Below, one piece after another: positions 1 through 64,000 of a stretch of 64,000 nt of DNA. The DNA comes from a virus: positions 98,707-162,706 of the IMG/VR virus record IMGVR_UViG_3300008110_000030, one strand, 5' to 3'. A program made the position numbers and the translations under genes. Within the stretch, counting starts at the first letter, position 1. The number at the start of each line of letters is the position of its first letter. The notes under the pieces were generated by a model that saw nothing but the letters and a program-made list of their open reading frames with translations, did not search any database and was not told the origin of the DNA.

Positions 1-19
1 ATGAATTTCCAAACATAAT

Positions 20-454
20 ATGAATATAGATCTAAACAAATATAAACAATTCGTAGAAGCAGTTACTAGCACAGCCAGTAATGATTTGACCACATTTATG
101 AATCGATGTGATGAGCTAGACGGCAATTTTGATTCTAAAACAGATACACACGGTCCTGATATTAATGTGCCGTTGTTAATTACTGCATGTTTTGGACTGG
201 CAGCTGAAGCTGGAGAATTTATTGAAGTTCCTAAGAAAATTGTCTTTCAAGGTAAACCACTTGGCGATGATGAAGTATTTCATATGAAACGTGAACTAGG
301 TGACGTCATGTGGTACTGGATCAATGCTTGCCGAGCATTAAATCTTGATCCTAATGAAGTTATTGCCGAAAACGTTCGAAAATTGGAATCACGCTATCCA
401 GGCGGTAAGTTTGACGCATACTATTCCGAAAATAGAAAAGACGGAGACCTTTGA
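20..454 (+). CDS. mazG: MazG-like nucleotide pyrophosphohydrolase
   Basis: A 144-residue protein that probably hydrolyses (d)NTPs or related nucleotides to monophosphates. The metal-binding signature of the all-alpha NTP-PPase (MazG) superfamily is visible: EAGEF at residues 63-67 (E63, E66) and ExxD at E92/D95 in a helix followed by MWYW. The length suits a single-domain phage MazG rather than the two-domain bacterial enzyme. MazG is frequent in marine T4-like phages, where a role in altering host nucleotide or ppGpp pools has been proposed; which substrate this one uses cannot be read from sequence. It is the first gene of the window and is followed by a promoter region. Confidence 0.85.
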   Translation: MNIDLNKYKQFVEAVTSTASNDLTTFMNRCDELDGNFDSKTDTHGPDINVPLLITACFGLAAEAGEFIEVPKKIVFQGKPLGDDEVFHMKRELGDVMWYWINACRALNLDPNEVIAENVRKLESRYPGGKFDAYYSENRKDGDL

Positions 455-466
455 TAAAATTGTGTG

Positions 467-495
467 TTGACATAACTTGCAATATCATTTAATAT
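467..495 (+). promoter_or_regulatory. Putative sigma70-type promoter
   Basis: TTGACA (467-472), 17 bp, then TAATAT (490-495, a 4/6 match to TATAAT). A better -10 match, TATACT at 503-508, lacks a -35 at proper distance. The site lies in the 73-bp gap before the gene at 528, which has a GAAAGG Shine-Dalgarno (SD) sequence. Confidence 0.5.
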
Positions 496-527
496 TATAG
501 TGTATACTTTTAATATGAAAGGTCAGT

Positions 528-935
528 ATGTTAGCACACATTTATCGTGGAATCTTAGACATTCTTCACAATCATTATAGTCAGCTTCGAAAAAACTTAA
601 CTGAGCATATTCGACGTTTTGATGAAACTAATTTAGAAGAAAAATTAAGTGATGTCAGTGTATACGGTTTCTGGCGTATGCTACTTGAATTAACTTTCAA
701 CACCTATATCCATATTTGTTTGGGCGTAGGTATTTTATTGGCATTCTTACTTGTATTAGTATCTTGGCCAATTAGGGCAATCTTTGGATTGTATTTTCAC
801 ACAGTGTCTGTTAAAAATCAGATGATGTATGATATGTCTATGCAAGATAATCAAGGGGCACAAGTTAATCTGCCTAAATATAATGTTAGTGAAGGGAAGA
901 AACAAGTTGCAAGTCCAACCAAAAGATCCAAGTAA
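528..935 (+). CDS. Single-pass membrane protein, unknown
   Basis: A 135-residue protein I do not recognise. The first 60 residues are polar and charged. A long hydrophobic stretch at about residues 62-88 (ICLGVGILLAFLLVLVSW core) is a clear membrane segment, and the basic C-terminus ends in KRSK. It follows a promoter-like region and is the first of a run of closely packed small genes that leads into the clamp loader gene. Function unknown. Confidence 0.6.
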   Translation: MLAHIYRGILDILHNHYSQLRKNLTEHIRRFDETNLEEKLSDVSVYGFWRMLLELTFNTYIHICLGVGILLAFLLVLVSWPIRAIFGLYFHTVSVKNQMMYDMSMQDNQGAQVNLPKYNVSEGKKQVASPTKRSK

Positions 936-1074
936 GGGACATTTTTATGTCAGTCTTGCTAAAAGTGCTATTCGTATTGTAGCAGGCGTCTGTTTGATTA
1001 CAGGCAATTTGCTAATGGCAGGTGTTTGCTTTATAATGGCAGAAGTATTAGGCATAGTTGAGGAATTAGTATGA
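883..1074 (+). CDS. Small hydrophobic protein, start uncertain
   Basis: The C-terminal 40 residues form a membrane-like protein (IRIVAGVCLITGNLLMAGVCFIMAEVLGI core) ending in VEELV. No well-placed SD precedes any start in this frame: ATG 883, GTG 889 and TTG 907 are all inside the end of the previous gene. The hydrophobic part (from about 955) looks real, because it fills the space between its neighbours and its stop overlaps the next ATG. The first 20 residues may not be translated. Function unknown. Confidence 0.4.
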   Translation: MLVKGRNKLQVQPKDPSKGHFYVSLAKSAIRIVAGVCLITGNLLMAGVCFIMAEVLGIVEELV

Positions 1075-1343
1075 GTGGAAAATGGCATGGTGGTAAAGGA
1101 AGTAGCCCACGTCCTTATAGCGTGACCCAACAAACATTTGAAAGTAATTGGGAACTGGCTTTTGGTAAAAAGGAAAATAAAATGAGTCCAAAAATTGAAG
1201 ATATGAAAAAAGGAACTTGTGGTTGTGGCAGAAGTCCTACTGGTGACTGTTGCGGTTGGCATGGTCTAACTGAAGAACAGTATCAGGTCAAATTAGAAGA
1301 ATACATGACCAATCGAGAAGATATAAAAGGCAATGAAGCATAA
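1071..1343 (+). CDS. Fused small proteins with CDGSH-like cysteine motif
   Basis: A 90-residue protein in two parts. Residues 1-33 (MSGKWHGGKG start, ELAFGKK end) resemble a small basic protein common in T4-like phages. Residues 38-90 start at an internal ATG (1182) and carry CGCGRSPTGDCCGWH, reminiscent of the CDGSH iron-sulphur motif (CxCxxS...CDGSH) but one residue shorter and with CCGWH in place of CDGSH. The DNA before the internal ATG is an intact intergenic-type translation signal (AGGAAAATAAAATG) that occurs twice more in this window directly after a TAA stop, so two genes may have fused by loss of a stop. The second part may also be made alone. Function unknown. Confidence 0.55.
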   Translation: MSGKWHGGKGSSPRPYSVTQQTFESNWELAFGKKENKMSPKIEDMKKGTCGCGRSPTGDCCGWHGLTEEQYQVKLEEYMTNREDIKGNEA

Positions 1344-1503
1344 TCAATTATTAAATGATCTTGTGATACAATTACACGATATTGCTAGGATTATAGAACA
1401 ACAAATAGGCATTGGACAGTTAAGCAACGATGTTCGAAACGTTGCTGATAGACTGCACACATTAACAAATGAATTAGGTAACCAGCAAAAGGCAAAAGAA
1501 TGA
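1333..1503 (+). CDS. Small conserved phage protein, unknown
   Basis: A 56-residue helical, polar protein (MKHNQLLND start, ADRLHTLTNEL near the end). It overlaps the previous gene by 11 bp and its stop overlaps the ATG of the clamp loader gene (ATGA), so translation of the three is probably coupled. Proteins of this kind are common between small genes in marine T4-like phages, but no function is known to me. Confidence 0.55.
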   Translation: MKHNQLLNDLVIQLHDIARIIEQQIGIGQLSNDVRNVADRLHTLTNELGNQQKAKE

Positions 1504-2423
1504 ATCAATTATGGGTAGAAAAATATCGGCCTAAAAACGTAGACGGATACGTGTTTAGAGATGAGAATCAACGTAAACAAGTTGAAGCATGGATTAAGCA
1601 AGGCAGTATTCCGCATCTATTGTTAAGCGGCAGTCCTGGAATTGGCAAAACTACCCTAGCTAAACTACTACTTAATGAATTAGAAATCCCACAGTATGAT
1701 ATCTTAGAAATTAACGCAAGTCGTGAACGAGGTATTGGTGAAGTCCGTGAAAGGATTACTAACTTTATTCAAATGATGCCGTTTGGTCCATTTAAAGTTG
1801 TACTACTTGACGAGGCAGATTATCTAACTCCAGAAGCACAGGCAGCTATGCGAGGTGTTATGGAAGAATATTCTGGGACCAGTAGATTTATTTTAACTTG
1901 TAATCATCCTAATCAAATTATTCCAGCTATACACAGTCGTTGTCAGCAGTTTCACTTTGAAAAAATTGATCAAACTGAATTTACTGCTCGTGCGGCAACC
2001 ATCCTAGTTGAAGAAGGTATCGACTTTGATCTAGATAACTTAGACACATTTGTTAAGGCAACATATCCAGACTTGCGCAAATGCATCAACATGGTACAAC
2101 AAAACTGTCGTGATGGTAATTTGCTAGCACCTTCTAAATCTGATTCAGGAATGCAAGATTGGAAGATTAAAATGGTTGAGCAGTTTAAAGCTGGCAAGAT
2201 CAGTGATGCAAGAAAAACTATCTGTGCAAGTGCTAGACCAGAAGATCTTGACAGTGTGTACAGATGGATGTATGATAATTTAGATGTGTTTAGTAAAGAT
2301 GAAGAACTGCAAGACCAAGCAGTGATTATAATTAAACAAGGTCTAGTTGATCATACATTGATTGCTGATCCAGAAATTAATCTATCAGCAACATTAATTA
2401 AATTAGCCAAATTAGGAAAGTAA
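1500..2423 (+). CDS. 44: Clamp loader ATPase subunit (gp44)
   Basis: The AAA+ subunit of the clamp loader, which opens the gp45 ring and places it on primer-template DNA. It has 307 residues, close to the T4 gp44 length. Walker A is GSPGIGKTT at residues 44-52, Walker B is VVLLDEAD at 100-107, and the SRC arginine-finger motif is at 146-148. The N-terminal WVEKYRP is typical of RFC/gp44 proteins. Its partners in this window are gp45 (27.7 kb) and gp43 (24.9 kb). The small subunit gp62, which follows gp44 in T4, is not next to it here. Confidence 0.95.
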   Translation: MNQLWVEKYRPKNVDGYVFRDENQRKQVEAWIKQGSIPHLLLSGSPGIGKTTLAKLLLNELEIPQYDILEINASRERGIGEVRERITNFIQMMPFGPFKVVLLDEADYLTPEAQAAMRGVMEEYSGTSRFILTCNHPNQIIPAIHSRCQQFHFEKIDQTEFTARAATILVEEGIDFDLDNLDTFVKATYPDLRKCINMVQQNCRDGNLLAPSKSDSGMQDWKIKMVEQFKAGKISDARKTICASARPEDLDSVYRWMYDNLDVFSKDEELQDQAVIIIKQGLVDHTLIADPEINLSATLIKLAKLGK

Positions 2424-2887
2424 TGGTTAGAAAAAATTCAGCTAAAGGACGTGATAGTTATGATGCTGAGATAGGGGGTAGTGTTATCCCCTTTTTTAAT
2501 CGCAATGTGACCCCGTATGCTACAGAAGCGGGCGGACCTAAGTTTGATTTAATTCCAGTTACTAAACAAAAAGACATAATGATTAATCATGCTAGGATGT
2601 ATGCCCAGCAAGAATATGATCGCATTATGGAGTTAGTAGCAGTATTAGAAAAACAAGCTCAAGAAATTAAACGTAGGTTAGATGTTACTGATGCTGTTCA
2701 TGCGGCAGTATATCAGTTTCAGCCTGTAATGGGAAATTGCTATTGGTTAGCGTGGGATAAAAGAAAACAACACATGTTGTTAACTCAGAATGGTCCTAAT
2801 GACTGGTCTTCAGGGCCGCCAGAAGACTATGAATATCAAACCAAGGTAAAGTACATGGGCGACCATACTTGGATGGAAATAGAATAA
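2423..2887 (+). CDS. DUF2452-family protein
   Basis: A 154-residue protein whose core (PYATEAGGPKFDL, then NHARMYAQQEYDRIMELV and a C-terminal domain ending in KYMGDHTWMEIE) I recognise as DUF2452, a family of unknown function found in phages and bacteria. A heptad-like helix at residues 55-90 suggests oligomerisation. It shares the last base of the gp44 stop, occupies the slot that gp62 has in T4, and ends inside a bidirectional terminator. Similarity to gp62 is not visible, so I do not call it a clamp loader subunit. Confidence 0.75.
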   Translation: MVRKNSAKGRDSYDAEIGGSVIPFFNRNVTPYATEAGGPKFDLIPVTKQKDIMINHARMYAQQEYDRIMELVAVLEKQAQEIKRRLDVTDAVHAAVYQFQPVMGNCYWLAWDKRKQHMLLTQNGPNDWSSGPPEDYEYQTKVKYMGDHTWMEIE

Positions 2888-2908
2888 AAGGGGCACAAGG
2901 CCCCTTTT

Positions 2909-2914
<6 letters not shown>
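2882..2914. terminator. Bidirectional Rho-independent terminator
   Basis: The inverted repeat GAATAAAAGGGGC / GCCCCTTTTTTATTC with loop ACAAG lies between convergent genes. It has a GC core and T-runs on both strands, and it contains the stop codons of both the DUF2452 gene (plus) and phoH (minus). Confidence 0.9.
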
Positions 2915-4995
<2,081 letters not shown>

Positions 4996-5005
4996 AGGAT
5001 AAAAA

Positions 5006-5641
5006 ATGAGTTTTACATTTAATTTTACAAAACAGCAATTAGAACAAATGATTCCAGGTAATGCTTACCTAACTCATTGGTACGAAGCACTTTCTGCTAT
5101 TTTGCCTGAATATGAAATTAATACTCCACAACGAGTAGCGGCATTTATTGCACAATGCGCACACGAGTCAGGTGGATTCAAAGCACTAAAAGAAAATTTA
5201 AATTACAAGGCAGCGACACTGCGTAAAATTTTCCCTAAGTATTTCCCTACAGATGAATTGGCTGCAAAATATGCCGCAATGCCAAACAAGCAAGAAGCAA
5301 TTGCCAATTTGGTCTATGCTAATCGTATGGGCAACGGCGGTCCAGAAACTGGTGACGGCTATCGCTACTGCGGTCGTGGACTTATTCAATTGACTGGTAA
5401 GGAAAACTATTCATGGTTCGCAGCCAGTTTAGAAATGCCAGTTGAAGATGTTCCAGAATATCTAGGCACATTTGAAGGTGCTGTCCAATCAGCTTGCTGG
5501 TTCTGGGAAACAAATAACTTAAACCAATGGGCAGACAAGGGCGACATTCTAACATTGACCAAACGTATTAACGGTGGCACAATTGGCTTAGAAGATCGTA
5601 TCAAACATTTTAATCACGCTGTTCATGTATTAGGACACTAA
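5006..5641 (+). CDS. GH19-type endolysin
   Basis: A 211-residue peptidoglycan hydrolase of the glycoside hydrolase 19 (chitinase-like lysozyme) fold. The putative catalytic glutamate is E54 in AQCAHESGGF, and the hallmark CGRGLIQLTGKENY is at residues 122-135. There is no signal peptide, so release to the cell wall needs the holin. The SD AAAGGAT precedes the ATG. It heads the lysis cassette, followed two bases later by the i-spanin gene. A second GH19 protein with a capsid-targeting-like leader is encoded at 20795. Confidence 0.9.
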   Translation: MSFTFNFTKQQLEQMIPGNAYLTHWYEALSAILPEYEINTPQRVAAFIAQCAHESGGFKALKENLNYKAATLRKIFPKYFPTDELAAKYAAMPNKQEAIANLVYANRMGNGGPETGDGYRYCGRGLIQLTGKENYSWFAASLEMPVEDVPEYLGTFEGAVQSACWFWETNNLNQWADKGDILTLTKRINGGTIGLEDRIKHFNHAVHVLGH

Positions 5642-5642
5642 T

Positions 5643-6107
5643 ATGTGGCTATTGACATTCTTGCCTGATAGCTTGTTAATGTATATCATTAACGGCATAT
5701 TGGTCACTGGAGCTGTAAGTTTCTTTTTAAGTTTTTTTGTTCTACACAAAATTCTAAATAAATTTCCTGCTCTAGCACCATATCACTTGATAATACAAAT
5801 CGTCAGCGTAGTATTATTAGTATCAGGCATTTATTTCAAAGGCGGATATAGCACTGAAATGATGTGGCGTGAGCGAGTAAAAGAAGCAGAAGCCAAAGTT
5901 GCTGTTGTTGAACAACAAAGTCAATTGCTCAATACACAGCTAGAACAAGAACGCAAGAAAAAACAACAGGTCAAAGTAGAGTACTACAATACTGTAAAAA
6001 CTGAAATTAAAGAAGTTGAAAAAGTTATCAATGCCAAATGTGAAGTGGATCCTAACGTAAACGATCTGCATAATAAAGCGGCAACTAATCCGGAGAAAGC
6101 AAAATGA
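5643..6107 (+). CDS. Inner-membrane spanin (Rz-like)
   Basis: A 154-residue protein with two hydrophobic segments (about residues 10-32 and 43-63), then a charged coiled coil (residues 77-130, EAEAKVAVVEQQ... KKKQQ) that would extend into the periplasm. The next gene encodes a small lipoprotein that starts 4 bases before this gene ends; this i-spanin/o-spanin layout is the main basis for the call. Classical Rz has one membrane segment, so the two here are slightly unusual. Confidence 0.7.
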   Translation: MWLLTFLPDSLLMYIINGILVTGAVSFFLSFFVLHKILNKFPALAPYHLIIQIVSVVLLVSGIYFKGGYSTEMMWRERVKEAEAKVAVVEQQSQLLNTQLEQERKKKQQVKVEYYNTVKTEIKEVEKVINAKCEVDPNVNDLHNKAATNPEKAK

Positions 6108-6373
6108 AAAGATTAGTACTGCTACTTCCAACAATTTTATTAACAGGGTGTTTAGCAACGGCTCCAGTTGTTCCTAAATGGCCTGATGTTCCCAAGGAGC
6201 TATTAGTAGAATGTCCTAATTTAAAAACTGTAGAACCTACAAATAATAAAATTAGCACACTAATAGAAACTGTTGCTGATAATTATAAAGAATATTATGA
6301 GTGCAAGGACAAGGTCGAGGATTGGATCACTTGGTATAACGGGCAACAAAAATTGTGGGAAACACTTAAATAG
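6104..6373 (+). CDS. Outer-membrane spanin lipoprotein (Rz1-like)
   Basis: An 89-residue lipoprotein: KRLVLLLPTILLTGC gives a signal peptide with lipobox LTGC (Cys16), followed by a proline-rich stretch (APVVPKWPDVP) typical of o-spanins and a helical C-terminus. Its ATG overlaps the end of the i-spanin gene by 4 bp. Together the pair would bridge the periplasm and fuse inner and outer membranes in the last step of lysis, which implies a Gram-negative host. Confidence 0.8.
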   Translation: MKRLVLLLPTILLTGCLATAPVVPKWPDVPKELLVECPNLKTVEPTNNKISTLIETVADNYKEYYECKDKVEDWITWYNGQQKLWETLK

Positions 6374-6394
6374 TAGTATATTAAGGAGCGAGTG

Positions 6395-6697
6395 ATGGAA
6401 GATAAAAAATTACTCAAGTGGGTGTTCATTATGTTGTTGGCACCGCTTGTGTTAGCATACTTTAGCAATGGCGGAGAAAGTTTCCGATACCCTTGCCAAA
6501 ATCCAGCAAACTGGGATAAAGAAATGTGTAAAATGCCAACATGTGATGTAACCCGCACATGTCCAGAGCATATTTTTAAAGGTCAACGAGACCCAAGACT
6601 AGGACCCCCAAAAGATGAACCAAATAAAACAACTACTACACCGACTCCGTCAGCGAGTTTCGGACCTACTACGCAAGGAGCAAACTGTGGAAAATAA
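6395..6697 (+). CDS. Small membrane-anchored Cys-rich protein
   Basis: A 100-residue protein with one N-terminal hydrophobic segment (WVFIMLLAPLVLAYF), then a segment with five cysteines (PCQNP, MCKMPTCD, TCPEH) and a Thr/Pro-rich tail. ATG 6395 is chosen because AAGGAG lies 6 nt upstream; a GTG one codon earlier is less likely. It sits within the lysis cassette. Related proteins occur next to holins in T4-like phages from memory; its role is unknown. Confidence 0.6.
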   Translation: MEDKKLLKWVFIMLLAPLVLAYFSNGGESFRYPCQNPANWDKEMCKMPTCDVTRTCPEHIFKGQRDPRLGPPKDEPNKTTTTPTPSASFGPTTQGANCGK

Positions 6698-7223
6698 CAC
6701 AACCCCAACACACATCTATACTGAAGAGCAGTTAATGGCTCGACTAAAATTCTTTATCGGCATTTGTCTATCATTGACATTGTTTGGTATTGTATTTGTT
6801 GTGCTTTACTCATTAATTTTTGTAACACAACCTTTAAACGCTATCAGTCCAATTGATCAAAAGTTCTTTGAATTGATTATCCCAATTGCTACATTCTTAA
6901 CAGGTACACTAAGCGGTATTATGTTAGCTGGTGGTGATAAAGATTTAAGAGCAAAAGCATTAGATGCGGCTAACAAGGCGCCAACAGTAAGTCCAGCACC
7001 AACAACTCCTGCTCCAGGCGGTTTTAAGGCAGCTCCTGCATTTGGAGCAACTGCTCCTAGTAGTTTTGGAACTACTGCACCAACAGGATTTGGCGGAGCA
7101 CCACTAGGTGGAAACACAATGAGTACACCATTCAATGCTGAGCCAAGTTGGGGTACAACTCCAATTGCAACCACAGCAAGTGGTAAAAAGATTGTTCCAG
7201 AAGAACCACAACCTGAGCTATAA
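6687..7223 (+). CDS. Two-TM protein with low-complexity tail (holin-like candidate)
   Basis: A 178-residue protein that starts at GTG 6687 (AAGGAG 6 nt upstream), overlapping the previous gene by 11 bp. Two membrane segments lie near residues 22-46 and 62-82, then an Ala/Pro/Thr/Gly/Phe-rich tail with repeated GFxxAP-like units ends in PEEPQPEL. The next gene has the same layout and also ends in QPEL. A membrane role in lysis is likely from context; whether it is a holin, antiholin or accessory protein is not decidable here. Confidence 0.5.
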   Translation: MENNTTPTHIYTEEQLMARLKFFIGICLSLTLFGIVFVVLYSLIFVTQPLNAISPIDQKFFELIIPIATFLTGTLSGIMLAGGDKDLRAKALDAANKAPTVSPAPTTPAPGGFKAAPAFGATAPSSFGTTAPTGFGGAPLGGNTMSTPFNAEPSWGTTPIATTASGKKIVPEEPQPEL

Positions 7224-7229
7224 TATACC

Positions 7230-7637
7230 ATGTCATCGGTGAGCGAACAAAAGAAAGAAGATTGGATGAATACTAAATGGCGTCCAATGATGGGTTGGAT
7301 GTACATGGTAGTATGTATTGCTGACTTTGTTATCTTTCCAGTACTATGGAGTTTAGTACAAGCTCTACATGGTGGCAGAGTAGAAACACAATGGAGCCCA
7401 ATTACACTTAATGGTGCAGGATTGTTTCATATGGCCATGGGTGCTATATTGGGTATTGCAGTTTATGGTCGTACACAAGAAAAGTTAAATGGTGTAAACA
7501 ATGTTGGTACACAACCTACAGCACCTACTACAATTCCTAGTACGACAACAACTTTCAGTGGCGGGTTTTCTCAACAGCCATTGACTTCAAGTACAGGAAA
7601 GCCAATGCCGGCACAAGCTGTACAACCAGAACTTTAA
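7230..7637 (+). CDS. Putative holin (3-TM-holin-like)
   Basis: A 135-residue protein with WRPMMGWMYMVVCIADFVIF as the first membrane segment, LWSLVQAL, and a further segment around GLFHMAMGAILGIAVYGRTQEKL. The WRP-(hydrophobic)-GRTxEK pattern resembles the 3-TM holin superfamily known from gene transfer agents and phages. The C-terminal 40 residues are Thr/Pro/Ser-rich and end in QPEL, as does the preceding protein. The context (endolysin and spanins just upstream) supports a holin. An internal ATG at 7266 could be an alternative start. Confidence 0.6.
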   Translation: MSSVSEQKKEDWMNTKWRPMMGWMYMVVCIADFVIFPVLWSLVQALHGGRVETQWSPITLNGAGLFHMAMGAILGIAVYGRTQEKLNGVNNVGTQPTAPTTIPSTTTTFSGGFSQQPLTSSTGKPMPAQAVQPEL

Positions 7638-7647
7638 AGGAAAAATT

Positions 7648-7761
7648 ATGTTAGAAACATTATTTTGGTTAGCATTAGGTGCATTTGTTGGTTGGAATTT
7701 CCCTCAACCAGAATTTGCAAAAACAATACAGGCTAGAGTTTTAGCCATGTTTAAAAAATAA
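7648..7761 (+). CDS. Very small membrane protein
   Basis: A 37-residue protein (MLETLFWLALGAFVGWNF start, VLAMFKK end) with an AAAGGA SD 7 nt upstream. One hydrophobic helix is followed by a short amphipathic basic segment. I recall near-identical small proteins in marine T4-like phages. It could be an accessory lysis protein, but this is inference from position. Confidence 0.6.
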   Translation: MLETLFWLALGAFVGWNFPQPEFAKTIQARVLAMFKK

Positions 7762-7771
7762 GGAAAATAAA

Positions 7772-8062
7772 ATGAAACTATTAGCAACAGCAATTTTTAC
7801 AAGTATGTTAGCATTTGGTACAGTAGCCTGTGCTAAAGAAGAACCAAAAAAAGAAGTAGCAGAAATTAAGAAAACTTCTGCTCCTGCATCAGCTCCAGCA
7901 GATGCTAAAAAAGACGAAGCTCCAAAAACTAAAAAAGCATGTATCAAAACTACAGACGCCAAAACAGGTAAAGAAGTTGAAAAGTGCAAAGTGGTTAAAA
8001 TTCACGAAAAGCATGAAGGTACAAAAGTTGAAGGCGCAACTAAGGAATCTGGCAAGAAATGA
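7772..8062 (+). CDS. Secreted Lys-rich protein
   Basis: A 96-residue protein with an N-terminal signal sequence (LLATAIFTSMLAFGTVACA) and a very lysine-rich mature part (KEEPKKEVAEIKK, then KKACIKTTDAKTGKEVEKCKVV). The signal region contains a cysteine but TVAC is a poor lipobox, so cleavage after ACA by signal peptidase I is equally plausible. It is translated from the AGGAAAATAAAATG signal and overlaps the next lipoprotein gene by 4 bp. It may be exported to the periplasm late in infection; function unknown. Confidence 0.55.
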   Translation: MKLLATAIFTSMLAFGTVACAKEEPKKEVAEIKKTSAPASAPADAKKDEAPKTKKACIKTTDAKTGKEVEKCKVVKIHEKHEGTKVEGATKESGKK

Positions 8063-8451
8063 GAAAATTACTTTTTACTGGTATGGTGGTTATTTCCTTA
8101 ACTGGCTGTGCTAGTATTAAGGAAATGGTTCCAAGTTTTTCCGATGTTAATCAATCATCAAAAATTATCGATGTTAGACAAAGTGTGGCGCAGTTGAATT
8201 GTAAAGAAGCACATGCGCCACAAGTTAAAGTTATTAAAGATAATTTACAATGGTTTGTTATGTATAGTGAAAGCAAGGGCTGGCGTCAAAATGATGTTAT
8301 CAAGCTAGTCAAACCAATTCAAGATACAGTTGATGATTTTTATAAGCGTAGTATAGACAAGCAAGGCACAGAAAGTTATTGTGAAATTAAGAAAAAAATT
8401 ATGACCACACAGACTGAAAAAGCTGCCAGTGCTATATTAGGGAGATTTTAA
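8059..8451 (+). CDS. Lipoprotein, unknown
   Basis: A 130-residue protein with signal peptide RKLLFTGMVVISLTGC (lipobox LTGC, Cys17). The mature part is helical and polar with two further cysteines (NCKEAH, YCEIKK). It is tightly packed between two genes (4-bp overlap upstream, stop sharing a base with the next ATG). It may act at the envelope in lysis or superinfection control; nothing specific is recognisable. Confidence 0.6.
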   Translation: MRKLLFTGMVVISLTGCASIKEMVPSFSDVNQSSKIIDVRQSVAQLNCKEAHAPQVKVIKDNLQWFVMYSESKGWRQNDVIKLVKPIQDTVDDFYKRSIDKQGTESYCEIKKKIMTTQTEKAASAILGRF

Positions 8452-8681
8452 TGATTGATAATTTGTATAAATTGGCACAAACTGGCGGACCAATTGGTGA
8501 ACGTGCTCAAATGGCTCTTATGCTAACTGAGCAACACAACAAAGGCGATATTACTGATAGTGAATTTCAAGAACTCATGCTAGACCTAACACGTCTTGAT
8601 GAAGTAACTGATAATGCCACTTCAATTGAATATAAGACTATGTTTGTGACCGCAGTATACGCTGTTGCACAACTGGCATAA
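8451..8681 (+). CDS. Small soluble protein, unknown
   Basis: A 76-residue helical protein (MIDNLYKLAQTGGPIGERAQMALML; QELMLDLTRLDEVTD). It is the last gene of the lysis operon and is followed by the terminator at 8700. No function recognised. Confidence 0.5.
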   Translation: MIDNLYKLAQTGGPIGERAQMALMLTEQHNKGDITDSEFQELMLDLTRLDEVTDNATSIEYKTMFVTAVYAVAQLA

Positions 8682-8699
8682 CAGGTTAAACAACTTTCA

Positions 8700-8730
8700 A
8701 AAGGCAGCTTGACAGTTGCCTTTCTTTGTT
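8700..8730 (+). terminator. Terminator hairpin overlapping the next promoter
   Basis: AAAGGCAGCT - TGAC - AGTTGCCTTT forms a 10-bp stem with one G-U pair and a 4-nt loop, followed by CTTTGTT. It ends the lysis operon. Its loop and the start of its 3' arm contain the -35 element of the dnaJ promoter. Confidence 0.75.
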
Positions 8731-8737
8731 ATATAAT
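8709..8737 (+). promoter_or_regulatory. Consensus sigma70 promoter of dnaJ-like gene
   Basis: TTGACA (8709-8714), 17 bp, TATAAT (8732-8737): a perfect consensus. Only 6 bp separate the -10 from ATG 8744, so the expected start of transcription is the start codon itself and the mRNA would be leaderless. The -35 lies in the loop of the upstream terminator hairpin. Confidence 0.85.
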
Positions 8738-8743
8738 AGTGTT

Positions 8744-9586
8744 ATGAAAGATTATTATGCAATCCTTGGTGTTCCAAAAACCGCAAGTGCTGAGGAAATC
8801 AAAAAAGCATTTAGAAAAGCCGCAATGAAGCACCATCCTGACCGGGGTGGCGATCAACAACGATTCAAAGAAATTAACGAAGCACACGAAATTCTCTCAG
8901 ACAGAGAAAAACGTATGCAGTTAGATCAAGGCATTGATCCACTAAATCCAAATCAAAGAACTTATAGAAGTCAGAATTTTAATCAAGGCTTCAATAATAT
9001 GGAAGATATCTTTCAAAACTTTGGTTTTGATTTTGGATTTACTCCACGCGGTTTTAGACCACAACCCCCTACAAAAAATAAATCCTTTAATGTTCAAATG
9101 ACATTGACATTAGAAGAAGCGTTTACTGGGATCAATAAAAATATCACAATCACGCATCCTGGCGGTGTTGGTAAAAATGTAGGAATTAATATTCCACCTG
9201 GCATTGACAATGGCATGGCTATACGTTATGCTGGCATGGGAGATGACAGTATTGGTGGATTACCTGCAGGTGATTTAACAATTATAATTAATATCGCTCC
9301 TCACCCAGTGTATGCTAGAGAAGGACTAAATTTATTAACTGATGTTACTATTGACTGTTTTGATTCTATACTAGGCACAAGTGCTGAAATTGACACATTA
9401 GATGGTAGAAGGTTGCAAGTAGTAGTTCCTGCTGGAACACAACCAGGAACTACACTGGGATTGAAGAATGAAGGAATGCGTGACCAACAGGGCAATGTTG
9501 GAAAACTATATGTAAGAGTTAATGTTAGCGTTCCTAAAATTACTGATCCTATTAAATTATCTTTAATCAAACAACTTAAAAATTAA
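8744..9586 (+). CDS. dnaJ: DnaJ/CbpA-like co-chaperone
   Basis: A 280-residue J-domain protein. The J-domain is at residues 1-65 ([13 protein letters not shown] at 31-33), then a Gly/Phe/Asn/Gln-rich linker, then a DnaJ C-terminal substrate-binding domain from about residue 115. No CxxCxGxG zinc repeats are seen, so it is the CbpA (type II) form. It would stimulate host DnaK. Start 8744 is chosen because DnaJ proteins begin with (M)KDYY; an upstream GTG/TTG-type start would lie inside the promoter. It leads a protein-quality operon with peptide deformylase and a ClpA-like ATPase. Confidence 0.9.
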
Positions 9587-9594
9587 ATATTAAT

Positions 9595-10107
9595 ATGGTA
9601 AAACTTGTATTTCATCCAGATCCAATATTAGAAGAACAAATGCCAGCATTTGATTTTGATAATCCTATTATGGATCCAAAAGAATTAGAAAAAGAATTAC
9701 TAGCAATTATGTTTGCCAATAATGGAATTGGACTTGCGAGTCCACAAATTGGCATTAAAACTAGAGTATTTGCAATGGGACATTCACTCATGCCTGAAGC
9801 AAGTCTTGCTATGTTTAATCCAACAGTAATTGACGCTAGTAACGAATTTCAAGATATAGAAGAAGGCTGTTTAAGTTTTCCAAATATTTTTGCTAAAATT
9901 AAAAGACCTACTTGGATTGTTGTAAAATACAATACTAGTGATAATGAAGAACGAACTGAACGAATGGAAGGTTACAACTGTAAATGTTTTTTACATGAAT
10001 TGGACCACTTAGATGGTATCGTAATGAAAGATCGTTTAAGTCAACTTAAATGGGCGTTAGCCGTTAAAAAATCAAAAAAGGTAAAAAATTATGCTAGAAC
10101 CAAATGA
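9595..10107 (+). CDS. def: Peptide deformylase
   Basis: A 170-residue metalloenzyme that removes the formyl group from nascent protein N-termini. All three motifs are present: GIGLASPQ at residues 44-51 (motif I), EEGCLSF with metal ligand C92 (motif II), and HELDH with H134, E135 and H138 (motif III). It is the normal full length for a short phage/cyanophage-type PDF. Its gene lies 8 bp after dnaJ and overlaps the clpA-like gene by 17 bp. No strong SD is seen before its ATG, so coupling to dnaJ translation is likely. Confidence 0.95.
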   Translation: MVKLVFHPDPILEEQMPAFDFDNPIMDPKELEKELLAIMFANNGIGLASPQIGIKTRVFAMGHSLMPEASLAMFNPTVIDASNEFQDIEEGCLSFPNIFAKIKRPTWIVVKYNTSDNEERTERMEGYNCKCFLHELDHLDGIVMKDRLSQLKWALAVKKSKKVKNYARTK

Positions 10108-12373
10108 AGATCTAGAAAAGATCTTTGAACGTGCAATTCAGTTATCGTTAGATAACCATCATCAATATATCACGCTAGAACATTTCTTATATTGCATGGT
10201 CACTGACGAAACATTCAATAGCGTACTTATGGGCTACGGCACAGATGTTCAAGACTTGACTACAAAGTTAGAAAACTATATTAAAAACGAGCTTGTTAGT
10301 ATCGTTGACCAAACATCAAATTCCAGACCAAAAAAGACTAATAGTGTTGAACGTATGCTTAACAGAGCATTTACTCACACATTGTTTTCTGGAAGAACAA
10401 CTATTGAACCAATCGATTGTTTTTTAAGCATTTTAAACGAAAAGAAAAGTCATGCGGCATTTTATCTTCGTAGTGCTAATATTGAAAAAGACAAATTTAT
10501 TGAATACGTTAATAAAGAAATTGGCCCTAGTAGTCAAGACGGAGAAGAAAACACTGTGCCAGAAAATAAACTTGAAGCATATATTGGCAACTTCTGTACG
10601 AATTTAAATGCTAAAGTTAAGAATAAAGAAATTGATCCTGTAATTGGCAGAGATAAAGAACTAGAAGAAATGCAATTAGTTCTTGCACGTAGACACAAGT
10701 CAAACGTTATGCTAATTGGTGATCCAGGGGTTGGTAAAACAGCTCTTGCTGAAGGACTTGCACGTAAGATTGTTGAAGGCAATGTTCCTAAGTTTATTCA
10801 AGACCACACAGTCTATACTTTAGACATTGGTGCTTTGTTAGCTGGTTCTAAATATCGTGGAGATTTTGAAGAACGTCTTAAAAATGTTCTTACAGCTATC
10901 CAAAAAAAGAAAAAGTGCATTTTGTTTATTGACGAAGCACACATGATGAACGGTGCAGGAACAAGCAGTGGTCAGAGCAATGATATGGCTAATATGCTAA
11001 AGCCTGCACTTGCTAAAGGTGGGTTAAAAGTCATTGCATCAACTACGTGGGAAGAATTCCGCAAGCACTTTGAAAAGGATCGTGCCTTAATGCGCAGGTT
11101 CCAACGTGTTATGGTTGGCGAGCCTGACGAAGTAACTACTATTAAGATTATTAAAGGTCTTAAAAAGTATTACGAAAAGCATCATGGATGCAAAATTACT
11201 AATCAAGCAATTATTGATTCTGTAAAATATAGTGTCAAGTATATGAGTGATAAAAAATTGCCTGATAAAGCAATTGATATCATTGACTGTGCCTGTGCTC
11301 GCTTTAAGGTGCGTGATGAAGAAGGTGGTACAGTAGATCACGATGAAGTTGTATTTGAAGTTGCCAAGATGACTGGATTGCCTTTAGAACAAGTAGCCGC
11401 TAAAGACACAACTACGTTACATGATTTAGAAGGTGACATTAAATCTGAAGTATATGGTCAGGATACTGCTGTAGACTCATTGCTTGATAAAATTTATATA
11501 GCACAGGCTGGACTTAAGAGTCATAATAAGCCAATTGGTAGTTTCTTGTTTGTTGGTCCAACTGGTTGTGGCAAAACTGAAACTGCTAAAGTACTTGCAA
11601 ATAAAATGGGCATTAAGATGCTACGTTTTGATATGAGTGAGTTCCAAGAGAAACACTCAGTTGCTAAATTTATTGGTGCCCCTCCAGGATATGTTGGCTT
11701 TGAAGACAATGCTGGGCAACTAATAACTCAGCTTCAAGAAAATCCAAACTGTATATTGTTGCTGGATGAAATTGAAAAAGCGCATCCAGACGTTAGTAAT
11801 GTGATGTTGCAACTTATGGACAACGGTTTTGTTACTGGTAGCAATGGTAAGAAAGCAGATGCACGTAATGTTATTATCATTATGACTTCTAACTTAGGCG
11901 CTTCTGATAGTGAGAAATCTAATATTGGTTTTGGCAGTCAAGAAAAACTTGGCGAAATCAACAATGCTGTTAATAGATTCTTTGCTCCTGAGTTCCGCAA
12001 TCGTTTAGATGGAATTATTACGTTTAAGAAACTTGAACACAGTGTAATGACAAAAGTTGTTGACAAGTTTATTAAAGAAATGAATTCGTTAATTACTGAT
12101 AAGAATGTGTTTGTACAGTTAACTGAAACTGCTAAAAATCATCTTATTGACAAAGGGTTTGATAGCAAGATGGGTGCTAGACCAATGCAACGTGTAATTG
12201 ATGAAGGCATTAAGAAGCCTTTAAGCAGACAAATACTGTTTGGTAAACTAGTAAACGGTGGTTTAGTTAAAGTAGACTTTGTTAATGATCAGCTAGTATT
12301 TGATTACTTTGACCCATTACCAATCGTAAAAGATACTGAGCCAAGTATAGAAGAAAATGCAACACAAGATTAA
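10091..12373 (+). CDS. clpA: ClpA-like AAA+ unfoldase
   Basis: A 760-residue double AAA+ ATPase with the ClpA architecture and length: an N-terminal Clp_N repeat domain (residues 1-150), D1 with Walker A GDPGVGKT at 210-217 and ILFIDEAH, D2 with Walker A GPTGCGKT at 489-496 and LLLDEIEKAHPDV. There is no long middle coiled coil as in ClpB. An IGF tripeptide (residues 612-614), in the position of the ClpP-docking IGL loop of ClpA, suggests it can dock on ClpP. No ClpP gene is in this window, so it may redirect host ClpP to chosen targets. Confidence 0.9.
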   Translation: MLEPNEDLEKIFERAIQLSLDNHHQYITLEHFLYCMVTDETFNSVLMGYGTDVQDLTTKLENYIKNELVSIVDQTSNSRPKKTNSVERMLNRAFTHTLFSGRTTIEPIDCFLSILNEKKSHAAFYLRSANIEKDKFIEYVNKEIGPSSQDGEENTVPENKLEAYIGNFCTNLNAKVKNKEIDPVIGRDKELEEMQLVLARRHKSNVMLIGDPGVGKTALAEGLARKIVEGNVPKFIQDHTVYTLDIGALLAGSKYRGDFEERLKNVLTAIQKKKKCILFIDEAHMMNGAGTSSGQSNDMANMLKPALAKGGLKVIASTTWEEFRKHFEKDRALMRRFQRVMVGEPDEVTTIKIIKGLKKYYEKHHGCKITNQAIIDSVKYSVKYMSDKKLPDKAIDIIDCACARFKVRDEEGGTVDHDEVVFEVAKMTGLPLEQVAAKDTTTLHDLEGDIKSEVYGQDTAVDSLLDKIYIAQAGLKSHNKPIGSFLFVGPTGCGKTETAKVLANKMGIKMLRFDMSEFQEKHSVAKFIGAPPGYVGFEDNAGQLITQLQENPNCILLLDEIEKAHPDVSNVMLQLMDNGFVTGSNGKKADARNVIIIMTSNLGASDSEKSNIGFGSQEKLGEINNAVNRFFAPEFRNRLDGIITFKKLEHSVMTKVVDKFIKEMNSLITDKNVFVQLTETAKNHLIDKGFDSKMGARPMQRVIDEGIKKPLSRQILFGKLVNGGLVKVDFVNDQLVFDYFDPLPIVKDTEPSIEENATQD

Positions 12374-13052
12374 AAATCTTTTTACTAAAAAGTTATTTTA
12401 CAAAAAATGGCTCTACAAAGTTGTCGTCAGTTGCCCTGGAATTGGGCAACTACGTCGACGAGGACTAGAATACATAACCACTGTTCAAACTAAAAAGACT
12501 GGTAATTTTTACTTAAATTCAATTATTGATGACATAAACAATCACAGGAAAGACTTGATATTGATATCATCAATATTAGAGAAAGAATTAAAGTCAGTTG
12601 ATCATCAAGTTAGAGTTGAAGGGAGTTCGTGTGCAATTTTTACTAATTCTAAATCCCTAATATCTAATATTGAAAAAGCGTTGCATGGATTTGTTACAGA
12701 AATACATTTGCCTGAATCGTTAGAATCAGAAATGTTTTTATCTGGTAGTAAAAATAAAGTAATATGCTCACAACTACCTCTAGAAGGATATAGATATAAA
12801 ATATATCTTAAAAATGGTGATATTCGTAGTCATGAAAATTTGCAAAAATTTGTATCTTGGGCAGACAATTTCAAAGACAGAATACATATCCCTATAGGCA
12901 CTAGACGAGTTTTAGTTGGGCTTGCACACCCATACATATACGGACAATACTTCTATGCCAAGGATCAAAAAATGGCTAGTATGGCCCTAATGATCATGGG
13001 TGATCATTTGAATAAAACTGAAGAATACGTATTAAAATCTGAACTAATATAG
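12357..13052 (+). CDS. Unknown protein following clpA
   Basis: A 231-residue protein that I do not recognise. The N-terminus is strongly basic and hydrophobic (KIKNLFTKKLFYKKW...). The C-terminal half contains NGDIRSHENLQKFVSWADNF and GLAHPYIYGQYFYAKD. Its ATG lies 17 bp before the clpA stop, so it is likely translated by coupling. An 8-bp perfect hairpin (12429-12451) lies near its 5' end. A role as adaptor or substrate for the ClpA-like protein is only a guess from position. Confidence 0.5.
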   Translation: MQHKIKNLFTKKLFYKKWLYKVVVSCPGIGQLRRRGLEYITTVQTKKTGNFYLNSIIDDINNHRKDLILISSILEKELKSVDHQVRVEGSSCAIFTNSKSLISNIEKALHGFVTEIHLPESLESEMFLSGSKNKVICSQLPLEGYRYKIYLKNGDIRSHENLQKFVSWADNFKDRIHIPIGTRRVLVGLAHPYIYGQYFYAKDQKMASMALMIMGDHLNKTEEYVLKSELI

Positions 13053-13059
13053 GTAAATA
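13053..13059 (+). promoter_or_regulatory. Late-promoter-like GTAAATA
   Basis: GTAAATA lies 7 bp before the ATG of the gene at 13067, with a recognisable SD lacking between. It resembles the T4 late -10 element TATAAATA. Confidence 0.4.
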
Positions 13060-13066
13060 TAAGACT

Positions 13067-13495
13067 ATGCCAGCACTAAGCGAAACACTACTTTTTACAT
13101 CGGGTACGGATTCAAACGGAAACCCAAATAAAACATCGAGTCTAACATATCCATCTGGGGTAAGTGGCGCTCAAACATATTATAGTGACAAAATCAAGGG
13201 CGAAGGTTATTACGGTGGAAACGGCTTACATACCGGCGGGTACACTCCATGGCCTGAATCTAATCTAGTTAACCCTGGTGAGAACAATAACTTTAGAGGC
13301 GCCATACAGCTTCAAGCAAGTCTAGTAACAAATCCAGCAGAATCTGATTGGTTTGCTATTGTTGGTACAGATGCTACGTTTGATGGCACAGATCAATCCA
13401 ATAGATTTCTTAATTTTGTAGGTAATTTTGTTTGGATTCGTGCAAAAGTTGTTATAACACAAGGCGTTTTAACGTCAATTCAAGTCAATCACTAA
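13067..13495 (+). CDS. Putative small virion protein
   Basis: A 142-residue protein rich in Gly, Ser, Asn and Thr and poor in charge (MPALSETLLFTSG; YYGGNGLHTGGYTPWPESN; FVGNFVWIRAKVVITQGVLTSI). The beta-rich, FxGxFVWhR-type C-terminus is like small structural proteins of marine T4-like phages from memory. A late-promoter-like GTAAATA precedes it. Decoration, neck or fibre-attachment roles are all possible. Confidence 0.45.
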   Translation: MPALSETLLFTSGTDSNGNPNKTSSLTYPSGVSGAQTYYSDKIKGEGYYGGNGLHTGGYTPWPESNLVNPGENNNFRGAIQLQASLVTNPAESDWFAIVGTDATFDGTDQSNRFLNFVGNFVWIRAKVVITQGVLTSIQVNH

Positions 13496-13517
13496 TATTG
13501 GTACTAGCTCAATTCAA

Positions 13518-13581
13518 ATAAATACATGATAGTTAAAATCATGGTACCTTTACCATGGGTGAGTAAGGCACATATATCATG
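13518..13581 (+). promoter_or_regulatory. Late-promoter-like site and structured leader of cargo operon
   Basis: ATAAATA at 13518-13524 precedes a leader that can fold in two exclusive ways: CATGAT (13525-13530) with ATCATG (13538-13543), or CATGGTA (13540-13546) with TACCATG (13551-13557, loop CCTT). A second ATCATG (13576-13581) covers the start codon at 13579 and could also pair with 13525-13530. The leader opens the block of genes with capsid-targeting-like N-termini. Confidence 0.4.
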
Positions 13582-13947
13582 AAATTATTTGAATTTTTTA
13601 GTCAGAATACAACTGAACCAGAAGAGAAAGAAAATGACGACCAAATACGTAAGGACGTCATGGCCTTTATACTCGATGATAATGACATCTATCGAGAGAA
13701 ACTTCTCCCACTGATCCACAAGCACAATAAGAACGTTAAAGATGAAGATTTACGTAAAGATTACGTAAAAGTTATCAACGACTGTTGCATCGAATTTTAT
13801 AAAGAAAAAGAATTAAAAACAGATCCAAACAAACTTTTTCCAAAAGCAATGAGAAATGAGATGATAAAACAACTCATTAAGATCAATAAAGAAAATATTA
13901 CTACAAAGAAGAATAAAAAAGATGAAGATACGAGATCTGTTATTTGA
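13579..13947 (+). CDS. Putative internal head protein, unknown
   Basis: A 122-residue, very charged protein. The N-terminus MKLFEFFSQNTTEPEE is the first of ten related leaders in this region that look like the capsid-targeting sequence (CTS) of T4 internal proteins (MKTYQEFI-type). The typical cleavage glutamate right after the leader is missing; TTE at residues 11-13 is a candidate. The rest is helical, basic and Lys-rich (KKNKKDE near the end). Its 3' end overlaps the next gene by 26 bp. Function unknown; packaging in the head is inferred from the leader. Confidence 0.5.
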   Translation: MKLFEFFSQNTTEPEEKENDDQIRKDVMAFILDDNDIYREKLLPLIHKHNKNVKDEDLRKDYVKVINDCCIEFYKEKELKTDPNKLFPKAMRNEMIKQLIKINKENITTKKNKKDEDTRSVI

Positions 13948-14308
13948 AGGTAGGATTGATCCTACTCTTTTAAATCATTTTCTTAAACACTGTTCTGAAG
14001 AATTGGGTCTTGAATCGTTACCTAAAATTAATCTCATAGATAACAAAGAATATTCAGTAACACACAAATCATTTGGCGGTTATCAGCCAGGCGAAAAATC
14101 AATAATTTTATCCACTAAGGATAGACACCCAGTTGATGTGTTTAGAACACTAGCACATGAACTAACTCACTATAAACAAGATTTAGACGGACAACTTGAA
14201 GGGGACGATGTTGGTGCCACAGGTAGTCCAGAAGAAAATGAAGCTAATTCTGTTGCAGGCGTAATAATGCGTAACTTTGGTCAGAAGTTTCCAGAAGTAT
14301 TTGAATAA
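13922..14308 (+). CDS. CTS-bearing zincin metalloprotease
   Basis: A 128-residue protein. The leader MKIRDLLFEG contains an LFE|G site that fits the T4 gp21 prohead protease rule (L/I-x-E|). The mature part has HELTH (H79, E80, H83) followed by EENEAN (E104, E105, E107), which gives the HExxH...E zinc site of gluzincin-like minimal peptidases. The length is close to a stand-alone catalytic domain. I infer a small metalloprotease packed in the capsid and ejected into the host; possible targets are unknown. An inactive or structural role cannot be excluded. Confidence 0.7.
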   Translation: MKIRDLLFEGRIDPTLLNHFLKHCSEELGLESLPKINLIDNKEYSVTHKSFGGYQPGEKSIILSTKDRHPVDVFRTLAHELTHYKQDLDGQLEGDDVGATGSPEENEANSVAGVIMRNFGQKFPEVFE

Positions 14309-14316
14309 GGACCATC

Positions 14317-15330
14317 ATGCGTATTAAAGATCTATTTGAAGGCGGGTGGGATACTACCAAAACACAAAACACTGTACTACATCCTAAAATTGTAAGTGTT
14401 GCCTTATCTGTAGTAGATCGATTTGTTGTTGATTTCAATAACTTTATTAAAAATAAAAACGTTGGTCAAATTAAACGTGGAAGACCAACAGGTAGCAGTG
14501 CATACCATGAACAAGACGCCATTGAAAGACCAGATACAATTTATGGCGATATTGATTTACAAATGATTGCACCGCCAGTTGAAGGATTAACTTACGGACA
14601 GTTTAGTGGTTATTGGAATAAACTAGCAGATGATTTTGTTAAGACTGCAAATCCTGCGTATGTAGACACAACTGAAAGCAAACCTGGTCATCCAATTTTC
14701 CAAGTTGGTAAACAAGACTATGTTCAAATTGACTTTATGTGGCATGAGCAAAAAATGGCGGATTGGGGTGCTACTCGTGTAACTCCAGAACGTGGTATCA
14801 AAGGTTTACTGTCAGGTAACATGTACAGTGTATTTGGTGAAATACTTGACATGAGTATTCAACATGCTGGAGTACAACTTAAAGTAATTGATGACCAACG
14901 TGTGCCGTTTAGTAAACAAAAAGATACACAAATAATCACAGTGACAACAAATCCAAAAACATTTATATTAGATGTGTTTATGTATTTGGCCAAACGTATG
15001 GGCGTGAACAATCCAAGAATTGATCCCATGCTCAAACAGTTCTCTGGCAACGACATTAACGATGTTAAAATAAGCAAACTAGTTAATGGTATGAAGGGAT
15101 TTGCCTCAAGTGCAGAAGCAAGTGGTATGTTTGGTAAAGGTGATTTACAAAATTTTAACTCTGCACAAGATTTTATGAATAAGTTTTGGCAACGTTACGA
15201 AGAAAAAGCACAAATTGACATTGCTGGTAAAAAGCGTGACAAAGCACAAACCCCAGATGCTATTGCACGTGCCAATGCAGACAGAGAAAAGATCCAAAAA
15301 GGTCTAGATATGGTTAAAGGATATTTCTAA
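14317..15330 (+). CDS. CTS-bearing nucleotidyltransferase-fold protein
   Basis: A 337-residue protein with leader MRIKDLFEGG (LFE|G). A GRPTGSSAY segment, the acidic pair D78/D80 in YGDIDLQM and the third acidic residue D139 in VQIDFMW match the catalytic pattern of pol-beta-type nucleotidyltransferases (GS...DxD...D). The C-terminal third is basic and helical. A second NTase-like protein is encoded two genes downstream. Known activities of this fold include tRNA nucleotide addition, protein AMPylation and antitoxin action; which applies here is open. The last base of its stop is the first base of the next ATG. Confidence 0.65.
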   Translation: MRIKDLFEGGWDTTKTQNTVLHPKIVSVALSVVDRFVVDFNNFIKNKNVGQIKRGRPTGSSAYHEQDAIERPDTIYGDIDLQMIAPPVEGLTYGQFSGYWNKLADDFVKTANPAYVDTTESKPGHPIFQVGKQDYVQIDFMWHEQKMADWGATRVTPERGIKGLLSGNMYSVFGEILDMSIQHAGVQLKVIDDQRVPFSKQKDTQIITVTTNPKTFILDVFMYLAKRMGVNNPRIDPMLKQFSGNDINDVKISKLVNGMKGFASSAEASGMFGKGDLQNFNSAQDFMNKFWQRYEEKAQIDIAGKKRDKAQTPDAIARANADREKIQKGLDMVKGYF

Positions 15331-15707
15331 TGAGAGCAAAAGAATTTATAACTGAAATTAAGGCAGGAGCAATATCTAAACGACAAGGCATGTCAACTAC
15401 TGGTATAAATTTATATACTGATGCTGAAAGACGAAACAGCGACTATGTGTCATATCGTTTAGGTATGGCAGTTGCTTGTACAGATGGTACAAACGATCCT
15501 GATATGGATGCTAAAAGTTGGGTTGACAAAAGTAAGACTACTCACCCATATACACCCCAAGAACAAGAAATGCTTAAAAAAGCCTACAAGGCAGTAGGAG
15601 CAAAATGGAAAGATTTAAATCACGGAGATTTAACTAGTCAAGAATTAAAAACAACCAACGTTGTTAGTCCAGTTGCAAAACCTAAACGAAACAAATACGG
15701 CGTGTAA
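15330..15707 (+). CDS. CTS-bearing conserved phage protein
   Basis: A 125-residue protein with leader MRAKEFITEIKAG (ITE is the candidate cleavage site). The C-terminal domain, with SWVDKSKTTHPYTPQEQEMLKKAYKAVGA and ending in KKNKYGV-like NKYGV, is a module I remember from several T4-like marine phage proteins, sometimes joined to other domains. Function unknown. It is read directly from the end of the preceding NTase gene. Confidence 0.55.
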   Translation: MRAKEFITEIKAGAISKRQGMSTTGINLYTDAERRNSDYVSYRLGMAVACTDGTNDPDMDAKSWVDKSKTTHPYTPQEQEMLKKAYKAVGAKWKDLNHGDLTSQELKTTNVVSPVAKPKRNKYGV

Positions 15708-15719
15708 TGAGAGTTAAAA

Positions 15720-16559
15720 ATGAAAATATTTGAACTGTTAATTGAAAGTGGTAAAAGGCTTGCTAGTCAAGGAGTTGAAGTCTCTAGAGTAAACAAAGAC
15801 GACTTTGTTGCCGCTAAAAATGTTTTAAATCCTATTCTAATCAAAGCAGGAATTAAAGCAGGATGGACTGCTGGCGGTGCTGGTAGTTTTGATCCTGAAC
15901 ACGACTATGGTGGTGGTGGAAGAGAAGACAGCGGTGATATTGACATTATGATTGACCCTGCAGAACTAGTAGGACGTTTTCCACCCAATGTTGAAGCATA
16001 CAATGCCGCAAGTGCAAAACCAATCGGTCCAAAAGCTATGGCCAACGCTATGGCAGATCCAGCTAAAAAAGCCAAGATAGAAATGAGTGCTAGTAAATGG
16101 GCACTGGCTGACTTTATGACAAAAAATGGTTTTAGAACCGACCCAGGAACGCTAACTGTTGAATATACCGCTAGTGGGAAAAGTTTTTCAGTTGACTTGA
16201 TTATACGTCCAAGAAATGCTTGGCCACTACATACTCATGATTTTGCAACTGATCCAAAAATGCGTGGTGGAGATTTATGGATTAACATGTATCCTGTGTT
16301 AGCTAAACTTGCTAGTAAGACAGTTTTTACTGATCCAAAAACTGGTGAAGAAAAAGGCAATATACAATTTAGTCCTGATAAAGGCTTAGTGGACAGAGAT
16401 ACTAATAAAGTAATTGCCATTGATAAAAATGACATTGCCAAAATTTTATTAGGTCCACAATTTAGTGCAAAGGATTTGTCAAGTATGACAGGTATTAGAA
16501 ATGCGTTATCTAAACAACCTGAAAAGTTGTCAAAACTACCACAGCCACAAGAGCAATAA
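15720..16559 (+). CDS. CTS-bearing nucleotidyltransferase-fold protein (second)
   Basis: A 279-residue protein with leader MKIFELLIESGKR (LIE|S candidate cleavage). GGAGSF, then REDSGDIDIMID (D73, D75) and VDLIIRP (D159) form the GS...DxD...D pattern of nucleotidyltransferases. The overall sequence differs from the NTase-like protein at 14317, so this is a separate family member rather than a recent duplicate. The gene ends 8 bp before the ligase/NMNAT-like fusion gene. Confidence 0.65.
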   Translation: MKIFELLIESGKRLASQGVEVSRVNKDDFVAAKNVLNPILIKAGIKAGWTAGGAGSFDPEHDYGGGGREDSGDIDIMIDPAELVGRFPPNVEAYNAASAKPIGPKAMANAMADPAKKAKIEMSASKWALADFMTKNGFRTDPGTLTVEYTASGKSFSVDLIIRPRNAWPLHTHDFATDPKMRGGDLWINMYPVLAKLASKTVFTDPKTGEEKGNIQFSPDKGLVDRDTNKVIAIDKNDIAKILLGPQFSAKDLSSMTGIRNALSKQPEKLSKLPQPQEQ

Positions 16560-16562
16560 ATA
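16556..16562 (+). promoter_or_regulatory. Late-promoter-like ATAAATA
   Basis: ATAAATA spans the stop of the previous gene and lies 5 bp before ATG 16568. The same 5-bp spacing is seen before the minus-strand gene at 55860. No SD separates it from the ATG, so the resulting late mRNA could be leaderless or nearly so. Confidence 0.45.
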
Positions 16563-16567
16563 CAGTT

Positions 16568-18976
16568 ATGAATTTATTTGAACTTTTTTCACCCACTAAA
16601 CAAGCTATTATGGAAGGCATTGACCATCCAGAAGATCTCATTATCTCACAAGGTAGTGCAGGTGCTGACAGGGTATTAAAAGATTTAGCAAGTTTGGAAA
16701 AAGATCCAAACACAGTTACAGTCAAGTGGGACGGATTCCCAGCAGTTGTGTTTGGTAGAGACAAGGGCGGAAACTTAGTGTTTATGGATAAACACATGTA
16801 CGAAAAAGTAGCCTCTGGAAAAATGGACTTTATGTCTATTAAAGATTATGACGAAAGTCGTGGTGCTAATCGTACAAGTTTGATTGATCAAGAAAGTATT
16901 ATACGTCCGCTATTAAGTAAAATAGTTCCTAACGTCAAAGATCAATATTGGATGGGTGACTTGATGTGGACTGGTACGCCGCCAGTTAGTAATGGCGCAT
17001 TTGTGTTTAAACCAAACACTGTAGAATATCAAGTTGATATAGATCAAACTCCAGGCGTTGGAGATTCATTAAGCGATAACATTGCCAGAAGTGGGGCAGG
17101 AATTGCAGTGCATACTTTTATTCCTGGTTTAGGTCAGCCTGATCAACCACTTGTTGGACTTAAAGGTTTGCCAGAAGATGCTGGTATTACTTTCCTAGTT
17201 GGAGAGATGAAGGACAAGCCACGTGTTGCAATTAATCCTGAACTATTAAATCAAACACAACAAATAATTAATTCTAATAGAAGTGCTGTAGACAAGTTTT
17301 TTGTTGACTTAACTGCAATGAAGGGCAAGAGCGTTATAACTGCTATGGGTCCGTTCATTACACGTATGTTAGAAGACAATGACATCAAAGGTGACATTGT
17401 TCCTAGATTCTTAGAGTTTTTAGGCGAACGTTTAACTGACAGTGCTAAACAAAAAATGTTAGGCACAAATAAAGATGGTTGGCTTTACCAAGAACAGGGC
17501 GGTGCTCCTGGACTACTTGGCATTTGGACTATGTGGGCCGCAATTACTGAATTAAAATTAAACGTTAAACAACAAATTGACACACAACAGCAAGGTAGTA
17601 AAATACGTGCTGTTACTGATGGTATCAATGCACATGAAGGTTACGTGTTTGGTGCAGGTAAAGACAAATTAAAACTAGTTGATCGATTAGGATTCAGCAG
17701 AGCAAACTTTGCTAAACACAAAGTTAGTGATGAAGAAGTAGCTGAAAAAAGTAAAATGCCGCTAGCTGTTTTTTGCTTTGGTCGTATGAACCCGCCAACA
17801 ATGGGACACGGACTTGTTTTAAATAAAACAGTTGAACTTGGCAAACAAAATGCATTTGTATTTTTAAGCAATAGTGTTGACCCAACAGATAATCCACTAT
17901 CGCCAGCAATAAAAGCAAAATTTATTGAACAAATTTATCCTACTACTAAAGGTCATATTGTTACAGATTTTGTACAAAGTCCAATATATGCTGCCAACTG
18001 GCTGTATAGTAAAGGTTATCGTAACATGGCATTTGTTGCTGGTAGTGACCGACTAGGAAAAGAAAAAGGTAGTATTGAAAAACTACTTAGTAGTTGGAAC
18101 AGTGGACCAGTTAGAAGTACTGATCCAGCTGGCGCTAGAGACTTTGTAAATATGCAGTACATAAGTGCAGGAGATAGAGATCCTGACGGTGAAGGAGTTA
18201 CTGGCTACAGTGGAACTAAAGCTCGTCAAGCAGTGACTGCGAACAATGAACAACAGTTTCAAAATTATACTGGAATTGGTAGCGACATTGTGGTTAACGG
18301 AAAAACGTTATACCAGTCAGTCAAAGAAGGTATGGGCATAAGAGACCAGGCACTAGCGCAACCTGCTGTTGTTAAACAACCTGCAACGCCAAATGTACAA
18401 GTAACTAAAAAGATTCCAGGAAAAGCACCAGCACAGGAGTTGGACACAATGAATGAAACTACCTTAAAAAATAAGGAAGATTTACAAGCAAAACGTAAAG
18501 CATTACAAGATATTCAGATGGATAAACATACACATAAGGATCCACAATTGAGTGCTGAATTAGCTAGACGCAAAGCATCTTTAGAGCGTGAAGCAAAGAA
18601 AAAAGGTATTGCTGAATCAATTGTTGAGTCAATTGGTATTTTAGAAGAACAACAAAATTTCTTAAGAAGACAAAAGTTAAATGAGGCACCAATTGAAATG
18701 GATCCACAAAATCCAAATGATCCAATGGTTATGCCTCCTGGACTTAATCCAGGTAAATTAAGTTATCGAAAACAACGAGCTGCCGCACAATTAGCAGATT
18801 TAGCTCGTATGGCTTCGCAGGCAAATGAAAAGAATAGTGCTATAATGTGGGATAGTATTGTTAGACATTTTCCAGAATTGGAAACAAACATTCGTAGCAT
18901 ACAACATGGTATGCAAGAATTAGAAAAAGTGCGTCGTGCAGGCGGCAAACGAAGCAAGGGAATTGAAAAAATATGA
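16568..18976 (+). CDS. CTS-bearing ligase-like / NMNAT-like fusion protein
   Basis: An 802-residue multidomain protein with leader MNLFELFSPTKQAIMEG (IME|G candidate site). Domain 1 (about 30-385) has covalent nucleotidyltransferase motifs of the DNA/RNA ligase superfamily: motif I KWDG with K53 as predicted AMP acceptor, motif IV HEGYVF (E357) and motif V KLKL (367-370). Domain 2 (about 398-570) has the cytidylyltransferase/NMNAT signature FGRMNPPTMGHG (G405-G415, HxGH-like with T for the first H), AGSDR and SGTKAR (548-553, like the ISxTxxR motif). The tail (590-802) is charged and helical. It could join nucleic acid ends, make NAD or both. I infer delivery from the head. Confidence 0.7.
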   Translation: MNLFELFSPTKQAIMEGIDHPEDLIISQGSAGADRVLKDLASLEKDPNTVTVKWDGFPAVVFGRDKGGNLVFMDKHMYEKVASGKMDFMSIKDYDESRGANRTSLIDQESIIRPLLSKIVPNVKDQYWMGDLMWTGTPPVSNGAFVFKPNTVEYQVDIDQTPGVGDSLSDNIARSGAGIAVHTFIPGLGQPDQPLVGLKGLPEDAGITFLVGEMKDKPRVAINPELLNQTQQIINSNRSAVDKFFVDLTAMKGKSVITAMGPFITRMLEDNDIKGDIVPRFLEFLGERLTDSAKQKMLGTNKDGWLYQEQGGAPGLLGIWTMWAAITELKLNVKQQIDTQQQGSKIRAVTDGINAHEGYVFGAGKDKLKLVDRLGFSRANFAKHKVSDEEVAEKSKMPLAVFCFGRMNPPTMGHGLVLNKTVELGKQNAFVFLSNSVDPTDNPLSPAIKAKFIEQIYPTTKGHIVTDFVQSPIYAANWLYSKGYRNMAFVAGSDRLGKEKGSIEKLLSSWNSGPVRSTDPAGARDFVNMQYISAGDRDPDGEGVTGYSGTKARQAVTANNEQQFQNYTGIGSDIVVNGKTLYQSVKEGMGIRDQALAQPAVVKQPATPNVQVTKKIPGKAPAQELDTMNETTLKNKEDLQAKRKALQDIQMDKHTHKDPQLSAELARRKASLEREAKKKGIAESIVESIGILEEQQNFLRRQKLNEAPIEMDPQNPNDPMVMPPGLNPGKLSYRKQRAAAQLADLARMASQANEKNSAIMWDSIVRHFPELETNIRSIQHGMQELEKVRRAGGKRSKGIEKI

Positions 18977-20034
18977 AAATTACACAACTTTTAGACGAAG
19001 CAAAAAAAGGTGTTAAGGCACCTAAGCATACTGTCAAACCTAGAAACTTTGTAGCTAAAAACGCTATAGCCACTACTAGTGGTGCTGGCGCACACAAGGA
19101 TAAAAAGAAAGCCGCTAAACAAGGCGATGTTAAGCACAAAGGCAAAGAGCTTGCTGAAGATACTCGTGCCGAGTTAGCTTTTAAAGATTTAGATGCAGAA
19201 ATATCAGGCGACAGTACCAATGTATCTGATCTAGAACAACGAGCATCAGCATTAAGAAAACAAATGCCTGTGCAAAAACCAACTCGAGTAGCTGACTTAC
19301 CAGATGTTGATCAATACGAAAATGCAAAAAGATTTGGAAAATTTAATGGATCATACGGGGATTGGTTAAAAAATAAAGGCATGAAAGAAAATACATTGCA
19401 AGGTGTGGAGGAAGAAAAACAAAAAGGTGTTGATGGCAAGGCCTGTTGGAAAGGCTACAAGCGCATGGGCACCAAGAAGAAAGGTGGCAAGACAGTAGAC
19501 AACTGTGTGCCTATGAATGAGAGTTTTGATCCCGAGTATGATGACGAAGCTGGTATGGCAGACAATAACCTTGAAACTTTAAAAAGAGCAGTAGAAGGTT
19601 TAGACGACATGATTAACGAAGGCGACAACTTGCCTGAATGGTGTCAAGAAAAAATTGCAGTAGCAAAAAGCATGTTAATCTCAGTTTGGGACTATATGCA
19701 AAGTGAAGAAAATAGTATGTCTGAAAATCAAAGAAATCCTGATCTAATGAGTCAAACTGATTATGATCGATATCAACAAGGTCAAATGGACCAACAAAAG
19801 CGTGACTTTAAACGTGACGAACTAGAACATGAACTTGGCCATGAAGAGCAAGGCATGTACTATGTTGTAATTGCAAAGAATGGCAAATGGGAACACACTA
19901 AAGCGCAGCCTAGACAAGAAGGAATGAATGCCGCACAAAGAATTATTAATGCGTTACATTCAAAATATCCTAGTATGCACTTGGGCATGGTTGGTCCAGA
20001 CGGCAAAGTATATAATTATGGTAAGGGCAAATAA
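18973..20034 (+). CDS. CTS-bearing multidomain phage protein
   Basis: A 353-residue protein with leader MKITQLLDEAKKG (LDE|A). It is a string of modules known to me from marine T4-like phages without a function: a Lys-rich N-terminal part, a VDGKACWKGYKRMGTKKKGG... NCVPM motif (residues 155-181) with two cysteines, a helical LKRAVEGLDDMINEGDNLPEW module (about 200-240), and a C-terminal YYVVIAKNGKWEHTKAQP domain. It overlaps the fusion gene by 4 bp. The very basic start suits DNA contact inside the head. Confidence 0.55.
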   Translation: MKITQLLDEAKKGVKAPKHTVKPRNFVAKNAIATTSGAGAHKDKKKAAKQGDVKHKGKELAEDTRAELAFKDLDAEISGDSTNVSDLEQRASALRKQMPVQKPTRVADLPDVDQYENAKRFGKFNGSYGDWLKNKGMKENTLQGVEEEKQKGVDGKACWKGYKRMGTKKKGGKTVDNCVPMNESFDPEYDDEAGMADNNLETLKRAVEGLDDMINEGDNLPEWCQEKIAVAKSMLISVWDYMQSEENSMSENQRNPDLMSQTDYDRYQQGQMDQQKRDFKRDELEHELGHEEQGMYYVVIAKNGKWEHTKAQPRQEGMNAAQRIINALHSKYPSMHLGMVGPDGKVYNYGKGK

Positions 20035-20036
20035 AA

Positions 20037-20471
20037 ATGGATAAGCTACAACTAGCATTAAAAACAGCATTTGCAAGTGAATATTCATTTGCCTTAAAAG
20101 CACAAAATTTCCATTGGAATGTAGAGGGCATGTTCTTTACACAGTTTCATGATTTGTTTGGTGACATTTATACTGAAGTTTATGGAAACATTGATGCGTT
20201 TGCAGAAAATATTAGAAAAGCAAGAGCATACACCCCAGCAAGTTTAACACGCTTTAGTATGTTAAGTGTTATTCAAGATGAAACAGAAATATTAGAAGCA
20301 CCAGAGATGTGTGCAGAACTTTTATCAGATTCTGATAAGATGGCTGAAATTCATAGATTAACTTTCCAGTTGTCTGAAGAAGCAGGTGAACACGGTCTTA
20401 GTGATTTTTTAGCTGGAAGACAAGATGCCTTCCGCAAACACTCTTGGATGTTAAGAGCCACATTGAAATGA
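20037..20471 (+). CDS. Dps-like ferritin
   Basis: A 144-residue four-helix protein of the Dps family, which oxidises iron with peroxide and shields DNA. QNFHWNVEG (H26), FHDLFGD (H38) and the D53xxxE57 pair in NIDAFAENIRK reproduce the inter-subunit ferroxidase site of Dps (H...H...D...E). It lacks the lysine-rich N-terminal tail used by E. coli Dps to bind DNA, and it lacks a CTS-like leader. It lies inside the cargo operon, 2 bp after the preceding stop. Phage Dps is unusual; it may protect DNA or act on host iron during infection. Confidence 0.75.
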   Translation: MDKLQLALKTAFASEYSFALKAQNFHWNVEGMFFTQFHDLFGDIYTEVYGNIDAFAENIRKARAYTPASLTRFSMLSVIQDETEILEAPEMCAELLSDSDKMAEIHRLTFQLSEEAGEHGLSDFLAGRQDAFRKHSWMLRATLK

Positions 20472-20518
20472 AGATCAAAGAATTATTAGAACATAAACAA
20501 ACGCATGAAACAATATAG
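20468..20518 (+). CDS. Orphan CTS-like leader peptide (possible frameshifted start)
   Basis: A 16-codon reading frame (MKIKELLEHKQ start) that begins 4 bp before the Dps-like gene ends. The sequence is a typical leader of this operon but is followed by a stop. The next gene (20505) lies in the +1 frame and has no leader; that frame is open from 20490, so a single +1 shift within about 20490-20518 would join the leader to it. It could be a decayed fusion, a sequence error, or programmed frameshifting. Confidence 0.45.
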   Translation: MKIKELLEHKQTHETI

Positions 20519-20798
20519 AATTACTACTGATAATATTGTTAATGACAGTCCTGATGATTGTTATTTAGATCCTACTGACCCTTTGAATGAGATAAAGGCT
20601 CTACAATATCTTGGTGGTATCAATTCGTTAAATAGACTACAAGAGTACAAAGGTATGCAAGGTAGTAATATTAGTGCAACTGGCTCAGAGAAGGGAAGGC
20701 TACAGCGAGAAAACAATATTAAACCAGGAACTCCTGAATGGTTTAAATTGTGGTTTAGTTTACCGTATATGACTGGCGAGAGGCCTATTGAAAAATGA
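20505..20798 (+). CDS. Unknown protein, possibly lost or frameshifted leader
   Basis: A 97-residue polar protein (MKQYRITTDNIVNDSPDDCY; GTPEWFKLWFSLPYMTGERP at the C-terminus). I do not recognise it. Its ATG overlaps the orphan CTS-like frame at 20468 in another frame, and it has no clear SD of its own, so it may be expressed by coupling or by frameshift with that leader. It ends 4 bp into the next gene. Confidence 0.5.
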   Translation: MKQYRITTDNIVNDSPDDCYLDPTDPLNEIKALQYLGGINSLNRLQEYKGMQGSNISATGSEKGRLQRENNIKPGTPEWFKLWFSLPYMTGERPIEK

Positions 20799-21949
20799 AA
20801 ATAAGAGATTTATTAGAGTTATCAAAATCTAGTCCACTAGGCAAATTCATTGATAAAGTAGATACAGATTATTCTGTAGGGGCAACCACAGATAAGATTG
20901 GCAATGCAATTTCTAACGTTTTTAAAAATTATTCTAATGATAAAACAGATGCACCTACTAAAAGTGAAGTTCCTGTAACAGTAGCAAAACCTGCATCAAG
21001 TTCAACTGCTGTAAGTTCTGAAGTTGTTGCTCAAGAATTAGATAGACAAGGAATCACTGACCCAAATTTAAGAAAATCAATTATGGGGAAATTTGGTCAA
21101 GAATCAGGCGGAAACACTAGAGTCACTGAAATTCCTTATAAGAATACAAGTAATGATATTATTAGATTAAGATTACCGCAACTTAGAAGTATGAGTGATA
21201 ATGAATTAAATGATTTAAAACAAGATACAGAAAAATTTTTTAATAGGGCGTATGGATATAAAGGTAATTCGTTAAACAATACCGAACCAGGTGATGGTTA
21301 CAAATACAGGGGCCGTGGTCTAACTGGTATCACTGGTAAAGTAAATTACCAAAGAGCTGATGATGCATTAGGTTTAAAAGGCGAGCTAGTTAAAAATCCT
21401 GATCTACTATTAGATCCAGAAATTGATAAAAGAGCTTCTGTTTGGTTTTATAAGGCAGCTGGCGCGGATAAAGTAACTTTTGCCAATCAAGAAGATGCTA
21501 ATAAGTGGGCTATACACAAGGCTGGTGGGAACATGTATGCTCCTGGCACTGAGTTAGGAAATATCGCATTAAATGATTTGAATAAAAGAACGGCCGTAAT
21601 TGGTGCGGTAGCTGCCACTGGGATTGTGGCAGGTCCAACTTTAGTAAGAAAAGCAGACACTGTAATAGATAGGGTTAAAAATCTCTTAGGCAAAACAGCC
21701 GACAGTGCTAAATCAGTTGTAGGACAAACAGTAAACACTGCCAGAAATACTGCTATAGCAACTGCATTGGGTTCAGGATCTAGCAGTGGAAGTGGTGGAG
21801 GCTTTTATGGCGGAAGTGGATCAGCTCCAGAAGAACAAGAAGTGACATTAATAATTAATGGCAAACGTAAAAAATTTAAAAATAAAAGAGAAGCAAAAAT
21901 TGCAATGGACATTGCAAGATCACAAGGGATAGATGCAAGATATGGGTAA
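20795..21949 (+). CDS. CTS-bearing GH19 muramidase-like protein
   Basis: A 384-residue protein with leader MKIRDLLELSKSS (LLE candidate site). Residues 85-260 form a GH19 lysozyme-like domain: FGQESGGN with candidate catalytic E103 and GRGLTGITGKVNY from G173. A hydrophobic stretch (about 266-282, AVIGAVAATGIVAGPTLV) and a Gly/Ser-rich linker (about 326-345) precede a small basic C-terminal domain. It is distinct from the endolysin at 5006. The leader suggests it travels in the head; it could open peptidoglycan at entry or be delivered into the cell. Confidence 0.7.
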   Translation: MKIRDLLELSKSSPLGKFIDKVDTDYSVGATTDKIGNAISNVFKNYSNDKTDAPTKSEVPVTVAKPASSSTAVSSEVVAQELDRQGITDPNLRKSIMGKFGQESGGNTRVTEIPYKNTSNDIIRLRLPQLRSMSDNELNDLKQDTEKFFNRAYGYKGNSLNNTEPGDGYKYRGRGLTGITGKVNYQRADDALGLKGELVKNPDLLLDPEIDKRASVWFYKAAGADKVTFANQEDANKWAIHKAGGNMYAPGTELGNIALNDLNKRTAVIGAVAATGIVAGPTLVRKADTVIDRVKNLLGKTADSAKSVVGQTVNTARNTAIATALGSGSSSGSGGGFYGGSGSAPEEQEVTLIINGKRKKFKNKREAKIAMDIARSQGIDARYG

Positions 21950-22550
21950 GCCAGAAGTTTATTTAGATATGGACGGAGTTATTGCAGACTTTTTTACAGA
22001 GTATGCTAAACTTGCGGGCATTGAATCAGGGAACTACAGAGATATTCCACCAGCAAAAACAGATCCTACATTAAACAAAATGATAGGTACAGACTTCTTT
22101 GCACGTCTACCAAAATGCAGAAATGCAGATGCACTAGTAGACTTAATAGTAAAAACATTTGGTACTTATAATATTTGTTCAAGTCCTCTGCGTGGTGATC
22201 ATGCAAACAGTGAAAAACAAAAAAAGATTTGGCTTGGCAACAATCTAAAATACCAACCTAAAGATGTTGTAATTACACCAAACAAAGCCAAATGGGCCAA
22301 ACAAACAGATGGAACTCCTAACATTTTAATTGATGATAGAGGAAGTAACATTAGTTCATGGGAAGCCGCTGGTGGTATTGGTATCAAATATCAAGCAGAC
22401 GAAGACAACTTACAAGTAATTGTACAAGGTATTAAAAGAGCATTTTCTGTTATAAAAGGTGAAGAGAAACACGACCCTCAAAAGTTAAAAAGTTTAGATC
22501 GTAGTAATGGTAATTTAATTGCTACTAGTGGTGATAAAGACGCCCATTAA
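21933..22550 (+). CDS. HAD-family 5'(3')-deoxyribonucleotidase-like protein
   Basis: A 205-residue phosphatase of the HAD superfamily. DMDGV (nucleophile D12, acid/base D14), CSSP, the lysine in QKKIWLGNN and the acidic pair IDDRGSN follow the motif order of 5'(3')-deoxyribonucleotidases (NT5C type). It would dephosphorylate nucleotides and thus adjust pools. It has no CTS-like leader. The start at 21933 (AAGGGA nearby) or ATG 21942 are both possible; the former overlaps the GH19 gene by 17 bp. It has an unusual 45-residue polar tail. Confidence 0.75.
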   Translation: MQDMGKPEVYLDMDGVIADFFTEYAKLAGIESGNYRDIPPAKTDPTLNKMIGTDFFARLPKCRNADALVDLIVKTFGTYNICSSPLRGDHANSEKQKKIWLGNNLKYQPKDVVITPNKAKWAKQTDGTPNILIDDRGSNISSWEAAGGIGIKYQADEDNLQVIVQGIKRAFSVIKGEEKHDPQKLKSLDRSNGNLIATSGDKDAH

Positions 22551-22559
22551 GGACATCAT

Positions 22560-22796
22560 ATGAAAATTCAAGAAATTATCACAGAAACTGCTACAGCTGG
22601 ATCAACAAGTGCTAGTAATATTGCTAGTACTGGAAACAGTCCACACGTTGCAGTTGGAAGCCCTGCAGTGATTAAACGATGGGGCGGAAGTCCTGGTAAA
22701 ATGGGTAAAAGTCCAGAACCAGCTAAAACTAAGTCTCAAGACGCCGATGATAACCCTGTCACTAACCCAAGTGTCGGTAATAACCTAGTTGCATAA
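22560..22796 (+). CDS. CTS-bearing small protein
   Basis: A 78-residue protein with leader MKIQEIITETATAG (ITE|T), followed by a Ser/Gly/Pro-rich part with VIKRWGGSPGKMGKSPEP, a short basic motif that I recall from other T4-like marine phage proteins. It is probably largely disordered. It is the last CTS-type leader in the block. Function unknown. Confidence 0.5.
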   Translation: MKIQEIITETATAGSTSASNIASTGNSPHVAVGSPAVIKRWGGSPGKMGKSPEPAKTKSQDADDNPVTNPSVGNNLVA

Positions 22797-22799
22797 ATA
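22793..22799 (+). promoter_or_regulatory. Late-promoter-like ATAAATA
   Basis: ATAAATA overlaps the stop of the previous gene and precedes the gene at 22817 by 17 bp, with GGAG as SD in between. It fits a late promoter for a head-related Lys-rich protein. Confidence 0.5.
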
Positions 22800-22816
22800 T
22801 AGTATTGGAGAACAAA

Positions 22817-24160
22817 ATGCCTTTTAAATCAGCTAAACAGAAAAAAACAATAGATGCGGCAGCACATAATCCTGCTTTTGCAAAAAAAGTAGGAATTAAG
22901 ACCGGTGATGCCAAAAAAATGTCTGCACATGGTAAGGGTCAAACTAAGTTTGAAGAAGCCAAAGATACTGTAGAAAAAGATGAAAAAGGCAACGTTAAAT
23001 CATGGAAGCACGAAGGCGACTGGAAAAAAGCTGATAACAAACAAGGACGTGGAAAAGTGACTAATTTAAGCGACAAGGCTCGTAGACAAACAGCAAAGAT
23101 GAGCAAGGCTGAAACTGAAATGGCTGAAGCATTTGAACAAGCATTAGAAGGTGCTGGATCTCCAACAGTTACGCATGGTCCAAACAAAGGCAAAAAATGG
23201 AGTCCAGAAACTCCAGGGCCAACAAACCCAAGTTATAAAAGTATAGACAAAGGCATCCCTAGTCCACCAGATGGTGCAACTGCTCCTCCTCCTGGTTACA
23301 AGCCTCCAAAGCCTAGCAAACGTGCAGAAGTTACACCTACAAGTGACAGTGACGACACAGCCATGACCGCAGAAAGTTCTTCTAAGAAAGTAATGAAGAA
23401 GTTACGTGCTAAACACATGATGGAGTCAATTAAAGTGTTAGGAGAATTAATTGCAGAAGCTAAAAAATCTGCAAAAAAGAAAAGTACTAAAGTAAAAGAA
23501 GATCCTAACGAAGGTAATGCATTTGGTAAAGCAGTGCAAGATGCTAAAAAAGACGGCATACAAAAAGGTGAAAAAGTCAAAGTTGGTGGTAAAGAATATC
23601 CAGTAAAAGAAGCTGCCAATGAAAAATGCAATCATACACCAAAAGGTAAAAAGTGCCCAGTACACGGTTTGAAAGAGTGTGGTTCAATGTATGAAGGCAA
23701 TGACGGTAACTTGGCCAATAATGCCAAACCATATGACAAAGTCACACGTGGTGATGTTATTGCTGGTCGTTTGGGCAAAGACGAAATGGGCGGTAAGAAA
23801 AAGAAAGATAAAAAGACTACTGAAACATTTATGCCTGTAAACAAGGAAAAGCCACAAGGACCAGTTGATAAGGCAATTGGTAATGTGACCAAGGCAGTTG
23901 GTGGTGCAATTAAAACTGTTGCAGACAAAGTAAAAGGTGCAACTGGAGACACTGACGTAAAAACAGACGAGTCATATACTGTCAATGGTAAGAAAGTGTC
24001 CAAAGCTGCCTATGATAAAGAAATGAAAAAAGCTGGCAAAGGTAAAGAAAAAGTTAAAGAAGGTTGGACACACGATACACTAGCCGCAAGATTATTTGAA
24101 AGTGGTGACGAGTATATGGTTTCATTACATAACAGATTAAGCCAAAAAATAAAAGGTTAA
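22817..24160 (+). CDS. Large Lys-rich protein, putative head-internal or DNA-bound
   Basis: A 447-residue very basic protein of low complexity. It starts MPFKSAKQKKTIDAAAHNPAFAKKVG, a segment I recall from phage proteins, then Lys/Gly/Asp-rich stretches, a Cys/His cluster (KCNHTPKGKKCPVHGLKECG, about residues 270-290), and a C-terminal EGWTHDTLAARLFESGDEYM...RLSQKIKG helix pair. Start 22817 follows GGAG by 6 nt. It lacks a CTS leader but closes the cargo operon and resembles, in composition, head core or DNA-condensing proteins. Function is inferred from composition and context only. Confidence 0.5.
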   Translation: MPFKSAKQKKTIDAAAHNPAFAKKVGIKTGDAKKMSAHGKGQTKFEEAKDTVEKDEKGNVKSWKHEGDWKKADNKQGRGKVTNLSDKARRQTAKMSKAETEMAEAFEQALEGAGSPTVTHGPNKGKKWSPETPGPTNPSYKSIDKGIPSPPDGATAPPPGYKPPKPSKRAEVTPTSDSDDTAMTAESSSKKVMKKLRAKHMMESIKVLGELIAEAKKSAKKKSTKVKEDPNEGNAFGKAVQDAKKDGIQKGEKVKVGGKEYPVKEAANEKCNHTPKGKKCPVHGLKECGSMYEGNDGNLANNAKPYDKVTRGDVIAGRLGKDEMGGKKKKDKKTTETFMPVNKEKPQGPVDKAIGNVTKAVGGAIKTVADKVKGATGDTDVKTDESYTVNGKKVSKAAYDKEMKKAGKGKEKVKEGWTHDTLAARLFESGDEYMVSLHNRLSQKIKG

Positions 24161-24172
24161 TCCACTAATACT

Positions 24173-24200
24173 AACAGGGCACAAGTTGCCCTGTTCTTAC
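24173..24200 (+). terminator. Hairpin terminator of the cargo operon
   Basis: AACAGGGCA - CAAGT - TGCCCTGTT, a perfect 9-bp stem, followed by a short CTTAC rather than a long T-run. It stands 13 bp after the stop of the Lys-rich gene and just before the promoter at 24210. Confidence 0.65.
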
Positions 24201-24209
24201 GACTGACTC

Positions 24210-24237
24210 TTGACTTCTTTATAAATGATAGTATAAT
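24210..24237 (+). promoter_or_regulatory. Sigma70-type promoter with TATAAATG in spacer
   Basis: TTGACT (24210-24215), 16 bp, TATAAT (24232-24237). The spacer holds TATAAATG (24220-24227), a 7/8 match to the T4 late promoter, so the site may work early and late. It drives the DsbA-like gene (SD GGAG, ATG 24260). Confidence 0.75.
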
Positions 24238-24259
24238 TGTATATTATTTAGGAGATAAC

Positions 24260-24595
24260 ATGTCTAAAGTATTTGGTGCGCCAGAACAGGCTAAACTAAA
24301 ACAACTAGTAAAAGATGGTTGGCAAGTAATGGATGAAATTAAAAGTCTACAGGAAGGATTGAACGACACAATCAAAGCCGTAGCTGAAGAACTTGATGTT
24401 AAACCAAGTGTAATTAAAAAAGCTATACGTACAGCAATGAAAGACGATTGGGAACAAACTGCTAAAGACTTCAGTGATTTAGAAGACATTGTTCATACAA
24501 CAGGTCATGCTGGTCCATGGAATCAAAACACAACAACAACACCTAAACCACAAGCGCAAGTAATAGATGATACAGACGATTCTGCACCATTCTAA
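24260..24595 (+). CDS. dsbA: DsbA-like dsDNA-binding protein
   Basis: A 111-residue helical protein (VFGAPEQAKLKQLVKDGWQVMDEIKSL; ELDVKPSVIKKAIRTAMKDDW) that resembles the double-stranded DNA-binding late-transcription protein DsbA of T4-like phages, especially in the order of helices ending in SDLEDIVH. The C-terminal 30 residues are disordered and acidic, ending in DDSAPF, reminiscent of the acidic tail of single-stranded DNA-binding proteins. It has its own promoter and precedes the DNA polymerase gene. Confidence 0.6.
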   Translation: MSKVFGAPEQAKLKQLVKDGWQVMDEIKSLQEGLNDTIKAVAEELDVKPSVIKKAIRTAMKDDWEQTAKDFSDLEDIVHTTGHAGPWNQNTTTTPKPQAQVIDDTDDSAPF

Positions 24596-24869
24596 AAACG
24601 CCAAAGAGTGGATTAAGGCCGATTGGGATGCCAATCCTTGGCGATTAACAGCAGAAACATATAACGCATTCACAGCGTTAGCTACTGCTATCATTTTTGC
24701 CTTTTTGGCTCCTGATGTGCCTTACGGTATAACATATCCATTATGGTTAAGCGGAACATTTTTAATGATATTCTGCGGTATAAGCCGAGGAAGTTTTGGC
24801 ATGGTAGTAATGAGTGTTGTTATGACAATCATAGACACATTTGGTTACATTCGTTTTTTACTACAATAA
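24567..24869 (+). CDS. Small integral membrane protein
   Basis: A 100-residue protein with a soluble start (WIKADWDANPWRLTAETYNAF), and two or three hydrophobic segments (ALATAIIFAFLA, YPLWLSGTFLMIFCGI, MVVMSVVMTIIDTFGYIRFLL). I recall similar proteins, with the SADWxxNPxR start and a single C-terminal segment, in marine T4-like phages. It overlaps the previous gene by 29 bp, so the exact start is uncertain. Function unknown. Confidence 0.55.
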   Translation: MIQTILHHSKNAKEWIKADWDANPWRLTAETYNAFTALATAIIFAFLAPDVPYGITYPLWLSGTFLMIFCGISRGSFGMVVMSVVMTIIDTFGYIRFLLQ

Positions 24870-24872
24870 ATA
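24866..24872 (+). promoter_or_regulatory. Late-promoter-like ATAAATA
   Basis: ATAAATA directly after the membrane protein gene stop, upstream of the short remnant at 24881 and 73 bp before the DNA polymerase ATG. Confidence 0.35.
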
Positions 24873-24880
24873 TATGTAAG

Positions 24881-24973
24881 ATGGTTGATCCAGCCACAAT
24901 TGGATATATTGGTTTGCAAGCCGTAAGTTGCAGAGGAGAAAAATATGAGTTATGTAGATGCCTTCTGGGATAG
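24881..24973 (+). pseudogene. Short remnant of a phage protein start
   Basis: A 30-codon frame (MVDPATIGYIGLQAV start) whose first 15 residues look like the N-terminus of a phage protein family beginning MVDPxT; the rest runs into the start of the DNA polymerase gene in another frame and stops. It may be a leftover of a deleted late gene after an ATAAATA site, or may be chance. Confidence 0.25.
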
Positions 24974-27620
24974 AGAGAAGGATGTGATTCACGTAGTTGA
25001 ACGTGATAACAAAGGTCAAAGACGTTTCGTTGACTATCCAGCGAAATACACATTTTACTACCCTGATAATAAAGGGAAGTTCCACAGCATATTTGGTGAA
25101 TCATTATCCAAAGTCACTGCTAGAAATTTTAAAGAATTTGCAAAAGAACAAAAGATACACAGCAATCATACACTGTATGAAAGCGATATTAATCCAGTAT
25201 TTCGTGTTTTAGAAGAACAATATCTAGGACAAGAACCTCCAAAATTACACGTAGCATTTTTTGACATTGAGGTGGACTTTGATCCAGAACGTGGCTACGC
25301 ATCGCCAGATGATGCGTTTATGCCAATTACTGCGATTGCTGTTCACCTACAATGGTTAGATACTTTAGTATGTTTAGCTATTCCGCCAAAAACATTAACA
25401 ATGGAACAGGCAAAAGAGCAAATTAAAGAATTTCCAAATACAATACTGTTTGAAACTGAAGCAGAATTATTGGATACCTTTTTAACTTTAATTGAAGATG
25501 CTGATGTTATTACAGGCTGGAACAGTGAAGGCTTTGATATTCCTTATACTGTTAACCGTGTTACTAAAGTTCTAAGCAAAGAGGACACTAAGAGATTCTG
25601 TCTATTTGATCAGTATCCTAAAAAACGTGAATATGAAAAGTTTGGTAGAACTTCAACTACATATGACTTTGTTGGGCGGGTGCATTTAGATAGTTTAGAA
25701 GTTTATAGAAAATACAAATATGAAGAAATGCACAGTTACAGATTGGATGTAATTGGTGAGCTAGAATTGGGTGAGAAGAAAACTCAATACGAAGGAACAT
25801 TAGATCAACTGTATAATCAAGACTTTAAAACATTCATTGAATACAACAGACAAGATACGTCACTGTTAGATAAGATGGATAAGAAATTAAAGTTTTTAGA
25901 TCTGGCCAATGTACTAGCACATGGTAATACTGTATTGTTGCAAACAACAATGGGTGCTGTAGCCATGACCGAACAAGCTATTATTAATGAAGCACACCAA
26001 CAAGGATTGATTGTTCCAAGTAGAGCAAGAAAATCTGAACAAGGCGACACTGCGGCAGCAGGTGCGTATGTTGCATATCCTAAAAAAGGATTGCATGGTT
26101 GGATTGGTGCTATTGACATTAACTCACTGTACCCTAGTGCAATTCGAGCATTAAACATGGCTCCAGAAACTATTGTTGGACAATTACGTCAAACAAAAAC
26201 ACAAGAGTTTATTGAAACACAAATGGCTTTACACAAAAAGTCATTTGCTGGCAGCTGGGAAGATAAATTTGGTAGCTTAGAATACGAGTCAGTTATCAAT
26301 CAAGACAAAGCAGAAGAAATTACAATTGATTGGGAAAACGGTGAAGTATCAGTACATAGTGGTGCTGAAATTTATGATATGATTTTCAACAGTCACAAAC
26401 CGTGGATCTTAAGTGCTAATGGTACAATATTCACTTATGAAAAAGAAGGCATTATTCCAGGTCTGTTAAAAAAGTGGTATGCTGAACGTAAGGAAATGCA
26501 AAAGAAATCTAAGGAAGCAGAATCTGCTGGCAACAAAATTGAAGCTGAATATTGGGACAAGCGACAATTAGTGCGTAAAATTAATCTTAACAGTTTGTAT
26601 GGTGCGTTGTTAAATCCTGGTTGCAGATTCTTTGATAAGCGAATTGGACAATCAACTACACTGGTTGGCAGATGTGTTGCTAGACATATGGCAGGAAAGA
26701 TCAATGAAATCATTTGCGGCACATATGATTACAAAGGTAAAAGTATTATATATGGCGACACTGACTCTTGTTATTTCTCCGCATATTCAACATTAAAAAC
26801 TGACATTGATAAAGGTAACATAGCATGGAATAAAGACACTGTGGTTACTTTGTATGATCAAATTGCAGACGAAGTAAATGACAGTTTTCCACAATTCATG
26901 CTTGACTACTTCCATGTTCCTAAGTCACGTGGAGAAGTGATTAAGGGTGGTAGAGAATTAGTTGCTATCAGCGGATTGTTTATTACCAAAAAGCGTTATG
27001 GTGTTTTAATTTATGACAAAGAAGGCAAACGTTTAGATGTAAACGACAAGCCAGGAAAAATTAAAGCAATGGGCTTGGATCTTAAACGTTCTGATACACC
27101 TGAATATATGCAGACCTTTTTAGAAGAAATTCTAACAAACGTGCTAGAAGGAAAACAAGAAAAAGAAATTCTTGACAAGATCATTGAATTTAGAAACGAA
27201 TGGAAAACCCGTCCTGGCTGGGAAAAAGGAAGTCCAAGACGAGCTAACAATATTTCTCAATATCAAGAAGAAGAACGTAAAAAAGGTAAAGCTAATATGC
27301 CAGGTCACGTTCGAGCAGCCATTAATTATAATAGAATGCGTGAGATGAACGGCGACAAGTATTCTGTACAAATTGTTGATGGAATGAAAGTTTATGTGTG
27401 TAAATTAAAAAATAACGCAATTGGATACACAAGTATTGCATATCCTGTTGATGAACTTAAAATTCCCAAATGGTTTCAAGAATTACCATTTGACGATGCG
27501 GCAATGGAACAGACAATTATTGACAATAAAATTGACAACTTGATCGGTGTACTTGAATGGGATATTGAAAGTACAACTGGCGCAGGAAATACCTTTAACA
27601 AATTGTTTGATTTTGAGTAA
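24945..27620 (+). CDS. 43: DNA polymerase (gp43, family B)
   Basis: An 891-residue family B replicative polymerase, about the length of T4 gp43. The 3'-5' exonuclease domain shows FFDIEVDF (D107, E109), GWNSEGFDIPY and YNRQDTSLLD. Polymerase motif A is DINSLYPS (from D391), motif B is KINLNSLYG (545-553) and motif C is YGDTDS (D605, D607). The start has a GAGGAGA SD. The C-terminus (LFDFE) is of the type used by gp43 to bind the gp45 clamp. The genes for clamp and clamp loader are also in this window. Confidence 0.97.
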   Translation: MSYVDAFWDREKDVIHVVERDNKGQRRFVDYPAKYTFYYPDNKGKFHSIFGESLSKVTARNFKEFAKEQKIHSNHTLYESDINPVFRVLEEQYLGQEPPKLHVAFFDIEVDFDPERGYASPDDAFMPITAIAVHLQWLDTLVCLAIPPKTLTMEQAKEQIKEFPNTILFETEAELLDTFLTLIEDADVITGWNSEGFDIPYTVNRVTKVLSKEDTKRFCLFDQYPKKREYEKFGRTSTTYDFVGRVHLDSLEVYRKYKYEEMHSYRLDVIGELELGEKKTQYEGTLDQLYNQDFKTFIEYNRQDTSLLDKMDKKLKFLDLANVLAHGNTVLLQTTMGAVAMTEQAIINEAHQQGLIVPSRARKSEQGDTAAAGAYVAYPKKGLHGWIGAIDINSLYPSAIRALNMAPETIVGQLRQTKTQEFIETQMALHKKSFAGSWEDKFGSLEYESVINQDKAEEITIDWENGEVSVHSGAEIYDMIFNSHKPWILSANGTIFTYEKEGIIPGLLKKWYAERKEMQKKSKEAESAGNKIEAEYWDKRQLVRKINLNSLYGALLNPGCRFFDKRIGQSTTLVGRCVARHMAGKINEIICGTYDYKGKSIIYGDTDSCYFSAYSTLKTDIDKGNIAWNKDTVVTLYDQIADEVNDSFPQFMLDYFHVPKSRGEVIKGGRELVAISGLFITKKRYGVLIYDKEGKRLDVNDKPGKIKAMGLDLKRSDTPEYMQTFLEEILTNVLEGKQEKEILDKIIEFRNEWKTRPGWEKGSPRRANNISQYQEEERKKGKANMPGHVRAAINYNRMREMNGDKYSVQIVDGMKVYVCKLKNNAIGYTSIAYPVDELKIPKWFQELPFDDAAMEQTIIDNKIDNLIGVLEWDIESTTGAGNTFNKLFDFE

Positions 27621-27627
27621 GAATAAC

Positions 27628-27656
27628 TTGACTTCAAACCTAAATAATAATACAAT
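27628..27656 (+). promoter_or_regulatory. Promoter of clamp gene with CCTAAATAAT spacer
   Basis: TTGACT (27628-27633), 17 bp, TACAAT (27651-27656). CCTAAATAAT (27639-27648) ends 2 bp before the -10, exactly as in the folE and queE promoters. CTAAATA is the late-type element, so the site may be an overlapping early/late promoter. GGAGA SD precedes ATG 27677. Confidence 0.8.
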
Positions 27657-27676
27657 TAAAAACAGGAGATTATAAC

Positions 27677-28414
27677 ATGAAAGACATACTTCAAGACATC
27701 GTAGGGCATACACACAATTTAGGCTTTTTGAACATTGTAAAAATTACAGGGGACAACGAAGGCACTAAAATTGACAGTATGGCCGATGACCGTAGCGTTA
27801 TTATGCTAGGTGAAACAAATGCACCCGTTCCAGAGTTGGGTGGCGTTTTTGGAATGCCACAACTTAATAAATTAAAGTATTTGTTAGACTGCACTGAATA
27901 TAAAGAAAGTGCCAAAATTGATTTAGTATCAGCAGATAGGAATGGCGCAACTGTTCCAGTAGGTATTCACTTTGAAAATAAAGAAGGCGATTTTAAAAAC
28001 GACTATCGCTTTATGAATACAGAAATTATTAATGAAAAATTAAAAAGCGTTAAGTTCAAAGTACCACAATGGGACGTAGAGCTGGAGCCAAGTGTTTCTA
28101 GTGTACAGCGTTTTAACTTTCAAGCAGGTGCTAACACAGAACACACAACGTTTGTTGCAAAAACTGATGGTGATAAACTAAAGTTTGTTTTTGGTGATCA
28201 AAGCACACACGGTGGCGAATTTGTATTTGCTACAGGTATCAGTGGCACACTAAACAAAGGCTGGACATGGCCCGTTGCACCAATTTTAGCAATTCTAAAA
28301 ATTGCAGACGTTAACAATACTAAGATTAGTTTTTCTAATGGTGTAGGTGCTATGATGATTACTCTTGATAGCGGCATTGCAACTTACAAATACATTGTTC
28401 CAGCACAAGCCTAA
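27677..28414 (+). CDS. 45: Sliding clamp (gp45)
   Basis: A 245-residue processivity clamp, close in length to T4 gp45. Features seen: LGGVFGMPQLNKLKYLL, the paired beta-alpha layout over two domains, and the C-terminal TLDSGIATYKYIVPA. It forms a ring around DNA for gp43, and in T4 it also activates late transcription. It has its own strong promoter between the polymerase gene and itself. Confidence 0.9.
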   Translation: MKDILQDIVGHTHNLGFLNIVKITGDNEGTKIDSMADDRSVIMLGETNAPVPELGGVFGMPQLNKLKYLLDCTEYKESAKIDLVSADRNGATVPVGIHFENKEGDFKNDYRFMNTEIINEKLKSVKFKVPQWDVELEPSVSSVQRFNFQAGANTEHTTFVAKTDGDKLKFVFGDQSTHGGEFVFATGISGTLNKGWTWPVAPILAILKIADVNNTKISFSNGVGAMMITLDSGIATYKYIVPAQA

Positions 28415-28416
28415 AT

Positions 28417-28770
28417 ATGATTAAAGGACTTCAGGGCATAACAGGAGTATCAGTAGGAGCTGGCAATACCAGCTTGCCTTATGTTAATCCAAATCCCAAT
28501 AACCCTATGACAGGTATGCTACGTATTAATGGCACTGAGATGGAAGTGTTTAATGGCTCTAGCTGGCAAATACTATCCACTAGCTATGCTACTGTAGGGT
28601 TAGATCAAGAAGTGCTTGATATCATACAATGGGCACGTAAGAAGCGTGATGAAGAAAAAGAAATGTTGGTTCTTGCCCAAACTAACTCAGCTGTTAAAAA
28701 TGCGTTAGATGCTGTTGAACGAGCAAAAGAACAATTAAAAATAATAAAGGATCTATCAATTGAGCACTAA
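28417..28770 (+). CDS. Small conserved phage protein with fibre-like motif
   Basis: A 117-residue protein. The N-terminal half (NNPMTGMLRINGTEMEVFNGSSWQIL) resembles the GxLWhN...L.hYNGTxW units of the tail fibres at 46-55 kb. The C-terminal half (EVLDIIQWARKKRDEEKEM... ALDAVERAKEQLKII) is a helical coil. CTAAATA covers the end of gene 45 just upstream. It may be a virion component; function unknown. Confidence 0.5.
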   Translation: MIKGLQGITGVSVGAGNTSLPYVNPNPNNPMTGMLRINGTEMEVFNGSSWQILSTSYATVGLDQEVLDIIQWARKKRDEEKEMLVLAQTNSAVKNALDAVERAKEQLKIIKDLSIEH

Positions 28771-30289
28771 TAGAATCAATTACACAGAAACACAACGAGA
28801 CTACGCTGTTTACTTGCCAGCTATTAGTAGTTTTTATACTAAAATGGTCAGTGATACTAGGCATAATCACAAGAGTGGGGTAGTGTCAGAAAGACTGCCT
28901 AAAGGTTTTGAGCATGGGATTGAATCCATGAACTTTTTAGATGCTGAACGAGGTGCATTTACATACAAGTATGGTCTATATTCAGCAGGTCATGCGCAAC
29001 TTGACTTAGATAAAACTATGCTTCGAGATGCAATGGTGCAAGAGCGAGATCGAGACAATACTATTATCTTAGGTGACTCAGGTGGTTTCCAAATTGGTAA
29101 AGGTGTTTTAAAGTTTGATTGGCAAGACTTTAAAGGTAAAGGTGCTAATAAAACTCGTGATCAGATTCTAAATTGGTTAGAGCTTACTGCTAACTGGAGT
29201 ATGGTGCTCGACGTTCCCACATGGGCTAGTAATGACTTGCATCGTGACAAAACTGGATTGAATAATTTCCAAGATTGCTTAGATGCAACTATTTGGAACA
29301 ACAATTATTTTGCACAAAATCGTCTAGGCAATACAAAATTTTTAAATGTCTTACAAGGTAACAGTTTAGAAGAAGCTGACATTTGGTATGATGCAGTTAA
29401 ACATTTGCCATTTGAAGGATGGGCAATGGGTTCACAAAATATGTGTAATATGCCAATTATTCTACATAGACTAATAACAATGCGTGATGAAGGCATGTTA
29501 GAAGGTAAGAACTGGATGCACTTTTTGGGCACTGCTCCTTTAGACTGGGCTTGTTATTTGACAAGCATCCAACGTGTATTGCGTAAGCATTGTAATCCTA
29601 ATATGACAATCAGTTTTGACTGTGCAAGTCCGTATATTGCAGTAGCATATGGTCTTTCATATACAGATCCAAGTTTCCGTAGAGATAAATGGTCTATTTT
29701 GATGGAAAAGGCTCCGGACAATAAAGTTTGGGCTGGTGATAATATTCCATTCCCTTGGCGTAGTGCTATCGGTGATCGTTTAACAATGGGCGATGTTTGT
29801 TATTATAAACCAGGCGACTTAAACAAGATTGGTAAAGAAGGCAAAACTAGTTGGGATAGTTTTAGTTATGGGCTATATATGGCGCATAATACTGAAGTAC
29901 ATATCCAAGCTGTGCAACGTGCCAACCAATTGATGGATATGGAAACAGCAAGGTATAAACCAGACTGGAGATATTGGCGCAAACTTAACGAGAGAGAAGA
30001 AAAAAGTGATAGCCCAAGCGAATGGGTTCCACGTAATATTCTATACTTTGATAGATTTGTTCAAGAATTATTTGAAAGTGATGATCCACGCACAATGCTC
30101 AAACACGCACACAATTTCTTAACTGAATTGCAAGGCGGATTACAGCGAGGAAAAACTGGCAACGATGTTAAGAATCGTGTTATCAATGCTGTGTTCGATT
30201 TTGGTGAAGATACATTCCCATCAAATGAAGAACTAACTGATATGAACGATGAAAAAATTGTTGCACTTGAAAACACTTTGGATGATTGA
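28760..30289 (+). CDS. dpdA: DpdA-like DNA guanine transglycosylase
   Basis: A 509-residue protein of the tRNA-guanine transglycosylase (TGT) superfamily. DSGGFQ (D106, general acid/base), LDVPTW (D151), LNVLQGN and FDCASP (D287, candidate nucleophile) appear in TGT order. The CxCxxC zinc site of bacterial TGT is not seen. In phages such proteins (DpdA) swap guanine in DNA for a 7-deazaguanine; the neighbours folE, a QueD-like gene and queE support this. It could instead act on tRNA. It overlaps the preceding gene by 11 bp. Confidence 0.8.
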   Translation: MSTNRINYTETQRDYAVYLPAISSFYTKMVSDTRHNHKSGVVSERLPKGFEHGIESMNFLDAERGAFTYKYGLYSAGHAQLDLDKTMLRDAMVQERDRDNTIILGDSGGFQIGKGVLKFDWQDFKGKGANKTRDQILNWLELTANWSMVLDVPTWASNDLHRDKTGLNNFQDCLDATIWNNNYFAQNRLGNTKFLNVLQGNSLEEADIWYDAVKHLPFEGWAMGSQNMCNMPIILHRLITMRDEGMLEGKNWMHFLGTAPLDWACYLTSIQRVLRKHCNPNMTISFDCASPYIAVAYGLSYTDPSFRRDKWSILMEKAPDNKVWAGDNIPFPWRSAIGDRLTMGDVCYYKPGDLNKIGKEGKTSWDSFSYGLYMAHNTEVHIQAVQRANQLMDMETARYKPDWRYWRKLNEREEKSDSPSEWVPRNILYFDRFVQELFESDDPRTMLKHAHNFLTELQGGLQRGKTGNDVKNRVINAVFDFGEDTFPSNEELTDMNDEKIVALENTLDD

Positions 30290-30304
30290 TTTATCCAATT
30301 TCCA

Positions 30305-30333
30305 TTGACTTTACCAATCGTATAGTTTATACT
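30305..30333 (+). promoter_or_regulatory. Strong promoter, leaderless spacing
   Basis: TTGACT (30305-30310), 17 bp, TATACT (30328-30333). ATG 30340 follows the -10 by exactly 6 bp, as for the dnaJ-like gene, so transcription should start at or next to the start codon. Confidence 0.75.
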
Positions 30334-30339
30334 AGTTTT

Positions 30340-30852
30340 ATGCTTAACACACAAGAACGTCAAGAAGTAACATATTTTACTGGATACGAAGTTGAACATA
30401 CTATTTGTCATGGTATGAAGACTTTGTTCGTAGTTGGAACTCCGCCACTCGATGATATCCTATACAAGGCAATTCAAACTGACTGTAAACATATCTACTT
30501 TGGCACAAGTCAAAGTTTTAATCCTAAATCAATTAGCCACGAAGAATATAAAGCGTGGGATGATGTTATTATTGGATGTCTAAAAGCTGACTACTGGGTA
30601 ACGCTAGACTTTGGCGTTGAACACGTCGAGGGTGTTTTAGAATCTGCTTATAATGAGTATCCTCGCTTTGTACCAATGATTAGTGTTAAACTACCTTACA
30701 TTAATCAACTCAACTACAATGCCACACTTAAACTGGATGACCGAACTTGGGGTGCTACTAATCCAGGTGTGTGGACACATCAACTACATGACCTAATGAG
30801 TAAAGACAAGTATACTTACTGGGATCAGTACACTCAAGATACACCAACATGA
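30340..30852 (+). CDS. Conserved phage protein next to QueD-like gene
   Basis: A 170-residue protein (YFTGYEVEHTICHGMKTLFVVG; HIYFGTSQSF; ATNPGVWTHQLHDL). I recall homologues in marine phages, some near deazaguanine genes, but not a function. Start 30340 is chosen from the promoter spacing; the frame extends upstream into the promoter. It overlaps the QueD-like gene by 4 bp, so the two are probably co-translated. The KTLFVVG...HIYFG pattern suggests a small alpha/beta fold. Confidence 0.6.
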   Translation: MLNTQERQEVTYFTGYEVEHTICHGMKTLFVVGTPPLDDILYKAIQTDCKHIYFGTSQSFNPKSISHEEYKAWDDVIIGCLKADYWVTLDFGVEHVEGVLESAYNEYPRFVPMISVKLPYINQLNYNATLKLDDRTWGATNPGVWTHQLHDLMSKDKYTYWDQYTQDTPT

Positions 30853-31238
30853 TTATCCGACAAGATCAACGTCCTAACAAAATGATTTGGGTTACCTTTC
30901 GCAAAGAAGGTATTCACAAATATCCAGCCGCACTTACAGATACAGCACTTGCTACAGGTGACGAGTATGATGTAAGTTTCCTAGGATATCCGCATCGTCA
31001 CATCTTCCATTTTAAAGTATGGATTGGTGTTACCCACGATGATCGCGATATTGAATTTATCCAGTTTAAACGCTGGTTGGAAAAACTGTACGCAGAAGGT
31101 ACACTCCAACTAGATTACAAGAGTTGCGAGATGATGTCAGGCGATTTATATGACGCCATCTCCAATAAGTATCCTAACCGTGAGGTTTGGATTGAGGTCT
31201 CCGAAGATGGAGAAAATGGTTCTTTTATCAAGTATTAA
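30849..31238 (+). CDS. QueD/6-PTPS-like protein lacking the catalytic Cys
   Basis: A 129-residue T-fold-like protein. H23 (GIHKYP), H49 and H51 (PHRHIFHFKV) occupy the positions of the three zinc histidines of QueD, and EFIQFKRWLEKLY and VWIEVSEDGENGSF match the later QueD blocks. The active-site cysteine expected before the HxH motif is absent. QueD makes 6-carboxytetrahydropterin in preQ0 synthesis; without the Cys this protein may do another step on a pterin or deazaguanine. It lies downstream of the DpdA-like gene and upstream of folE and queE. Confidence 0.65.
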   Translation: MIIRQDQRPNKMIWVTFRKEGIHKYPAALTDTALATGDEYDVSFLGYPHRHIFHFKVWIGVTHDDRDIEFIQFKRWLEKLYAEGTLQLDYKSCEMMSGDLYDAISNKYPNREVWIEVSEDGENGSFIKY

Positions 31239-31258
31239 CATTTTAAGGAAATTGTAAA

Positions 31259-31498
31259 ATGGCACAACCTGCATGGCTTAACAAATATCTAACAATGAAG
31301 CCTGAAGTAAACAAGATTTTTGATGATCTTGAAGCCTGGCACGATCATTGCCGATTGGAGCTGATTAATTTTAACCCAGCAGACTTGTACAAGTCTGATG
31401 TTTATCGCGACTGGAATCGTCGTAAAAATAGCAAGCCACGTCATTTTAAAAATGACTTTAACCGCAACAGCAACTATAAAAAGCCTTATCGTCAATGA
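31259..31498 (+). CDS. Small basic protein, unknown
   Basis: A 79-residue protein with SD AAGGA upstream. The N-terminal half is acidic and helical (PAWLNKYLTMKPEVNKIFDDLEAWH), the C-terminal half is Asn/Arg/Lys-rich (NRRKNSKPRHFKNDFNRNSNYKK) and may bind nucleic acid. It overlaps the glycosyltransferase gene by 4 bp. Not recognised. Confidence 0.5.
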   Translation: MAQPAWLNKYLTMKPEVNKIFDDLEAWHDHCRLELINFNPADLYKSDVYRDWNRRKNSKPRHFKNDFNRNSNYKKPYRQ

Positions 31499-32586
31499 TT
31501 TACATTGTTGATTTAGAAGCAGTTGAAACAAGGTACACTGGACAGTGGAAGTCCCACGTACCTAACATTTTACGAAAGGCAGGACACAATGTTCAAATTA
31601 TATCTGGCCCTACGGATATCCCTACTGCAACCACTCCTGGCGCTTTTCTTAATTTTGGTGGTACCAATATATACAAAGCTAGCCAAGTGGAGCAACTGGG
31701 CCGTTTATTTTGTAACGGAGCCATTCATCCCGGCGATCACTTTATTTTTACTGACGCTTGGCATCCGGGCATCATCAATCTAAAGTACATGAGCGAGTTG
31801 CTGGGTATTCCAATAACTACACACGGCTTGTGGCATGCTGGCAGTTATGATCCACAAGACTTCTTAGGACGTCTTGTTGGCGATAAGCCTTGGGTTAGGC
31901 ATGCTGAGAAGAGTTTCTATCATGCGTTTGACCACAACTACTTTGCCACAGACTTTCACATTCATATGTTTTACGAAAACTTGATCCAAGCAGATCCAGA
32001 TCGTAGACAAACAATGTATAAGATTGTGATAGAAGATACAGTATTCAATAACAAGGTTGTGCGTACAGGATGGCCTATGGAGTATATGGATTCAACTTTG
32101 ACCATGTACAAAAATATGCCCAAGCGTGATCTTATTTTGTTTCCACATCGTATTGCTCCAGAGAAACAAGTTGAGATCTTCCGTGACTTAAAGGAACATT
32201 TACCGCAGTATGAATTTGTTGTATGTCAGGATCAACAACTAACAAAGAATGAGTATCATAATTTGTTAGGTGAGGCAAAGATAGTGTTTAGTGCTAACTT
32301 ACAAGAAACGCTTGGCATTAGCTGTTATGAAGGTGCAGTAGTTGATGCTATTCCTATGGTGCCAGATAGATTAAGTTATACCGAAATGTACTACGACAAT
32401 TTTAAATATCCAAGTGAATGGACTGAAAGTTGGGATTCGTATACTGCACATCGTCCGCTGTTATGTAATAAGATTATACAATACATGGATAATTATGAAA
32501 AATTTTTACCCAAGTTAAAGAATCAAACTATTGATTTAACCAACAACTTTTTTAGTGCAGGTAAATTAATTGAGCAACTCAAATAA
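31495..32586 (+). CDS. GT-B-type glycosyltransferase-like protein
   Basis: A 363-residue protein. The C-terminal half reads like a GT4-type Rossmann domain: LILFPHRIAPEKQVEIFRDLKEHLP, then YEFVVCQDQ, AKIVFSANLQETLGISCYEGAV, and VPDRLSYTEMY. The E-x7-E-like EGAV region fits GT-B retaining enzymes. The N-terminal half has TDAWHPGI and THGLWHAGS. It may glycosylate phage DNA, a virion protein or a host surface; the position between a DpdA-like gene and folE makes modified DNA a candidate, but this is inference. Confidence 0.65.
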   Translation: MIYIVDLEAVETRYTGQWKSHVPNILRKAGHNVQIISGPTDIPTATTPGAFLNFGGTNIYKASQVEQLGRLFCNGAIHPGDHFIFTDAWHPGIINLKYMSELLGIPITTHGLWHAGSYDPQDFLGRLVGDKPWVRHAEKSFYHAFDHNYFATDFHIHMFYENLIQADPDRRQTMYKIVIEDTVFNNKVVRTGWPMEYMDSTLTMYKNMPKRDLILFPHRIAPEKQVEIFRDLKEHLPQYEFVVCQDQQLTKNEYHNLLGEAKIVFSANLQETLGISCYEGAVVDAIPMVPDRLSYTEMYYDNFKYPSEWTESWDSYTAHRPLLCNKIIQYMDNYEKFLPKLKNQTIDLTNNFFSAGKLIEQLK

Positions 32587-33148
32587 TAGAACAATTATAG
32601 AAGAAAATGACGTATTTAGAAAATATAATTTTTCTTCTATAATCTCTCCGCAAGATGAATCTCTTGCAAAAACAGATATCAAAACAATAATTGAAAATGG
32701 GAACTATTTTAAAAATAGTCCAAAATTTCAAACATCTGAAAACTTGTTTTCTAGACACGAACCACATTGGTTAAAATTTAGAATGAGTTTTATTTTTAGT
32801 TGTTTCATGCATATAGGGCGTGAAGTACAAATTAAAAATATGCAAGCGTGGAGTTTTATGACTAATAATGATATTGTTGAAGATCGTGAAGATCTTTGGC
32901 ATACTCATCATTTAACAAAACAAAATAATTCAATTTCAGGAATTTATTATTTGCATATTCCTGAAGATGCTGTTTATATGTTAAGCGGCACAGAATTTGC
33001 TCCTAATGGAATTACCTCTCCTGAACGAGTAGTAGTTACTCCAGGAAAGCAAAGTTGGATAGTTTATCCAAGTGACCAATGGCATAGACCAATGCCTACA
33101 CAAAGCAATGGCTATAGATTTATTATAGCCGCAGATATGGAGTATTAA
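32570..33148 (+). CDS. 2OG-Fe(II) oxygenase-like protein
   Basis: A 192-residue protein. LWHTHHL (H..H), SGIYYLHIPEDAV, YPSDQWHRPMP (distal H) and GYRFIIAAD (2-oxoglutarate-binding R) follow the double-stranded beta-helix order of 2OG-Fe(II) oxygenases of the putative phage type. The start is uncertain: TTG 32570 overlaps the glycosyltransferase gene by 17 bp, and no ATG follows before residue 72. Such enzymes are frequent in marine T4-like phages and their substrates are mostly unknown; a base or protein hydroxylation is possible. Confidence 0.65.
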   Translation: MSNSNNRTIIEENDVFRKYNFSSIISPQDESLAKTDIKTIIENGNYFKNSPKFQTSENLFSRHEPHWLKFRMSFIFSCFMHIGREVQIKNMQAWSFMTNNDIVEDREDLWHTHHLTKQNNSISGIYYLHIPEDAVYMLSGTEFAPNGITSPERVVVTPGKQSWIVYPSDQWHRPMPTQSNGYRFIIAADMEY

Positions 33149-33149
33149 A

Positions 33150-33452
33150 ATGAAATGGTATGACAAGTGGATCATGAATCGTGCTGAAAGAATCATGTAC
33201 AAACAAAGAGAGGAAAAAGAAATGAGTTATGGTCAAGTGGCTGTTAAATCAGCAAGATTGAGTGATGGTGGCTTAGACAGCCCCGCAGTGCGTTTTAAAA
33301 TGTTCAAAGCTAGCGGTGGTACTATCATTGAAACTCAAGTTTATGATGAAAGAAAAGATAGACACGTAAACGGACTGTATGTCATAACCAATGACAAAAA
33401 CTTAGGTGAAGAAATTGGTAAAATTTTGACACTGGAAAGTTTGAAAGTTTGA
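33150..33452 (+). CDS. Small conserved protein, unknown
   Basis: A 100-residue protein. The part from residue 25 (MSYGQVAVKSARLSDGGLDSPAVRFKMFK...NGLYVITNDKNLGEEIGKIL) looks like a compact alpha/beta domain, and ATG 33222 preceded by AGAGGAAAAAGAA could be the real start. It is followed directly by the folE promoter. No function recognised. Confidence 0.5.
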   Translation: MKWYDKWIMNRAERIMYKQREEKEMSYGQVAVKSARLSDGGLDSPAVRFKMFKASGGTIIETQVYDERKDRHVNGLYVITNDKNLGEEIGKILTLESLKV

Positions 33453-33478
33453 CAAATGATCCTAAATAATGTTATAAT
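33449..33478 (+). promoter_or_regulatory. folE promoter with CCTAAATAAT spacer
   Basis: TTGACA (33449-33454), 18 bp, TATAAT (33473-33478). Spacer element CCTAAATAAT at 33461-33470. Apart from one extra spacer base and two differences it is the same as the queE promoter at 37063. Confidence 0.85.
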
Positions 33479-33504
33479 TAACTTGTTTAGTATAGGAATC
33501 GATA

Positions 33505-34254
33505 ATGATATCAAAAAGTAATGAAACAGGATTGGACGCAATGGCTGGCGATGGTGGCTACAAAGAAGCATACCTAGGCGATCATATTCGCTTTAAAATG
33601 AAACGTGAAGGCAAACGTTTTTGGGCTGGCGACAACATTAGTGACTACTTACACGAAGGTGATATAGAAAAACTGATTGACGAAGCAACTCCGGCATTTG
33701 AACAAGTGCTCGATCGTTTGCTGATTGATCGTGAAAGCGATCCTAATTCACATGGCACAGCTCGTAGGCTTGCTAAAATGTACTTTAACGAAATAATGGC
33801 AGGACGTTATGACCCAGCACCAGATTGTACAGCATTTCCAAATGACTCGGCGGATCGTTACGAAGGTATGTTGGTTGTTCGTAGTGAGTTGCGTAGTATG
33901 TGTAGCCATCATCACCAACCCGTTGCTGGCGTTGCTTATATTGGTATTATTGCTGCCGAGAAACTCATTGGACTCTCAAAGTACACCCGAATCGCACAGT
34001 GGTGTGCAAGACGAGGTACTCTCCAGGAGGAACTTTGTAATGACATTGCTAGGGAAATCAGCAAAGCAACAAACTCTAAAAACGTAGCAGTCTATATTCA
34101 AGCAACACATGGTTGTTGTGAGAATCGCGGCATTATGGCACACAGTAGTCTTACACAAACTACAGTACTTACAGGATCATTTAAAACTGATCCTGGTGCA
34201 AAGAAAGAGTTCTTTGACAACATCAAATTGCAACAAGAGTTTGCTCCACGATGA
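33505..34254 (+). CDS. folE: GTP cyclohydrolase I
   Basis: A 249-residue FolE, first enzyme of the 7-deazaguanine and folate pathways: GTP to dihydroneopterin triphosphate. Zinc ligands C133 and H136 in MCSHHHQP and C204 in THGCCENRGI match the type I enzyme; IGLSKYTRIAQWCARRGTLQEEL is the conserved core block. It is a little longer at the N-terminus than the E. coli enzyme. Its stop overlaps the next ATG (ATGA). Given the DpdA-like, QueD-like and QueE genes nearby, deazaguanine supply is the likely purpose. Confidence 0.93.
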   Translation: MISKSNETGLDAMAGDGGYKEAYLGDHIRFKMKREGKRFWAGDNISDYLHEGDIEKLIDEATPAFEQVLDRLLIDRESDPNSHGTARRLAKMYFNEIMAGRYDPAPDCTAFPNDSADRYEGMLVVRSELRSMCSHHHQPVAGVAYIGIIAAEKLIGLSKYTRIAQWCARRGTLQEELCNDIAREISKATNSKNVAVYIQATHGCCENRGIMAHSSLTQTTVLTGSFKTDPGAKKEFFDNIKLQQEFAPR

Positions 34255-34427
34255 ATTTAGACTTTGATCAGCAACACCAGTATTATTTAGAGTACAACAT
34301 TAAAGCCGTAGAGTTGGGTAAAATGTGTAATCAGTATCCTGCGCTTCAAAAAGCGTGGGATCAATTTAAAACTGTTTACGAACTTTGTAAGGAAGAAAAC
34401 GATGAAGATTACCAGTCATTTCCTTAA
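34251..34427 (+). CDS. Small helical protein, unknown
   Basis: A 58-residue protein (MNLDFDQQHQYYLEYN; CNQYPALQKAWDQFKTVYELCKEE) overlapping folE by 4 bp and the next gene by 26 bp in another frame. Similar small proteins are common in T4-like phages; function unknown. Confidence 0.5.
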   Translation: MNLDFDQQHQYYLEYNIKAVELGKMCNQYPALQKAWDQFKTVYELCKEENDEDYQSFP

Positions 34428-34884
34428 TTGGCTCGAATCTAAAGACCGTAAACGTGTTATTATGGACCGTACTTGCGATGAGCCTTTACTTACACGTTAC
34501 TACTTGTTCTTAAAGGATCGTAAAACATTTCCGTTTAACGTATTCTTGCACAAGTTCCATAAGGGTGATCCAGGCGATGTACACGATCATCCTTGGCCGT
34601 ATGCTACACTGATACTAGCAGGCGGTTACTATGAATACACACCTAATTTTGAATATGGCAAAATGGTTGGTGAAACTAAACATTGGCGTGGCCCTGGACA
34701 TTTTAGACTTTGTAGTGCTAACAGTTATCACCGTATTGAATTAAAAGAGGGTGTAACACCCTGGACTTTGTTTATGCCAGGCCCACAACGACAAGAATGG
34801 GGATTCTGGGTAAACAACAAATGGATACATAACAATCAATACTTAAAGGACAAGTATGAACAAGCGCATAATAACATACACTGA
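34402..34884 (+). CDS. Cupin-like protein
   Basis: A 160-residue protein with a cupin-like pattern: FPFNVFLHKFHKGDPGDVHDHPWPYATLILAGGYYEYTP (HxH...P...G) and the second motif around RLCSANSYHRIEL. The histidines could hold a metal. Related proteins are recurrent in marine phages from memory. It could be an isomerase or dioxygenase-type enzyme for sugar or base modification, or a binding protein. Confidence 0.6.
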   Translation: MKITSHFLNWLESKDRKRVIMDRTCDEPLLTRYYLFLKDRKTFPFNVFLHKFHKGDPGDVHDHPWPYATLILAGGYYEYTPNFEYGKMVGETKHWRGPGHFRLCSANSYHRIELKEGVTPWTLFMPGPQRQEWGFWVNNKWIHNNQYLKDKYEQAHNNIH

Positions 34885-35410
34885 ATTTAAAAATTTAGTC
34901 AGCAGTCTGTGTAGACAGATAACTCTTAGTGACTGGAAACCAGATTACATTGTTGGTATTAGCAGAGGCGGTCTTTTACCAGCAGTTATGATTAGTCATT
35001 ACTTGAATGTTCCAATGCGCCCATTGCAAGTAAGTTTGCGAGATGGTGGCGAGTGTGTTAGCGACCTTGGCATGGCAGAAGATGCATACGGTTATGTCAA
35101 TATAGAAGACAGAGAATTTAATGATGGTGAAACTAGTAATGTTTTATCTAGAAAAAATATATTAATAGTAGATGATATTAATGATCAAGGTAACACAGTT
35201 AATTGGATATTAGATGATTGGCCAAGTGGATGTATGCCCAATGATAAATCTTGGGAAACTGTTTGGAACAACAATGTAAAGTTTGCTGTATTATTTGATA
35301 ATCTAGCCAGTAAAGCATCTGTTAAAATGGACTTTGCAGGTGAGGAAATTAATAAAGCAGAGAATGATGTTTGGATTGAATTTCCTTACGAGGAGTGGTG
35401 GACAAAATGA
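34856..35410 (+). CDS. Phosphoribosyltransferase
   Basis: A 184-residue type I PRTase. The PRPP-binding motif is ILIVDDINDQGNTVNW (about residues 101-116), preceded by the IVGISRGGLLPAVM loop (32-45) as in xanthine/hypoxanthine PRTases. It may salvage a purine or, given the context, move a deazapurine base onto ribose phosphate; this is speculative. It overlaps the cupin gene by 29 bp. Confidence 0.85.
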   Translation: MNKRIITYTEFKNLVSSLCRQITLSDWKPDYIVGISRGGLLPAVMISHYLNVPMRPLQVSLRDGGECVSDLGMAEDAYGYVNIEDREFNDGETSNVLSRKNILIVDDINDQGNTVNWILDDWPSGCMPNDKSWETVWNNNVKFAVLFDNLASKASVKMDFAGEEINKAENDVWIEFPYEEWWTK

Positions 35411-35805
35411 CAGACTTATATAAAATAGTTCCAACTGAACCACCATTTATAGAAGATTCAAAAAATGCTCCGTGGGACAATTTAATTGAAGAAGACTTCC
35501 ACGTTAAAGTATTTGCAGACAAATATCCAGTTACAGAAGGACATTTGTTATTTGTACCAAAGTACAACACTACACATGTTTTAGCAGACGCTATGAACGA
35601 TGCTGTTCAGTTAGGAATAAAAAAAGTACAAGCAGGCGAGTGGGACGGATTTAATGTAGGTATTAATATTGGGTTATCTGCAGGACAAACAGTAGATTGG
35701 CCACATGTACATTTAATCCCAAGACGTAAAGGAGACATGGAAGATCCAACAGGCGGAGTAAGGCATGTCATTCCAGAAAAAGGTAACTATAGGAAATCAA
35801 AATGA
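35407..35805 (+). CDS. HIT-family hydrolase
   Basis: A 132-residue protein of the histidine triad family of nucleotide hydrolases/transferases. The motif WPHVHLIPR aligns with HxHxHxx so that H100 is the catalytic middle His and H102 the third; the first is replaced by W98. Start 35407 (MTDLYK) is preferred to an in-frame GTG 12 nt upstream. It overlaps the PRTase gene by 4 bp and could act on adenylated or other nucleotide intermediates. Confidence 0.8.
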   Translation: MTDLYKIVPTEPPFIEDSKNAPWDNLIEEDFHVKVFADKYPVTEGHLLFVPKYNTTHVLADAMNDAVQLGIKKVQAGEWDGFNVGINIGLSAGQTVDWPHVHLIPRRKGDMEDPTGGVRHVIPEKGNYRKSK

Positions 35806-36005
35806 GACAACAAATTGTAGGCACATTAAAACAACACTTTGAAGCACACATTCTTAAACACAAAATGAATGTCGATATCATGCTAGCGAATCCAATGGCT
35901 ATTCACGATCACACAGATTTAATGGATGCTATTGAAAAAGAAGTTGCGCAAATTGCAGAGTATATGGACAAACTAGAAGTAATGGAAAAATACTTTAAGG
36001 ATTAA
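35802..36005 (+). CDS. Small conserved helical protein
   Basis: A 67-residue protein (TLKQHFEAHILKHKMNVDIMLANPMAIHDHTDLMDAIEKEV) that I recall as a frequent small protein in T4-like marine phages. It overlaps the HIT gene by 4 bp. Function unknown. Confidence 0.6.
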   Translation: MRQQIVGTLKQHFEAHILKHKMNVDIMLANPMAIHDHTDLMDAIEKEVAQIAEYMDKLEVMEKYFKD

Positions 36006-36007
36006 TT

Positions 36008-36181
36008 ATGAAATGTCAGACTTGTGGTAACGAATATAGTGCAACTTGTGATTATAGACAAGGCAGATGTCCGCATCATACACCAATTCTAACAAACTAT
36101 CATTTTAGATATGTTAATCTATGGCAATCAATCAAAAACTTTTTTACAAAAGGCGACTGCGACTGCGGTCATAAACATTGA
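36008..36181 (+). CDS. Small zinc-ribbon-like protein
   Basis: A 57-residue protein with CQTCGNEY, CDYRQGRCPHH and a C-terminal GDCDCGHKH. The paired cysteines and histidines suggest one or two zinc sites. It lies 2 bp after the previous stop and overlaps nothing downstream. It could be a small nucleic-acid or protein-binding factor; similar proteins are seen in T4-like phages. Confidence 0.6.
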   Translation: MKCQTCGNEYSATCDYRQGRCPHHTPILTNYHFRYVNLWQSIKNFFTKGDCDCGHKH

Positions 36182-36182
36182 T

Positions 36183-36701
36183 ATGGCACAACTATATAAG
36201 ATTACTCCTTTAGAAAAGAAAAACATAGAATTTTATGTTGACGTTTACGAAACACTACCTAACGGTGATGTTAGAGGTTTTATAGTAAGCGAGTGGTATC
36301 GATGGGGTCAAGGGTTCCGTGAATTAGATGATCCTGTATTAGACTACGGTCATGGTGTAAATTCTATATATTGTAATACTAGTATTGGTTGGGGCTGTGA
36401 ACTAGATGACTTATGTTCAGTACATATTGAATTTCAAGGCGAGTTTACTGACGAAGAAAAAGAAGAAATTGAAAATCGATGCCGTGGAGATTTAGAAGAC
36501 GATGAAGGTCGATGGGGCACGGCTTGGATCTATGATGGTGACCACGCATGGCAAGTTGAAGATGATGGCGTTCTCATTTATGGACCAGTAAAAATTGACC
36601 TTGTTGATGAGGATTCATATAACGAAGTTATTAAAGAAGATATTGGTATTGAAAAATATCAAGCTACTTCTTGGCCATTTGATACTAAAAAAGATGAGTG
36701 A
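36183..36701 (+). CDS. Acidic conserved phage protein
   Basis: A 172-residue, strongly acidic protein (DEEKEEIENRCRGDLEDDEGRW; YDGDHAWQVEDDGVLIYGPVKIDLVDEDSYNEVI). ATG 36183 is chosen because it follows the previous stop by one base; the frame extends upstream but overlaps the zinc-ribbon gene. A DNA-mimic role could be considered from the charge, but conserved WGTAWIYDGDHAWQVED suggests a fold of its own. It overlaps the next gene by 8 bp. Confidence 0.55.
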   Translation: MAQLYKITPLEKKNIEFYVDVYETLPNGDVRGFIVSEWYRWGQGFRELDDPVLDYGHGVNSIYCNTSIGWGCELDDLCSVHIEFQGEFTDEEKEEIENRCRGDLEDDEGRWGTAWIYDGDHAWQVEDDGVLIYGPVKIDLVDEDSYNEVIKEDIGIEKYQATSWPFDTKKDE

Positions 36702-36894
36702 CACAACCGTAAAAGTTACATGGGATAATCAAAACGGGTTTTGGTGGAACGAAACTTGTTCTATGGTATTAGAAGTATTTGGTCTACCTGGAGGACGTTA
36801 TACTAGTCATCCTGACCAAGATGCCATGTTTTTCATTTTTAATAATGTAAAGGATGCAAATCTATGTCGAATACTACTAAGCGAGAGATTGTAA
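36694..36894 (+). CDS. Small conserved phage protein
   Basis: A 66-residue protein (VTWDNQNGFWWNETCSMVLEVFGLPGGRYTSHP; FNNVKDANLCRILLSERL) that I recognise as recurrent in marine T4-like phages, without function. The upstream extension of the frame overlaps the acidic protein and is not likely real; ATG 36694 overlaps it by 8 bp. Confidence 0.6.
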   Translation: MSDTTVKVTWDNQNGFWWNETCSMVLEVFGLPGGRYTSHPDQDAMFFIFNNVKDANLCRILLSERL

Positions 36895-37082
36895 AAATAT
36901 CACTATTGTTTATTGTAGCCATTTTTGCTTTAGGTGCAACAATGTATTACAGTATTCCAAAAAAGGGAGATGTGATCATAATTGATTGTAGACTATCTGA
37001 AATAAGTCCAGATATTCCAATTTGGGCAAAACAAGAATGTCGTAAAAAACAATTAGAATCATTTGACAAATATCCTAAATAA
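36864..37082 (+). CDS. Small membrane-anchored protein
   Basis: A 72-residue protein with one hydrophobic segment (ISLLFIVAIFALGATMYY) and a short outside part with two Cys (IIIDCRLSEISPDIP; KQECRKKQ). I recall homologues in T4-like marine phages. Its end contains the -35 of the queE promoter. Confidence 0.6.
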   Translation: MSNTTKREIVKISLLFIVAIFALGATMYYSIPKKGDVIIIDCRLSEISPDIPIWAKQECRKKQLESFDKYPK

Positions 37083-37091
37083 TAGTATAAT
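37063..37091 (+). promoter_or_regulatory. queE promoter, perfect consensus with CCTAAATAAT
   Basis: TTGACA (37063-37068), 17 bp, TATAAT (37086-37091), with CCTAAATAAT at 37074-37083. Almost identical to the folE promoter at 33449. ATG 37114 follows with GGAA as weak SD. Confidence 0.9.
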
Positions 37092-37113
37092 AAATTATAA
37101 ATTGGAATCATAT

Positions 37114-38021
37114 ATGGAAAAAATTAGATACAGCGAAATGTTTTATAGTGTACAAGGCGAAGGTCGCTTTGTAGGAGTGCCCAGTGTTTTCTTTAGAACA
37201 TTTGGTTGCAATTTTGAATGTAGAGGCTTTGGTCAGCCACGTGATAACTTTATCCCAATTGATCAAATGCCACACACAACAACGATCCAAGAGCAAATCC
37301 AGATCATCCAAATGCATATAAGAGTTTTGAAGAATTACCAGTTAGTAACATTGGTTGTGATACAAGCGCCAGCTGGAGTGCAAAATACAAACATTTAGCC
37401 ACTTGGGACACTGTAGATATCATTGCTGAAAAACTAACCGCAATGACTCCAGAAGGTAAGTGGACTTGTGATAATGGTCAAGATGTACATCTTGTTATTA
37501 CAGGTGGCGAGCCATTAATGTGGCAAAAGCAAATAGCGGCTTTGCTAAAACAGCCGCAATTTAAAGATATTAAAAACGTAACATTTGAGACAAACACTAC
37601 GCATGAACTAAAGCAAGACTTTATTCAAATGATGCTAGACCTTAGTTTTGGTCCTTCTAGAGATCCAAACTACTTTGTTAAATTTACATGGAGTTGCAGT
37701 CCTAAGTTAACTAGTTCAGGTGAAGCGTGGGAAGAAGCAATTAAGCCAGAAGTTGCGGCTCAATATTACGGTCTTCCTGGTAGAAACTTTTATTTTAAAT
37801 TTGTTGTAACTGATGAACAAGATGTTTTAGAAGTTGAAAAAGCTATTGCACTTTATAAGGAAAAAGAAATATTCTGTGATGTTTATTTGATGCCTTGTGG
37901 TGCAACTCAAGAAGGACAGGCTAAGACTGCACGCCAAGTTGCAGAACTTTGTTTACAAAAAGGTTTTAAATTTAGTCCTAGATTGCATGTGGACTTGTTT
38001 GGAAACGCATGGGGAACTTAA
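37114..38021 (+). pseudogene. queE: 7-carboxy-7-deazaguanine synthase, frameshifted
   Basis: QueE (radical SAM) makes 7-carboxy-7-deazaguanine from 6-carboxytetrahydropterin. The N-terminal part (37114-37398) has FYSVQGEGRFVGVPSVFFRTFGCNFEC with cluster cysteines C32 and C36. The rest is in the -1 frame: from about 37284 it reads DPRANPDHPNAYKSF, a third Cys (codon 37356-37358, GCDTSASW), VITGGEPLMW and the C-terminal LHVDLFGNAWGT. The frames overlap between 37263 and 37398, so one missing base or a -1 ribosomal shift in that stretch breaks the gene. Total length would be about 302 residues. I see no classic X XXY YYZ slippery site at the break. It may be a sequence error, a real mutation or recoding. 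Confidence 0.8.
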
Positions 38022-38022
38022 T

Positions 38023-38469
38023 ATGGTAACTAGAAAAACAACTGTAGTAAAAGAAGAGCCAGTTAAAAAAACTACTCGAAAAAGAACAGTGGCTGCTGAA
38101 GATAAGACTATTGCAAAATCTTATAAAGAAAAGCCAGCAACAAAACCTAGAGCTAAAAAAGAAACTAGTCAATCTATTTCAAAAGCAGAAGCTACTAGAA
38201 AAAAATTGCCGTGGGTAGCAGTACTAGAAACACACGTCAATCCTGACAATCCGTCAAATGGATTCTTTGAACTTGACTGGAACGAGTACTTTATAGTACA
38301 ATTAAAAGGTCACGGTTACGATGGTCCAACTGAAGAAAGCATCGTTGATGTTTGGTTCCAAAATTTATGTAGGAACATTGGCAGTGAAGAAGGTGTAAAC
38401 ATGGAACGTAGAGGAAGTGGTTACATCAATATAAACAATTTAGGCAACGGCAAATCGGAAGTAAGTTAA
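38023..38469 (+). CDS. Conserved phage protein with basic N-terminus
   Basis: A 148-residue protein. The first 65 residues are Lys/Arg/Thr-rich and disordered (TRKTTVVKEEPVKK... KPRAKKET), possibly DNA-binding. The C-terminal domain (LPWVAVLETHVNPDNPSNGFFELDWNEYF; GYDGPTEESIVDVWFQNLC) is one I recall from many marine T4-like phages, function unknown. It starts 1 bp after queE and shares a base with the RNase H gene start. Confidence 0.6.
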   Translation: MVTRKTTVVKEEPVKKTTRKRTVAAEDKTIAKSYKEKPATKPRAKKETSQSISKAEATRKKLPWVAVLETHVNPDNPSNGFFELDWNEYFIVQLKGHGYDGPTEESIVDVWFQNLCRNIGSEEGVNMERRGSGYININNLGNGKSEVS

Positions 38470-39452
38470 TGTCATATATACTCGTAGATACTGCAAACAC
38501 GTTTTTTCGTGCTAGGCATGCAATTAAAGGTGATCTTGAAACTAAGATTGGAATGAGTTTACACGTCACTTTTAACAGTGTCAGAAAAGCATGGAATGAC
38601 TTTAATGGCAGTCATGTTATCTTCTGCCTCGAAGGTCGCTCGTGGCGCAAAGATCACTACGGGCCATATAAACGTAATAGGTCAGATGCAAGAGCCGCTC
38701 ATAACGAAAAAGAAGCAGAAGAAGAAAGAGTCTTTTGGGAAACGTTTGATCAGTTTAAGCAGTTTGTTACTGAAAAGACTAACTGTACAGTATTACAAAA
38801 TCCACAGCTTGAAGCAGACGATTTGATTGCTGGTTGGGTGCAAAGTCATCCAAATGACAACCACGTTATTATTTCAACTGATGGCGATTTTGCACAACTA
38901 ATTGCCCCAAATGTTAAACAATATAACGGAGTAAGTGAAGTTACAACTACTCACGAAGGTTATTTTGATTCAAAAGGTAAACGAGTTAAAGACAAAAAAA
39001 CAGGAGAAGAAAAACCTGCTCCTAATCCAGAGTGGTTACTTTTTGAGAAATGTATGCGTGGCGATACGAGTGATAATATCTTCTCAGCATATCCTGGTGT
39101 AAGGACTAAAGGAACAAAAAGTAAAGTTGGTCTTATTGAAGCGTTTGAAGATCGCAGTACTAAAGGCTATGCTTGGAATAATCTCATGCTCCAAAAGTGG
39201 GTTGATCATGAAGGTGCAGAGCATAGAGTTTTGGACGACTATCAACGTAATCGACTACTTTGTGATTTGTCTGCACAGCCAGAAGCTATTAGACAAATAA
39301 TTGACGAAACAATTAAGACTAATGCTGTTTCAAAAGAAGTAGGTCAAGTAGGTGTTAAAATGTTAAAATTTTGTGCCAGTTATGAACTTACCAAAATTAG
39401 TGAAAACATTCAAACTTATGCTGACCCATTTAATGCTAGATACCAAAAATAA
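38469..39452 (+). CDS. rnh: RNase H / 5'-3' exonuclease (FEN-type)
   Basis: A 327-residue protein of the FEN family like T4 RNase H, which removes Okazaki primers. YILVDTANTFFRARH, VIFCLEGRSWRKDHYGPYKRNR, QLEADDLIAGWV and ISTDGDFAQLI supply the acidic metal sites, and FEKCMRGDTSDNIFSAYPGVRTKG is the helix-hairpin-helix-type region. The length is close to T4 RNase H (305). It belongs with gp43, gp44 and gp45. Confidence 0.88.
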   Translation: MSYILVDTANTFFRARHAIKGDLETKIGMSLHVTFNSVRKAWNDFNGSHVIFCLEGRSWRKDHYGPYKRNRSDARAAHNEKEAEEERVFWETFDQFKQFVTEKTNCTVLQNPQLEADDLIAGWVQSHPNDNHVIISTDGDFAQLIAPNVKQYNGVSEVTTTHEGYFDSKGKRVKDKKTGEEKPAPNPEWLLFEKCMRGDTSDNIFSAYPGVRTKGTKSKVGLIEAFEDRSTKGYAWNNLMLQKWVDHEGAEHRVLDDYQRNRLLCDLSAQPEAIRQIIDETIKTNAVSKEVGQVGVKMLKFCASYELTKISENIQTYADPFNARYQK

Positions 39453-39467
39453 AAAAAGGGGAGTTAT

Positions 39468-39941
39468 ATGACATTACCATGTGCTAAACCATTAATCCCA
39501 AATAAAGAGTGGATAGTTGAAACTAACGGAATTAAATTAGGAACGTTAAGTAAAGAAAAATCAGGTTATGTATTTTTTGCTAACGGAACTAAAATTGAAT
39601 TTCATGACTTGAAAGAAGTAGAACAGGCTATGGACTTAATTGTTGAAACTCCATACTCTGTCAAAGCAAGTAAGACCAAAGATGTTTACGGTTACGAAAC
39701 TAAAACATTTCCACACAATCCATTATATGATGTACAACGTAAACTTCCAATTTATACAAAAAGTGCAAAGAGTATTAGTAGACATTGTGCTGGTCATTAT
39801 TTGATTAAATTTCCAAAAGGCTGGGTCAAAAGTCATTGTCCAAAATTAATTACTTTGGAAAGATATCCTTATCGTGGACCATTTCATACAGACGCAGAAG
39901 TAAGACTTGAACTTTCAAAGGCACATCGTGAACGAGATTAA
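39468..39941 (+). CDS. Conserved T4-like phage protein
   Basis: A 157-residue protein (NKEWIVETNGIKLGTLSKEKSGYVFFANG; YDVQRKLPIYTKSAKSISRHCAGHYLIKF; YPYRGPFHTDAE). The GGGG-type SD is strong (AAGGGGAG). Recurrent in marine T4-like phages as far as I recall, with no function known. It is located between RNase H and small genes, so a replication or late-transcription link is conceivable. Confidence 0.6.
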   Translation: MTLPCAKPLIPNKEWIVETNGIKLGTLSKEKSGYVFFANGTKIEFHDLKEVEQAMDLIVETPYSVKASKTKDVYGYETKTFPHNPLYDVQRKLPIYTKSAKSISRHCAGHYLIKFPKGWVKSHCPKLITLERYPYRGPFHTDAEVRLELSKAHRERD

Positions 39942-40149
39942 TAACTATATAATTGAAGATTTTGCTAGTAAAGTTTATACCGCTAAAAAGACAAATCAAA
40001 AACAAATTGTGCTAGATATTAAAGAAGCACAGATATTGGTAGAAAATCTTACATTAGTACTAGCAAGGGCAGTTGGTAACCTTGATAAAGCCGTCAAAAC
40101 AAGCGATGACGGGGTAATTTCAGTGTCGATGGATGGCGGTACTTTTTAA
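39928..40149 (+). CDS. Small conserved phage protein (GTG start)
   Basis: A 73-residue protein (VNEINNYIIEDFASKVYTAKKTNQKQIVLDIKEA; LARAVGNLDKAVK). GTG 39928 is chosen because AAAGG lies 6 nt upstream; it overlaps the previous gene by 14 bp. I recall homologues in marine T4-like phages. Function unknown. Confidence 0.55.
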   Translation: MNEINNYIIEDFASKVYTAKKTNQKQIVLDIKEAQILVENLTLVLARAVGNLDKAVKTSDDGVISVSMDGGTF

Positions 40150-40189
40150 TAAATAAACTACGTATATAAACAAGGATACGTAGTTTATG
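40149..40189 (+). promoter_or_regulatory. Late-promoter-like site and start-codon hairpin
   Basis: ATAAATA (40149-40155) runs into a perfect 13-bp inverted repeat: ATAAACTACGTAT (40153-40165), 10-nt loop ATAAACAAGG, ATACGTAGTTTAT (40176-40188). The AAGG of the SD lies in the loop and the first two bases of ATG 40187 lie in the 3' arm, so folding would hide the start codon of the following gene. Confidence 0.65.
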
Positions 40190-40480
40190 AGTAGACCAAA
40201 GCCAAAAATACTATTAGAAAGTACAAATAAAAAGAACTACAAAACTGAACAGGTTTTAGAGAGTGATGCCATTTGGGCTGTTTTTTATAAAGGTCAACCA
40301 GTCAATTTAAAAACCACTAGTATGGTTAGTAGTTATCCTGGACCTAAATATAAAAAAGTATCTTTTAGTAATCCTGGTCATGCACACAATCTTTCTAACA
40401 AATTGAACAAAATGTTTGAATGCAAAGATTTTTGTGTGTACAAATTAACAACTGGTGAACCAGTTAATGAACAAGACTGA
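40187..40480 (+). CDS. Conserved T4-like phage protein
   Basis: A 97-residue protein (MSRPKPKILLESTNKKNYKTEQVLESDAIWAVFYKG; PKYKKVSFSNPGHAHNLSNKLNKMF) that I recognise as recurrent in marine T4-like phages without a known function. Its start codon is part of the inverted repeat at 40153-40188, which points to translational control. Confidence 0.6.
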   Translation: MSRPKPKILLESTNKKNYKTEQVLESDAIWAVFYKGQPVNLKTTSMVSSYPGPKYKKVSFSNPGHAHNLSNKLNKMFECKDFCVYKLTTGEPVNEQD

Positions 40481-40859
40481 TATCACTAAAGCATTAATTT
40501 CAAACGACGAAAATTATAGCAGTGACCCAAAATATTTTAATATGCTTTATAGAGCATGGTGGGTAAACTGGCGTTCTGCTGAAGATAGAAGATTTAGACT
40601 ATCAGACAAGGGATACAAATACTTTAACACCAATGCTGAAATAAAATTTTACCAAATTAGATTTCCAATTGGGTTAGTAATCACTAACAAAATGATCATT
40701 GATTTGGACAGATTTATTGATTGTCCCTACTACTTGACCAATGAAGAAATTTTGGTAACCCATGAAAAAACTGCACTACAACTAGTGTTATTTGATGGTG
40801 ATCTCACCAAATTTGGGCGAGCAAAACGAGCAACACGACAAAGAAACTTGAAGAAGTAG
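40467..40859 (+). CDS. Conserved phage protein, unknown
   Basis: A 130-residue protein (YNMLYRAWWVNWRS-like start region FNMLYRAWWVNW; CPYYLTNEEILVTHEKTALQLVLFDGDLTKFGRAKRATRQR). The C-terminus is basic. ATG 40467 overlaps the previous gene by 14 bp. I recall the PYYLT...KTAhQLVLF block from T4-like phages; function unknown. Confidence 0.55.
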   Translation: MNKTDITKALISNDENYSSDPKYFNMLYRAWWVNWRSAEDRRFRLSDKGYKYFNTNAEIKFYQIRFPIGLVITNKMIIDLDRFIDCPYYLTNEEILVTHEKTALQLVLFDGDLTKFGRAKRATRQRNLKK

Positions 40860-40888
40860 TTGACTTTTTGTCCTACTGGCATTACAAT
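40860..40888 (+). promoter_or_regulatory. Sigma70-type promoter of the MoxR gene
   Basis: TTGACT (40860-40865), 17 bp, TACAAT (40883-40888). Leader of about 40 nt with SD GAAAGGTAAC before ATG 40933. The downstream VWA gene has the same SD context. Confidence 0.8.
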
Positions 40889-40932
40889 ATAAAGACAGTA
40901 AACATTTAATTCTGTTTTTAGAAAGGTAACAA

Positions 40933-42018
40933 ATGGCAAAGAGCGAAATTAGTGCAAATCGTACAGTCACCCCTAACGAGGCTAAAAAGTCAATACGTAG
41001 AGCTATTAAGAAACAACGTCCTATTTTTATGTGGGGTGCGCCTGGTATTGGCAAGTCGGACATTGTTCGACAGATTGCAAATGAAAATGGACGTAACGTA
41101 ATTGACGTTCGTTTACCTCTTTGGGAACCTACCGATATTAAAGGTATTCCATATTACAACGCTGTTGAAAATACTATGAGTTGGGCTCCTCCAGCTGAAC
41201 TTCCTAGTGACCCAGAATGCACCGACGTATTGTTTTTGGACGAACTTAATGCGGCTCCTCCTAGTGTACAAGCGGCGGCTTATCAGCTTATTTTGAATCG
41301 TCGTGTAGGTACTTATGTACTGCCAAAAGGTGTTAGCATTGTTGCCGCAGGTAACCGTGAAACTGATAAAGGTGTTACTTATCGTATGCCAGCTCCGTTG
41401 GCTAACCGTTTTGTTCACTTGGAATTGCGTGTAGACTTTGATGACTGGAATCAGTGGGCCACTTCAAACAAAATACACAAGGACGTTGCTGGTTATCTAA
41501 ACTATGCAAAACAAGACTTGTACGACTTTGATCCTAAATCCGCAAGTCGTTCATTTGCTACTCCACGCACTTGGTCATTTGTTAGCGAATTGTTAGACGA
41601 AGATGATGACGATATTGGTACATTGACTGATTTGGTTGCAGGATGTGTTGGTGAAGGTCTTGCTGTTAAGTTTATGGCACACCGTAAGATTTCTGGTCAG
41701 TTGCCTAACCCATCTGAAATCCTCGATGGCAAAGTAAAAGAGTTGAAAATTAAAGAAATTTCAGCGATGTATTCTTTGACTATTGGCATGTGCTATGAGC
41801 TTGATGAGCGTCATAATAAGAAAGCCAAAGATTGGGATAGCATGGCAGACAACTTCTTCCGTTTTATGATGGACAATTTCCCAACTGAGATTGTTGTTAT
41901 GGGCGCAAAAACTGCTCTTACTAACTTCCAACTGCCATTTGATCCAGCTGAAATGAAGAACTTTGATGAGTTCCATGATCGTTTTGGCAAGTATGTTATT
42001 ACTGCCCTTGAAAAATAA
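40933..42018 (+). CDS. MoxR-type AAA+ ATPase
   Basis: A 361-residue AAA+ ATPase of the MoxR family: Walker A GAPGIGKS at residues 35-42, VLFLDELNAAPPSVQAAAYQLIL as Walker B, VAAGNRETDKG as sensor 1 and PLANRFVHLEL with the arginine finger. MoxR proteins act with VWA-domain partners as chaperones that insert cofactors or remodel complexes. The next gene, separated only by a terminator and a promoter, encodes a VWA protein, so they likely form a pair. Confidence 0.88.
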   Translation: MAKSEISANRTVTPNEAKKSIRRAIKKQRPIFMWGAPGIGKSDIVRQIANENGRNVIDVRLPLWEPTDIKGIPYYNAVENTMSWAPPAELPSDPECTDVLFLDELNAAPPSVQAAAYQLILNRRVGTYVLPKGVSIVAAGNRETDKGVTYRMPAPLANRFVHLELRVDFDDWNQWATSNKIHKDVAGYLNYAKQDLYDFDPKSASRSFATPRTWSFVSELLDEDDDDIGTLTDLVAGCVGEGLAVKFMAHRKISGQLPNPSEILDGKVKELKIKEISAMYSLTIGMCYELDERHNKKAKDWDSMADNFFRFMMDNFPTEIVVMGAKTALTNFQLPFDPAEMKNFDEFHDRFGKYVITALEK

Positions 42019-42032
42019 AGTGCAAAAATAAC

Positions 42033-42062
42033 AAAGAAGGGGCTGAAAAGCCCTTTCTTTTA
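42033..42062 (+). terminator. Rho-independent terminator
   Basis: AAAGAAGGGGCT - GAAA - AGCCCTTTCTTT, a 12-bp stem with one G-U pair, GNRA-type loop, followed by TTTTAT overlap. It ends the MoxR transcript. Confidence 0.85.
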
Positions 42063-42091
42063 TAGACTTTTTCATATTTTTATGCTAAAAT
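42063..42091 (+). promoter_or_regulatory. Extended -10 promoter of the VWA gene
   Basis: TAGACT (42063-42068), 17 bp, TAAAAT (42086-42091) with TG one base before the -10 (42083-42084). SD AAAGGTAAC before ATG 42121. Confidence 0.65.
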
Positions 42092-42120
42092 ATACTATAT
42101 AAACGTAAGAAAGGTAACAC

Positions 42121-43332
42121 ATGTCCGCTACTGTAATGAAAGACGAGAACAATAAGAAAGTTCTTGAAAAGCGAGAATACACTACTAAAGAGAAAAATGA
42201 TGCAATTGAAAAGCTCATTACAGCTCGTGTAGGATTACTTCTACGCCAACCTTTCTTTGGCAATTTAGCTACTCGTTTACAACTTATTGATGCTAGTGAA
42301 TGGTGTCCTACTGCCGCCACTGATGGGCGTAATTTTTATTACAACATTGACTTTGTTAAAAAGCTCAGTGCAAAACAATGCGAGTTTCTTTTTGGTCATG
42401 AAACATTGCACAATGTATTTGATCACCTTACACGTCGATTAGACAGAGATCCAAGATTTTTTAACTATGCTTGTGACTTTGCTGTTAACCAAATTTTAGT
42501 TGACGAACGCATTGGTGAAAAAATTGACCAAGTGCAAATTTGCTTGGACTCTAAATACCGTGGCAAAAGCGCAGAAGAAATTTATGATGACTTGATGAAG
42601 AATGTTAAGTTTGTTGATGCTGATGAGTTCCTAAAACAACTTGGCGAACTTCTTGATGACCATATGGACTGGGATGAAGAAGGCGATCCCAGAGATGGTG
42701 AAGGCGGAGACAAAGATAGCAACGGTGCTCCCAAATATAGTAAAGAAGAATTGAAAAAAATTCGAGATGAATTAAAGGAAGCAATGGTTGATCTCACAGA
42801 ACCAAAAATGGATTGGCGTCAATTGTTACGTATGAATATTCAAAGTATTCTTCGTAGCAATTATAGTTTTATGCGTCCAAGCCGAAAAGGTTGGCATACT
42901 GGTGCAGTTTTGCCAGGTATGCTAAATGATGAAACTATCGATATCTGTATTGGTATTGATATGTCTGGTTCAATTGGTGATGCTCAAGCCAAAGACTTCT
43001 TAAGTGAAGTTAAGGGAATTATGGACGAGTATGTTGACTATAATATCCAACTTTGGTGCTTTGATACTGAAGTATATAACTATGCCAAATTTAGTGCTGA
43101 TAATGGTCAGGATTTAGATTCTTACGAAATTAAAGGTGGCGGCGGTACTGATTTTGACTGTAATTATAACTTCATGAAAGAGCAAGGGATTGAACCTAAG
43201 AAATTTGTAATGTTTACTGACGGATATCCATGCGGAAGCTGGGGAGATGAAGACTACTGTGATACATTGTTCATTATTCACGGACCAGAAGAAATAAAAT
43301 CTCCATTCGGTCAGTACGCACATTATAAATAA
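42121..43332 (+). CDS. Metallopeptidase-like / VWA-domain protein
   Basis: A 403-residue two-domain protein. The N-terminal half has HETLH (93-97, HExxH) and CDFAVNQIL, like the putative metallopeptidase domain of the DUF2201 family. The middle is a very acidic linker (about 180-210). The C-terminal half is a VWA domain with the MIDAS motif DMSGS (280-284), LWCFDT and FTDGYP. This is the partner type of MoxR ATPases, encoded just upstream. Together they may remodel a metal-dependent complex of host or phage. Confidence 0.8.
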   Translation: MSATVMKDENNKKVLEKREYTTKEKNDAIEKLITARVGLLLRQPFFGNLATRLQLIDASEWCPTAATDGRNFYYNIDFVKKLSAKQCEFLFGHETLHNVFDHLTRRLDRDPRFFNYACDFAVNQILVDERIGEKIDQVQICLDSKYRGKSAEEIYDDLMKNVKFVDADEFLKQLGELLDDHMDWDEEGDPRDGEGGDKDSNGAPKYSKEELKKIRDELKEAMVDLTEPKMDWRQLLRMNIQSILRSNYSFMRPSRKGWHTGAVLPGMLNDETIDICIGIDMSGSIGDAQAKDFLSEVKGIMDEYVDYNIQLWCFDTEVYNYAKFSADNGQDLDSYEIKGGGGTDFDCNYNFMKEQGIEPKKFVMFTDGYPCGSWGDEDYCDTLFIIHGPEEIKSPFGQYAHYK

Positions 43333-43347
43333 ACTGCGTAGATTATT

Positions 43348-43638
43348 ATGCCACTGAAAAATGGTACACTGAATCCTTTAAACGTTTTGGACTATCGAGT
43401 AGTACATCGTATTCCAAAGCATTTTGAAAGTGTCTATGTTGATGTAGATTGTGATAAACCTACATTAACAAGATGGATTTATACAAACCTAAATAGTAGG
43501 TTTTGTGTGCAATCAGAGCTTAATATATCTAATGGAAATTTTATGACAGAGTCAACTAAAATTGGATTTGAAGATCCAAGAGAATTGACAATGTTCATGC
43601 TTACATGCCCATATTTAGAAAATAGGAGAAATAAATGA
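43348..43638 (+). CDS. Small conserved phage protein
   Basis: A 96-residue protein (NVLDYRVVHRIPKHFESVYVDVDCDKPTLTRWIYTNLNSRFCVQ; GFEDPRELTMFML). Recurrent in marine T4-like phages from memory; function unknown. It overlaps the next gene by 4 bp. Confidence 0.55.
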   Translation: MPLKNGTLNPLNVLDYRVVHRIPKHFESVYVDVDCDKPTLTRWIYTNLNSRFCVQSELNISNGNFMTESTKIGFEDPRELTMFMLTCPYLENRRNK

Positions 43639-43895
43639 GTGAGCAAACTGAAGTACAAGCAACAGAAACTGTAGCAACAACCGCTGAAGCAACACCAGCA
43701 CCAGCAGCCGCACCTGATCTAACTGTTAACGATCTGCAAGCACTACGTACTATTATTGACGTTGCAAGTCAACGTGGTACATTCAAAGCAGGCGAACTAG
43801 CAAGTGTTGGTCAAGTGTACAATCGTTTAGAAGCTTTTCTAAACCATATTGCACCTGCTAAAACTGACGGCGCCGCTGAAGCGCCAAAACAATAA
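43635..43895 (+). CDS. Small conserved helical phage protein
   Basis: An 86-residue protein. An Ala/Thr/Pro-rich start (TETVATTAEATPAPAAAP) is followed by LTVNDLQALRTIIDVASQRGTFKAGELASVGQVYNRLEAFL, a block I recall from T4-like phages. Function unknown. It precedes the third AGGAAAATAAAATG signal. Confidence 0.6.
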   Translation: MSEQTEVQATETVATTAEATPAPAAAPDLTVNDLQALRTIIDVASQRGTFKAGELASVGQVYNRLEAFLNHIAPAKTDGAAEAPKQ

Positions 43896-43905
43896 GGAAA
43901 ATAAA

Positions 43906-44490
43906 ATGAAACACGTCGGAAAAATGAAAAATAATGACGCCCCAGTTGTCATTGTTTTTCGAACTATTCCGGGTGATCCACACAATTGTCTTGTGGTGGG
44001 TACCCAAGGGCTGGGGCCCACCCATCACGATGCATTGATGACCGAGATACAAACTCCAGAATCACAAGGTGCATTCGAGTTAGCTACAATTCTTGCAACA
44101 CGTAGATTCCCAGATAACAGCGAGATGTTGGCTTGGTTGCATTTTAATAAGAAACTTAGAAAAATAGCAACTAAAGATGTTATTGTAACTCCAACACCAA
44201 GTCAGTCAATTTCTTTAGATGAATTGAACAAACTTATTGCGGAACAAAAAGGTATATCTTTAGAAGAGCTAGCTGGTGGTAAGAAGACTGAAATTACTGA
44301 AATTGCACAAATTACAGAAACTCCAGTTGCCAATATTGCTGGCGAAGTTGAAGTGTTAGATGATACTAAGTTAGCCAAAAGTCTACGTAGTCAAGCAGAT
44401 TCTTTGTTTAAGGAAGCACAAACTTTACGTAAACAAGCAGACGATTTAGATCCTCCAAAGAAGAAAACTGCCAAAGCTGTAGAAGCTTAA
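43906..44490 (+). CDS. Conserved T4-like phage protein
   Basis: A 194-residue protein. The first 85 residues (DAPVVIVFRTIPGDPHNCLVVGTQGLGPTHHDALM; ATRRFPDNSEMLAWLH) are a module that I recall from marine T4-like phages; the remainder is a charged linker with a C-terminal coiled coil (KLAKSLRSQADSLFKEAQTLRKQADDL). ATG 43906 follows AAGGAAAATAAA. A short GC-rich stretch is seen at 43993-44031 in an otherwise AT-rich gene. Confidence 0.6.
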   Translation: MKHVGKMKNNDAPVVIVFRTIPGDPHNCLVVGTQGLGPTHHDALMTEIQTPESQGAFELATILATRRFPDNSEMLAWLHFNKKLRKIATKDVIVTPTPSQSISLDELNKLIAEQKGISLEELAGGKKTEITEIAQITETPVANIAGEVEVLDDTKLAKSLRSQADSLFKEAQTLRKQADDLDPPKKKTAKAVEA

Positions 44491-44501
44491 AGGGGGCAGT
44501 T

Positions 44502-44855
44502 ATTTCTAATACTTTTCCTAGAAGAGTTAGGATAGTATCTGGCTTGGATGCAAATTGGCGGGAGATTTTGGAAGACGTGTCGTTACGTGCTATCCCGATT
44601 AAATACATTGCAAGCGTAGAACTTGAACTCAAAAACCAAGATACCTGCTCTATAGATGTGGCATCTAAGTTACGTGACGACTGGTCAGGAAACTTAGAAA
44701 CTGCTTCAGTAGAACTGGAGAAACTAATTGGCGATGTCCATGAACTACACGGCGTTAGCATGGTCGAATACCTGCTAGATTTTGACATGATAAGGAGTGA
44801 GGTAAGTTTTACCTCAGCAAAATTAGGAAATGACAACAACAGCAATCGTAATTAG
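44502..44855 (+). CDS. Small conserved phage protein, ATT or TTG start
   Basis: A 117-residue protein from ATT 44502 (ISNTFPRRVRIVSGLDANWREILEDV...). The SD AGGGGG (44491-44496) lies 5 nt before ATT, while the first conventional start in frame is TTG 44544, 47 nt away from that SD. The residues before TTG look conserved and are part of the same domain, which supports the rare ATT start. It overlaps the DHFR gene by 26 bp. A TTG start (103 residues) is the alternative. Confidence 0.45.
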   Translation: MSNTFPRRVRIVSGLDANWREILEDVSLRAIPIKYIASVELELKNQDTCSIDVASKLRDDWSGNLETASVELEKLIGDVHELHGVSMVEYLLDFDMIRSEVSFTSAKLGNDNNSNRN

Positions 44856-45330
44856 TACAGAAGTAGGAGGCATCGGTATTAATGGCCGTATGCCTTGGCT
44901 TGAATTATTTTCAGCTAAAGATGCCTACCAAGAACTTGCCGAAAATAATATAGTATTAGTTGGTCGAAAATCTTTTGATTCACATCATCACTTACGTGGC
45001 GAAGTAACTTATGTTTATTCTAACAATGTAGACTTTGTAGAAAGTGATAATGTAAAAAGAGTTTCAGGATCTGCTGATGATATCATTAGCATGATTAAAG
45101 AAACACACCCAGATAAAAATATTATTATTGCAGGCGGTGTTAATGTGTTCAAAGAATTTTGGGATCACATTGACGATTGGCGTGTAACTATTGTTAAAGA
45201 GTTTGTGGTCTACGAAGAAGATATTGATTTAACATCTATTCAATACCACTGGAATGATAGACGTCTGCTTGGTGAAGGTGTAGATAACAATCAAAATTTT
45301 GAAATTTGGCATTACCGTAAGAAGGTCTAA
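44830..45330 (+). CDS. frd: Dihydrofolate reductase
   Basis: A 166-residue DHFR that regenerates tetrahydrofolate for thymidylate synthase. GIGINGRMPW (substrate loop), NNIVLVGRKSFDS (NADPH site) and IIIAGGVNVFKEF are present. The gene overlaps the preceding one by 26 bp and shares its last base with thyA, so DHFR and TS are coupled as in T4 (frd-td). Confidence 0.9.
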   Translation: MTTTAIVISTEVGGIGINGRMPWLELFSAKDAYQELAENNIVLVGRKSFDSHHHLRGEVTYVYSNNVDFVESDNVKRVSGSADDIISMIKETHPDKNIIIAGGVNVFKEFWDHIDDWRVTIVKEFVVYEEDIDLTSIQYHWNDRRLLGEGVDNNQNFEIWHYRKKV

Positions 45331-46202
45331 TGGATAATTATCACAGTCTAATATCAAAAATAATCAACGAAGGTTCACTAAAAGAAGATCGAACTGGAGT
45401 AGGTACAATTAGTTTATTTGGGGAGCAACTTAGATTTGATTTAAACAAAGGCTTCCCTGCAATTACAACCAAAAAGTTAGCATGGAAAGCAGTAGTTAGC
45501 GAACTGCTTTGGTTTATTTTAGGTAGTGGTGACGAACGTAAACTTAAAGAAATTTTACACGGTGACGCAAATAGTGATAAGAAGACTATCTGGTCTGAAA
45601 ATGCTAGCGCAGATTATTGGGTCAACAAACATCAAAAGAAACATAAAGACGACTTAGGTAGGATTTATGGAGTACAGTGGCGTACTTGGAGATCTCCAGT
45701 CTTTGGAGTTAACAAGATGGGCATTCGACACATTGACCAACTGCAACAATTGCTCAAGGGCATCAAAGAAGATCCAAACGGTCGTAGACACATTATCACA
45801 GCATGGAATCCAGGAGAGCTTGATTCAATGGCGCTACCGCCTTGCCATTGCTTTGCACAATTTTATGTAAACAACGGCAAACTGAGTTGTCAAATGTATC
45901 AACGTAGTGCTGACATTTTTCTAGGAGTGCCTTTTAACATCGCATCGTATGCTTTATTCACTCACATGATTGCTCAATGTTGTGATTTAGAAGTAGGCGA
46001 GTTAATCATTACGTTTGGTGATGTGCATTTGTATAATAATCATTTAGAGCAAGCACAACAGCAACTAGAAAGAGAAGCATTTGATTGTCCTAAACTGGTG
46101 TTAAACCCACAAATAAAGGACATTACAAAATTTGCAATGTCCGATATTAGTTTAGAAAACTATCAAAGTCACGACGCAATTTCAGCGCCAATGGCTGTTT
46201 AA
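45330..46202 (+). CDS. td: Thymidylate synthase (ThyA type)
   Basis: A 290-residue TS converting dUMP to dTMP. KEDRTGVGTISLFG, the catalytic loop PPCHCFAQF with C172, CQMYQRSADIFLGVPFNIASYALFTHMIAQ and LYNNHLEQAQQQL match the family; the length is close to T4 Td (286). It is the last plus-strand gene, converging with the tail-fibre block with a 4-bp tail-to-tail overlap and no visible terminator. No intron, unlike T4 td. Confidence 0.95.
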   Translation: MDNYHSLISKIINEGSLKEDRTGVGTISLFGEQLRFDLNKGFPAITTKKLAWKAVVSELLWFILGSGDERKLKEILHGDANSDKKTIWSENASADYWVNKHQKKHKDDLGRIYGVQWRTWRSPVFGVNKMGIRHIDQLQQLLKGIKEDPNGRRHIITAWNPGELDSMALPPCHCFAQFYVNNGKLSCQMYQRSADIFLGVPFNIASYALFTHMIAQCCDLEVGELIITFGDVHLYNNHLEQAQQQLEREAFDCPKLVLNPQIKDITKFAMSDISLENYQSHDAISAPMAV

Positions 46203-48253
46203 AGAATCACACACTCCACAAGTTTAACACCTGTATCACTATTAGTTTCTAAAGCAATAGCAAATACACCGTTAGCATGTGGAACTGACATAACAGCACA
46301 ACCATTATCAGAGGCGATTAGTTCATCGCCTTTCTTAATGGATCCAATTACTTTAACTGGAATACGGCCTTTTAGTGCAACAATGGTTCCGCCTTCTAAA
46401 CTATCGTTCATTAGATATGCAGGTTTATTACTAACTGCACCAATTGCACGTTTACCCCACTTACTGGCAGTAACTTCTTTTTCTCCGCCAATCATTAAGA
46501 CTGTGCCAACTTCGTATTCTGCATCTGCAAGATATTTTTCTGCCAAGTCAGCATAATTAGCACTAGTAGCAGTACCATGCACAATGTTTACAAATATGTC
46601 TGCTGCCGCATCACGTGCAACAATTGTACTTGGAGTGTTTAATACAGACGGAACTAATCCACCAAGTCTATCTGCGTTAGTGGCAGTACCAGCGATATTT
46701 CCTACTTGAATAGATCCGTTAGAATCTCTAACTACAATTGTAAACGGAGTGTTACTTATCGAAGCAACTCTAGGAACTTGGTTTTGATCTAAAATAGATA
46801 TTGATTGTTGTGCAGTTCCTAAGAATTGTACAGCTGATAAATTTCCGTCTGCATCACGCACTGCTACAGTATTTCTATATGGTGTTGGATTAACACTGGA
46901 AACTAGTCCTGTATAGTCTGTACTACCAATTCTTAGTTTAGCGGCTGTTTCAGATACACCAGAAAACGCACCTCTAAAAACTGTACTAGCACCACTCACA
47001 TCAACTGCTATTTGTTGGTCAACAGGAGCATTTAAATTAACTACATTACCATAATGGCTACCGTTAGTTCTTCCATTGAACACTGGTGTTAGGCCACTGA
47101 TTGTTAAAACTTCTGTGTTGTCATTTTTTACTATATTACCATTTACATTACCTACTAGTCTACCAACAAATCCAGCACTAGCAGATACAGTTGTTCCTTC
47201 TACTTTTCCTCTAAATGCCGCATTTCCAACGGGCAATCCAGGGTCATCAACTGCAACAAAATTGTTTGCAATAACGTTTTTAATTTTTTTGGTGTTTGTT
47301 CCAAGACTAAATGCACTATCAATATCTGGTACTAGACCAGTATTATCAAGAGCAATAACTTTTCTAAGTGTTCCAGAAACAGTTACACTTAAACTGAAAT
47401 TAGATCCAGTTATATTATTAAGATACGCTGTTCCAGCATTGTATCCTAAAAAGAAATTATCAGAACTTCCTAAAAATAAACCTTTAACATTTGAGAATGA
47501 ACCGTTTGGATTAAGCGATGGTTCAACTCTAATGGATAAGCTGGTATTCATAATTTGATTACCAGATCCTGTATTTTGTACAAAATTAGCCGCAGGAATT
47601 TCTATATTGTTTACCAATAATGATTCTGAAGTTTTTGCTACACCGCCAAATTTAATGTTAGGATAACTTGTTCTTGAAGGTAGCGTGATTCCTTTAAAAA
47701 TTTTACCAAACCCCGTTATAGGAGTCTGAGTTGAATCAATATCAAATTCGTCTTTAGAGAATACAGTAGAAATTGTGTCCTCAAACTGAGAAGCCAATAC
47801 AGTATGTCTATTACCGCCAGTGTCAATTAATACTTTAGATACAAGTTGAGCCGCATTAGGATTAACTAATAATGGTCCAATTAACTTGTGTTCAGTGCCG
47901 TTATAAGCAAATAGCTGACTTGTTGTAGTATTGAACCATAAGTCGCCTGCTAATTGTCCTGTTGGAGCTGTTGCACTATGTTCTATAGTACCTAAGGGTT
48001 TAAATTCAACTCCATTGTAAATCTTGATCTTTTTAACACTGGTGTCAAACCAAAGTTGACCAGTTATTTTATTTGTTGGTTCTACAGAATTAGCAAAATT
48101 TTCTAGTAGATATACTAAACTCTCATTTAATGATTTTCCGTATCCAGAATAGTTTTTTCCAGGCAAATTTAAGTCTGTAGAAATGTTATCTACAGAACCA
48201 TCCTGTATTACAGCTATTGTTTGACCGTTAAATTTCTTTATTGTATATGGCAT
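46199..48253 (-). CDS. Tail-fibre-like protein 1 with C-terminal assembly domain
   Basis: A 684-residue protein. The N-terminal 110 residues carry the module shared by four genes here (PYTIKKFNGQ; SLVYLLENFANSVEPTNKITGQLWFDT; GDLWFNTTTSQLFAYNGTE). The middle is Ser/Thr/Asn/Gly-rich beta structure. The end (about 560-684) has ADLAEKYLADAEYEVGTVLMIGGEKEVTAS, a C-terminal domain I know from cyanophage tail fibres, where it may help trimerisation or processing. It is driven by GTAAATA at 48276-48282. Confidence 0.75.
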   Translation of the reverse strand: MPYTIKKFNGQTIAVIQDGSVDNISTDLNLPGKNYSGYGKSLNESLVYLLENFANSVEPTNKITGQLWFDTSVKKIKIYNGVEFKPLGTIEHSATAPTGQLAGDLWFNTTTSQLFAYNGTEHKLIGPLLVNPNAAQLVSKVLIDTGGNRHTVLASQFEDTISTVFSKDEFDIDSTQTPITGFGKIFKGITLPSRTSYPNIKFGGVAKTSESLLVNNIEIPAANFVQNTGSGNQIMNTSLSIRVEPSLNPNGSFSNVKGLFLGSSDNFFLGYNAGTAYLNNITGSNFSLSVTVSGTLRKVIALDNTGLVPDIDSAFSLGTNTKKIKNVIANNFVAVDDPGLPVGNAAFRGKVEGTTVSASAGFVGRLVGNVNGNIVKNDNTEVLTISGLTPVFNGRTNGSHYGNVVNLNAPVDQQIAVDVSGASTVFRGAFSGVSETAAKLRIGSTDYTGLVSSVNPTPYRNTVAVRDADGNLSAVQFLGTAQQSISILDQNQVPRVASISNTPFTIVVRDSNGSIQVGNIAGTATNADRLGGLVPSVLNTPSTIVARDAAADIFVNIVHGTATSANYADLAEKYLADAEYEVGTVLMIGGEKEVTASKWGKRAIGAVSNKPAYLMNDSLEGGTIVALKGRIPVKVIGSIKKGDELIASDNGCAVMSVPHANGVFAIALETNSDTGVKLVECVIL

Positions 48254-48275
48254 GTCAACTCTCAGTTATTTCTAA

Positions 48276-48282
48276 TATTTAC
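48276..48282 (-). promoter_or_regulatory. Late-promoter-like GTAAATA
   Basis: GTAAATA on the minus strand, 22 bp before the ATG of the fibre gene at 48253 with a GAGAG SD in between. Confidence 0.5.
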
Positions 48283-48284
48283 CA

Positions 48285-48749
48285 TTAAACTACTTTCTTA
48301 GAAAGCATGGCTGCTTCTTGCTCTTTTGATACCCAAGTATATGCTTCTGAATTGCCTGAATATGCTTGAACTTTTTGTAAATGTTCTTGTCTAACTGCCT
48401 TTAAAAAGTCTCTCATGGCCACAAATTCTGGGGTTTTTTCACTAGCATTTTTATCTAGCATGTCTACTAAAATATTCATTTGCTTGTGTATTGAATAAGT
48501 TTCTAAAACTTTTAGGTTAGTAGCGTAATTTAATGTAGATTCAGTAATGACTGGCTTGTCTAGTCTAGACATAATTTGTCCAGTTGCATAGTCCCCGCTC
48601 CAATATTCTTGATTTCCAGCGTCAATGCTCACATCTCTGATATAAAACTTAGTCAAATCTAATATTGACTCATCAGTGTCAGCAGTGATCTCGCCAATAA
48701 GAACCCCTGTAGATTTTAAAAACAATAATTTTCTATTTTCTTTTGCCAT
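48285..48749 (-). CDS. Small protein in fibre cluster
   Basis: A 154-residue protein (AKENRKLLFLKSTGVLIGEITADTDE; EYWSGDYATGQIMSRLDKPVITESTLN; long helix ILVDMLDKNASEKTPEF). ATG 48749 overlaps the stop of the oxygenase gene (TAATG) with GGGGAA as SD; an upstream ATG 12 nt away is less likely. Being inserted between fibre genes, it may be a fibre chaperone or attachment factor; this is inference. Confidence 0.5.
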   Translation of the reverse strand: MAKENRKLLFLKSTGVLIGEITADTDESILDLTKFYIRDVSIDAGNQEYWSGDYATGQIMSRLDKPVITESTLNYATNLKVLETYSIHKQMNILVDMLDKNASEKTPEFVAMRDFLKAVRQEHLQKVQAYSGNSEAYTWVSKEQEAAMLSKKVV

Positions 48750-49240
48750 TATATTCCCCAACTTAATACAAGACTATACTTTGATTGTTCGTCTTGTCCT
48801 ATTTCTGTTACTTCGTGTTCAATATGAATAGGCATTTCTAAATATGCTCCAGGTTCTTCTTCAACAAAATTCCCGTTGCCTTCTTTATCGTACCAAACAA
48901 AATGAGGCTTATCACTTCTTAAAAATATCAACTTAAACTTCCAATATGCTCCTTGAGAATCTTTATGTCTTTTTAAAAAGTCCCCTGAATCATACCTATT
49001 AATTACAAAGCTAGTAGCAGTTTTATCTTCATCACTTAACGTTTTAAAAATAGCTGCCTTTAATTCATCACTCATATTAAAATAAAAAAGAGATTTCATT
49101 TGACTATCTCCGTACACAGTAGAAAAATTATATTTTTCATTTGTTTGTCTTAGAGAAAAATTATGAGTTTCTTTTTCTGCTATCTCTATAATTTCACTTG
49201 GATTAGTCAAATAATTCTTAATTAAGTTAACCTGATACAT
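48749..49240 (-). CDS. 2OG-Fe(II) oxygenase in fibre cluster
   Basis: A 163-residue protein of the prolyl-4-hydroxylase-like type. INRYDSGDFLKRHKDSQG gives the HxD metal site, HIEHEVTEI the distal His, and SKYSLVLSWG the 2-oxoglutarate-binding region. Start 49240 overlaps the end of the fibre gene at 49227 by 14 bp. A second, unrelated-looking oxygenase is at 32570. Its placement within tail-fibre genes suggests that it could hydroxylate a fibre protein. Confidence 0.7.
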   Translation of the reverse strand: MYQVNLIKNYLTNPSEIIEIAEKETHNFSLRQTNEKYNFSTVYGDSQMKSLFYFNMSDELKAAIFKTLSDEDKTATSFVINRYDSGDFLKRHKDSQGAYWKFKLIFLRSDKPHFVWYDKEGNGNFVEEEPGAYLEMPIHIEHEVTEIGQDEQSKYSLVLSWGI

Positions 49241-51143
49241 ATTCCCAACTTGTTCTTCCTGCATTAACCCTATATACTAGATCAGTATTTCTTGTAGGAT
49301 TGTTGACCGTAGTTACCACATTCACATTACTAACATAATGTATACTAATAAAACTTCCATAAGATGTTGTTGTAGTAGTGGAAATGTTTTGTATTGTTGA
49401 AGAAACTCTACATATTGTTAATGGAGCTATATTTGTGACAGGAGCTAATGCATTTAAAATTTCAACAACAGACCCCGCGCCTGAACCAGTTTCATTTAAT
49501 CCTTTAGTATCTATACTAAAAAATAATGGTCTACTTTCTATTAGATTGTCAACATATTGTTTTGTAACAGCATGTCTTACATCAATTGGGTCAGCTGCCA
49601 ATGTCAACGGACCAGCAAGTGTTCCACCTAATACTGATAATCTAGTAGTATCTGTTATTACAATACTTTGACTGCCGTCAAATGCCACGCCATTTATAGT
49701 TCTTGCAACAGCCAATGCTGATGCTGAACTTGCATTTCCAGTTAATGAGCCAATAAACTCTCTAGTAGAGTTATTAATTACCACTTGTCCGTTTGATGCA
49801 AGTACATTACCTGTAATATTTCCAGTTACGTTGCCAGTAACATTACCTATTACGTTGCCAGTAACATTACCTATTACGTTACCTGTTAGGTCACCTGTAA
49901 CATCGCCTATAACATTGCCTGTTAGGTCACCTGTAATATCGCCAGTTGTGTTGCCTTGCAAATTACCAATAAATTTACCGTAAAATTCAGTTGTTGGCTT
50001 AGTTAAATCTGTTACAGTAGTCAGTCCGTCTCTTGTAAAAATCTTATCAAGTTTAGCATTGTCGCCATTTATATTACCAACAACATTACCAGTAACTGTT
50101 CCAGTTAAATTTCCGTTTAATGCTGTGGAATAGATTGCGTTGAAGGGTGCTGCCGCAGAGCCAATGTCAACAGTACTTAATGGTTTAACTATTGTTTTAT
50201 TTGATAATCCACTGTCAAAAGATAAAATATCTCTAATTGGTTCTAAAGGTTCAGCACAAGTAACTACTAATCGTGTGCCAGTATAAACTATATGGCCATC
50301 TAAATCTTCGTCAGCGTTTGACCCAACGTAATTGCCAATTTTAACTAGGTATTGTGTATTATCATTATCTCTAATGCCTGCGTGTAAGTGCTCTTTAGTC
50401 CAAACACTAGACTGCATTTCTTGTACTGAAGAACTGTCAGTTCTAACAAAACTTTCTGAAGCAAGTGGGCCATCAGTAGGATCAATTAGCGTATATGACT
50501 GATCCACTTTTCCATTAATTAATGCTGAACCAATTAAATTTAAACCAATTGTCACAGTTCCAGTTGAGCCACTGTTTTCATGTAGCCCTAAGATAGGTGT
50601 TGTAGGATCAAAAATATATTTTGACACTATTCCAATTAATGCATCATCAACAAATAATTTTAAGACTGGGTTGCTTGATTCAACTGACTCGCCATCTTTG
50701 GTACCTAATATAACATCGCCTTCTAATCTACTAGTTCCAAACCCTGGAATACTTGTAGTAACTAGATCATAATCAGTGCCATCAAAAACTTTCAATTCAT
50801 TTGTACTAGAGTTAAACCAAAAATCACCTTTTTTAGATGATGACAATGACGGTTTAGTAGTTGCAGATTCAATTCTACTAATGCCTTTCCAAGTTCCAGC
50901 TGTACTATAGATTTTTAACTGTGTTGCTGTGGTATCGTACCACAGTTGTCCAACTAAAGGACTATCAGGCGGAGAATTTTTAGAAAAGTTTTCTAACAAA
51001 TGTACAAAATTTTCATTTTGATAAAACCCATAACCAGCAACGTTTCTGCCAACTAAGTTTAAAGATACGGTTGAGCTGTCTATTGCACCATCTGGTACAT
51101 CAACTAATACGTTGTTGTTTGAAAGTTTAATTGAATATGTCAT
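49227..51143 (-). CDS. Tail-fibre-like protein 2 with GN-repeat
   Basis: A 638-residue protein. It begins with the shared N-terminal module (SLNLVGRNVAGYG; NFVHLLENFSKNSPP; GQLWYDTTATQLKIY; KGDFWFNSSTNELKVFDGTDY). Residues about 388-447 are a tandem repeat of GNV(T/I)G(D/N)-type 4-residue units, likely a beta-helix or solenoid shaft. The C-terminal part has TKQYVDNLIESRPLFF, a common fibre element, and ends in GRTSWEYVSG. It is likely a distal fibre or short fibre paralogue. Confidence 0.75.
   Translation of the reverse strand: MTYSIKLSNNNVLVDVPDGAIDSSTVSLNLVGRNVAGYGFYQNENFVHLLENFSKNSPPDSPLVGQLWYDTTATQLKIYSTAGTWKGISRIESATTKPSLSSSKKGDFWFNSSTNELKVFDGTDYDLVTTSIPGFGTSRLEGDVILGTKDGESVESSNPVLKLFVDDALIGIVSKYIFDPTTPILGLHENSGSTGTVTIGLNLIGSALINGKVDQSYTLIDPTDGPLASESFVRTDSSSVQEMQSSVWTKEHLHAGIRDNDNTQYLVKIGNYVGSNADEDLDGHIVYTGTRLVVTCAEPLEPIRDILSFDSGLSNKTIVKPLSTVDIGSAAAPFNAIYSTALNGNLTGTVTGNVVGNINGDNAKLDKIFTRDGLTTVTDLTKPTTEFYGKFIGNLQGNTTGDITGDLTGNVIGDVTGDLTGNVIGNVTGNVIGNVTGNVTGNITGNVLASNGQVVINNSTREFIGSLTGNASSASALAVARTINGVAFDGSQSIVITDTTRLSVLGGTLAGPLTLAADPIDVRHAVTKQYVDNLIESRPLFFSIDTKGLNETGSGAGSVVEILNALAPVTNIAPLTICRVSSTIQNISTTTTTSYGSFISIHYVSNVNVVTTVNNPTRNTDLVYRVNAGRTSWEYVSG
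49803..49980. repeat. Tandem repeat coding for GN(V/I)xG units
   Basis: Near-identical 24-bp units built on ACATTACCTATTACGTTGCC and a variant CACCTGTAACATCGCC-type unit, in frame in fibre protein 2. Copies differ by third-position changes, except a near-perfect pair near 49838-49885. Recombination between copies could change shaft length. Confidence 0.8.
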
Positions 51144-51155
51144 CTAATCGCTCCG

Positions 51156-52925
51156 TTATACTGCAATGTCCTGTCCAGTTTGGTATACCCATGTTCTTGT
51201 TCCTACAACAAGTTCGCATTGATAAATTCTCACTACTCTTGTAACTGTTGGTGTTGATACACCGTTTGTGTATGATAAGCATAGCACTCGAACAACGTCG
51301 TTAACATTAACAGACAATGCTGGTATTAGTGCATCAATCTGTGCAATTGCATCATCTGCAGGGCTTGCAAGACCAGTTGTATCAACTGTTAAGTAATTGA
51401 TAGAAGTTTTAACATCGTCAACATATTCTTTATTTGCCGCATCAAACTGTAAGGACGGTGCATCTACGTTTGCAATTCTAGCTCTAGTGCCGAGTTCAAT
51501 TATTCTTCCAGTTCCTACTGTAATAATAAGATTAGAAGCAGGATCTATAGTTATCTCATTATCAGTAAACGTGAATTCAGCCGCTTGCAAGTTTGTTAAA
51601 TGTCCAACATTTGTTAAACTGCTGTTTATTATTGTTGAGCCCAGTGTTGTAGAACTTAATACTTGATTGTTTCCAATATATAGACTGTTTGTTGAAGGTA
51701 TTTTAAAGTTATCATTAACTTCCCACGCTGACAGTGTAGTTAAAGGAGATATTGAAACTGTAATTCCAGTTTTCAACCATCTCAATAACTTGGTTGTAGT
51801 TCCATAAACGGTTAAGCCTGCACCATCTGCGGTTGTATCTGTTGGTGTTGAGACTACTGCAAGTTCAATATTTTTATCAGTAATCTGCAAGGTAGTTGAA
51901 TTAGTAAACTGCGTTTCACCTACAACAGTTAAACTGCCTTCTATAGTAACATCTCCGTTGACGTTCATCTGTGGAGTGTCACCTGGCAATGTTTTCCAAG
52001 TGTCATCTGGATAGATATTGATTGATTTATTGGTTGGATCAACCATTAATGAATTTTGAAATCCATTAGATGTTCGAGTTTGTATTGTAAACTTATTGTT
52101 AACACCGTTATTGGTTAGATAAGTGTGATAGTTATTACTTTCTGGCTCTATATATAAAGCTATTCCAGTGTCTGTTGCTGAAATAATTAAACCATTAAGA
52201 CTTGTTAGTGTTAGACTTCCGTCAATACTAGAATTTTTATCACTTCTAACAAATTTAGAAGATATTAAGTTGCCATCAACTGGATCAATTAGTGCAGTTG
52301 CTGACTGTGAAGGTGCATTTATGTTATTATCAACTACACTAGTGCTAAATGAAAGTCCTGCTTTGAGCTCACCAACACCGATAGTAAATCCTGCGATTGC
52401 AATTAAAGGTATGAATGAGCTAGGATTCAATATGGCCATTTTTATGTTTGACACATACATCACTGCTACTACTCTAGAATTTCCTCTAGTATCAATAATT
52501 TCTTCTACTATCCATCCTGTTTTTCCTTGACTTGATGTATAAATTGGTCCTGCCGTTACTAGATTAGAGCCGTCAAAAAACTTTAGTTGTTGACTAGCAT
52601 TATCAATCCATAGGTCACCTTCAACTAAATTAGCAGGTCTACTAGTGCTAACAAAAGGACTACCAACTGGTCTCCAATTTGTTCCATCAAAAACGTTTAA
52701 CTTACTTGTGTTAGAGTTAAACCACAACTGACCTTTAATTTGATTATTTGGTGGGCTTGAATTTGAAAAATTTTCTAATAGATATACAAGATTAGAATTA
52801 TAAATCTCACCAATACCTTTAAAATTCTTACCAATTAATTTTAAAGAGGTACTAGAATTATCAACTGTTCCGTCTGTTACAGTTGCTACTATATTACCGT
52901 CTGTTTTTTTTATTACGTATGGCAT
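51156..52925 (-). CDS. Tail-fibre-like protein 3
   Basis: A 589-residue protein with the shared N-terminal module (VTDGTVDNSSTSLKLIGKNFKGIG; NLVYLLENFSNSSPPNNQIKGQLWFN; GDLWIDNASQQLKFFDGSNL). The middle has phage-fibre features (NGDVTIEGSLTVVGETQFTN, ITDKNIELAVVST) and the end (FDAANKEYVDDVKTSINYLTVDTTGL ... GTRTWVYQTG) matches the end of protein 2. The two C-termini (NxxRTWxYxxG) show that these paralogues share both ends. Confidence 0.75.
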   Translation of the reverse strand: MPYVIKKTDGNIVATVTDGTVDNSSTSLKLIGKNFKGIGEIYNSNLVYLLENFSNSSPPNNQIKGQLWFNSNTSKLNVFDGTNWRPVGSPFVSTSRPANLVEGDLWIDNASQQLKFFDGSNLVTAGPIYTSSQGKTGWIVEEIIDTRGNSRVVAVMYVSNIKMAILNPSSFIPLIAIAGFTIGVGELKAGLSFSTSVVDNNINAPSQSATALIDPVDGNLISSKFVRSDKNSSIDGSLTLTSLNGLIISATDTGIALYIEPESNNYHTYLTNNGVNNKFTIQTRTSNGFQNSLMVDPTNKSINIYPDDTWKTLPGDTPQMNVNGDVTIEGSLTVVGETQFTNSTTLQITDKNIELAVVSTPTDTTADGAGLTVYGTTTKLLRWLKTGITVSISPLTTLSAWEVNDNFKIPSTNSLYIGNNQVLSSTTLGSTIINSSLTNVGHLTNLQAAEFTFTDNEITIDPASNLIITVGTGRIIELGTRARIANVDAPSLQFDAANKEYVDDVKTSINYLTVDTTGLASPADDAIAQIDALIPALSVNVNDVVRVLCLSYTNGVSTPTVTRVVRIYQCELVVGTRTWVYQTGQDIAV

Positions 52926-52934
52926 CGTCTATCC

Positions 52935-55184
52935 TTAACCTATTTGAGATGAACCAACACCCGCCCTAATAATATAGTTAATTGTTAAGTATGGGTTAGT
53001 GATAGGAATATTAAAGTTCCTGTTTAAAGTTTGTCCTGATCCTGGTGAAAATTGAATTTGATCTGATCCAGATGAAAATGTATTCAATGTATGTTGACTT
53101 GATCCACCTTCTCCACCATTTGAAGATGCTGTAAAGTTTCCAGTTCTATTTGCAATTCTATCTGTAGAATTTAGTGGAACACTTTCTCTCAACACCACTA
53201 GTGTAAATGTTAGTGTGGCATTAGCATTGGCAGTAATTTGATTGTTTAAAATTACTGTATTTGAATTTGGAATACTCGTAACTATTGTTCCTGGGGCAAT
53301 GCTTGTATCAGTACTTGTCACTTGCATACCAATTGAAATATTATCAGTGTTAGAAACCGTAACTGATGTTTGGGTAGTTTGTCCAACAACCACTGTCTTT
53401 TGTACTACAGAATTAGCAAATGAGTTTGCCATACCAACGTTGCCAAGAGGGAATCTGCCTCGTAAGTCAGGAAGTCTAAAGTACGTTCCGCCAGCGCCGC
53501 TACCGTAGGTAGTTCCAATAGTTTGATAAAGAGTAGGGTATTCTGTTCTACTAACTAATGCACCGTCGCATAGTAAGTATCCTAAAGGAACTGCGGTTGC
53601 CGCAAACGGAAAAATACTTCCAATTGGAACAAATGCTTCGCCTAATAAGAAACTTGTACGTGTCACTCTACGCAATCCAACGTTAGATCTATGTATTAAG
53701 ATAGTGTCGTCTGTTCTGTTGTCTAATACTTCTGGTTTTCCTCTAATTGCAGAGTCAGCAAGTGTAGCACCAATTGTTAGTGTTCCGCCTGTTCCGTTGA
53801 AGCTTACAGGAGCAGGACTTGTTAAGTCGCCACCAAGTTGAAAATTCGTTGATGCCGCTAAAGAGCTGGCTGCACCAATTACTGTACCAGTAACTGTACC
53901 TGTGAACGCACCGCTAAATGCACCGCTAAATGTGTTTGCATATATAGTTTTAAATCTATTAGTAGGTGTACCAATATCATAGAGATTATTTGCTTGCGGT
54001 ATAATTGCTGGACCAGTAATTGTTCCACCAAATTCATCTAACTCACCTACACGCAAGTGTCCGCTGGAAGTAATATTTTTACCAACATATAAATTTTTTG
54101 CAATACCAGCGCCGCCTCTAATTTGTAAGGAGCCGCTGGTAGCACTTGTACTATCCAATATGCCAGTTGTAATTAAATGTCCACTAATGAATGCATCACC
54201 ATTAACATCCAATTCTGCATTTGGTAACGGGTGATTAATACCAACTCGTTTGTTCTTTCCGTCAATTTTTAAAATGACGTTGTTAGATCCTTGATATGCA
54301 ATTACCATATCAATTGAGCCGCCGTCTGAAGTATTCTTAATTACTCCAGCTCCTTGAACAACTGCTAAACTTAAATTATTTGCAGTTCCAATTGTAACTC
54401 CTGCATCATTTAATATAGATTGTTGGCCATAAAATAAGTTTGACGTATCTCTTCGAGCAAAATTATCAGCTGACACTGTTTCTAAACTTGGTGTTAGAAC
54501 GTTTAATGCGTCTGCTGAAGTTGATGTTCCATGAATTTTTGCACCTGTTGTAGGTGTTATAGTGTCTCCAGGACCTATAAATTTTTTGCTAGTAATATTG
54601 ATACCAGGATTTAATTGATTAAATCCTTCAATTGTTTTTTGCGGAATAAAACTTTCAGTTGCAATAATTTTTATAGCACTATCATTGTTGTATTCAATAG
54701 TTACAAAATGTTCAACTCCTGAACTATCTAATATAGCTTCAACGTACACTCCAGATTTTTTACCTGACAGTGCTGATGGACCAACTAGTACCCAATCTGT
54801 ACCGTTGTACAAGTTTAATTGTTGAGTTAATGTGTCAACCCAAAGATCACCTAATAGTGCATTAGTTGGTCTACCTAGAGTAGGGGCAACGTGAGTTCCC
54901 CCTGCAGGTCTCCAATTATTTGTGCCACCTGTGGAGTCGTTAATATACAATCTTTTAGTACTGTTGTTATACCATAGCTGACCTTCAATACTGTTACTAG
55001 GGGACAGTGGGCTAGCAAAATTTTCTAAAAGATGTACAAAATTCTTTGCAACAGCAACGCCATAATTAGAATAATTTCTACCAACAAGACTTAGACTGGT
55101 ACTGGTATTATTTTCAGTTAAATCATTAACTGTTATAGGATTAGAACTCTTCCCTGGATCACTAAAAGAAATTGAATACGGCAT
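52935..55184 (-). CDS. Tail-fibre-like protein 4 with tail collar domain
   Basis: A 749-residue protein. The N-terminal module is shared (TSLSLVGRNYSNYG; NFVHLLENFASPLSPSNSIEGQLWYNN; GDLWVDTLTQQLNLYNGTDW). A fibre core follows (ELDVNGDAFISGHL; ARGKNLYVGKN-like; FSGAFSGAFTG). Residues about 518-580 form a phage tail collar domain (PIGSIFPFAATAVPLGYLLCDG; GTYFRLPDLRGRFPLG), then a receptor-type C-terminal part. It is the largest of the four and is likely the collar or short-fibre type. Confidence 0.8.
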   Translation of the reverse strand: MPYSISFSDPGKSSNPITVNDLTENNTSTSLSLVGRNYSNYGVAVAKNFVHLLENFASPLSPSNSIEGQLWYNNSTKRLYINDSTGGTNNWRPAGGTHVAPTLGRPTNALLGDLWVDTLTQQLNLYNGTDWVLVGPSALSGKKSGVYVEAILDSSGVEHFVTIEYNNDSAIKIIATESFIPQKTIEGFNQLNPGINITSKKFIGPGDTITPTTGAKIHGTSTSADALNVLTPSLETVSADNFARRDTSNLFYGQQSILNDAGVTIGTANNLSLAVVQGAGVIKNTSDGGSIDMVIAYQGSNNVILKIDGKNKRVGINHPLPNAELDVNGDAFISGHLITTGILDSTSATSGSLQIRGGAGIAKNLYVGKNITSSGHLRVGELDEFGGTITGPAIIPQANNLYDIGTPTNRFKTIYANTFSGAFSGAFTGTVTGTVIGAASSLAASTNFQLGGDLTSPAPVSFNGTGGTLTIGATLADSAIRGKPEVLDNRTDDTILIHRSNVGLRRVTRTSFLLGEAFVPIGSIFPFAATAVPLGYLLCDGALVSRTEYPTLYQTIGTTYGSGAGGTYFRLPDLRGRFPLGNVGMANSFANSVVQKTVVVGQTTQTSVTVSNTDNISIGMQVTSTDTSIAPGTIVTSIPNSNTVILNNQITANANATLTFTLVVLRESVPLNSTDRIANRTGNFTASSNGGEGGSSQHTLNTFSSGSDQIQFSPGSGQTLNRNFNIPITNPYLTINYIIRAGVGSSQIG

Positions 55185-55185
55185 C

Positions 55186-55860
55186 TTATGTCTCGCTAAA
55201 TGTTGTTAGTGTCTGAATTCTAACTGTATAATCAATTTGAATCAACCTATTCAGACTCTTTTGAACTGGGTGAAAAATAACATGAGTTAATAATCTACCG
55301 TTTCCAGCGATCCCATCTTCGCTACTGGCTCTAAGACCAATTTCATCAAATACGAAATCACTGTTCATATCTTGTGCGTTATCATAAGCGGCTTGTCCGT
55401 TAGGCTCGCCGTAATCTAATAATACACTACAAAAAATGTCAGTATAAACTGTTCCACGTACATGACGGATTTCTAAGAAATTTCTAGTAGGATCAATATT
55501 TGACAAGTTTTTTGGATCAATAATCTTATAATATGTTTGGCTATAAAGCCCTGAATTTACCCCTATATTATTAGGAGTAAGATATGTTATAAGACCATTA
55601 GGATCTACAGTGCTACCACCGTTACCAAAACTCATGCCTTCAATAATTCCATAGCCTTGATTTGCTAGACTAGCGGCAAGAGCAACACTCATATTTTCAT
55701 AGTGAATAGCATTTCTTTTGTCCTCAAATACTTCATTTGTTTCAGGATCAAAAATTTTAATATGACCTTCAATATGGAAGCCTGCATTTTCTTTTATGCC
55801 TGATTCTTGAGCATTTTCTTGGGTATTTTCGTTCATTTCCTCAACCTTATTATTTTCCAT
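55186..55860 (-). CDS. Probable virion protein upstream of fibre genes
   Basis: A 224-residue protein. An acidic, disordered start (MENNKVEEMNENTQENAQ) precedes GFHIEGHIKIFDPETNEVFEDKRNAIHYENMSVALAASLANQ and MSFGNGGSTVD. I recall homologues in marine T4-like phages in the same position before fibre genes, annotated as structural at best. ATAAATA lies 5 bp before its ATG. Confidence 0.6.
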   Translation of the reverse strand: MENNKVEEMNENTQENAQESGIKENAGFHIEGHIKIFDPETNEVFEDKRNAIHYENMSVALAASLANQGYGIIEGMSFGNGGSTVDPNGLITYLTPNNIGVNSGLYSQTYYKIIDPKNLSNIDPTRNFLEIRHVRGTVYTDIFCSVLLDYGEPNGQAAYDNAQDMNSDFVFDEIGLRASSEDGIAGNGRLLTHVIFHPVQKSLNRLIQIDYTVRIQTLTTFSET

Positions 55861-55865
55861 AGTAA

Positions 55866-55872
55866 TATTTAT
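55866..55872 (-). promoter_or_regulatory. Late-promoter-like ATAAATA
   Basis: ATAAATA on the minus strand, 5 bp before ATG 55860, the same spacing as at 16556. It fits late expression of the structural block. Confidence 0.55.
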
Positions 55873-55883
55873 CCAGTGCTTAA

Positions 55884-58800
55884 TTAAGACAGTTTGCCAT
55901 AGTAATACTTATCGGGCAACTCTGCTGTGAACTCTTGCAGGAATCTAGCCTGTGGAGTCGACTCTTGTTGTATTGTAGTTGTTCCGCCAAGGGTATACCA
56001 AATTTTACCAATTTTTTGTACTACTTTGATGTCAACATTTGATATCACTGTAGAATCATCGGCCAAGTTTAGCACACTAGGATTTACCGTTAGCACATAG
56101 TTATTACCAACTTTTGTAATGGTAAAATCTGGCGCAACTATTAAATCTCCAGTTTGATTTTGGCTGTTCACTTCGTTCGAATTATGAGTAATGCTAAAAT
56201 CATGTCTGATCAGCTGGTTAGTTCCTCTAACTGGTTTAGTTAGAATCTTGCCTGCCATGTAGACCGTTACTTGATCTTCAAGACCAATCGCTTCATTGAA
56301 GCTGAAATCAGTTAAAGTATAAGAAGCTACTGTGGTTACGTTTACCCAATTACCGTTTACATATTGCTGATATCTGTTGGTAGTTTGATTAAATTTGTAA
56401 TTTTCAGGAGTTTTATACGTTTTTATAGTATATCCTTCTCTGTAAGGGATAGTTTCATTATTTCCAACGTTGAATACTTTTGTCCCAATAGGATAGCTAT
56501 CAGCTACCCCTGTTCCAAGTGTTCCTCGAGTTAGATTTGTTAGTTTATTACCAACAATAGATCTGAATTCAATTCTTTCTCCAGCAACAAAGATTGAGCT
56601 AGGTTTTGGATTATTAACATTAACCACACCAAATATACTTGTATCGCTGACTTCAATTTCTCTATCAGTTGATAAGAGAGCCTTTGTTAAAGTCACTGTG
56701 CTGTTCTTTGATAATCTCTTAAATTGTACAGCGTTAGTCATATCTTTGAACATTCTATAAGAAACTGCTTCGCTTGATACAATGTCACTAATGCTTGTCA
56801 CAACAACCCTGTCATTGTTTCCTAAATTAAATCTGTTTGATATTTGTATGTAGTCACGATCAACCACTTGATAATCGTAATTTGGAATTAGTGGACGGCC
56901 GTTAACATCGACCCAAACGTTATTAATGTTATAAACAGGTCTGCTAAGTTTATATTCATTCCTATTAGGATTAGTTTTGAATACTTCTCTTCTAATTAAA
57001 TTCTCATCATGATTTGTATAGGTAACTACAGATACTCTTTGACCAGCTTGTATTTTAGAAGGAGATCTAAATGTTATTTGATTTCCAAAAATTACATAGT
57101 CTGAATCACGCAGTATACATACTGCAATTACATCGCCCACTTGTGCAACTCCTGAGCTCATTGTAACTGTGTTATCAATTGTATCAAATTCGTAATCTCG
57201 TCCCACTACTATGATTTTTCCGTTCTTATATACTTCAATATCAGATATTGATAACGTTCTTGTCAAGTAAGGAATATTTTCACCTAGTCTAAATGTTTGA
57301 GAGTTTTGTGTAACTTCATAATATTCAGTTTCAGGCGGCATCATTCTTTGCGTTGGAGCAAGACCCCAATAAATTCTAGCTGTATCTTCATCAGGACGGT
57401 TAGTAATATGCGCACCCCAATATACAATATTATCAGGAGTTAATGTTGTTGTATTTGAAGTGTGTGTAACTTTACAAATATAATATTGACCACTGAAAGA
57501 AACAATGTCATTAACGTCATAAGAAGTTGTGCTTGCCCATGCTGAGAATTCTAAGTTTGAATTAGTTTGCGTACTCGTATGTCCAATTTTACAAATATAG
57601 GAAACATTGTTGTACAAAACAGTGTCATTTATTACATAGTAGACATTTTCTTCCCAAGGACCTTTCCAGTCTTCTGTAGAAGAAGTTAGTCTAGTTACTG
57701 CTGCCATAACGTGTAATGGCGCAATGTTGCCAGGTGGCTTCGTTAGAGTATATGTTGTATTATTATCAATTACGATTTCTTGATTATAAATTTCACTATA
57801 AGTTTTAACTGTAGATCCAAATAACAATATGTTGATCACTGTTCCTGCTGTTAAAGTAGGCGTGTTAGTGATAATAATCTTAGCACGTTTTGATCTACCT
57901 GCTACTTTTGTTAAAGAACTAGTATTTGAAATTGAAATATAATAGCTACCAATATCTTGATAATTAACTTCTGATAATATTTCAAAAGAACTTGCGCCTG
58001 CATTTGCACTAGTCACAGTGTAACTAAATCTACTTAAAATACTATTTCCACCAATTGTTGTCTTTTGAACTGTAAGAGCAAGTGTATTAGTGGTTGACAG
58101 CTGGTCAACTCCATATTCAGTAGTAATAATTTCAACAGTGGTTGTTCCATTACTGTTTGCTGTTAATGTGTAATCAGTATTTTCTTTAGCAACAAAGTTA
58201 CCAATTAAAACAAATATTTCTTGCCCGCTACCAATTGTATCTTGGATCACAAATTGCATTGTAGACCCATCCATTATAAACTGTTTAGTAGAAATCAAAT
58301 TACTGCCAGCACCAGGACTGTTAAACACTGTCATTGACAACGTGTCAAAAATCTCACCTTTGACTAATTCTTCTGTTGAAGGGCTGTGTTCAACAGATAA
58401 AAATTCGCCACCGTCTAGACTAATATCAGTTGCACTTAGTCCAGTTGCAGTTCTAAATCGTATTTCACCCGCATCTGAAATTGTTGAGAAATCACCGCCT
58501 GTAATATTTGTATCAAGAACGATATCATCAGTTGGTAGGTTTACTCCGTCACTTAATTCTTGACGTATTTCAATTTTTGTACCAGTAACTGGAACTTGTG
58601 GAAGAGTCAATGTACTAGTAGATCCGTTAGTTGTAATCGTATTGAACAATGCGTCATTGTTAGTTTGATTTACAGTACCATAGTTTTCATCATCAACTCT
58701 AACGCCGTCAAAATAAACGTTAATTTTTGTTCCTAATAAAGGAGTATACCCTAATTCATATGTAGATGTAGTTCCGTTTGAAATTACTAACAAGTCTTTG

Positions 58801-61800
58801 TAGCTATTGACAAACGTATCCCATCCTTGTGTGAACCAAGGTAGGCCGTCCCAACCTGAACTAACTGAGAAGTTAAGTCCTTGTATTTCAACTCCACCAA
58901 ACTCCACACCCTTTATTAGTTGGGTGACATCTTTTCCTGGCATATTTGCAGTTGGGTAGTAACTGGTAATAATTCTATCAACTGCATTTTGTATGTTAAT
59001 ATTTTTAGCATACTGAACTGTAATTGTTGATCCCGGAGTTGGTATGTTTTTAAAGTTAATGTATCCAACATACTTTGTAAATCCAGTTTCAACAACTTGT
59101 CTTAGTTGAATCAAATAGTCGCTAGTTATGATTTCTGAACCAGTATTGGTACTTGAATTTAATTCACGTACAATGATTTTATCAGTATCTAACTCTGGAG
59201 GGAAAGTTAATTTGAACGTGTCAGTATAGCTTTCTCCAGAAGATTGAGTAAACGTATCAACAGTATACAATGTGTTTTTAATATATTGTATTCTTAAATT
59301 CTGTCTTGCAGGCAGTGCAAGATTAAATGTAATCACTGTTGACAAATCATTTCTAAAAGTTATTCTGTAATTATCAGCACTAATTTCTGCATCATTTAAA
59401 AACAACTTAATAGTTGATTCATCCTGTAATGCAGGATAGTTTGTGTCTGTACTAGTAGATGGATAAGCCAATACATAATTTAATGTTATTCCATCTGTGT
59501 CAAGATTTCTGTTAAGAATTTCCCCAGTGTATAGACCTTTATCTGAAGTTCTATCAAACTTCATCTGTATTTGATTAGTTCTTACCTTGCTGTTTGATAA
59601 CACAGCATACGCAGAACCATTTACAAAATTTGTTAAGTAGTTTGATCCGCCAGTTAAAATAACTCTAGGAGTTGTTAAATATCCGCTTCCAGGATTTGTA
59701 ACAATGATGCTTGATAGTTTTCCATTACTAATTTTAGCAATTGCTGTAGCACCAGTACCAGTGTCGCCACTAACAGGCACAATTGTAACTATTGGAGGAG
59801 TTATATAATTTTCTCCAGCCAATCCAACTCTAATATCTGATACAGTAAATCCATAATTTTCACCCCAGTGCTTGTATGGATAAACATTGTTAATCATAGA
59901 GCTAGTTGGCAATTTAATCTTACCAGTTACACTATCAACATACGCAGGCAAATCAAAATCAGTTACGCCTACACCCATCTTTTCAGTAGTGTTATAGCTA
60001 ACTGTTGATTCTCTAAATTTAGATTTATATGGTTTAATTTCTTTAATAAAATCTTCAACGTAGCTGAAGTCATTAAAACGATAAACATCATCTTGATCTA
60101 GTGTGCCGGCATCCACAAGAGGTGTAATAAAACTAGTCTTGTATACCCAATCTACAAACAACTGCTCACTTAAAACATGTCTTACAGCAACAAATACAAA
60201 CTTTTTCCAATAGGACGCTAGGTCACCTGTAAAAATATTGTCTTTAATTGCATTCAAAATAATACGTAATTCAGTAGTATTTGTTTCATCAAATCCACCT
60301 TGGTCATATCTAGTTACGTTGTCAAATCCAAGTCCGGCAGCGGCCTTATCATACAACTTGTTGTTAAATTGTACAGTTCCGTTTTCTCTAAACACTAGAT
60401 CATAGTCATCAAGATAATTGCCAATACCTGGTGCTGTCTTACGTAGAATAATTTTTCTACCGTCTCCTGGTGTTCTAATTTCAACTGTTGACCCTGTTTC
60501 AAAAATAAACGATTCTAAATCTGAAATAAAATTAATTGCGTATGTGGCAGGAACATCAACTGCATAAGAGGGATCAACCCAATCAATATAACTCCAGTAT
60601 TTGGGTACATTAACTGTTTGCGTAGACTCTCTAACAAATGCTTTGTTTTTGTATTGATAGATTGCCCACTTGTCAATTTCTGTATCAAGTATAGTTAATA
60701 CTGCGTATGGTCGAGCTATTAATTTTGGTATTTGAGTATATCCATAACCTTGATTTACAATTCTAACAGAAACAACACGGCCATTTAAGTCAATAGCAGT
60801 TTGTATTGTTGCTCCTTGCCCATCACCATAAATTCTAACTGTAGGGGCAACTTTATAACCATTACCAGGGTCGTCAATGTTTACGCTAACAATCCTACCG
60901 TTGATTACTTCAGCACTTAATTTAGTTTGTGCTTTTCCGTTGGTGCCTATCAGTGATATTTCATCACTTAATTCAATGACTTCATCATAATGTCCTAAAC
61001 TAATAGACGGGTAATCTTCAACTTCTTCTAAACTGGTTATATTAGACTTGCCAACAATATCATGTTTACGTAACACTTCATTGACATACTCAATCATAAT
61101 TTTTAATGCCAAGTCTCTATCTTTAAACCAAGACTGTCTTGGTCTATATGAAGTACCGTAACGTAATTTTGGAGACAATGTTGGATCAGGTACTGGATTT
61201 CCAGCAACATCTTGACCAACAAGACTATCAATAAGTTTATTTTCAATGCTAGGATCTAAATTTAAATAGGTAACATTTTCATTCACTAGCTGCCAATGAC
61301 TGTGACGATTAATTTCTTTTTCAGATGTTTGATAGTACACATCAATATTAATTTTATCACCATTCAAAGACTTTTTAGCATTGGTTAAACTCAGTGAGTT
61401 TGTTGCTAAGAAGCTAGCAAATTTAATACCTTGACCTTTAGGATCCTCAATTATTCTTGCACAATCAAAAGAACTTAAATTTCTAAATGCTAAATCTGGA
61501 AGAGTAATTTTGTTTCTGACCCAAAAGTAATAAACGTTAACAAAGTCATTGACAACAGGATCATAGTATTGATTAATTGAAAGGACCGTATTATCTGGAT
61601 TTAGTGGCTGACCACTTACTCCTAATGCTAATCCATCAGTGGTGTCAGCTAACTGTGCCCACTCGCTTGGTCTAAAATCACTCTTAACCCATTCGTATAC
61701 ATCAACAGTTGATCCTGGGAACAACTTGCCCCAGTTGTTTGCTCTAAACTCATTATTTCCTTGTTCATACCAAACAAATCTTAAGGTGCTAGTATCAAGC

Positions 61801-64000
61801 CAAACCTCACCAACATGGTCGTCTAACCAAGTTGTTTTATTATCAACTCTTACTTTTGCTGAAGTTTCTAATGCAACAGTATAAACTGCTGGGTCGAATG
61901 GTTGAATGTATTTGATTTCATTCAATACCTTAGATGGCAACTTACCTTTTATTGGATCGTAAATTTCGTAATGATCAATAATTTCTAATGTACTGTTGTT
62001 ATAGCTGATAACTTTTTTAATTTTATCAACATCAATTATTGCTTCCTGCACTCTAACTTTTGACCATGACCAAGAAGAGCCGCAGCCACATGCCTGATCT
62101 ATATCACGCTTTTTGTCAAAAATTACAACCGTTCCAGAATCTGTATATGTTGTCAACTGATTAGAATCTTCTAAAGTTCCAATAACTTTTAAATCATATT
62201 TTGGTGCGCCAACAAGCATGAACTCACCGTCTGTTGCAATTCCAGTACCATATCCGTCAAAGGACGCACTGTCGCCACTAATTAACGATTCACCAAAAAC
62301 ATATTTGTTTCCTAATTTTTGATACAAATAAACTGCTCCACTAGATTGTGCTTTGCTTACAAATCTAGTGCTGCCAGTATCAAATGTTGTTCTTAAGGGC
62401 GCAGCCGCAGATGTTGGGTTCAATACATATTCTGATCCATATCTTTGTGCAGAGTCAGTATATCGTTCAGTGTAAGTGTCAAATGCAACAGGTGTTGCTT
62501 GACCACCGCCAATAGCAGTGACTAATAATGTTTTACCGTCATCACTTAACGCTAGATTACTTCCAAATAGTTCGCCTGTTTCAGTTGCTGGTGAAGTAAT
62601 TTTTTGATCCAAGGCGTATGAAGCGTTTGTTTGTAATTTTAATACATAGACCAAACCTGCATCTAATTTCTCTGTAGAAGAATGATCGCTAGATATTAGT
62701 AGTGCTGTGCCATCTGCTGACATAGCTAGTTTGTCACCAAATCTATCGTTTCTAATTGTACCTTGACCTGTGATAGTAATAGTTGTTGTAGCAGTTTCGT
62801 CTGTTAGTGAACGCAATGGTTTAAATGCCATACGTAATACACTCAATTCACTGATTACAAATTCTCCACTATTACCTGCATTTGTTGATCCAGCAATAAT
62901 AACAGATTGTCCAATTCTAAAACCATCTGCAATAAAACTTCCATTGTTTCTAACTATTGAATTATCTGATGCTTGGAATGAAATAATTTGCGCAATAGTG
63001 TTGTAGGATTTTATTACCCCTTTTAACAACAAGTCATTTGATTCTAAATAGTCATCTGCATATATTGTTTGTGTTAATTGATAGCTGTAAGAACCTGGAT
63101 CTTTTCTAAAAATAAACACTGCACCTGAGTGAACTTGTGTTCTATCTTTTAAGTGTCCAGGTGCTGATACTGCCAACACTGTTCCATTTTTATTAGATAC
63201 AATGTCACTACCAAAGTTAGACTTTGAATTTACATCAGTGACTGCAGAGCGTAGATTGTATGGATTTCCGCCAACAGTATACACTTGCCACACATTGCTA
63301 CTGTCCAAATAATAAACAAATATTGCGCCAATGCCGCCATCTTGTCCTGGTGATGATACCAATAAGGTTGGTTTGTCAGATCCTACAAATTTTACTTTGT
63401 GACCAAAGTTTGCACCTTCTTGTGCTATAGGACTAGCTAAAACAACTTCAGTTCTATACTCATCAAGATCATTATTAAATTTAACAATCTTAATTGCACC
63501 CTCGTCAAACAACTCGGACGAAGACTTATTAAAGTCTAAAACTTTTTTAATTGGATCTAATGCCTGACCTAAAACTTTCCATTTTGCATTAGAAGAATTT
63601 GGAGCTCCTGAAACAATATATCGTATAGTAAGAGATGTATTTTCCCAGCAATCTAAACTTGCCCCGTGGAGTCTTTGTATTTCTGGTATTGCAACTCCAT
63701 TTTTTACATCTTGTATAGTTAATATATCACTGAAGTTTTCTTCTAACAAATAGCTTTGATGTAAGATAACATCTTCAGATCCAAGTGCGTTTCTTTCATA
63801 TACATACACTCTGCCACGTTCTAATTCTGTAGCAGAAACAATAATATTTTTAGACACTGGAGCAATTATTGTAGTATTACCAAATTTTTGTCCAGACTGA
63901 TTAATTCTTGGTCGTATTGGTAATGCTTTTGTGTTTGCTTCTTTTTCTAAAACTGCCCATGTGCCGTCACCAACATTATCAACCCAAACAAACTCGCAAT
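55884..64000 (-). CDS. Giant virion protein, 5' end beyond window
   Basis: At least 2704 residues are visible, and the frame is open to position 64000 in the same frame, so the start lies outside the window; GTG 63857 is not the start. The visible N-terminal part is an FG-GAP/integrin-like beta-propeller with several repeats of FGxxhxx...hhhSAP...GxhhhY. The middle is a large beta-rich region with IQTAIDLNGRVVSVRIVNQGYGY-type repeats (about 1090-1140 and 1460) and repeated YxVNDhVxYNxxxYhCKxxHTS carbohydrate-binding-like units. It is likely a baseplate or tail-surface protein that touches the host. Confidence 0.75.
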   Translation of the reverse strand, partial: CEFVWVDNVGDGTWAVLEKEANTKALPIRPRINQSGQKFGNTTIIAPVSKNIIVSATELERGRVYVYERNALGSEDVILHQSYLLEENFSDILTIQDVKNGVAIPEIQRLHGASLDCWENTSLTIRYIVSGAPNSSNAKWKVLGQALDPIKKVLDFNKSSSELFDEGAIKIVKFNNDLDEYRTEVVLASPIAQEGANFGHKVKFVGSDKPTLLVSSPGQDGGIGAIFVYYLDSSNVWQVYTVGGNPYNLRSAVTDVNSKSNFGSDIVSNKNGTVLAVSAPGHLKDRTQVHSGAVFIFRKDPGSYSYQLTQTIYADDYLESNDLLLKGVIKSYNTIAQIISFQASDNSIVRNNGSFIADGFRIGQSVIIAGSTNAGNSGEFVISELSVLRMAFKPLRSLTDETATTTITITGQGTIRNDRFGDKLAMSADGTALLISSDHSSTEKLDAGLVYVLKLQTNASYALDQKITSPATETGELFGSNLALSDDGKTLLVTAIGGGQATPVAFDTYTERYTDSAQRYGSEYVLNPTSAAAPLRTTFDTGSTRFVSKAQSSGAVYLYQKLGNKYVFGESLISGDSASFDGYGTGIATDGEFMLVGAPKYDLKVIGTLEDSNQLTTYTDSGTVVIFDKKRDIDQACGCGSSWSWSKVRVQEAIIDVDKIKKVISYNNSTLEIIDHYEIYDPIKGKLPSKVLNEIKYIQPFDPAVYTVALETSAKVRVDNKTTWLDDHVGEVWLDTSTLRFVWYEQGNNEFRANNWGKLFPGSTVDVYEWVKSDFRPSEWAQLADTTDGLALGVSGQPLNPDNTVLSINQYYDPVVNDFVNVYYFWVRNKITLPDLAFRNLSSFDCARIIEDPKGQGIKFASFLATNSLSLTNAKKSLNGDKINIDVYYQTSEKEINRHSHWQLVNENVTYLNLDPSIENKLIDSLVGQDVAGNPVPDPTLSPKLRYGTSYRPRQSWFKDRDLALKIMIEYVNEVLRKHDIVGKSNITSLEEVEDYPSISLGHYDEVIELSDEISLIGTNGKAQTKLSAEVINGRIVSVNIDDPGNGYKVAPTVRIYGDGQGATIQTAIDLNGRVVSVRIVNQGYGYTQIPKLIARPYAVLTILDTEIDKWAIYQYKNKAFVRESTQTVNVPKYWSYIDWVDPSYAVDVPATYAINFISDLESFIFETGSTVEIRTPGDGRKIILRKTAPGIGNYLDDYDLVFRENGTVQFNNKLYDKAAAGLGFDNVTRYDQGGFDETNTTELRIILNAIKDNIFTGDLASYWKKFVFVAVRHVLSEQLFVDWVYKTSFITPLVDAGTLDQDDVYRFNDFSYVEDFIKEIKPYKSKFRESTVSYNTTEKMGVGVTDFDLPAYVDSVTGKIKLPTSSMINNVYPYKHWGENYGFTVSDIRVGLAGENYITPPIVTIVPVSGDTGTGATAIAKISNGKLSSIIVTNPGSGYLTTPRVILTGGSNYLTNFVNGSAYAVLSNSKVRTNQIQMKFDRTSDKGLYTGEILNRNLDTDGITLNYVLAYPSTSTDTNYPALQDESTIKLFLNDAEISADNYRITFRNDLSTVITFNLALPARQNLRIQYIKNTLYTVDTFTQSSGESYTDTFKLTFPPELDTDKIIVRELNSSTNTGSEIITSDYLIQLRQVVETGFTKYVGYINFKNIPTPGSTITVQYAKNINIQNAVDRIITSYYPTANMPGKDVTQLIKGVEFGGVEIQGLNFSVSSGWDGLPWFTQGWDTFVNSYKDLLVISNGTTSTYELGYTPLLGTKINVYFDGVRVDDENYGTVNQTNNDALFNTITTNGSTSTLTLPQVPVTGTKIEIRQELSDGVNLPTDDIVLDTNITGGDFSTISDAGEIRFRTATGLSATDISLDGGEFLSVEHSPSTEELVKGEIFDTLSMTVFNSPGAGSNLISTKQFIMDGSTMQFVIQDTIGSGQEIFVLIGNFVAKENTDYTLTANSNGTTTVEIITTEYGVDQLSTTNTLALTVQKTTIGGNSILSRFSYTVTSANAGASSFEILSEVNYQDIGSYYISISNTSSLTKVAGRSKRAKIIITNTPTLTAGTVINILLFGSTVKTYSEIYNQEIVIDNNTTYTLTKPPGNIAPLHVMAAVTRLTSSTEDWKGPWEENVYYVINDTVLYNNVSYICKIGHTSTQTNSNLEFSAWASTTSYDVNDIVSFSGQYYICKVTHTSNTTTLTPDNIVYWGAHITNRPDEDTARIYWGLAPTQRMMPPETEYYEVTQNSQTFRLGENIPYLTRTLSISDIEVYKNGKIIVVGRDYEFDTIDNTVTMSSGVAQVGDVIAVCILRDSDYVIFGNQITFRSPSKIQAGQRVSVVTYTNHDENLIRREVFKTNPNRNEYKLSRPVYNINNVWVDVNGRPLIPNYDYQVVDRDYIQISNRFNLGNNDRVVVTSISDIVSSEAVSYRMFKDMTNAVQFKRLSKNSTVTLTKALLSTDREIEVSDTSIFGVVNVNNPKPSSIFVAGERIEFRSIVGNKLTNLTRGTLGTGVADSYPIGTKVFNVGNNETIPYREGYTIKTYKTPENYKFNQTTNRYQQYVNGNWVNVTTVASYTLTDFSFNEAIGLEDQVTVYMAGKILTKPVRGTNQLIRHDFSITHNSNEVNSQNQTGDLIVAPDFTITKVGNNYVLTVNPSVLNLADDSTVISNVDIKVVQKIGKIWYTLGGTTTIQQESTPQARFLQEFTAELPDKYYYGKLS

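Follow-up and report, generated by a model that had tools for sequence, protein, structure and literature searches.

A putative cargo-loading locus of leader-tagged enzymes in a metagenome-derived T4-like phage

Why should a series of proteins that otherwise differ begin with nearly the same few residues? The question is raised by an island of tagged genes at positions 13579-22796 of a 64,000-nt stretch of DNA (the whole of which we call the window) from a T4-like phage whose sequence comes from a metagenome. In T4, a short leader of the MKTYQEF type directs the internal proteins (IPs) and Alt into the prohead, and gp21 cuts it after L/I-x-E; apart from Alt, most leader-tagged internal proteins of known role are small inhibitors of restriction. 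A preliminary description had likened the island to this system, and the comparison was supported on the points that could be tested, namely the type of leader, the L/I-x-E motif, a glutamate at the mature boundary, gp21 and T4-type head genes, and late-promoter words. It is backed, in addition, by the fact that one cargo domain has a leader-bearing homolog in a cyanophage, published as a protein of the virion. We consider it very likely that the island serves a T4-like phage for loading cargo, as an enlarged and enzyme-rich version of T4 internal-protein packaging.

Layout of the tagged-gene island

Twelve genes called by the gene caller begin within 13579-22560, and nine of them carry a leader. 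All tagged genes lie in a single cluster and run in the same direction. Ahead of the island on the plus strand stands an ATAAATA late-promoter word (13518..13524), which is present in 13 of 15 distinct sequences upstream of homologs of the first gene. This gene (13579..13947) encodes a 122-aa protein of unknown function, with a leader beginning MKLFEFF and no PHROG or Pfam match. It is followed on the same strand by a 128-aa HExxH metalloprotease-like protein behind the leader MKIRDLLFE (13922..14308; phrog_87 metallo-protease, E 1.9e-4, with HExxH found in relatives), a 337-aa pol-beta-fold nucleotidyltransferase behind MRIKDLFE (14317..15330), a 125-aa unknown protein behind MRAKEFITE (15330..15707) and another pol-beta-fold nucleotidyltransferase, of 279 aa, behind MKIFELLIE (15720..16559). 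A further ATAAATA word (plus strand, 16556..16562; 17 of 36 distinct homolog upstream sequences) lies ahead of the gene at 16568..18976 (plus strand), whose 802-aa product carries the leader MNLFELFSPTKQAIME and a DUF6267 domain (KWDG, ligase-like) fused to an NMNAT-like domain, as judged from motifs and from matches to Pfam PF19782 (E 6.6e-29) and phrog_3041 (E 3e-37). The remaining tagged genes, again on the plus strand, encode a 353-aa protein of unknown function behind MKITQLLDE (18973..20034), a 384-aa GH19/endolysin-like wall hydrolase behind MKIRDLLE (20795..21949; phrog_181, E 9e-28; PF00182, E 1.9e-5, just under the cut-off) and a protein consisting of the leader MKIQEIITE and 69 aa, the start of which copies the likely processed N-terminus of the capsid protein (22560..22796). 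A last ATAAATA word (22793..22799, plus strand) precedes the gene at 22817 and is kept in 7 of 9 distinct homolog upstream sequences. These cargo assignments largely match those made in the preliminary description.

Three island genes, all on the plus strand, are leader-free: a Dps/ferritin-like gene (20037..20471), a gene for an unknown 97-aa protein (20505..20798) and a 5'-3' deoxyribonucleotidase-like gene (21933..22550; phrog_2643, E 4.6e-21). Ten leader-bearing frames had originally been proposed. Nine are genes; the tenth, a 16-codon plus-strand frame beginning MKIKELLE (20468..20518), we regard as a remnant, because a close relative (L054 13426-14097, on the same contig as L013) has a leader-bearing gene for a 223-residue VanY-like peptidase at the matching position.

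A megablast search over 14 kb revealed no DNA similarity to known phages, searches of a phage collection with the proteins from 14317, 15720 and 22560 gave no match, and sequence searches of the PDB yielded no useful match (one at E 0.13).

The leader and its predicted cleavage site

The leaders fit a comb-like pattern (M, one or two residues, a hydrophobic residue, any residue, an acidic or amide residue and two hydrophobics), which was composed after the leaders had been seen. The pattern occurs in 9 of the 12 island genes versus 2 of the 101 genes called in the rest of the window and in L002-L004 (Fisher p 2e-9), confirming the shared leader noted earlier; of 1157 ATGs followed by 15 open codons, 34 match it, and a gp67-like core gene also does so. 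When a matrix was built solely from three distinct T4 leaders, the top five of 113 places went to island genes (p 9e-5; p 1.4e-4 without Alt), the IP leader alone giving only a weak signal (p 0.02). Among relatives, 141/171 homologs of tagged genes have the comb, compared with 3/188 for genes that lie elsewhere than in the island; once copies sharing 98% identity or more are discarded, the figures are 128/156 and 2/156. For untagged genes that belong to the island or adjoin it, only a single homolog out of 47 has the comb (1/42 without near copies). The frequencies of 1/47 and 3/188 rule out the leader being a general gene feature or an effect of operon position.

Most leaders had been said to contain a gp21-type L/I-x-E site, and eight of the nine do; the leader at 13579 lacks it. 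In three families of homologs, a glutamate directly precedes the mature start in 26/26, 24/25 and 28/28 distinct proteins when the phage's own is included, and in 24/24, 22/23 and 25/25 when its own and near-identical copies are excluded; this count omits those homologs whose first 30 residues do not show the mature motif (1/26, 5/29 and 17/45). The sole homolog without the boundary glutamate, L072, has its translation start at the mature residue itself. Position P3 is L, I or V in 16/16, 14/17 and 20/20 distinct leaders of the three families (50/53), in which leader identity is 0.22, 0.16 and 0.35, compared with 0.75, 0.75 and 0.97 over the ten residues that open the mature protein. One homolog of 15720 is leader-free and three have leaders of 5 residues. 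In AlphaFold models of the two nucleotidyltransferases, residues 1-10 and 1-9 are the only segments below pLDDT 50, and the likely processing site of the capsid protein, LAE/SATAGSTSAGNVA (a slash marks the predicted cut), recurs at the 22560 boundary, ITE/TATAGSTSASNIA. Packaging and cleavage of the tagged proteins are very likely, although no proteomics exist for this phage; conservation of the site is what we observed, and the cut itself is inferred.

As with the capsid-targeting sequences (CTS) of T4 IPI-IPIII and Alt, a short hydrophobic/acidic N-terminal propeptide is combined with an L/I-x-E cut site and a gp21-type protease, and similar leaders precede unrelated mature proteins encoded by clustered genes with a T4-type late promoter word. 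Unlike in T4, at least nine genes bear the tag, and where the fold of the product can be recognised it is mostly that of an enzyme; the leaders are mostly of 8-9 residues, being one residue shorter before the comb, and no similarity of the cargo to T4 IPs or Alt was revealed by searches.

Head genes, late promoters and a cyanophage virion protein

The presence of gp21 elsewhere in the genome had been put forward as a check on the packaging hypothesis, and the same record indeed encodes it (PF03420, E 1.5e-27), together with a capsid protein of the T4 type and a homolog of gp55; a peptidase S8 search of the record found no match. Among 20 relative records, gp21 was found in four, including those of 246, 259 and 323 kb, and most of the others are fragments. 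The word ATAAATA occurs 15 times in 115.9 kb and lies no more than 75 nt upstream of 14 of 113 genes, as against none of the control windows, while within the window TATAAATA is depleted and CTAAATA is at expectation, leaving ATAAATA as the informative word. Its conservation at 13518 and 16556, along with the gp55 homolog, leads us to predict late transcription together with the head genes, for which there are no expression data.

Evidence from a purified virion comes from T4-GC190, a cytidylyltransferase/NMNAT-like protein which published proteomics detected in cyanophage S-SM1 virions (PMC3037559). The S-SM1 protein matches the NMNAT-like C-terminal domain of the 16568 product (E 8e-18, 29% over 196 aa), and its N-terminus, MKKFSAFLNE/A, is close to the T4 sequence MKTYQEFIAE/A. 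We compared NMNAT-like proteins from 13 hand-chosen isolates, excluding a second annotated cytidyltransferase of S-MbCM6. Seven (S-SM1 and six others) have a clear leader with a site, that of S-CAM9 is doubtful, in HTVC008M the comb occurs with no site, and the proteins of S-PM2, P-HM2, Paride and fENko have neither. While the 16568 C-terminal domain is homologous to GC190, which has a T4-like leader in these seven isolates, in several cyanophages GC190 stands as a gene of its own next to one for DUF6267, unlike the fusion found here with many other tagged genes. Combs were near background in fENko-Kae01 (5/131 called genes, the part covered being two stretches of 50 kb and an overlapping 28 kb out of 360 kb) and Paride (1/20). 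The fENko-Kae01 proteins marked in its record as identified by LC-MS/MS include DNA polymerase and a sigma factor, and its combs were too few for a test of virion enrichment.

Alternative roles, proposed mechanism and meaning

It remains possible, if rather improbable, that the tagged proteins reach the prohead by way of the leader but serve only in assembly, as core or maturation factors, without delivery to a host. The gp67-like core gene has the comb, 13579 has it without a cleavage site, as in a core part, and the 22560 product copies the N-terminal stretch of the capsid protein. Most of the cargo, however, consists of conserved enzymes with intact catalytic residues, and its type is swapped among relatives, unlike that of assembly parts: the wall hydrolase may be GH19-like, SLT, a glucosaminidase or VanY-like. 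Moreover, T4 IPs and Alt, which are made in the same way, are injected into the host (PMC12373910, PMC5512222). Leader and enzyme behave like exchangeable modules, and the cargo is mostly single-domain, except for the 16568 fusion and another, of 1116 aa, in L060.

We consider it unlikely that the leader is unrelated to heads and acts in protein-protein docking or as a translation-start element of co-expressed genes. The single co-directional cluster and the lack of virion data for this phage would allow this, but the hydrophobic comb and boundary glutamate persist while leader residues change, the comb is missing from relatives of the cluster's untagged genes (1/47), the T4-only matrix recovers the leader, and the leader-bearing S-SM1 homolog is a published virion protein (PMC3037559). 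That the leaders are functionless products of chance or of the spread of one 5' gene end is scarcely credible, even for a short motif matched by about 3% of ATGs, given the enrichment in island and homologs, and can be rejected because orthologs keep the comb and the cut-site glutamate while most other leader residues change.

In the cargo-loading model that we favour, eight genes would encode a capsid-targeting propeptide of 8-16 residues (approximately M-K/R-I/L-x-E/D-L/F-L/I-x-E), and the ninth, 13579, a targeting part without the cleavage site. Late in infection, the ATAAATA promoters ahead of 13579 and 16568 are probably recognised by a sigma factor of the gp55 type, so that, by inference, cargo would be made alongside head proteins. 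The hydrophobic face of the leader may then dock each enzyme onto the prohead core, as inferred from T4 IPIII mutants, and the gp21-type protease would cut after (L/I)-x-E, presumably releasing the mature enzyme inside the head; in IPIII, replacement of this Glu by Asp is reported to leave the protein packaged yet uncut. DNA would be packed around the enzymes, which by analogy with T4 IPs and Alt would exit with it into the next cell and there probably protect or prepare genome and host; injection and enzyme roles are inferred. The predicted kit comprises the HExxH protein, two pol-beta-fold nucleotidyltransferases, the KWDG ligase-like and NMNAT-like fusion and a wall hydrolase. Since unrelated enzymes share a short removable tag, the phage head is probably stocked with an interchangeable set of enzymes that is delivered together with the DNA.

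Other phages offer partial parallels. In phiKZ and SPN3US, a prohead protease likewise processes many head proteins, which are packaged along with the DNA, but the likeness fails at the motif, which is S/A-x-E in phiKZ (PMC9026906) and L/I-x-E here, with a gp21-family protease and L/I/V at P3 in nearly all leaders. Phage P1 Dar antirestriction proteins such as DarB are described as having N-terminal capsid targeting (PMC9024508); this is alike, although no sequence comparison was made, and the head gene set is different. Polyvalent proteins, according to Iyer et al. 2017 (PMC5512222), include metallopeptidases, ARTs and pol-beta nucleotidyltransferases and are thought to be injected. Their domain types are similar, but the resemblance breaks down in that they have many domains per chain, whereas here the proteins are mostly separate, with individual leaders. 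Our literature search, which left most subscription journals and supplements out of scope, found no earlier account of leader-tagged enzyme islands.

Going further, we suggest only tentatively that in aquatic T4-like phages a portable plug-in leader may load a virion enzyme kit (ligase-like and NMNAT-like fusion, two nucleotidyltransferases, protease and interchangeable wall hydrolases) that acts as soon as infection begins, for example through the restoration of NAD or the repair of DNA or tRNA ends attacked by host defences, and through opening or resealing of the wall, and that GC190 is in several cyanophages a leader-tagged head protein, unrecognised as such in the literature searched. The same T4 address system appears to carry a set of whole enzymes, with the cargo behind the tag differing among relatives, and the cyanophage core gene T4-GC190 becomes linked to leader-driven head packaging. 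The combination of leader, L/I-x-E and late promoter provides a sequence rule for predicting injected proteins of uncultured T4-like phages, and one that indicates where many hypothetical proteins are likely to act.

Leaders of the island and the head module

The leader pattern, which we call the comb (M, 1-2 residues, a hydrophobic, any residue, an acidic or amide residue and two hydrophobics), stands at the start of 9 of the 12 genes called in the island at 13579-22796 versus 2 of the 101 other called genes, one of the two being a gp67-like gene adjoining the portal gene. In the accessible text of PMC9026906, T4 cleavage falls after L/I-x-E, IP propeptides are 10-19 residues long, and within the IPIII leader positions 4 and 7 act in targeting and positions 8 and 10 in processing. 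L/I-x-E is present in eight of the nine island leaders, ending at residue 8, 9 or 16. Thus the preliminary description was right in seeing a T4-like cut site in most leaders, and its ten leader-bearing reading frames hold for nine called genes, but not for MKIKELLE at 20468, a remnant that occupies the position at which a relative (L013/L054, one contig) has a VanY-like gene.

As the comb was drawn up only after the leaders had been seen, they were also tested independently of it. A matrix was derived from three different leaders of T4 (Alt, IPII/IPIII and gp24, taken from the T4 record), and with it ranks 1-5 of 113 all fell to island genes (p 9e-5). The 10-residue register used for Alt is an assumption, since a review, as far as its available text goes, gives a 7-residue Alt propeptide; without Alt the p value was 1.4e-4, while the IP leader alone gave p 0.02, with island genes making up only 3 of the top 10.

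The island is flanked by an ATP-dependent protease gene (10091) and two small genes on one side and a DNA polymerase gene (24945) on the other. Outside the window (bases 98707-162706 of the 214,617-base record), the same record carries a T4-type head module with portal, small core-like proteins (named by position), scaffold-like protein, major capsid protein and the gp21 protease, whose presence elsewhere in the genome had been left to be checked. In the top rows of 2482 records, large-genome T4-like phages such as Phosso, PA5oct/Paride, GAP32, CBB and PBECO4 have capsid proteins that share 65-71% identity with this one along almost the entire length. The minus strand at 46199-63998 holds a series of very long open reading frames, tail-fibre-like by appearance, one of which runs up to the end of the window with at least 2704 codons.

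Conservation and predicted late expression

Gene calling on 70 IMG/VR loci, several on the same contigs and some near-identical copies of the studied phage, left 678 distinct proteins whose start is complete. The comb occurs in 192 of these, which belong to 32 of the 235 families when the phage's own proteins are counted; 27 of the 235 combine it with the site, several of them only weakly (MHDILDV- and MEMIDVL- types). Sorted by homology, the comb is found in 141/171 homologs of the nine tagged, or leader-bearing, genes (128/156 without copies at least 98% identical), 1/47 homologs of the untagged 20037, 20505, 21933 and 22817 (1/42), 3/188 homologs of genes outside the island (2/156) and 47/272 proteins lacking a homolog in the record's searched part (unchanged). 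Gene order in 13 relative loci puts the tagged genes mainly in the region upstream of gp43; a few combs fall on a homolog of 3741 and on genes that could not be placed.

Because the mature start is sharply conserved in the 14317, 15720 and 16568 families, the residue preceding it was scored in these three. Glu directly precedes it in 26/26, 24/25 and 28/28 proteins, respectively, or 24/24, 22/23 and 25/25 without our phage and near copies. Only proteins with the mature motif in residues 1-30 entered this count, which leaves out 1/26, 5/29 and 17/45 homologs, some distant or cut off. All 14 sequences of the 14317 alignment keep Glu8 and GGWD, and their leaders vary; in the 15720 family the leaders of three relatives are five residues long with Glu last, and the exception, L072, has no leader, its start Met lying directly at the mature residue.

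ATAAATA is fourfold depleted in the window (7 observed versus 28.0 ± 5.2 expected), with 15 copies over 115.9 kb (the window plus L002-L004, further parts of the record). It lies at most 75 nt upstream of 14/113 genes and never in control windows inside genes. With nearly every copy just upstream of a gene in the sense direction, it is a putative clean late-promoter marker for this phage, judged from sequence; it may not be limited to late genes, since a copy at 24866 precedes gp43 by 79 nt. The copies at 13518, 16556 and 22793 belong to the island and the gene that follows it. In distinct upstream sequences of homologs, it was found for 13579 (13/15), 16568 (17/36), 15720 (2/27) and 18973 (2/14), for no other island gene, and for 22817 (7/9) and for 13067 (5/16), which immediately precedes the island; it was absent for 10091 (0/12), 12357 (0/12), 24260 (0/15) and 24945 (0/12). 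The gene after the island (22817-24160) is lysine-rich and without a leader, and has its own conserved ATAAATA. The record also encodes a gp55 homolog, at 179299 (E 4.9e-15). For cyanophages, the available part of PMC2984593 gives NATAAATA as the late promoter.

Predicted cargo enzymes and a protein with a capsid-like N-terminus

AlphaFold models of 14317 and 15720 have mean pLDDT of 84 and 86, and their sole segments below 50 (residues 1-10 and 1-9) adjoin the predicted cuts after residues 8 and 9. In structure comparison both hit members of the DNA polymerase beta family (best E 6e-4 and 2e-4; probability 0.99-1; TM 0.30 and 0.42), and a Gly-containing turn and three Asp are invariant in their alignments. 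From models and alignments, we interpret the two as distant nucleotidyltransferases of the pol-beta fold whose active sites are intact.

The 16568 protein joins a DUF6267 match to an NMNAT-like domain; among 28 family proteins (own included), KWDG, which we take to resemble the ligase nucleotide-binding motif, is kept in all and FGRMNPPTxGH in 26. The 13922 protein contains HExxH and matches a metalloprotease family weakly, and 20795 is GH19/endolysin-like. Relatives carry other leader-bearing wall hydrolases, SLT (E 1.5e-16), glucosaminidase (2.9e-15) and a VanY-like protein (0.003, under the cut-off), together with tagged amidoligase-like (1.9e-6; its leader fits the comb, with a poorer site) and PARP-like proteins (0.0016, under the cut-off). 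A Pfam scan of ten relatives' proteins gave no match for five (L049, L058, L075 6472, L057 and L076). Leader-bearing proteins also include a 1116-residue fusion (L060 1653), 15720 type at its start running into 16568 type, and a 771-residue protein with a HExxH domain (L075 6472).

The 78-residue 22560 product reads MKIQEIITE/TATAGSTSASNIAST (slash, predicted cut), and the capsid precursor at its likely processing site RYLAE/SATAGSTSAGNVATLN; the mature start encoded at 22560-22796, TATAGSTSASNIA, nearly repeats the N-terminus that the capsid protein probably has after processing, SATAGSTSAGNVA. Longer relatives have the leader, then a domain, then an inner site such as E/SATAGATSAGNIA. Relatives of 22560 occur at L014 9456, L016 16287, L017 16111 and L018 5142, the capsid-like stretch following the inner Glu in the longer ones.

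Leaders on cyanophage proteins and known systems

According to the available text of Sullivan et al. 2010 (PMC3037559), T4-GC190, a putative citidylyltransferase, was detected in purified S-SM1 virions and undetected in S-PM2. In S-SM1 it is gene SSM1_190. Its product begins MKKFSAFLNE/AERSF and aligns with the NMNAT-like domain of 16568 across 196 residues at 29% identity (E 8e-18). Thirteen isolates were hand-chosen, from 501 matching records plus S-SM1 by accession. Similar leaders are found on NMNAT-like proteins of S-SM2, S-MbCM6, S-CAM8, S-SRM01 and ACG-2014f, and just upstream of the annotated start in Bellamy, where an upstream in-frame Met (before 1225 of L097) gives MKSLFQFLNE/A; the Bellamy cytidyltransferase start thus appears to be annotated too late, cutting off a predicted leader. 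No such leader was seen on the NMNAT-like proteins of S-PM2, P-HM2, Paride and fENko; that of HTVC008M has the comb without the site, and S-CAM9 is ambiguous. The comb expression misses most cyanophage leaders inspected, because residue 6 is often non-acidic; they resemble the T4 IPIII leader at residues 2, 4, 7, 8, 10 and 11. The leader's presence in S-SM1 and absence in S-PM2 is only suggestive of a link to virion presence, because known structural proteins escaped detection in the S-PM2 study too.

In the consulted portions of the literature, T-even phages have at least 10 internal proteins sharing a leader, many discovered through it, with Ip1-3 blocking type IV restriction enzymes (PMC12373910, PMC3012670); head proteins of giant phiKZ are cut at S/A-x-E (PMC9026906); P1 DarB is targeted through its N-terminus (PMC9024508); and polyvalent proteins join such domains in one chain (PMC5512222). 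Unlike the last, the island's predicted cargo consists mostly of separate enzymes, and the island is best read as the T4 mechanism carrying them.
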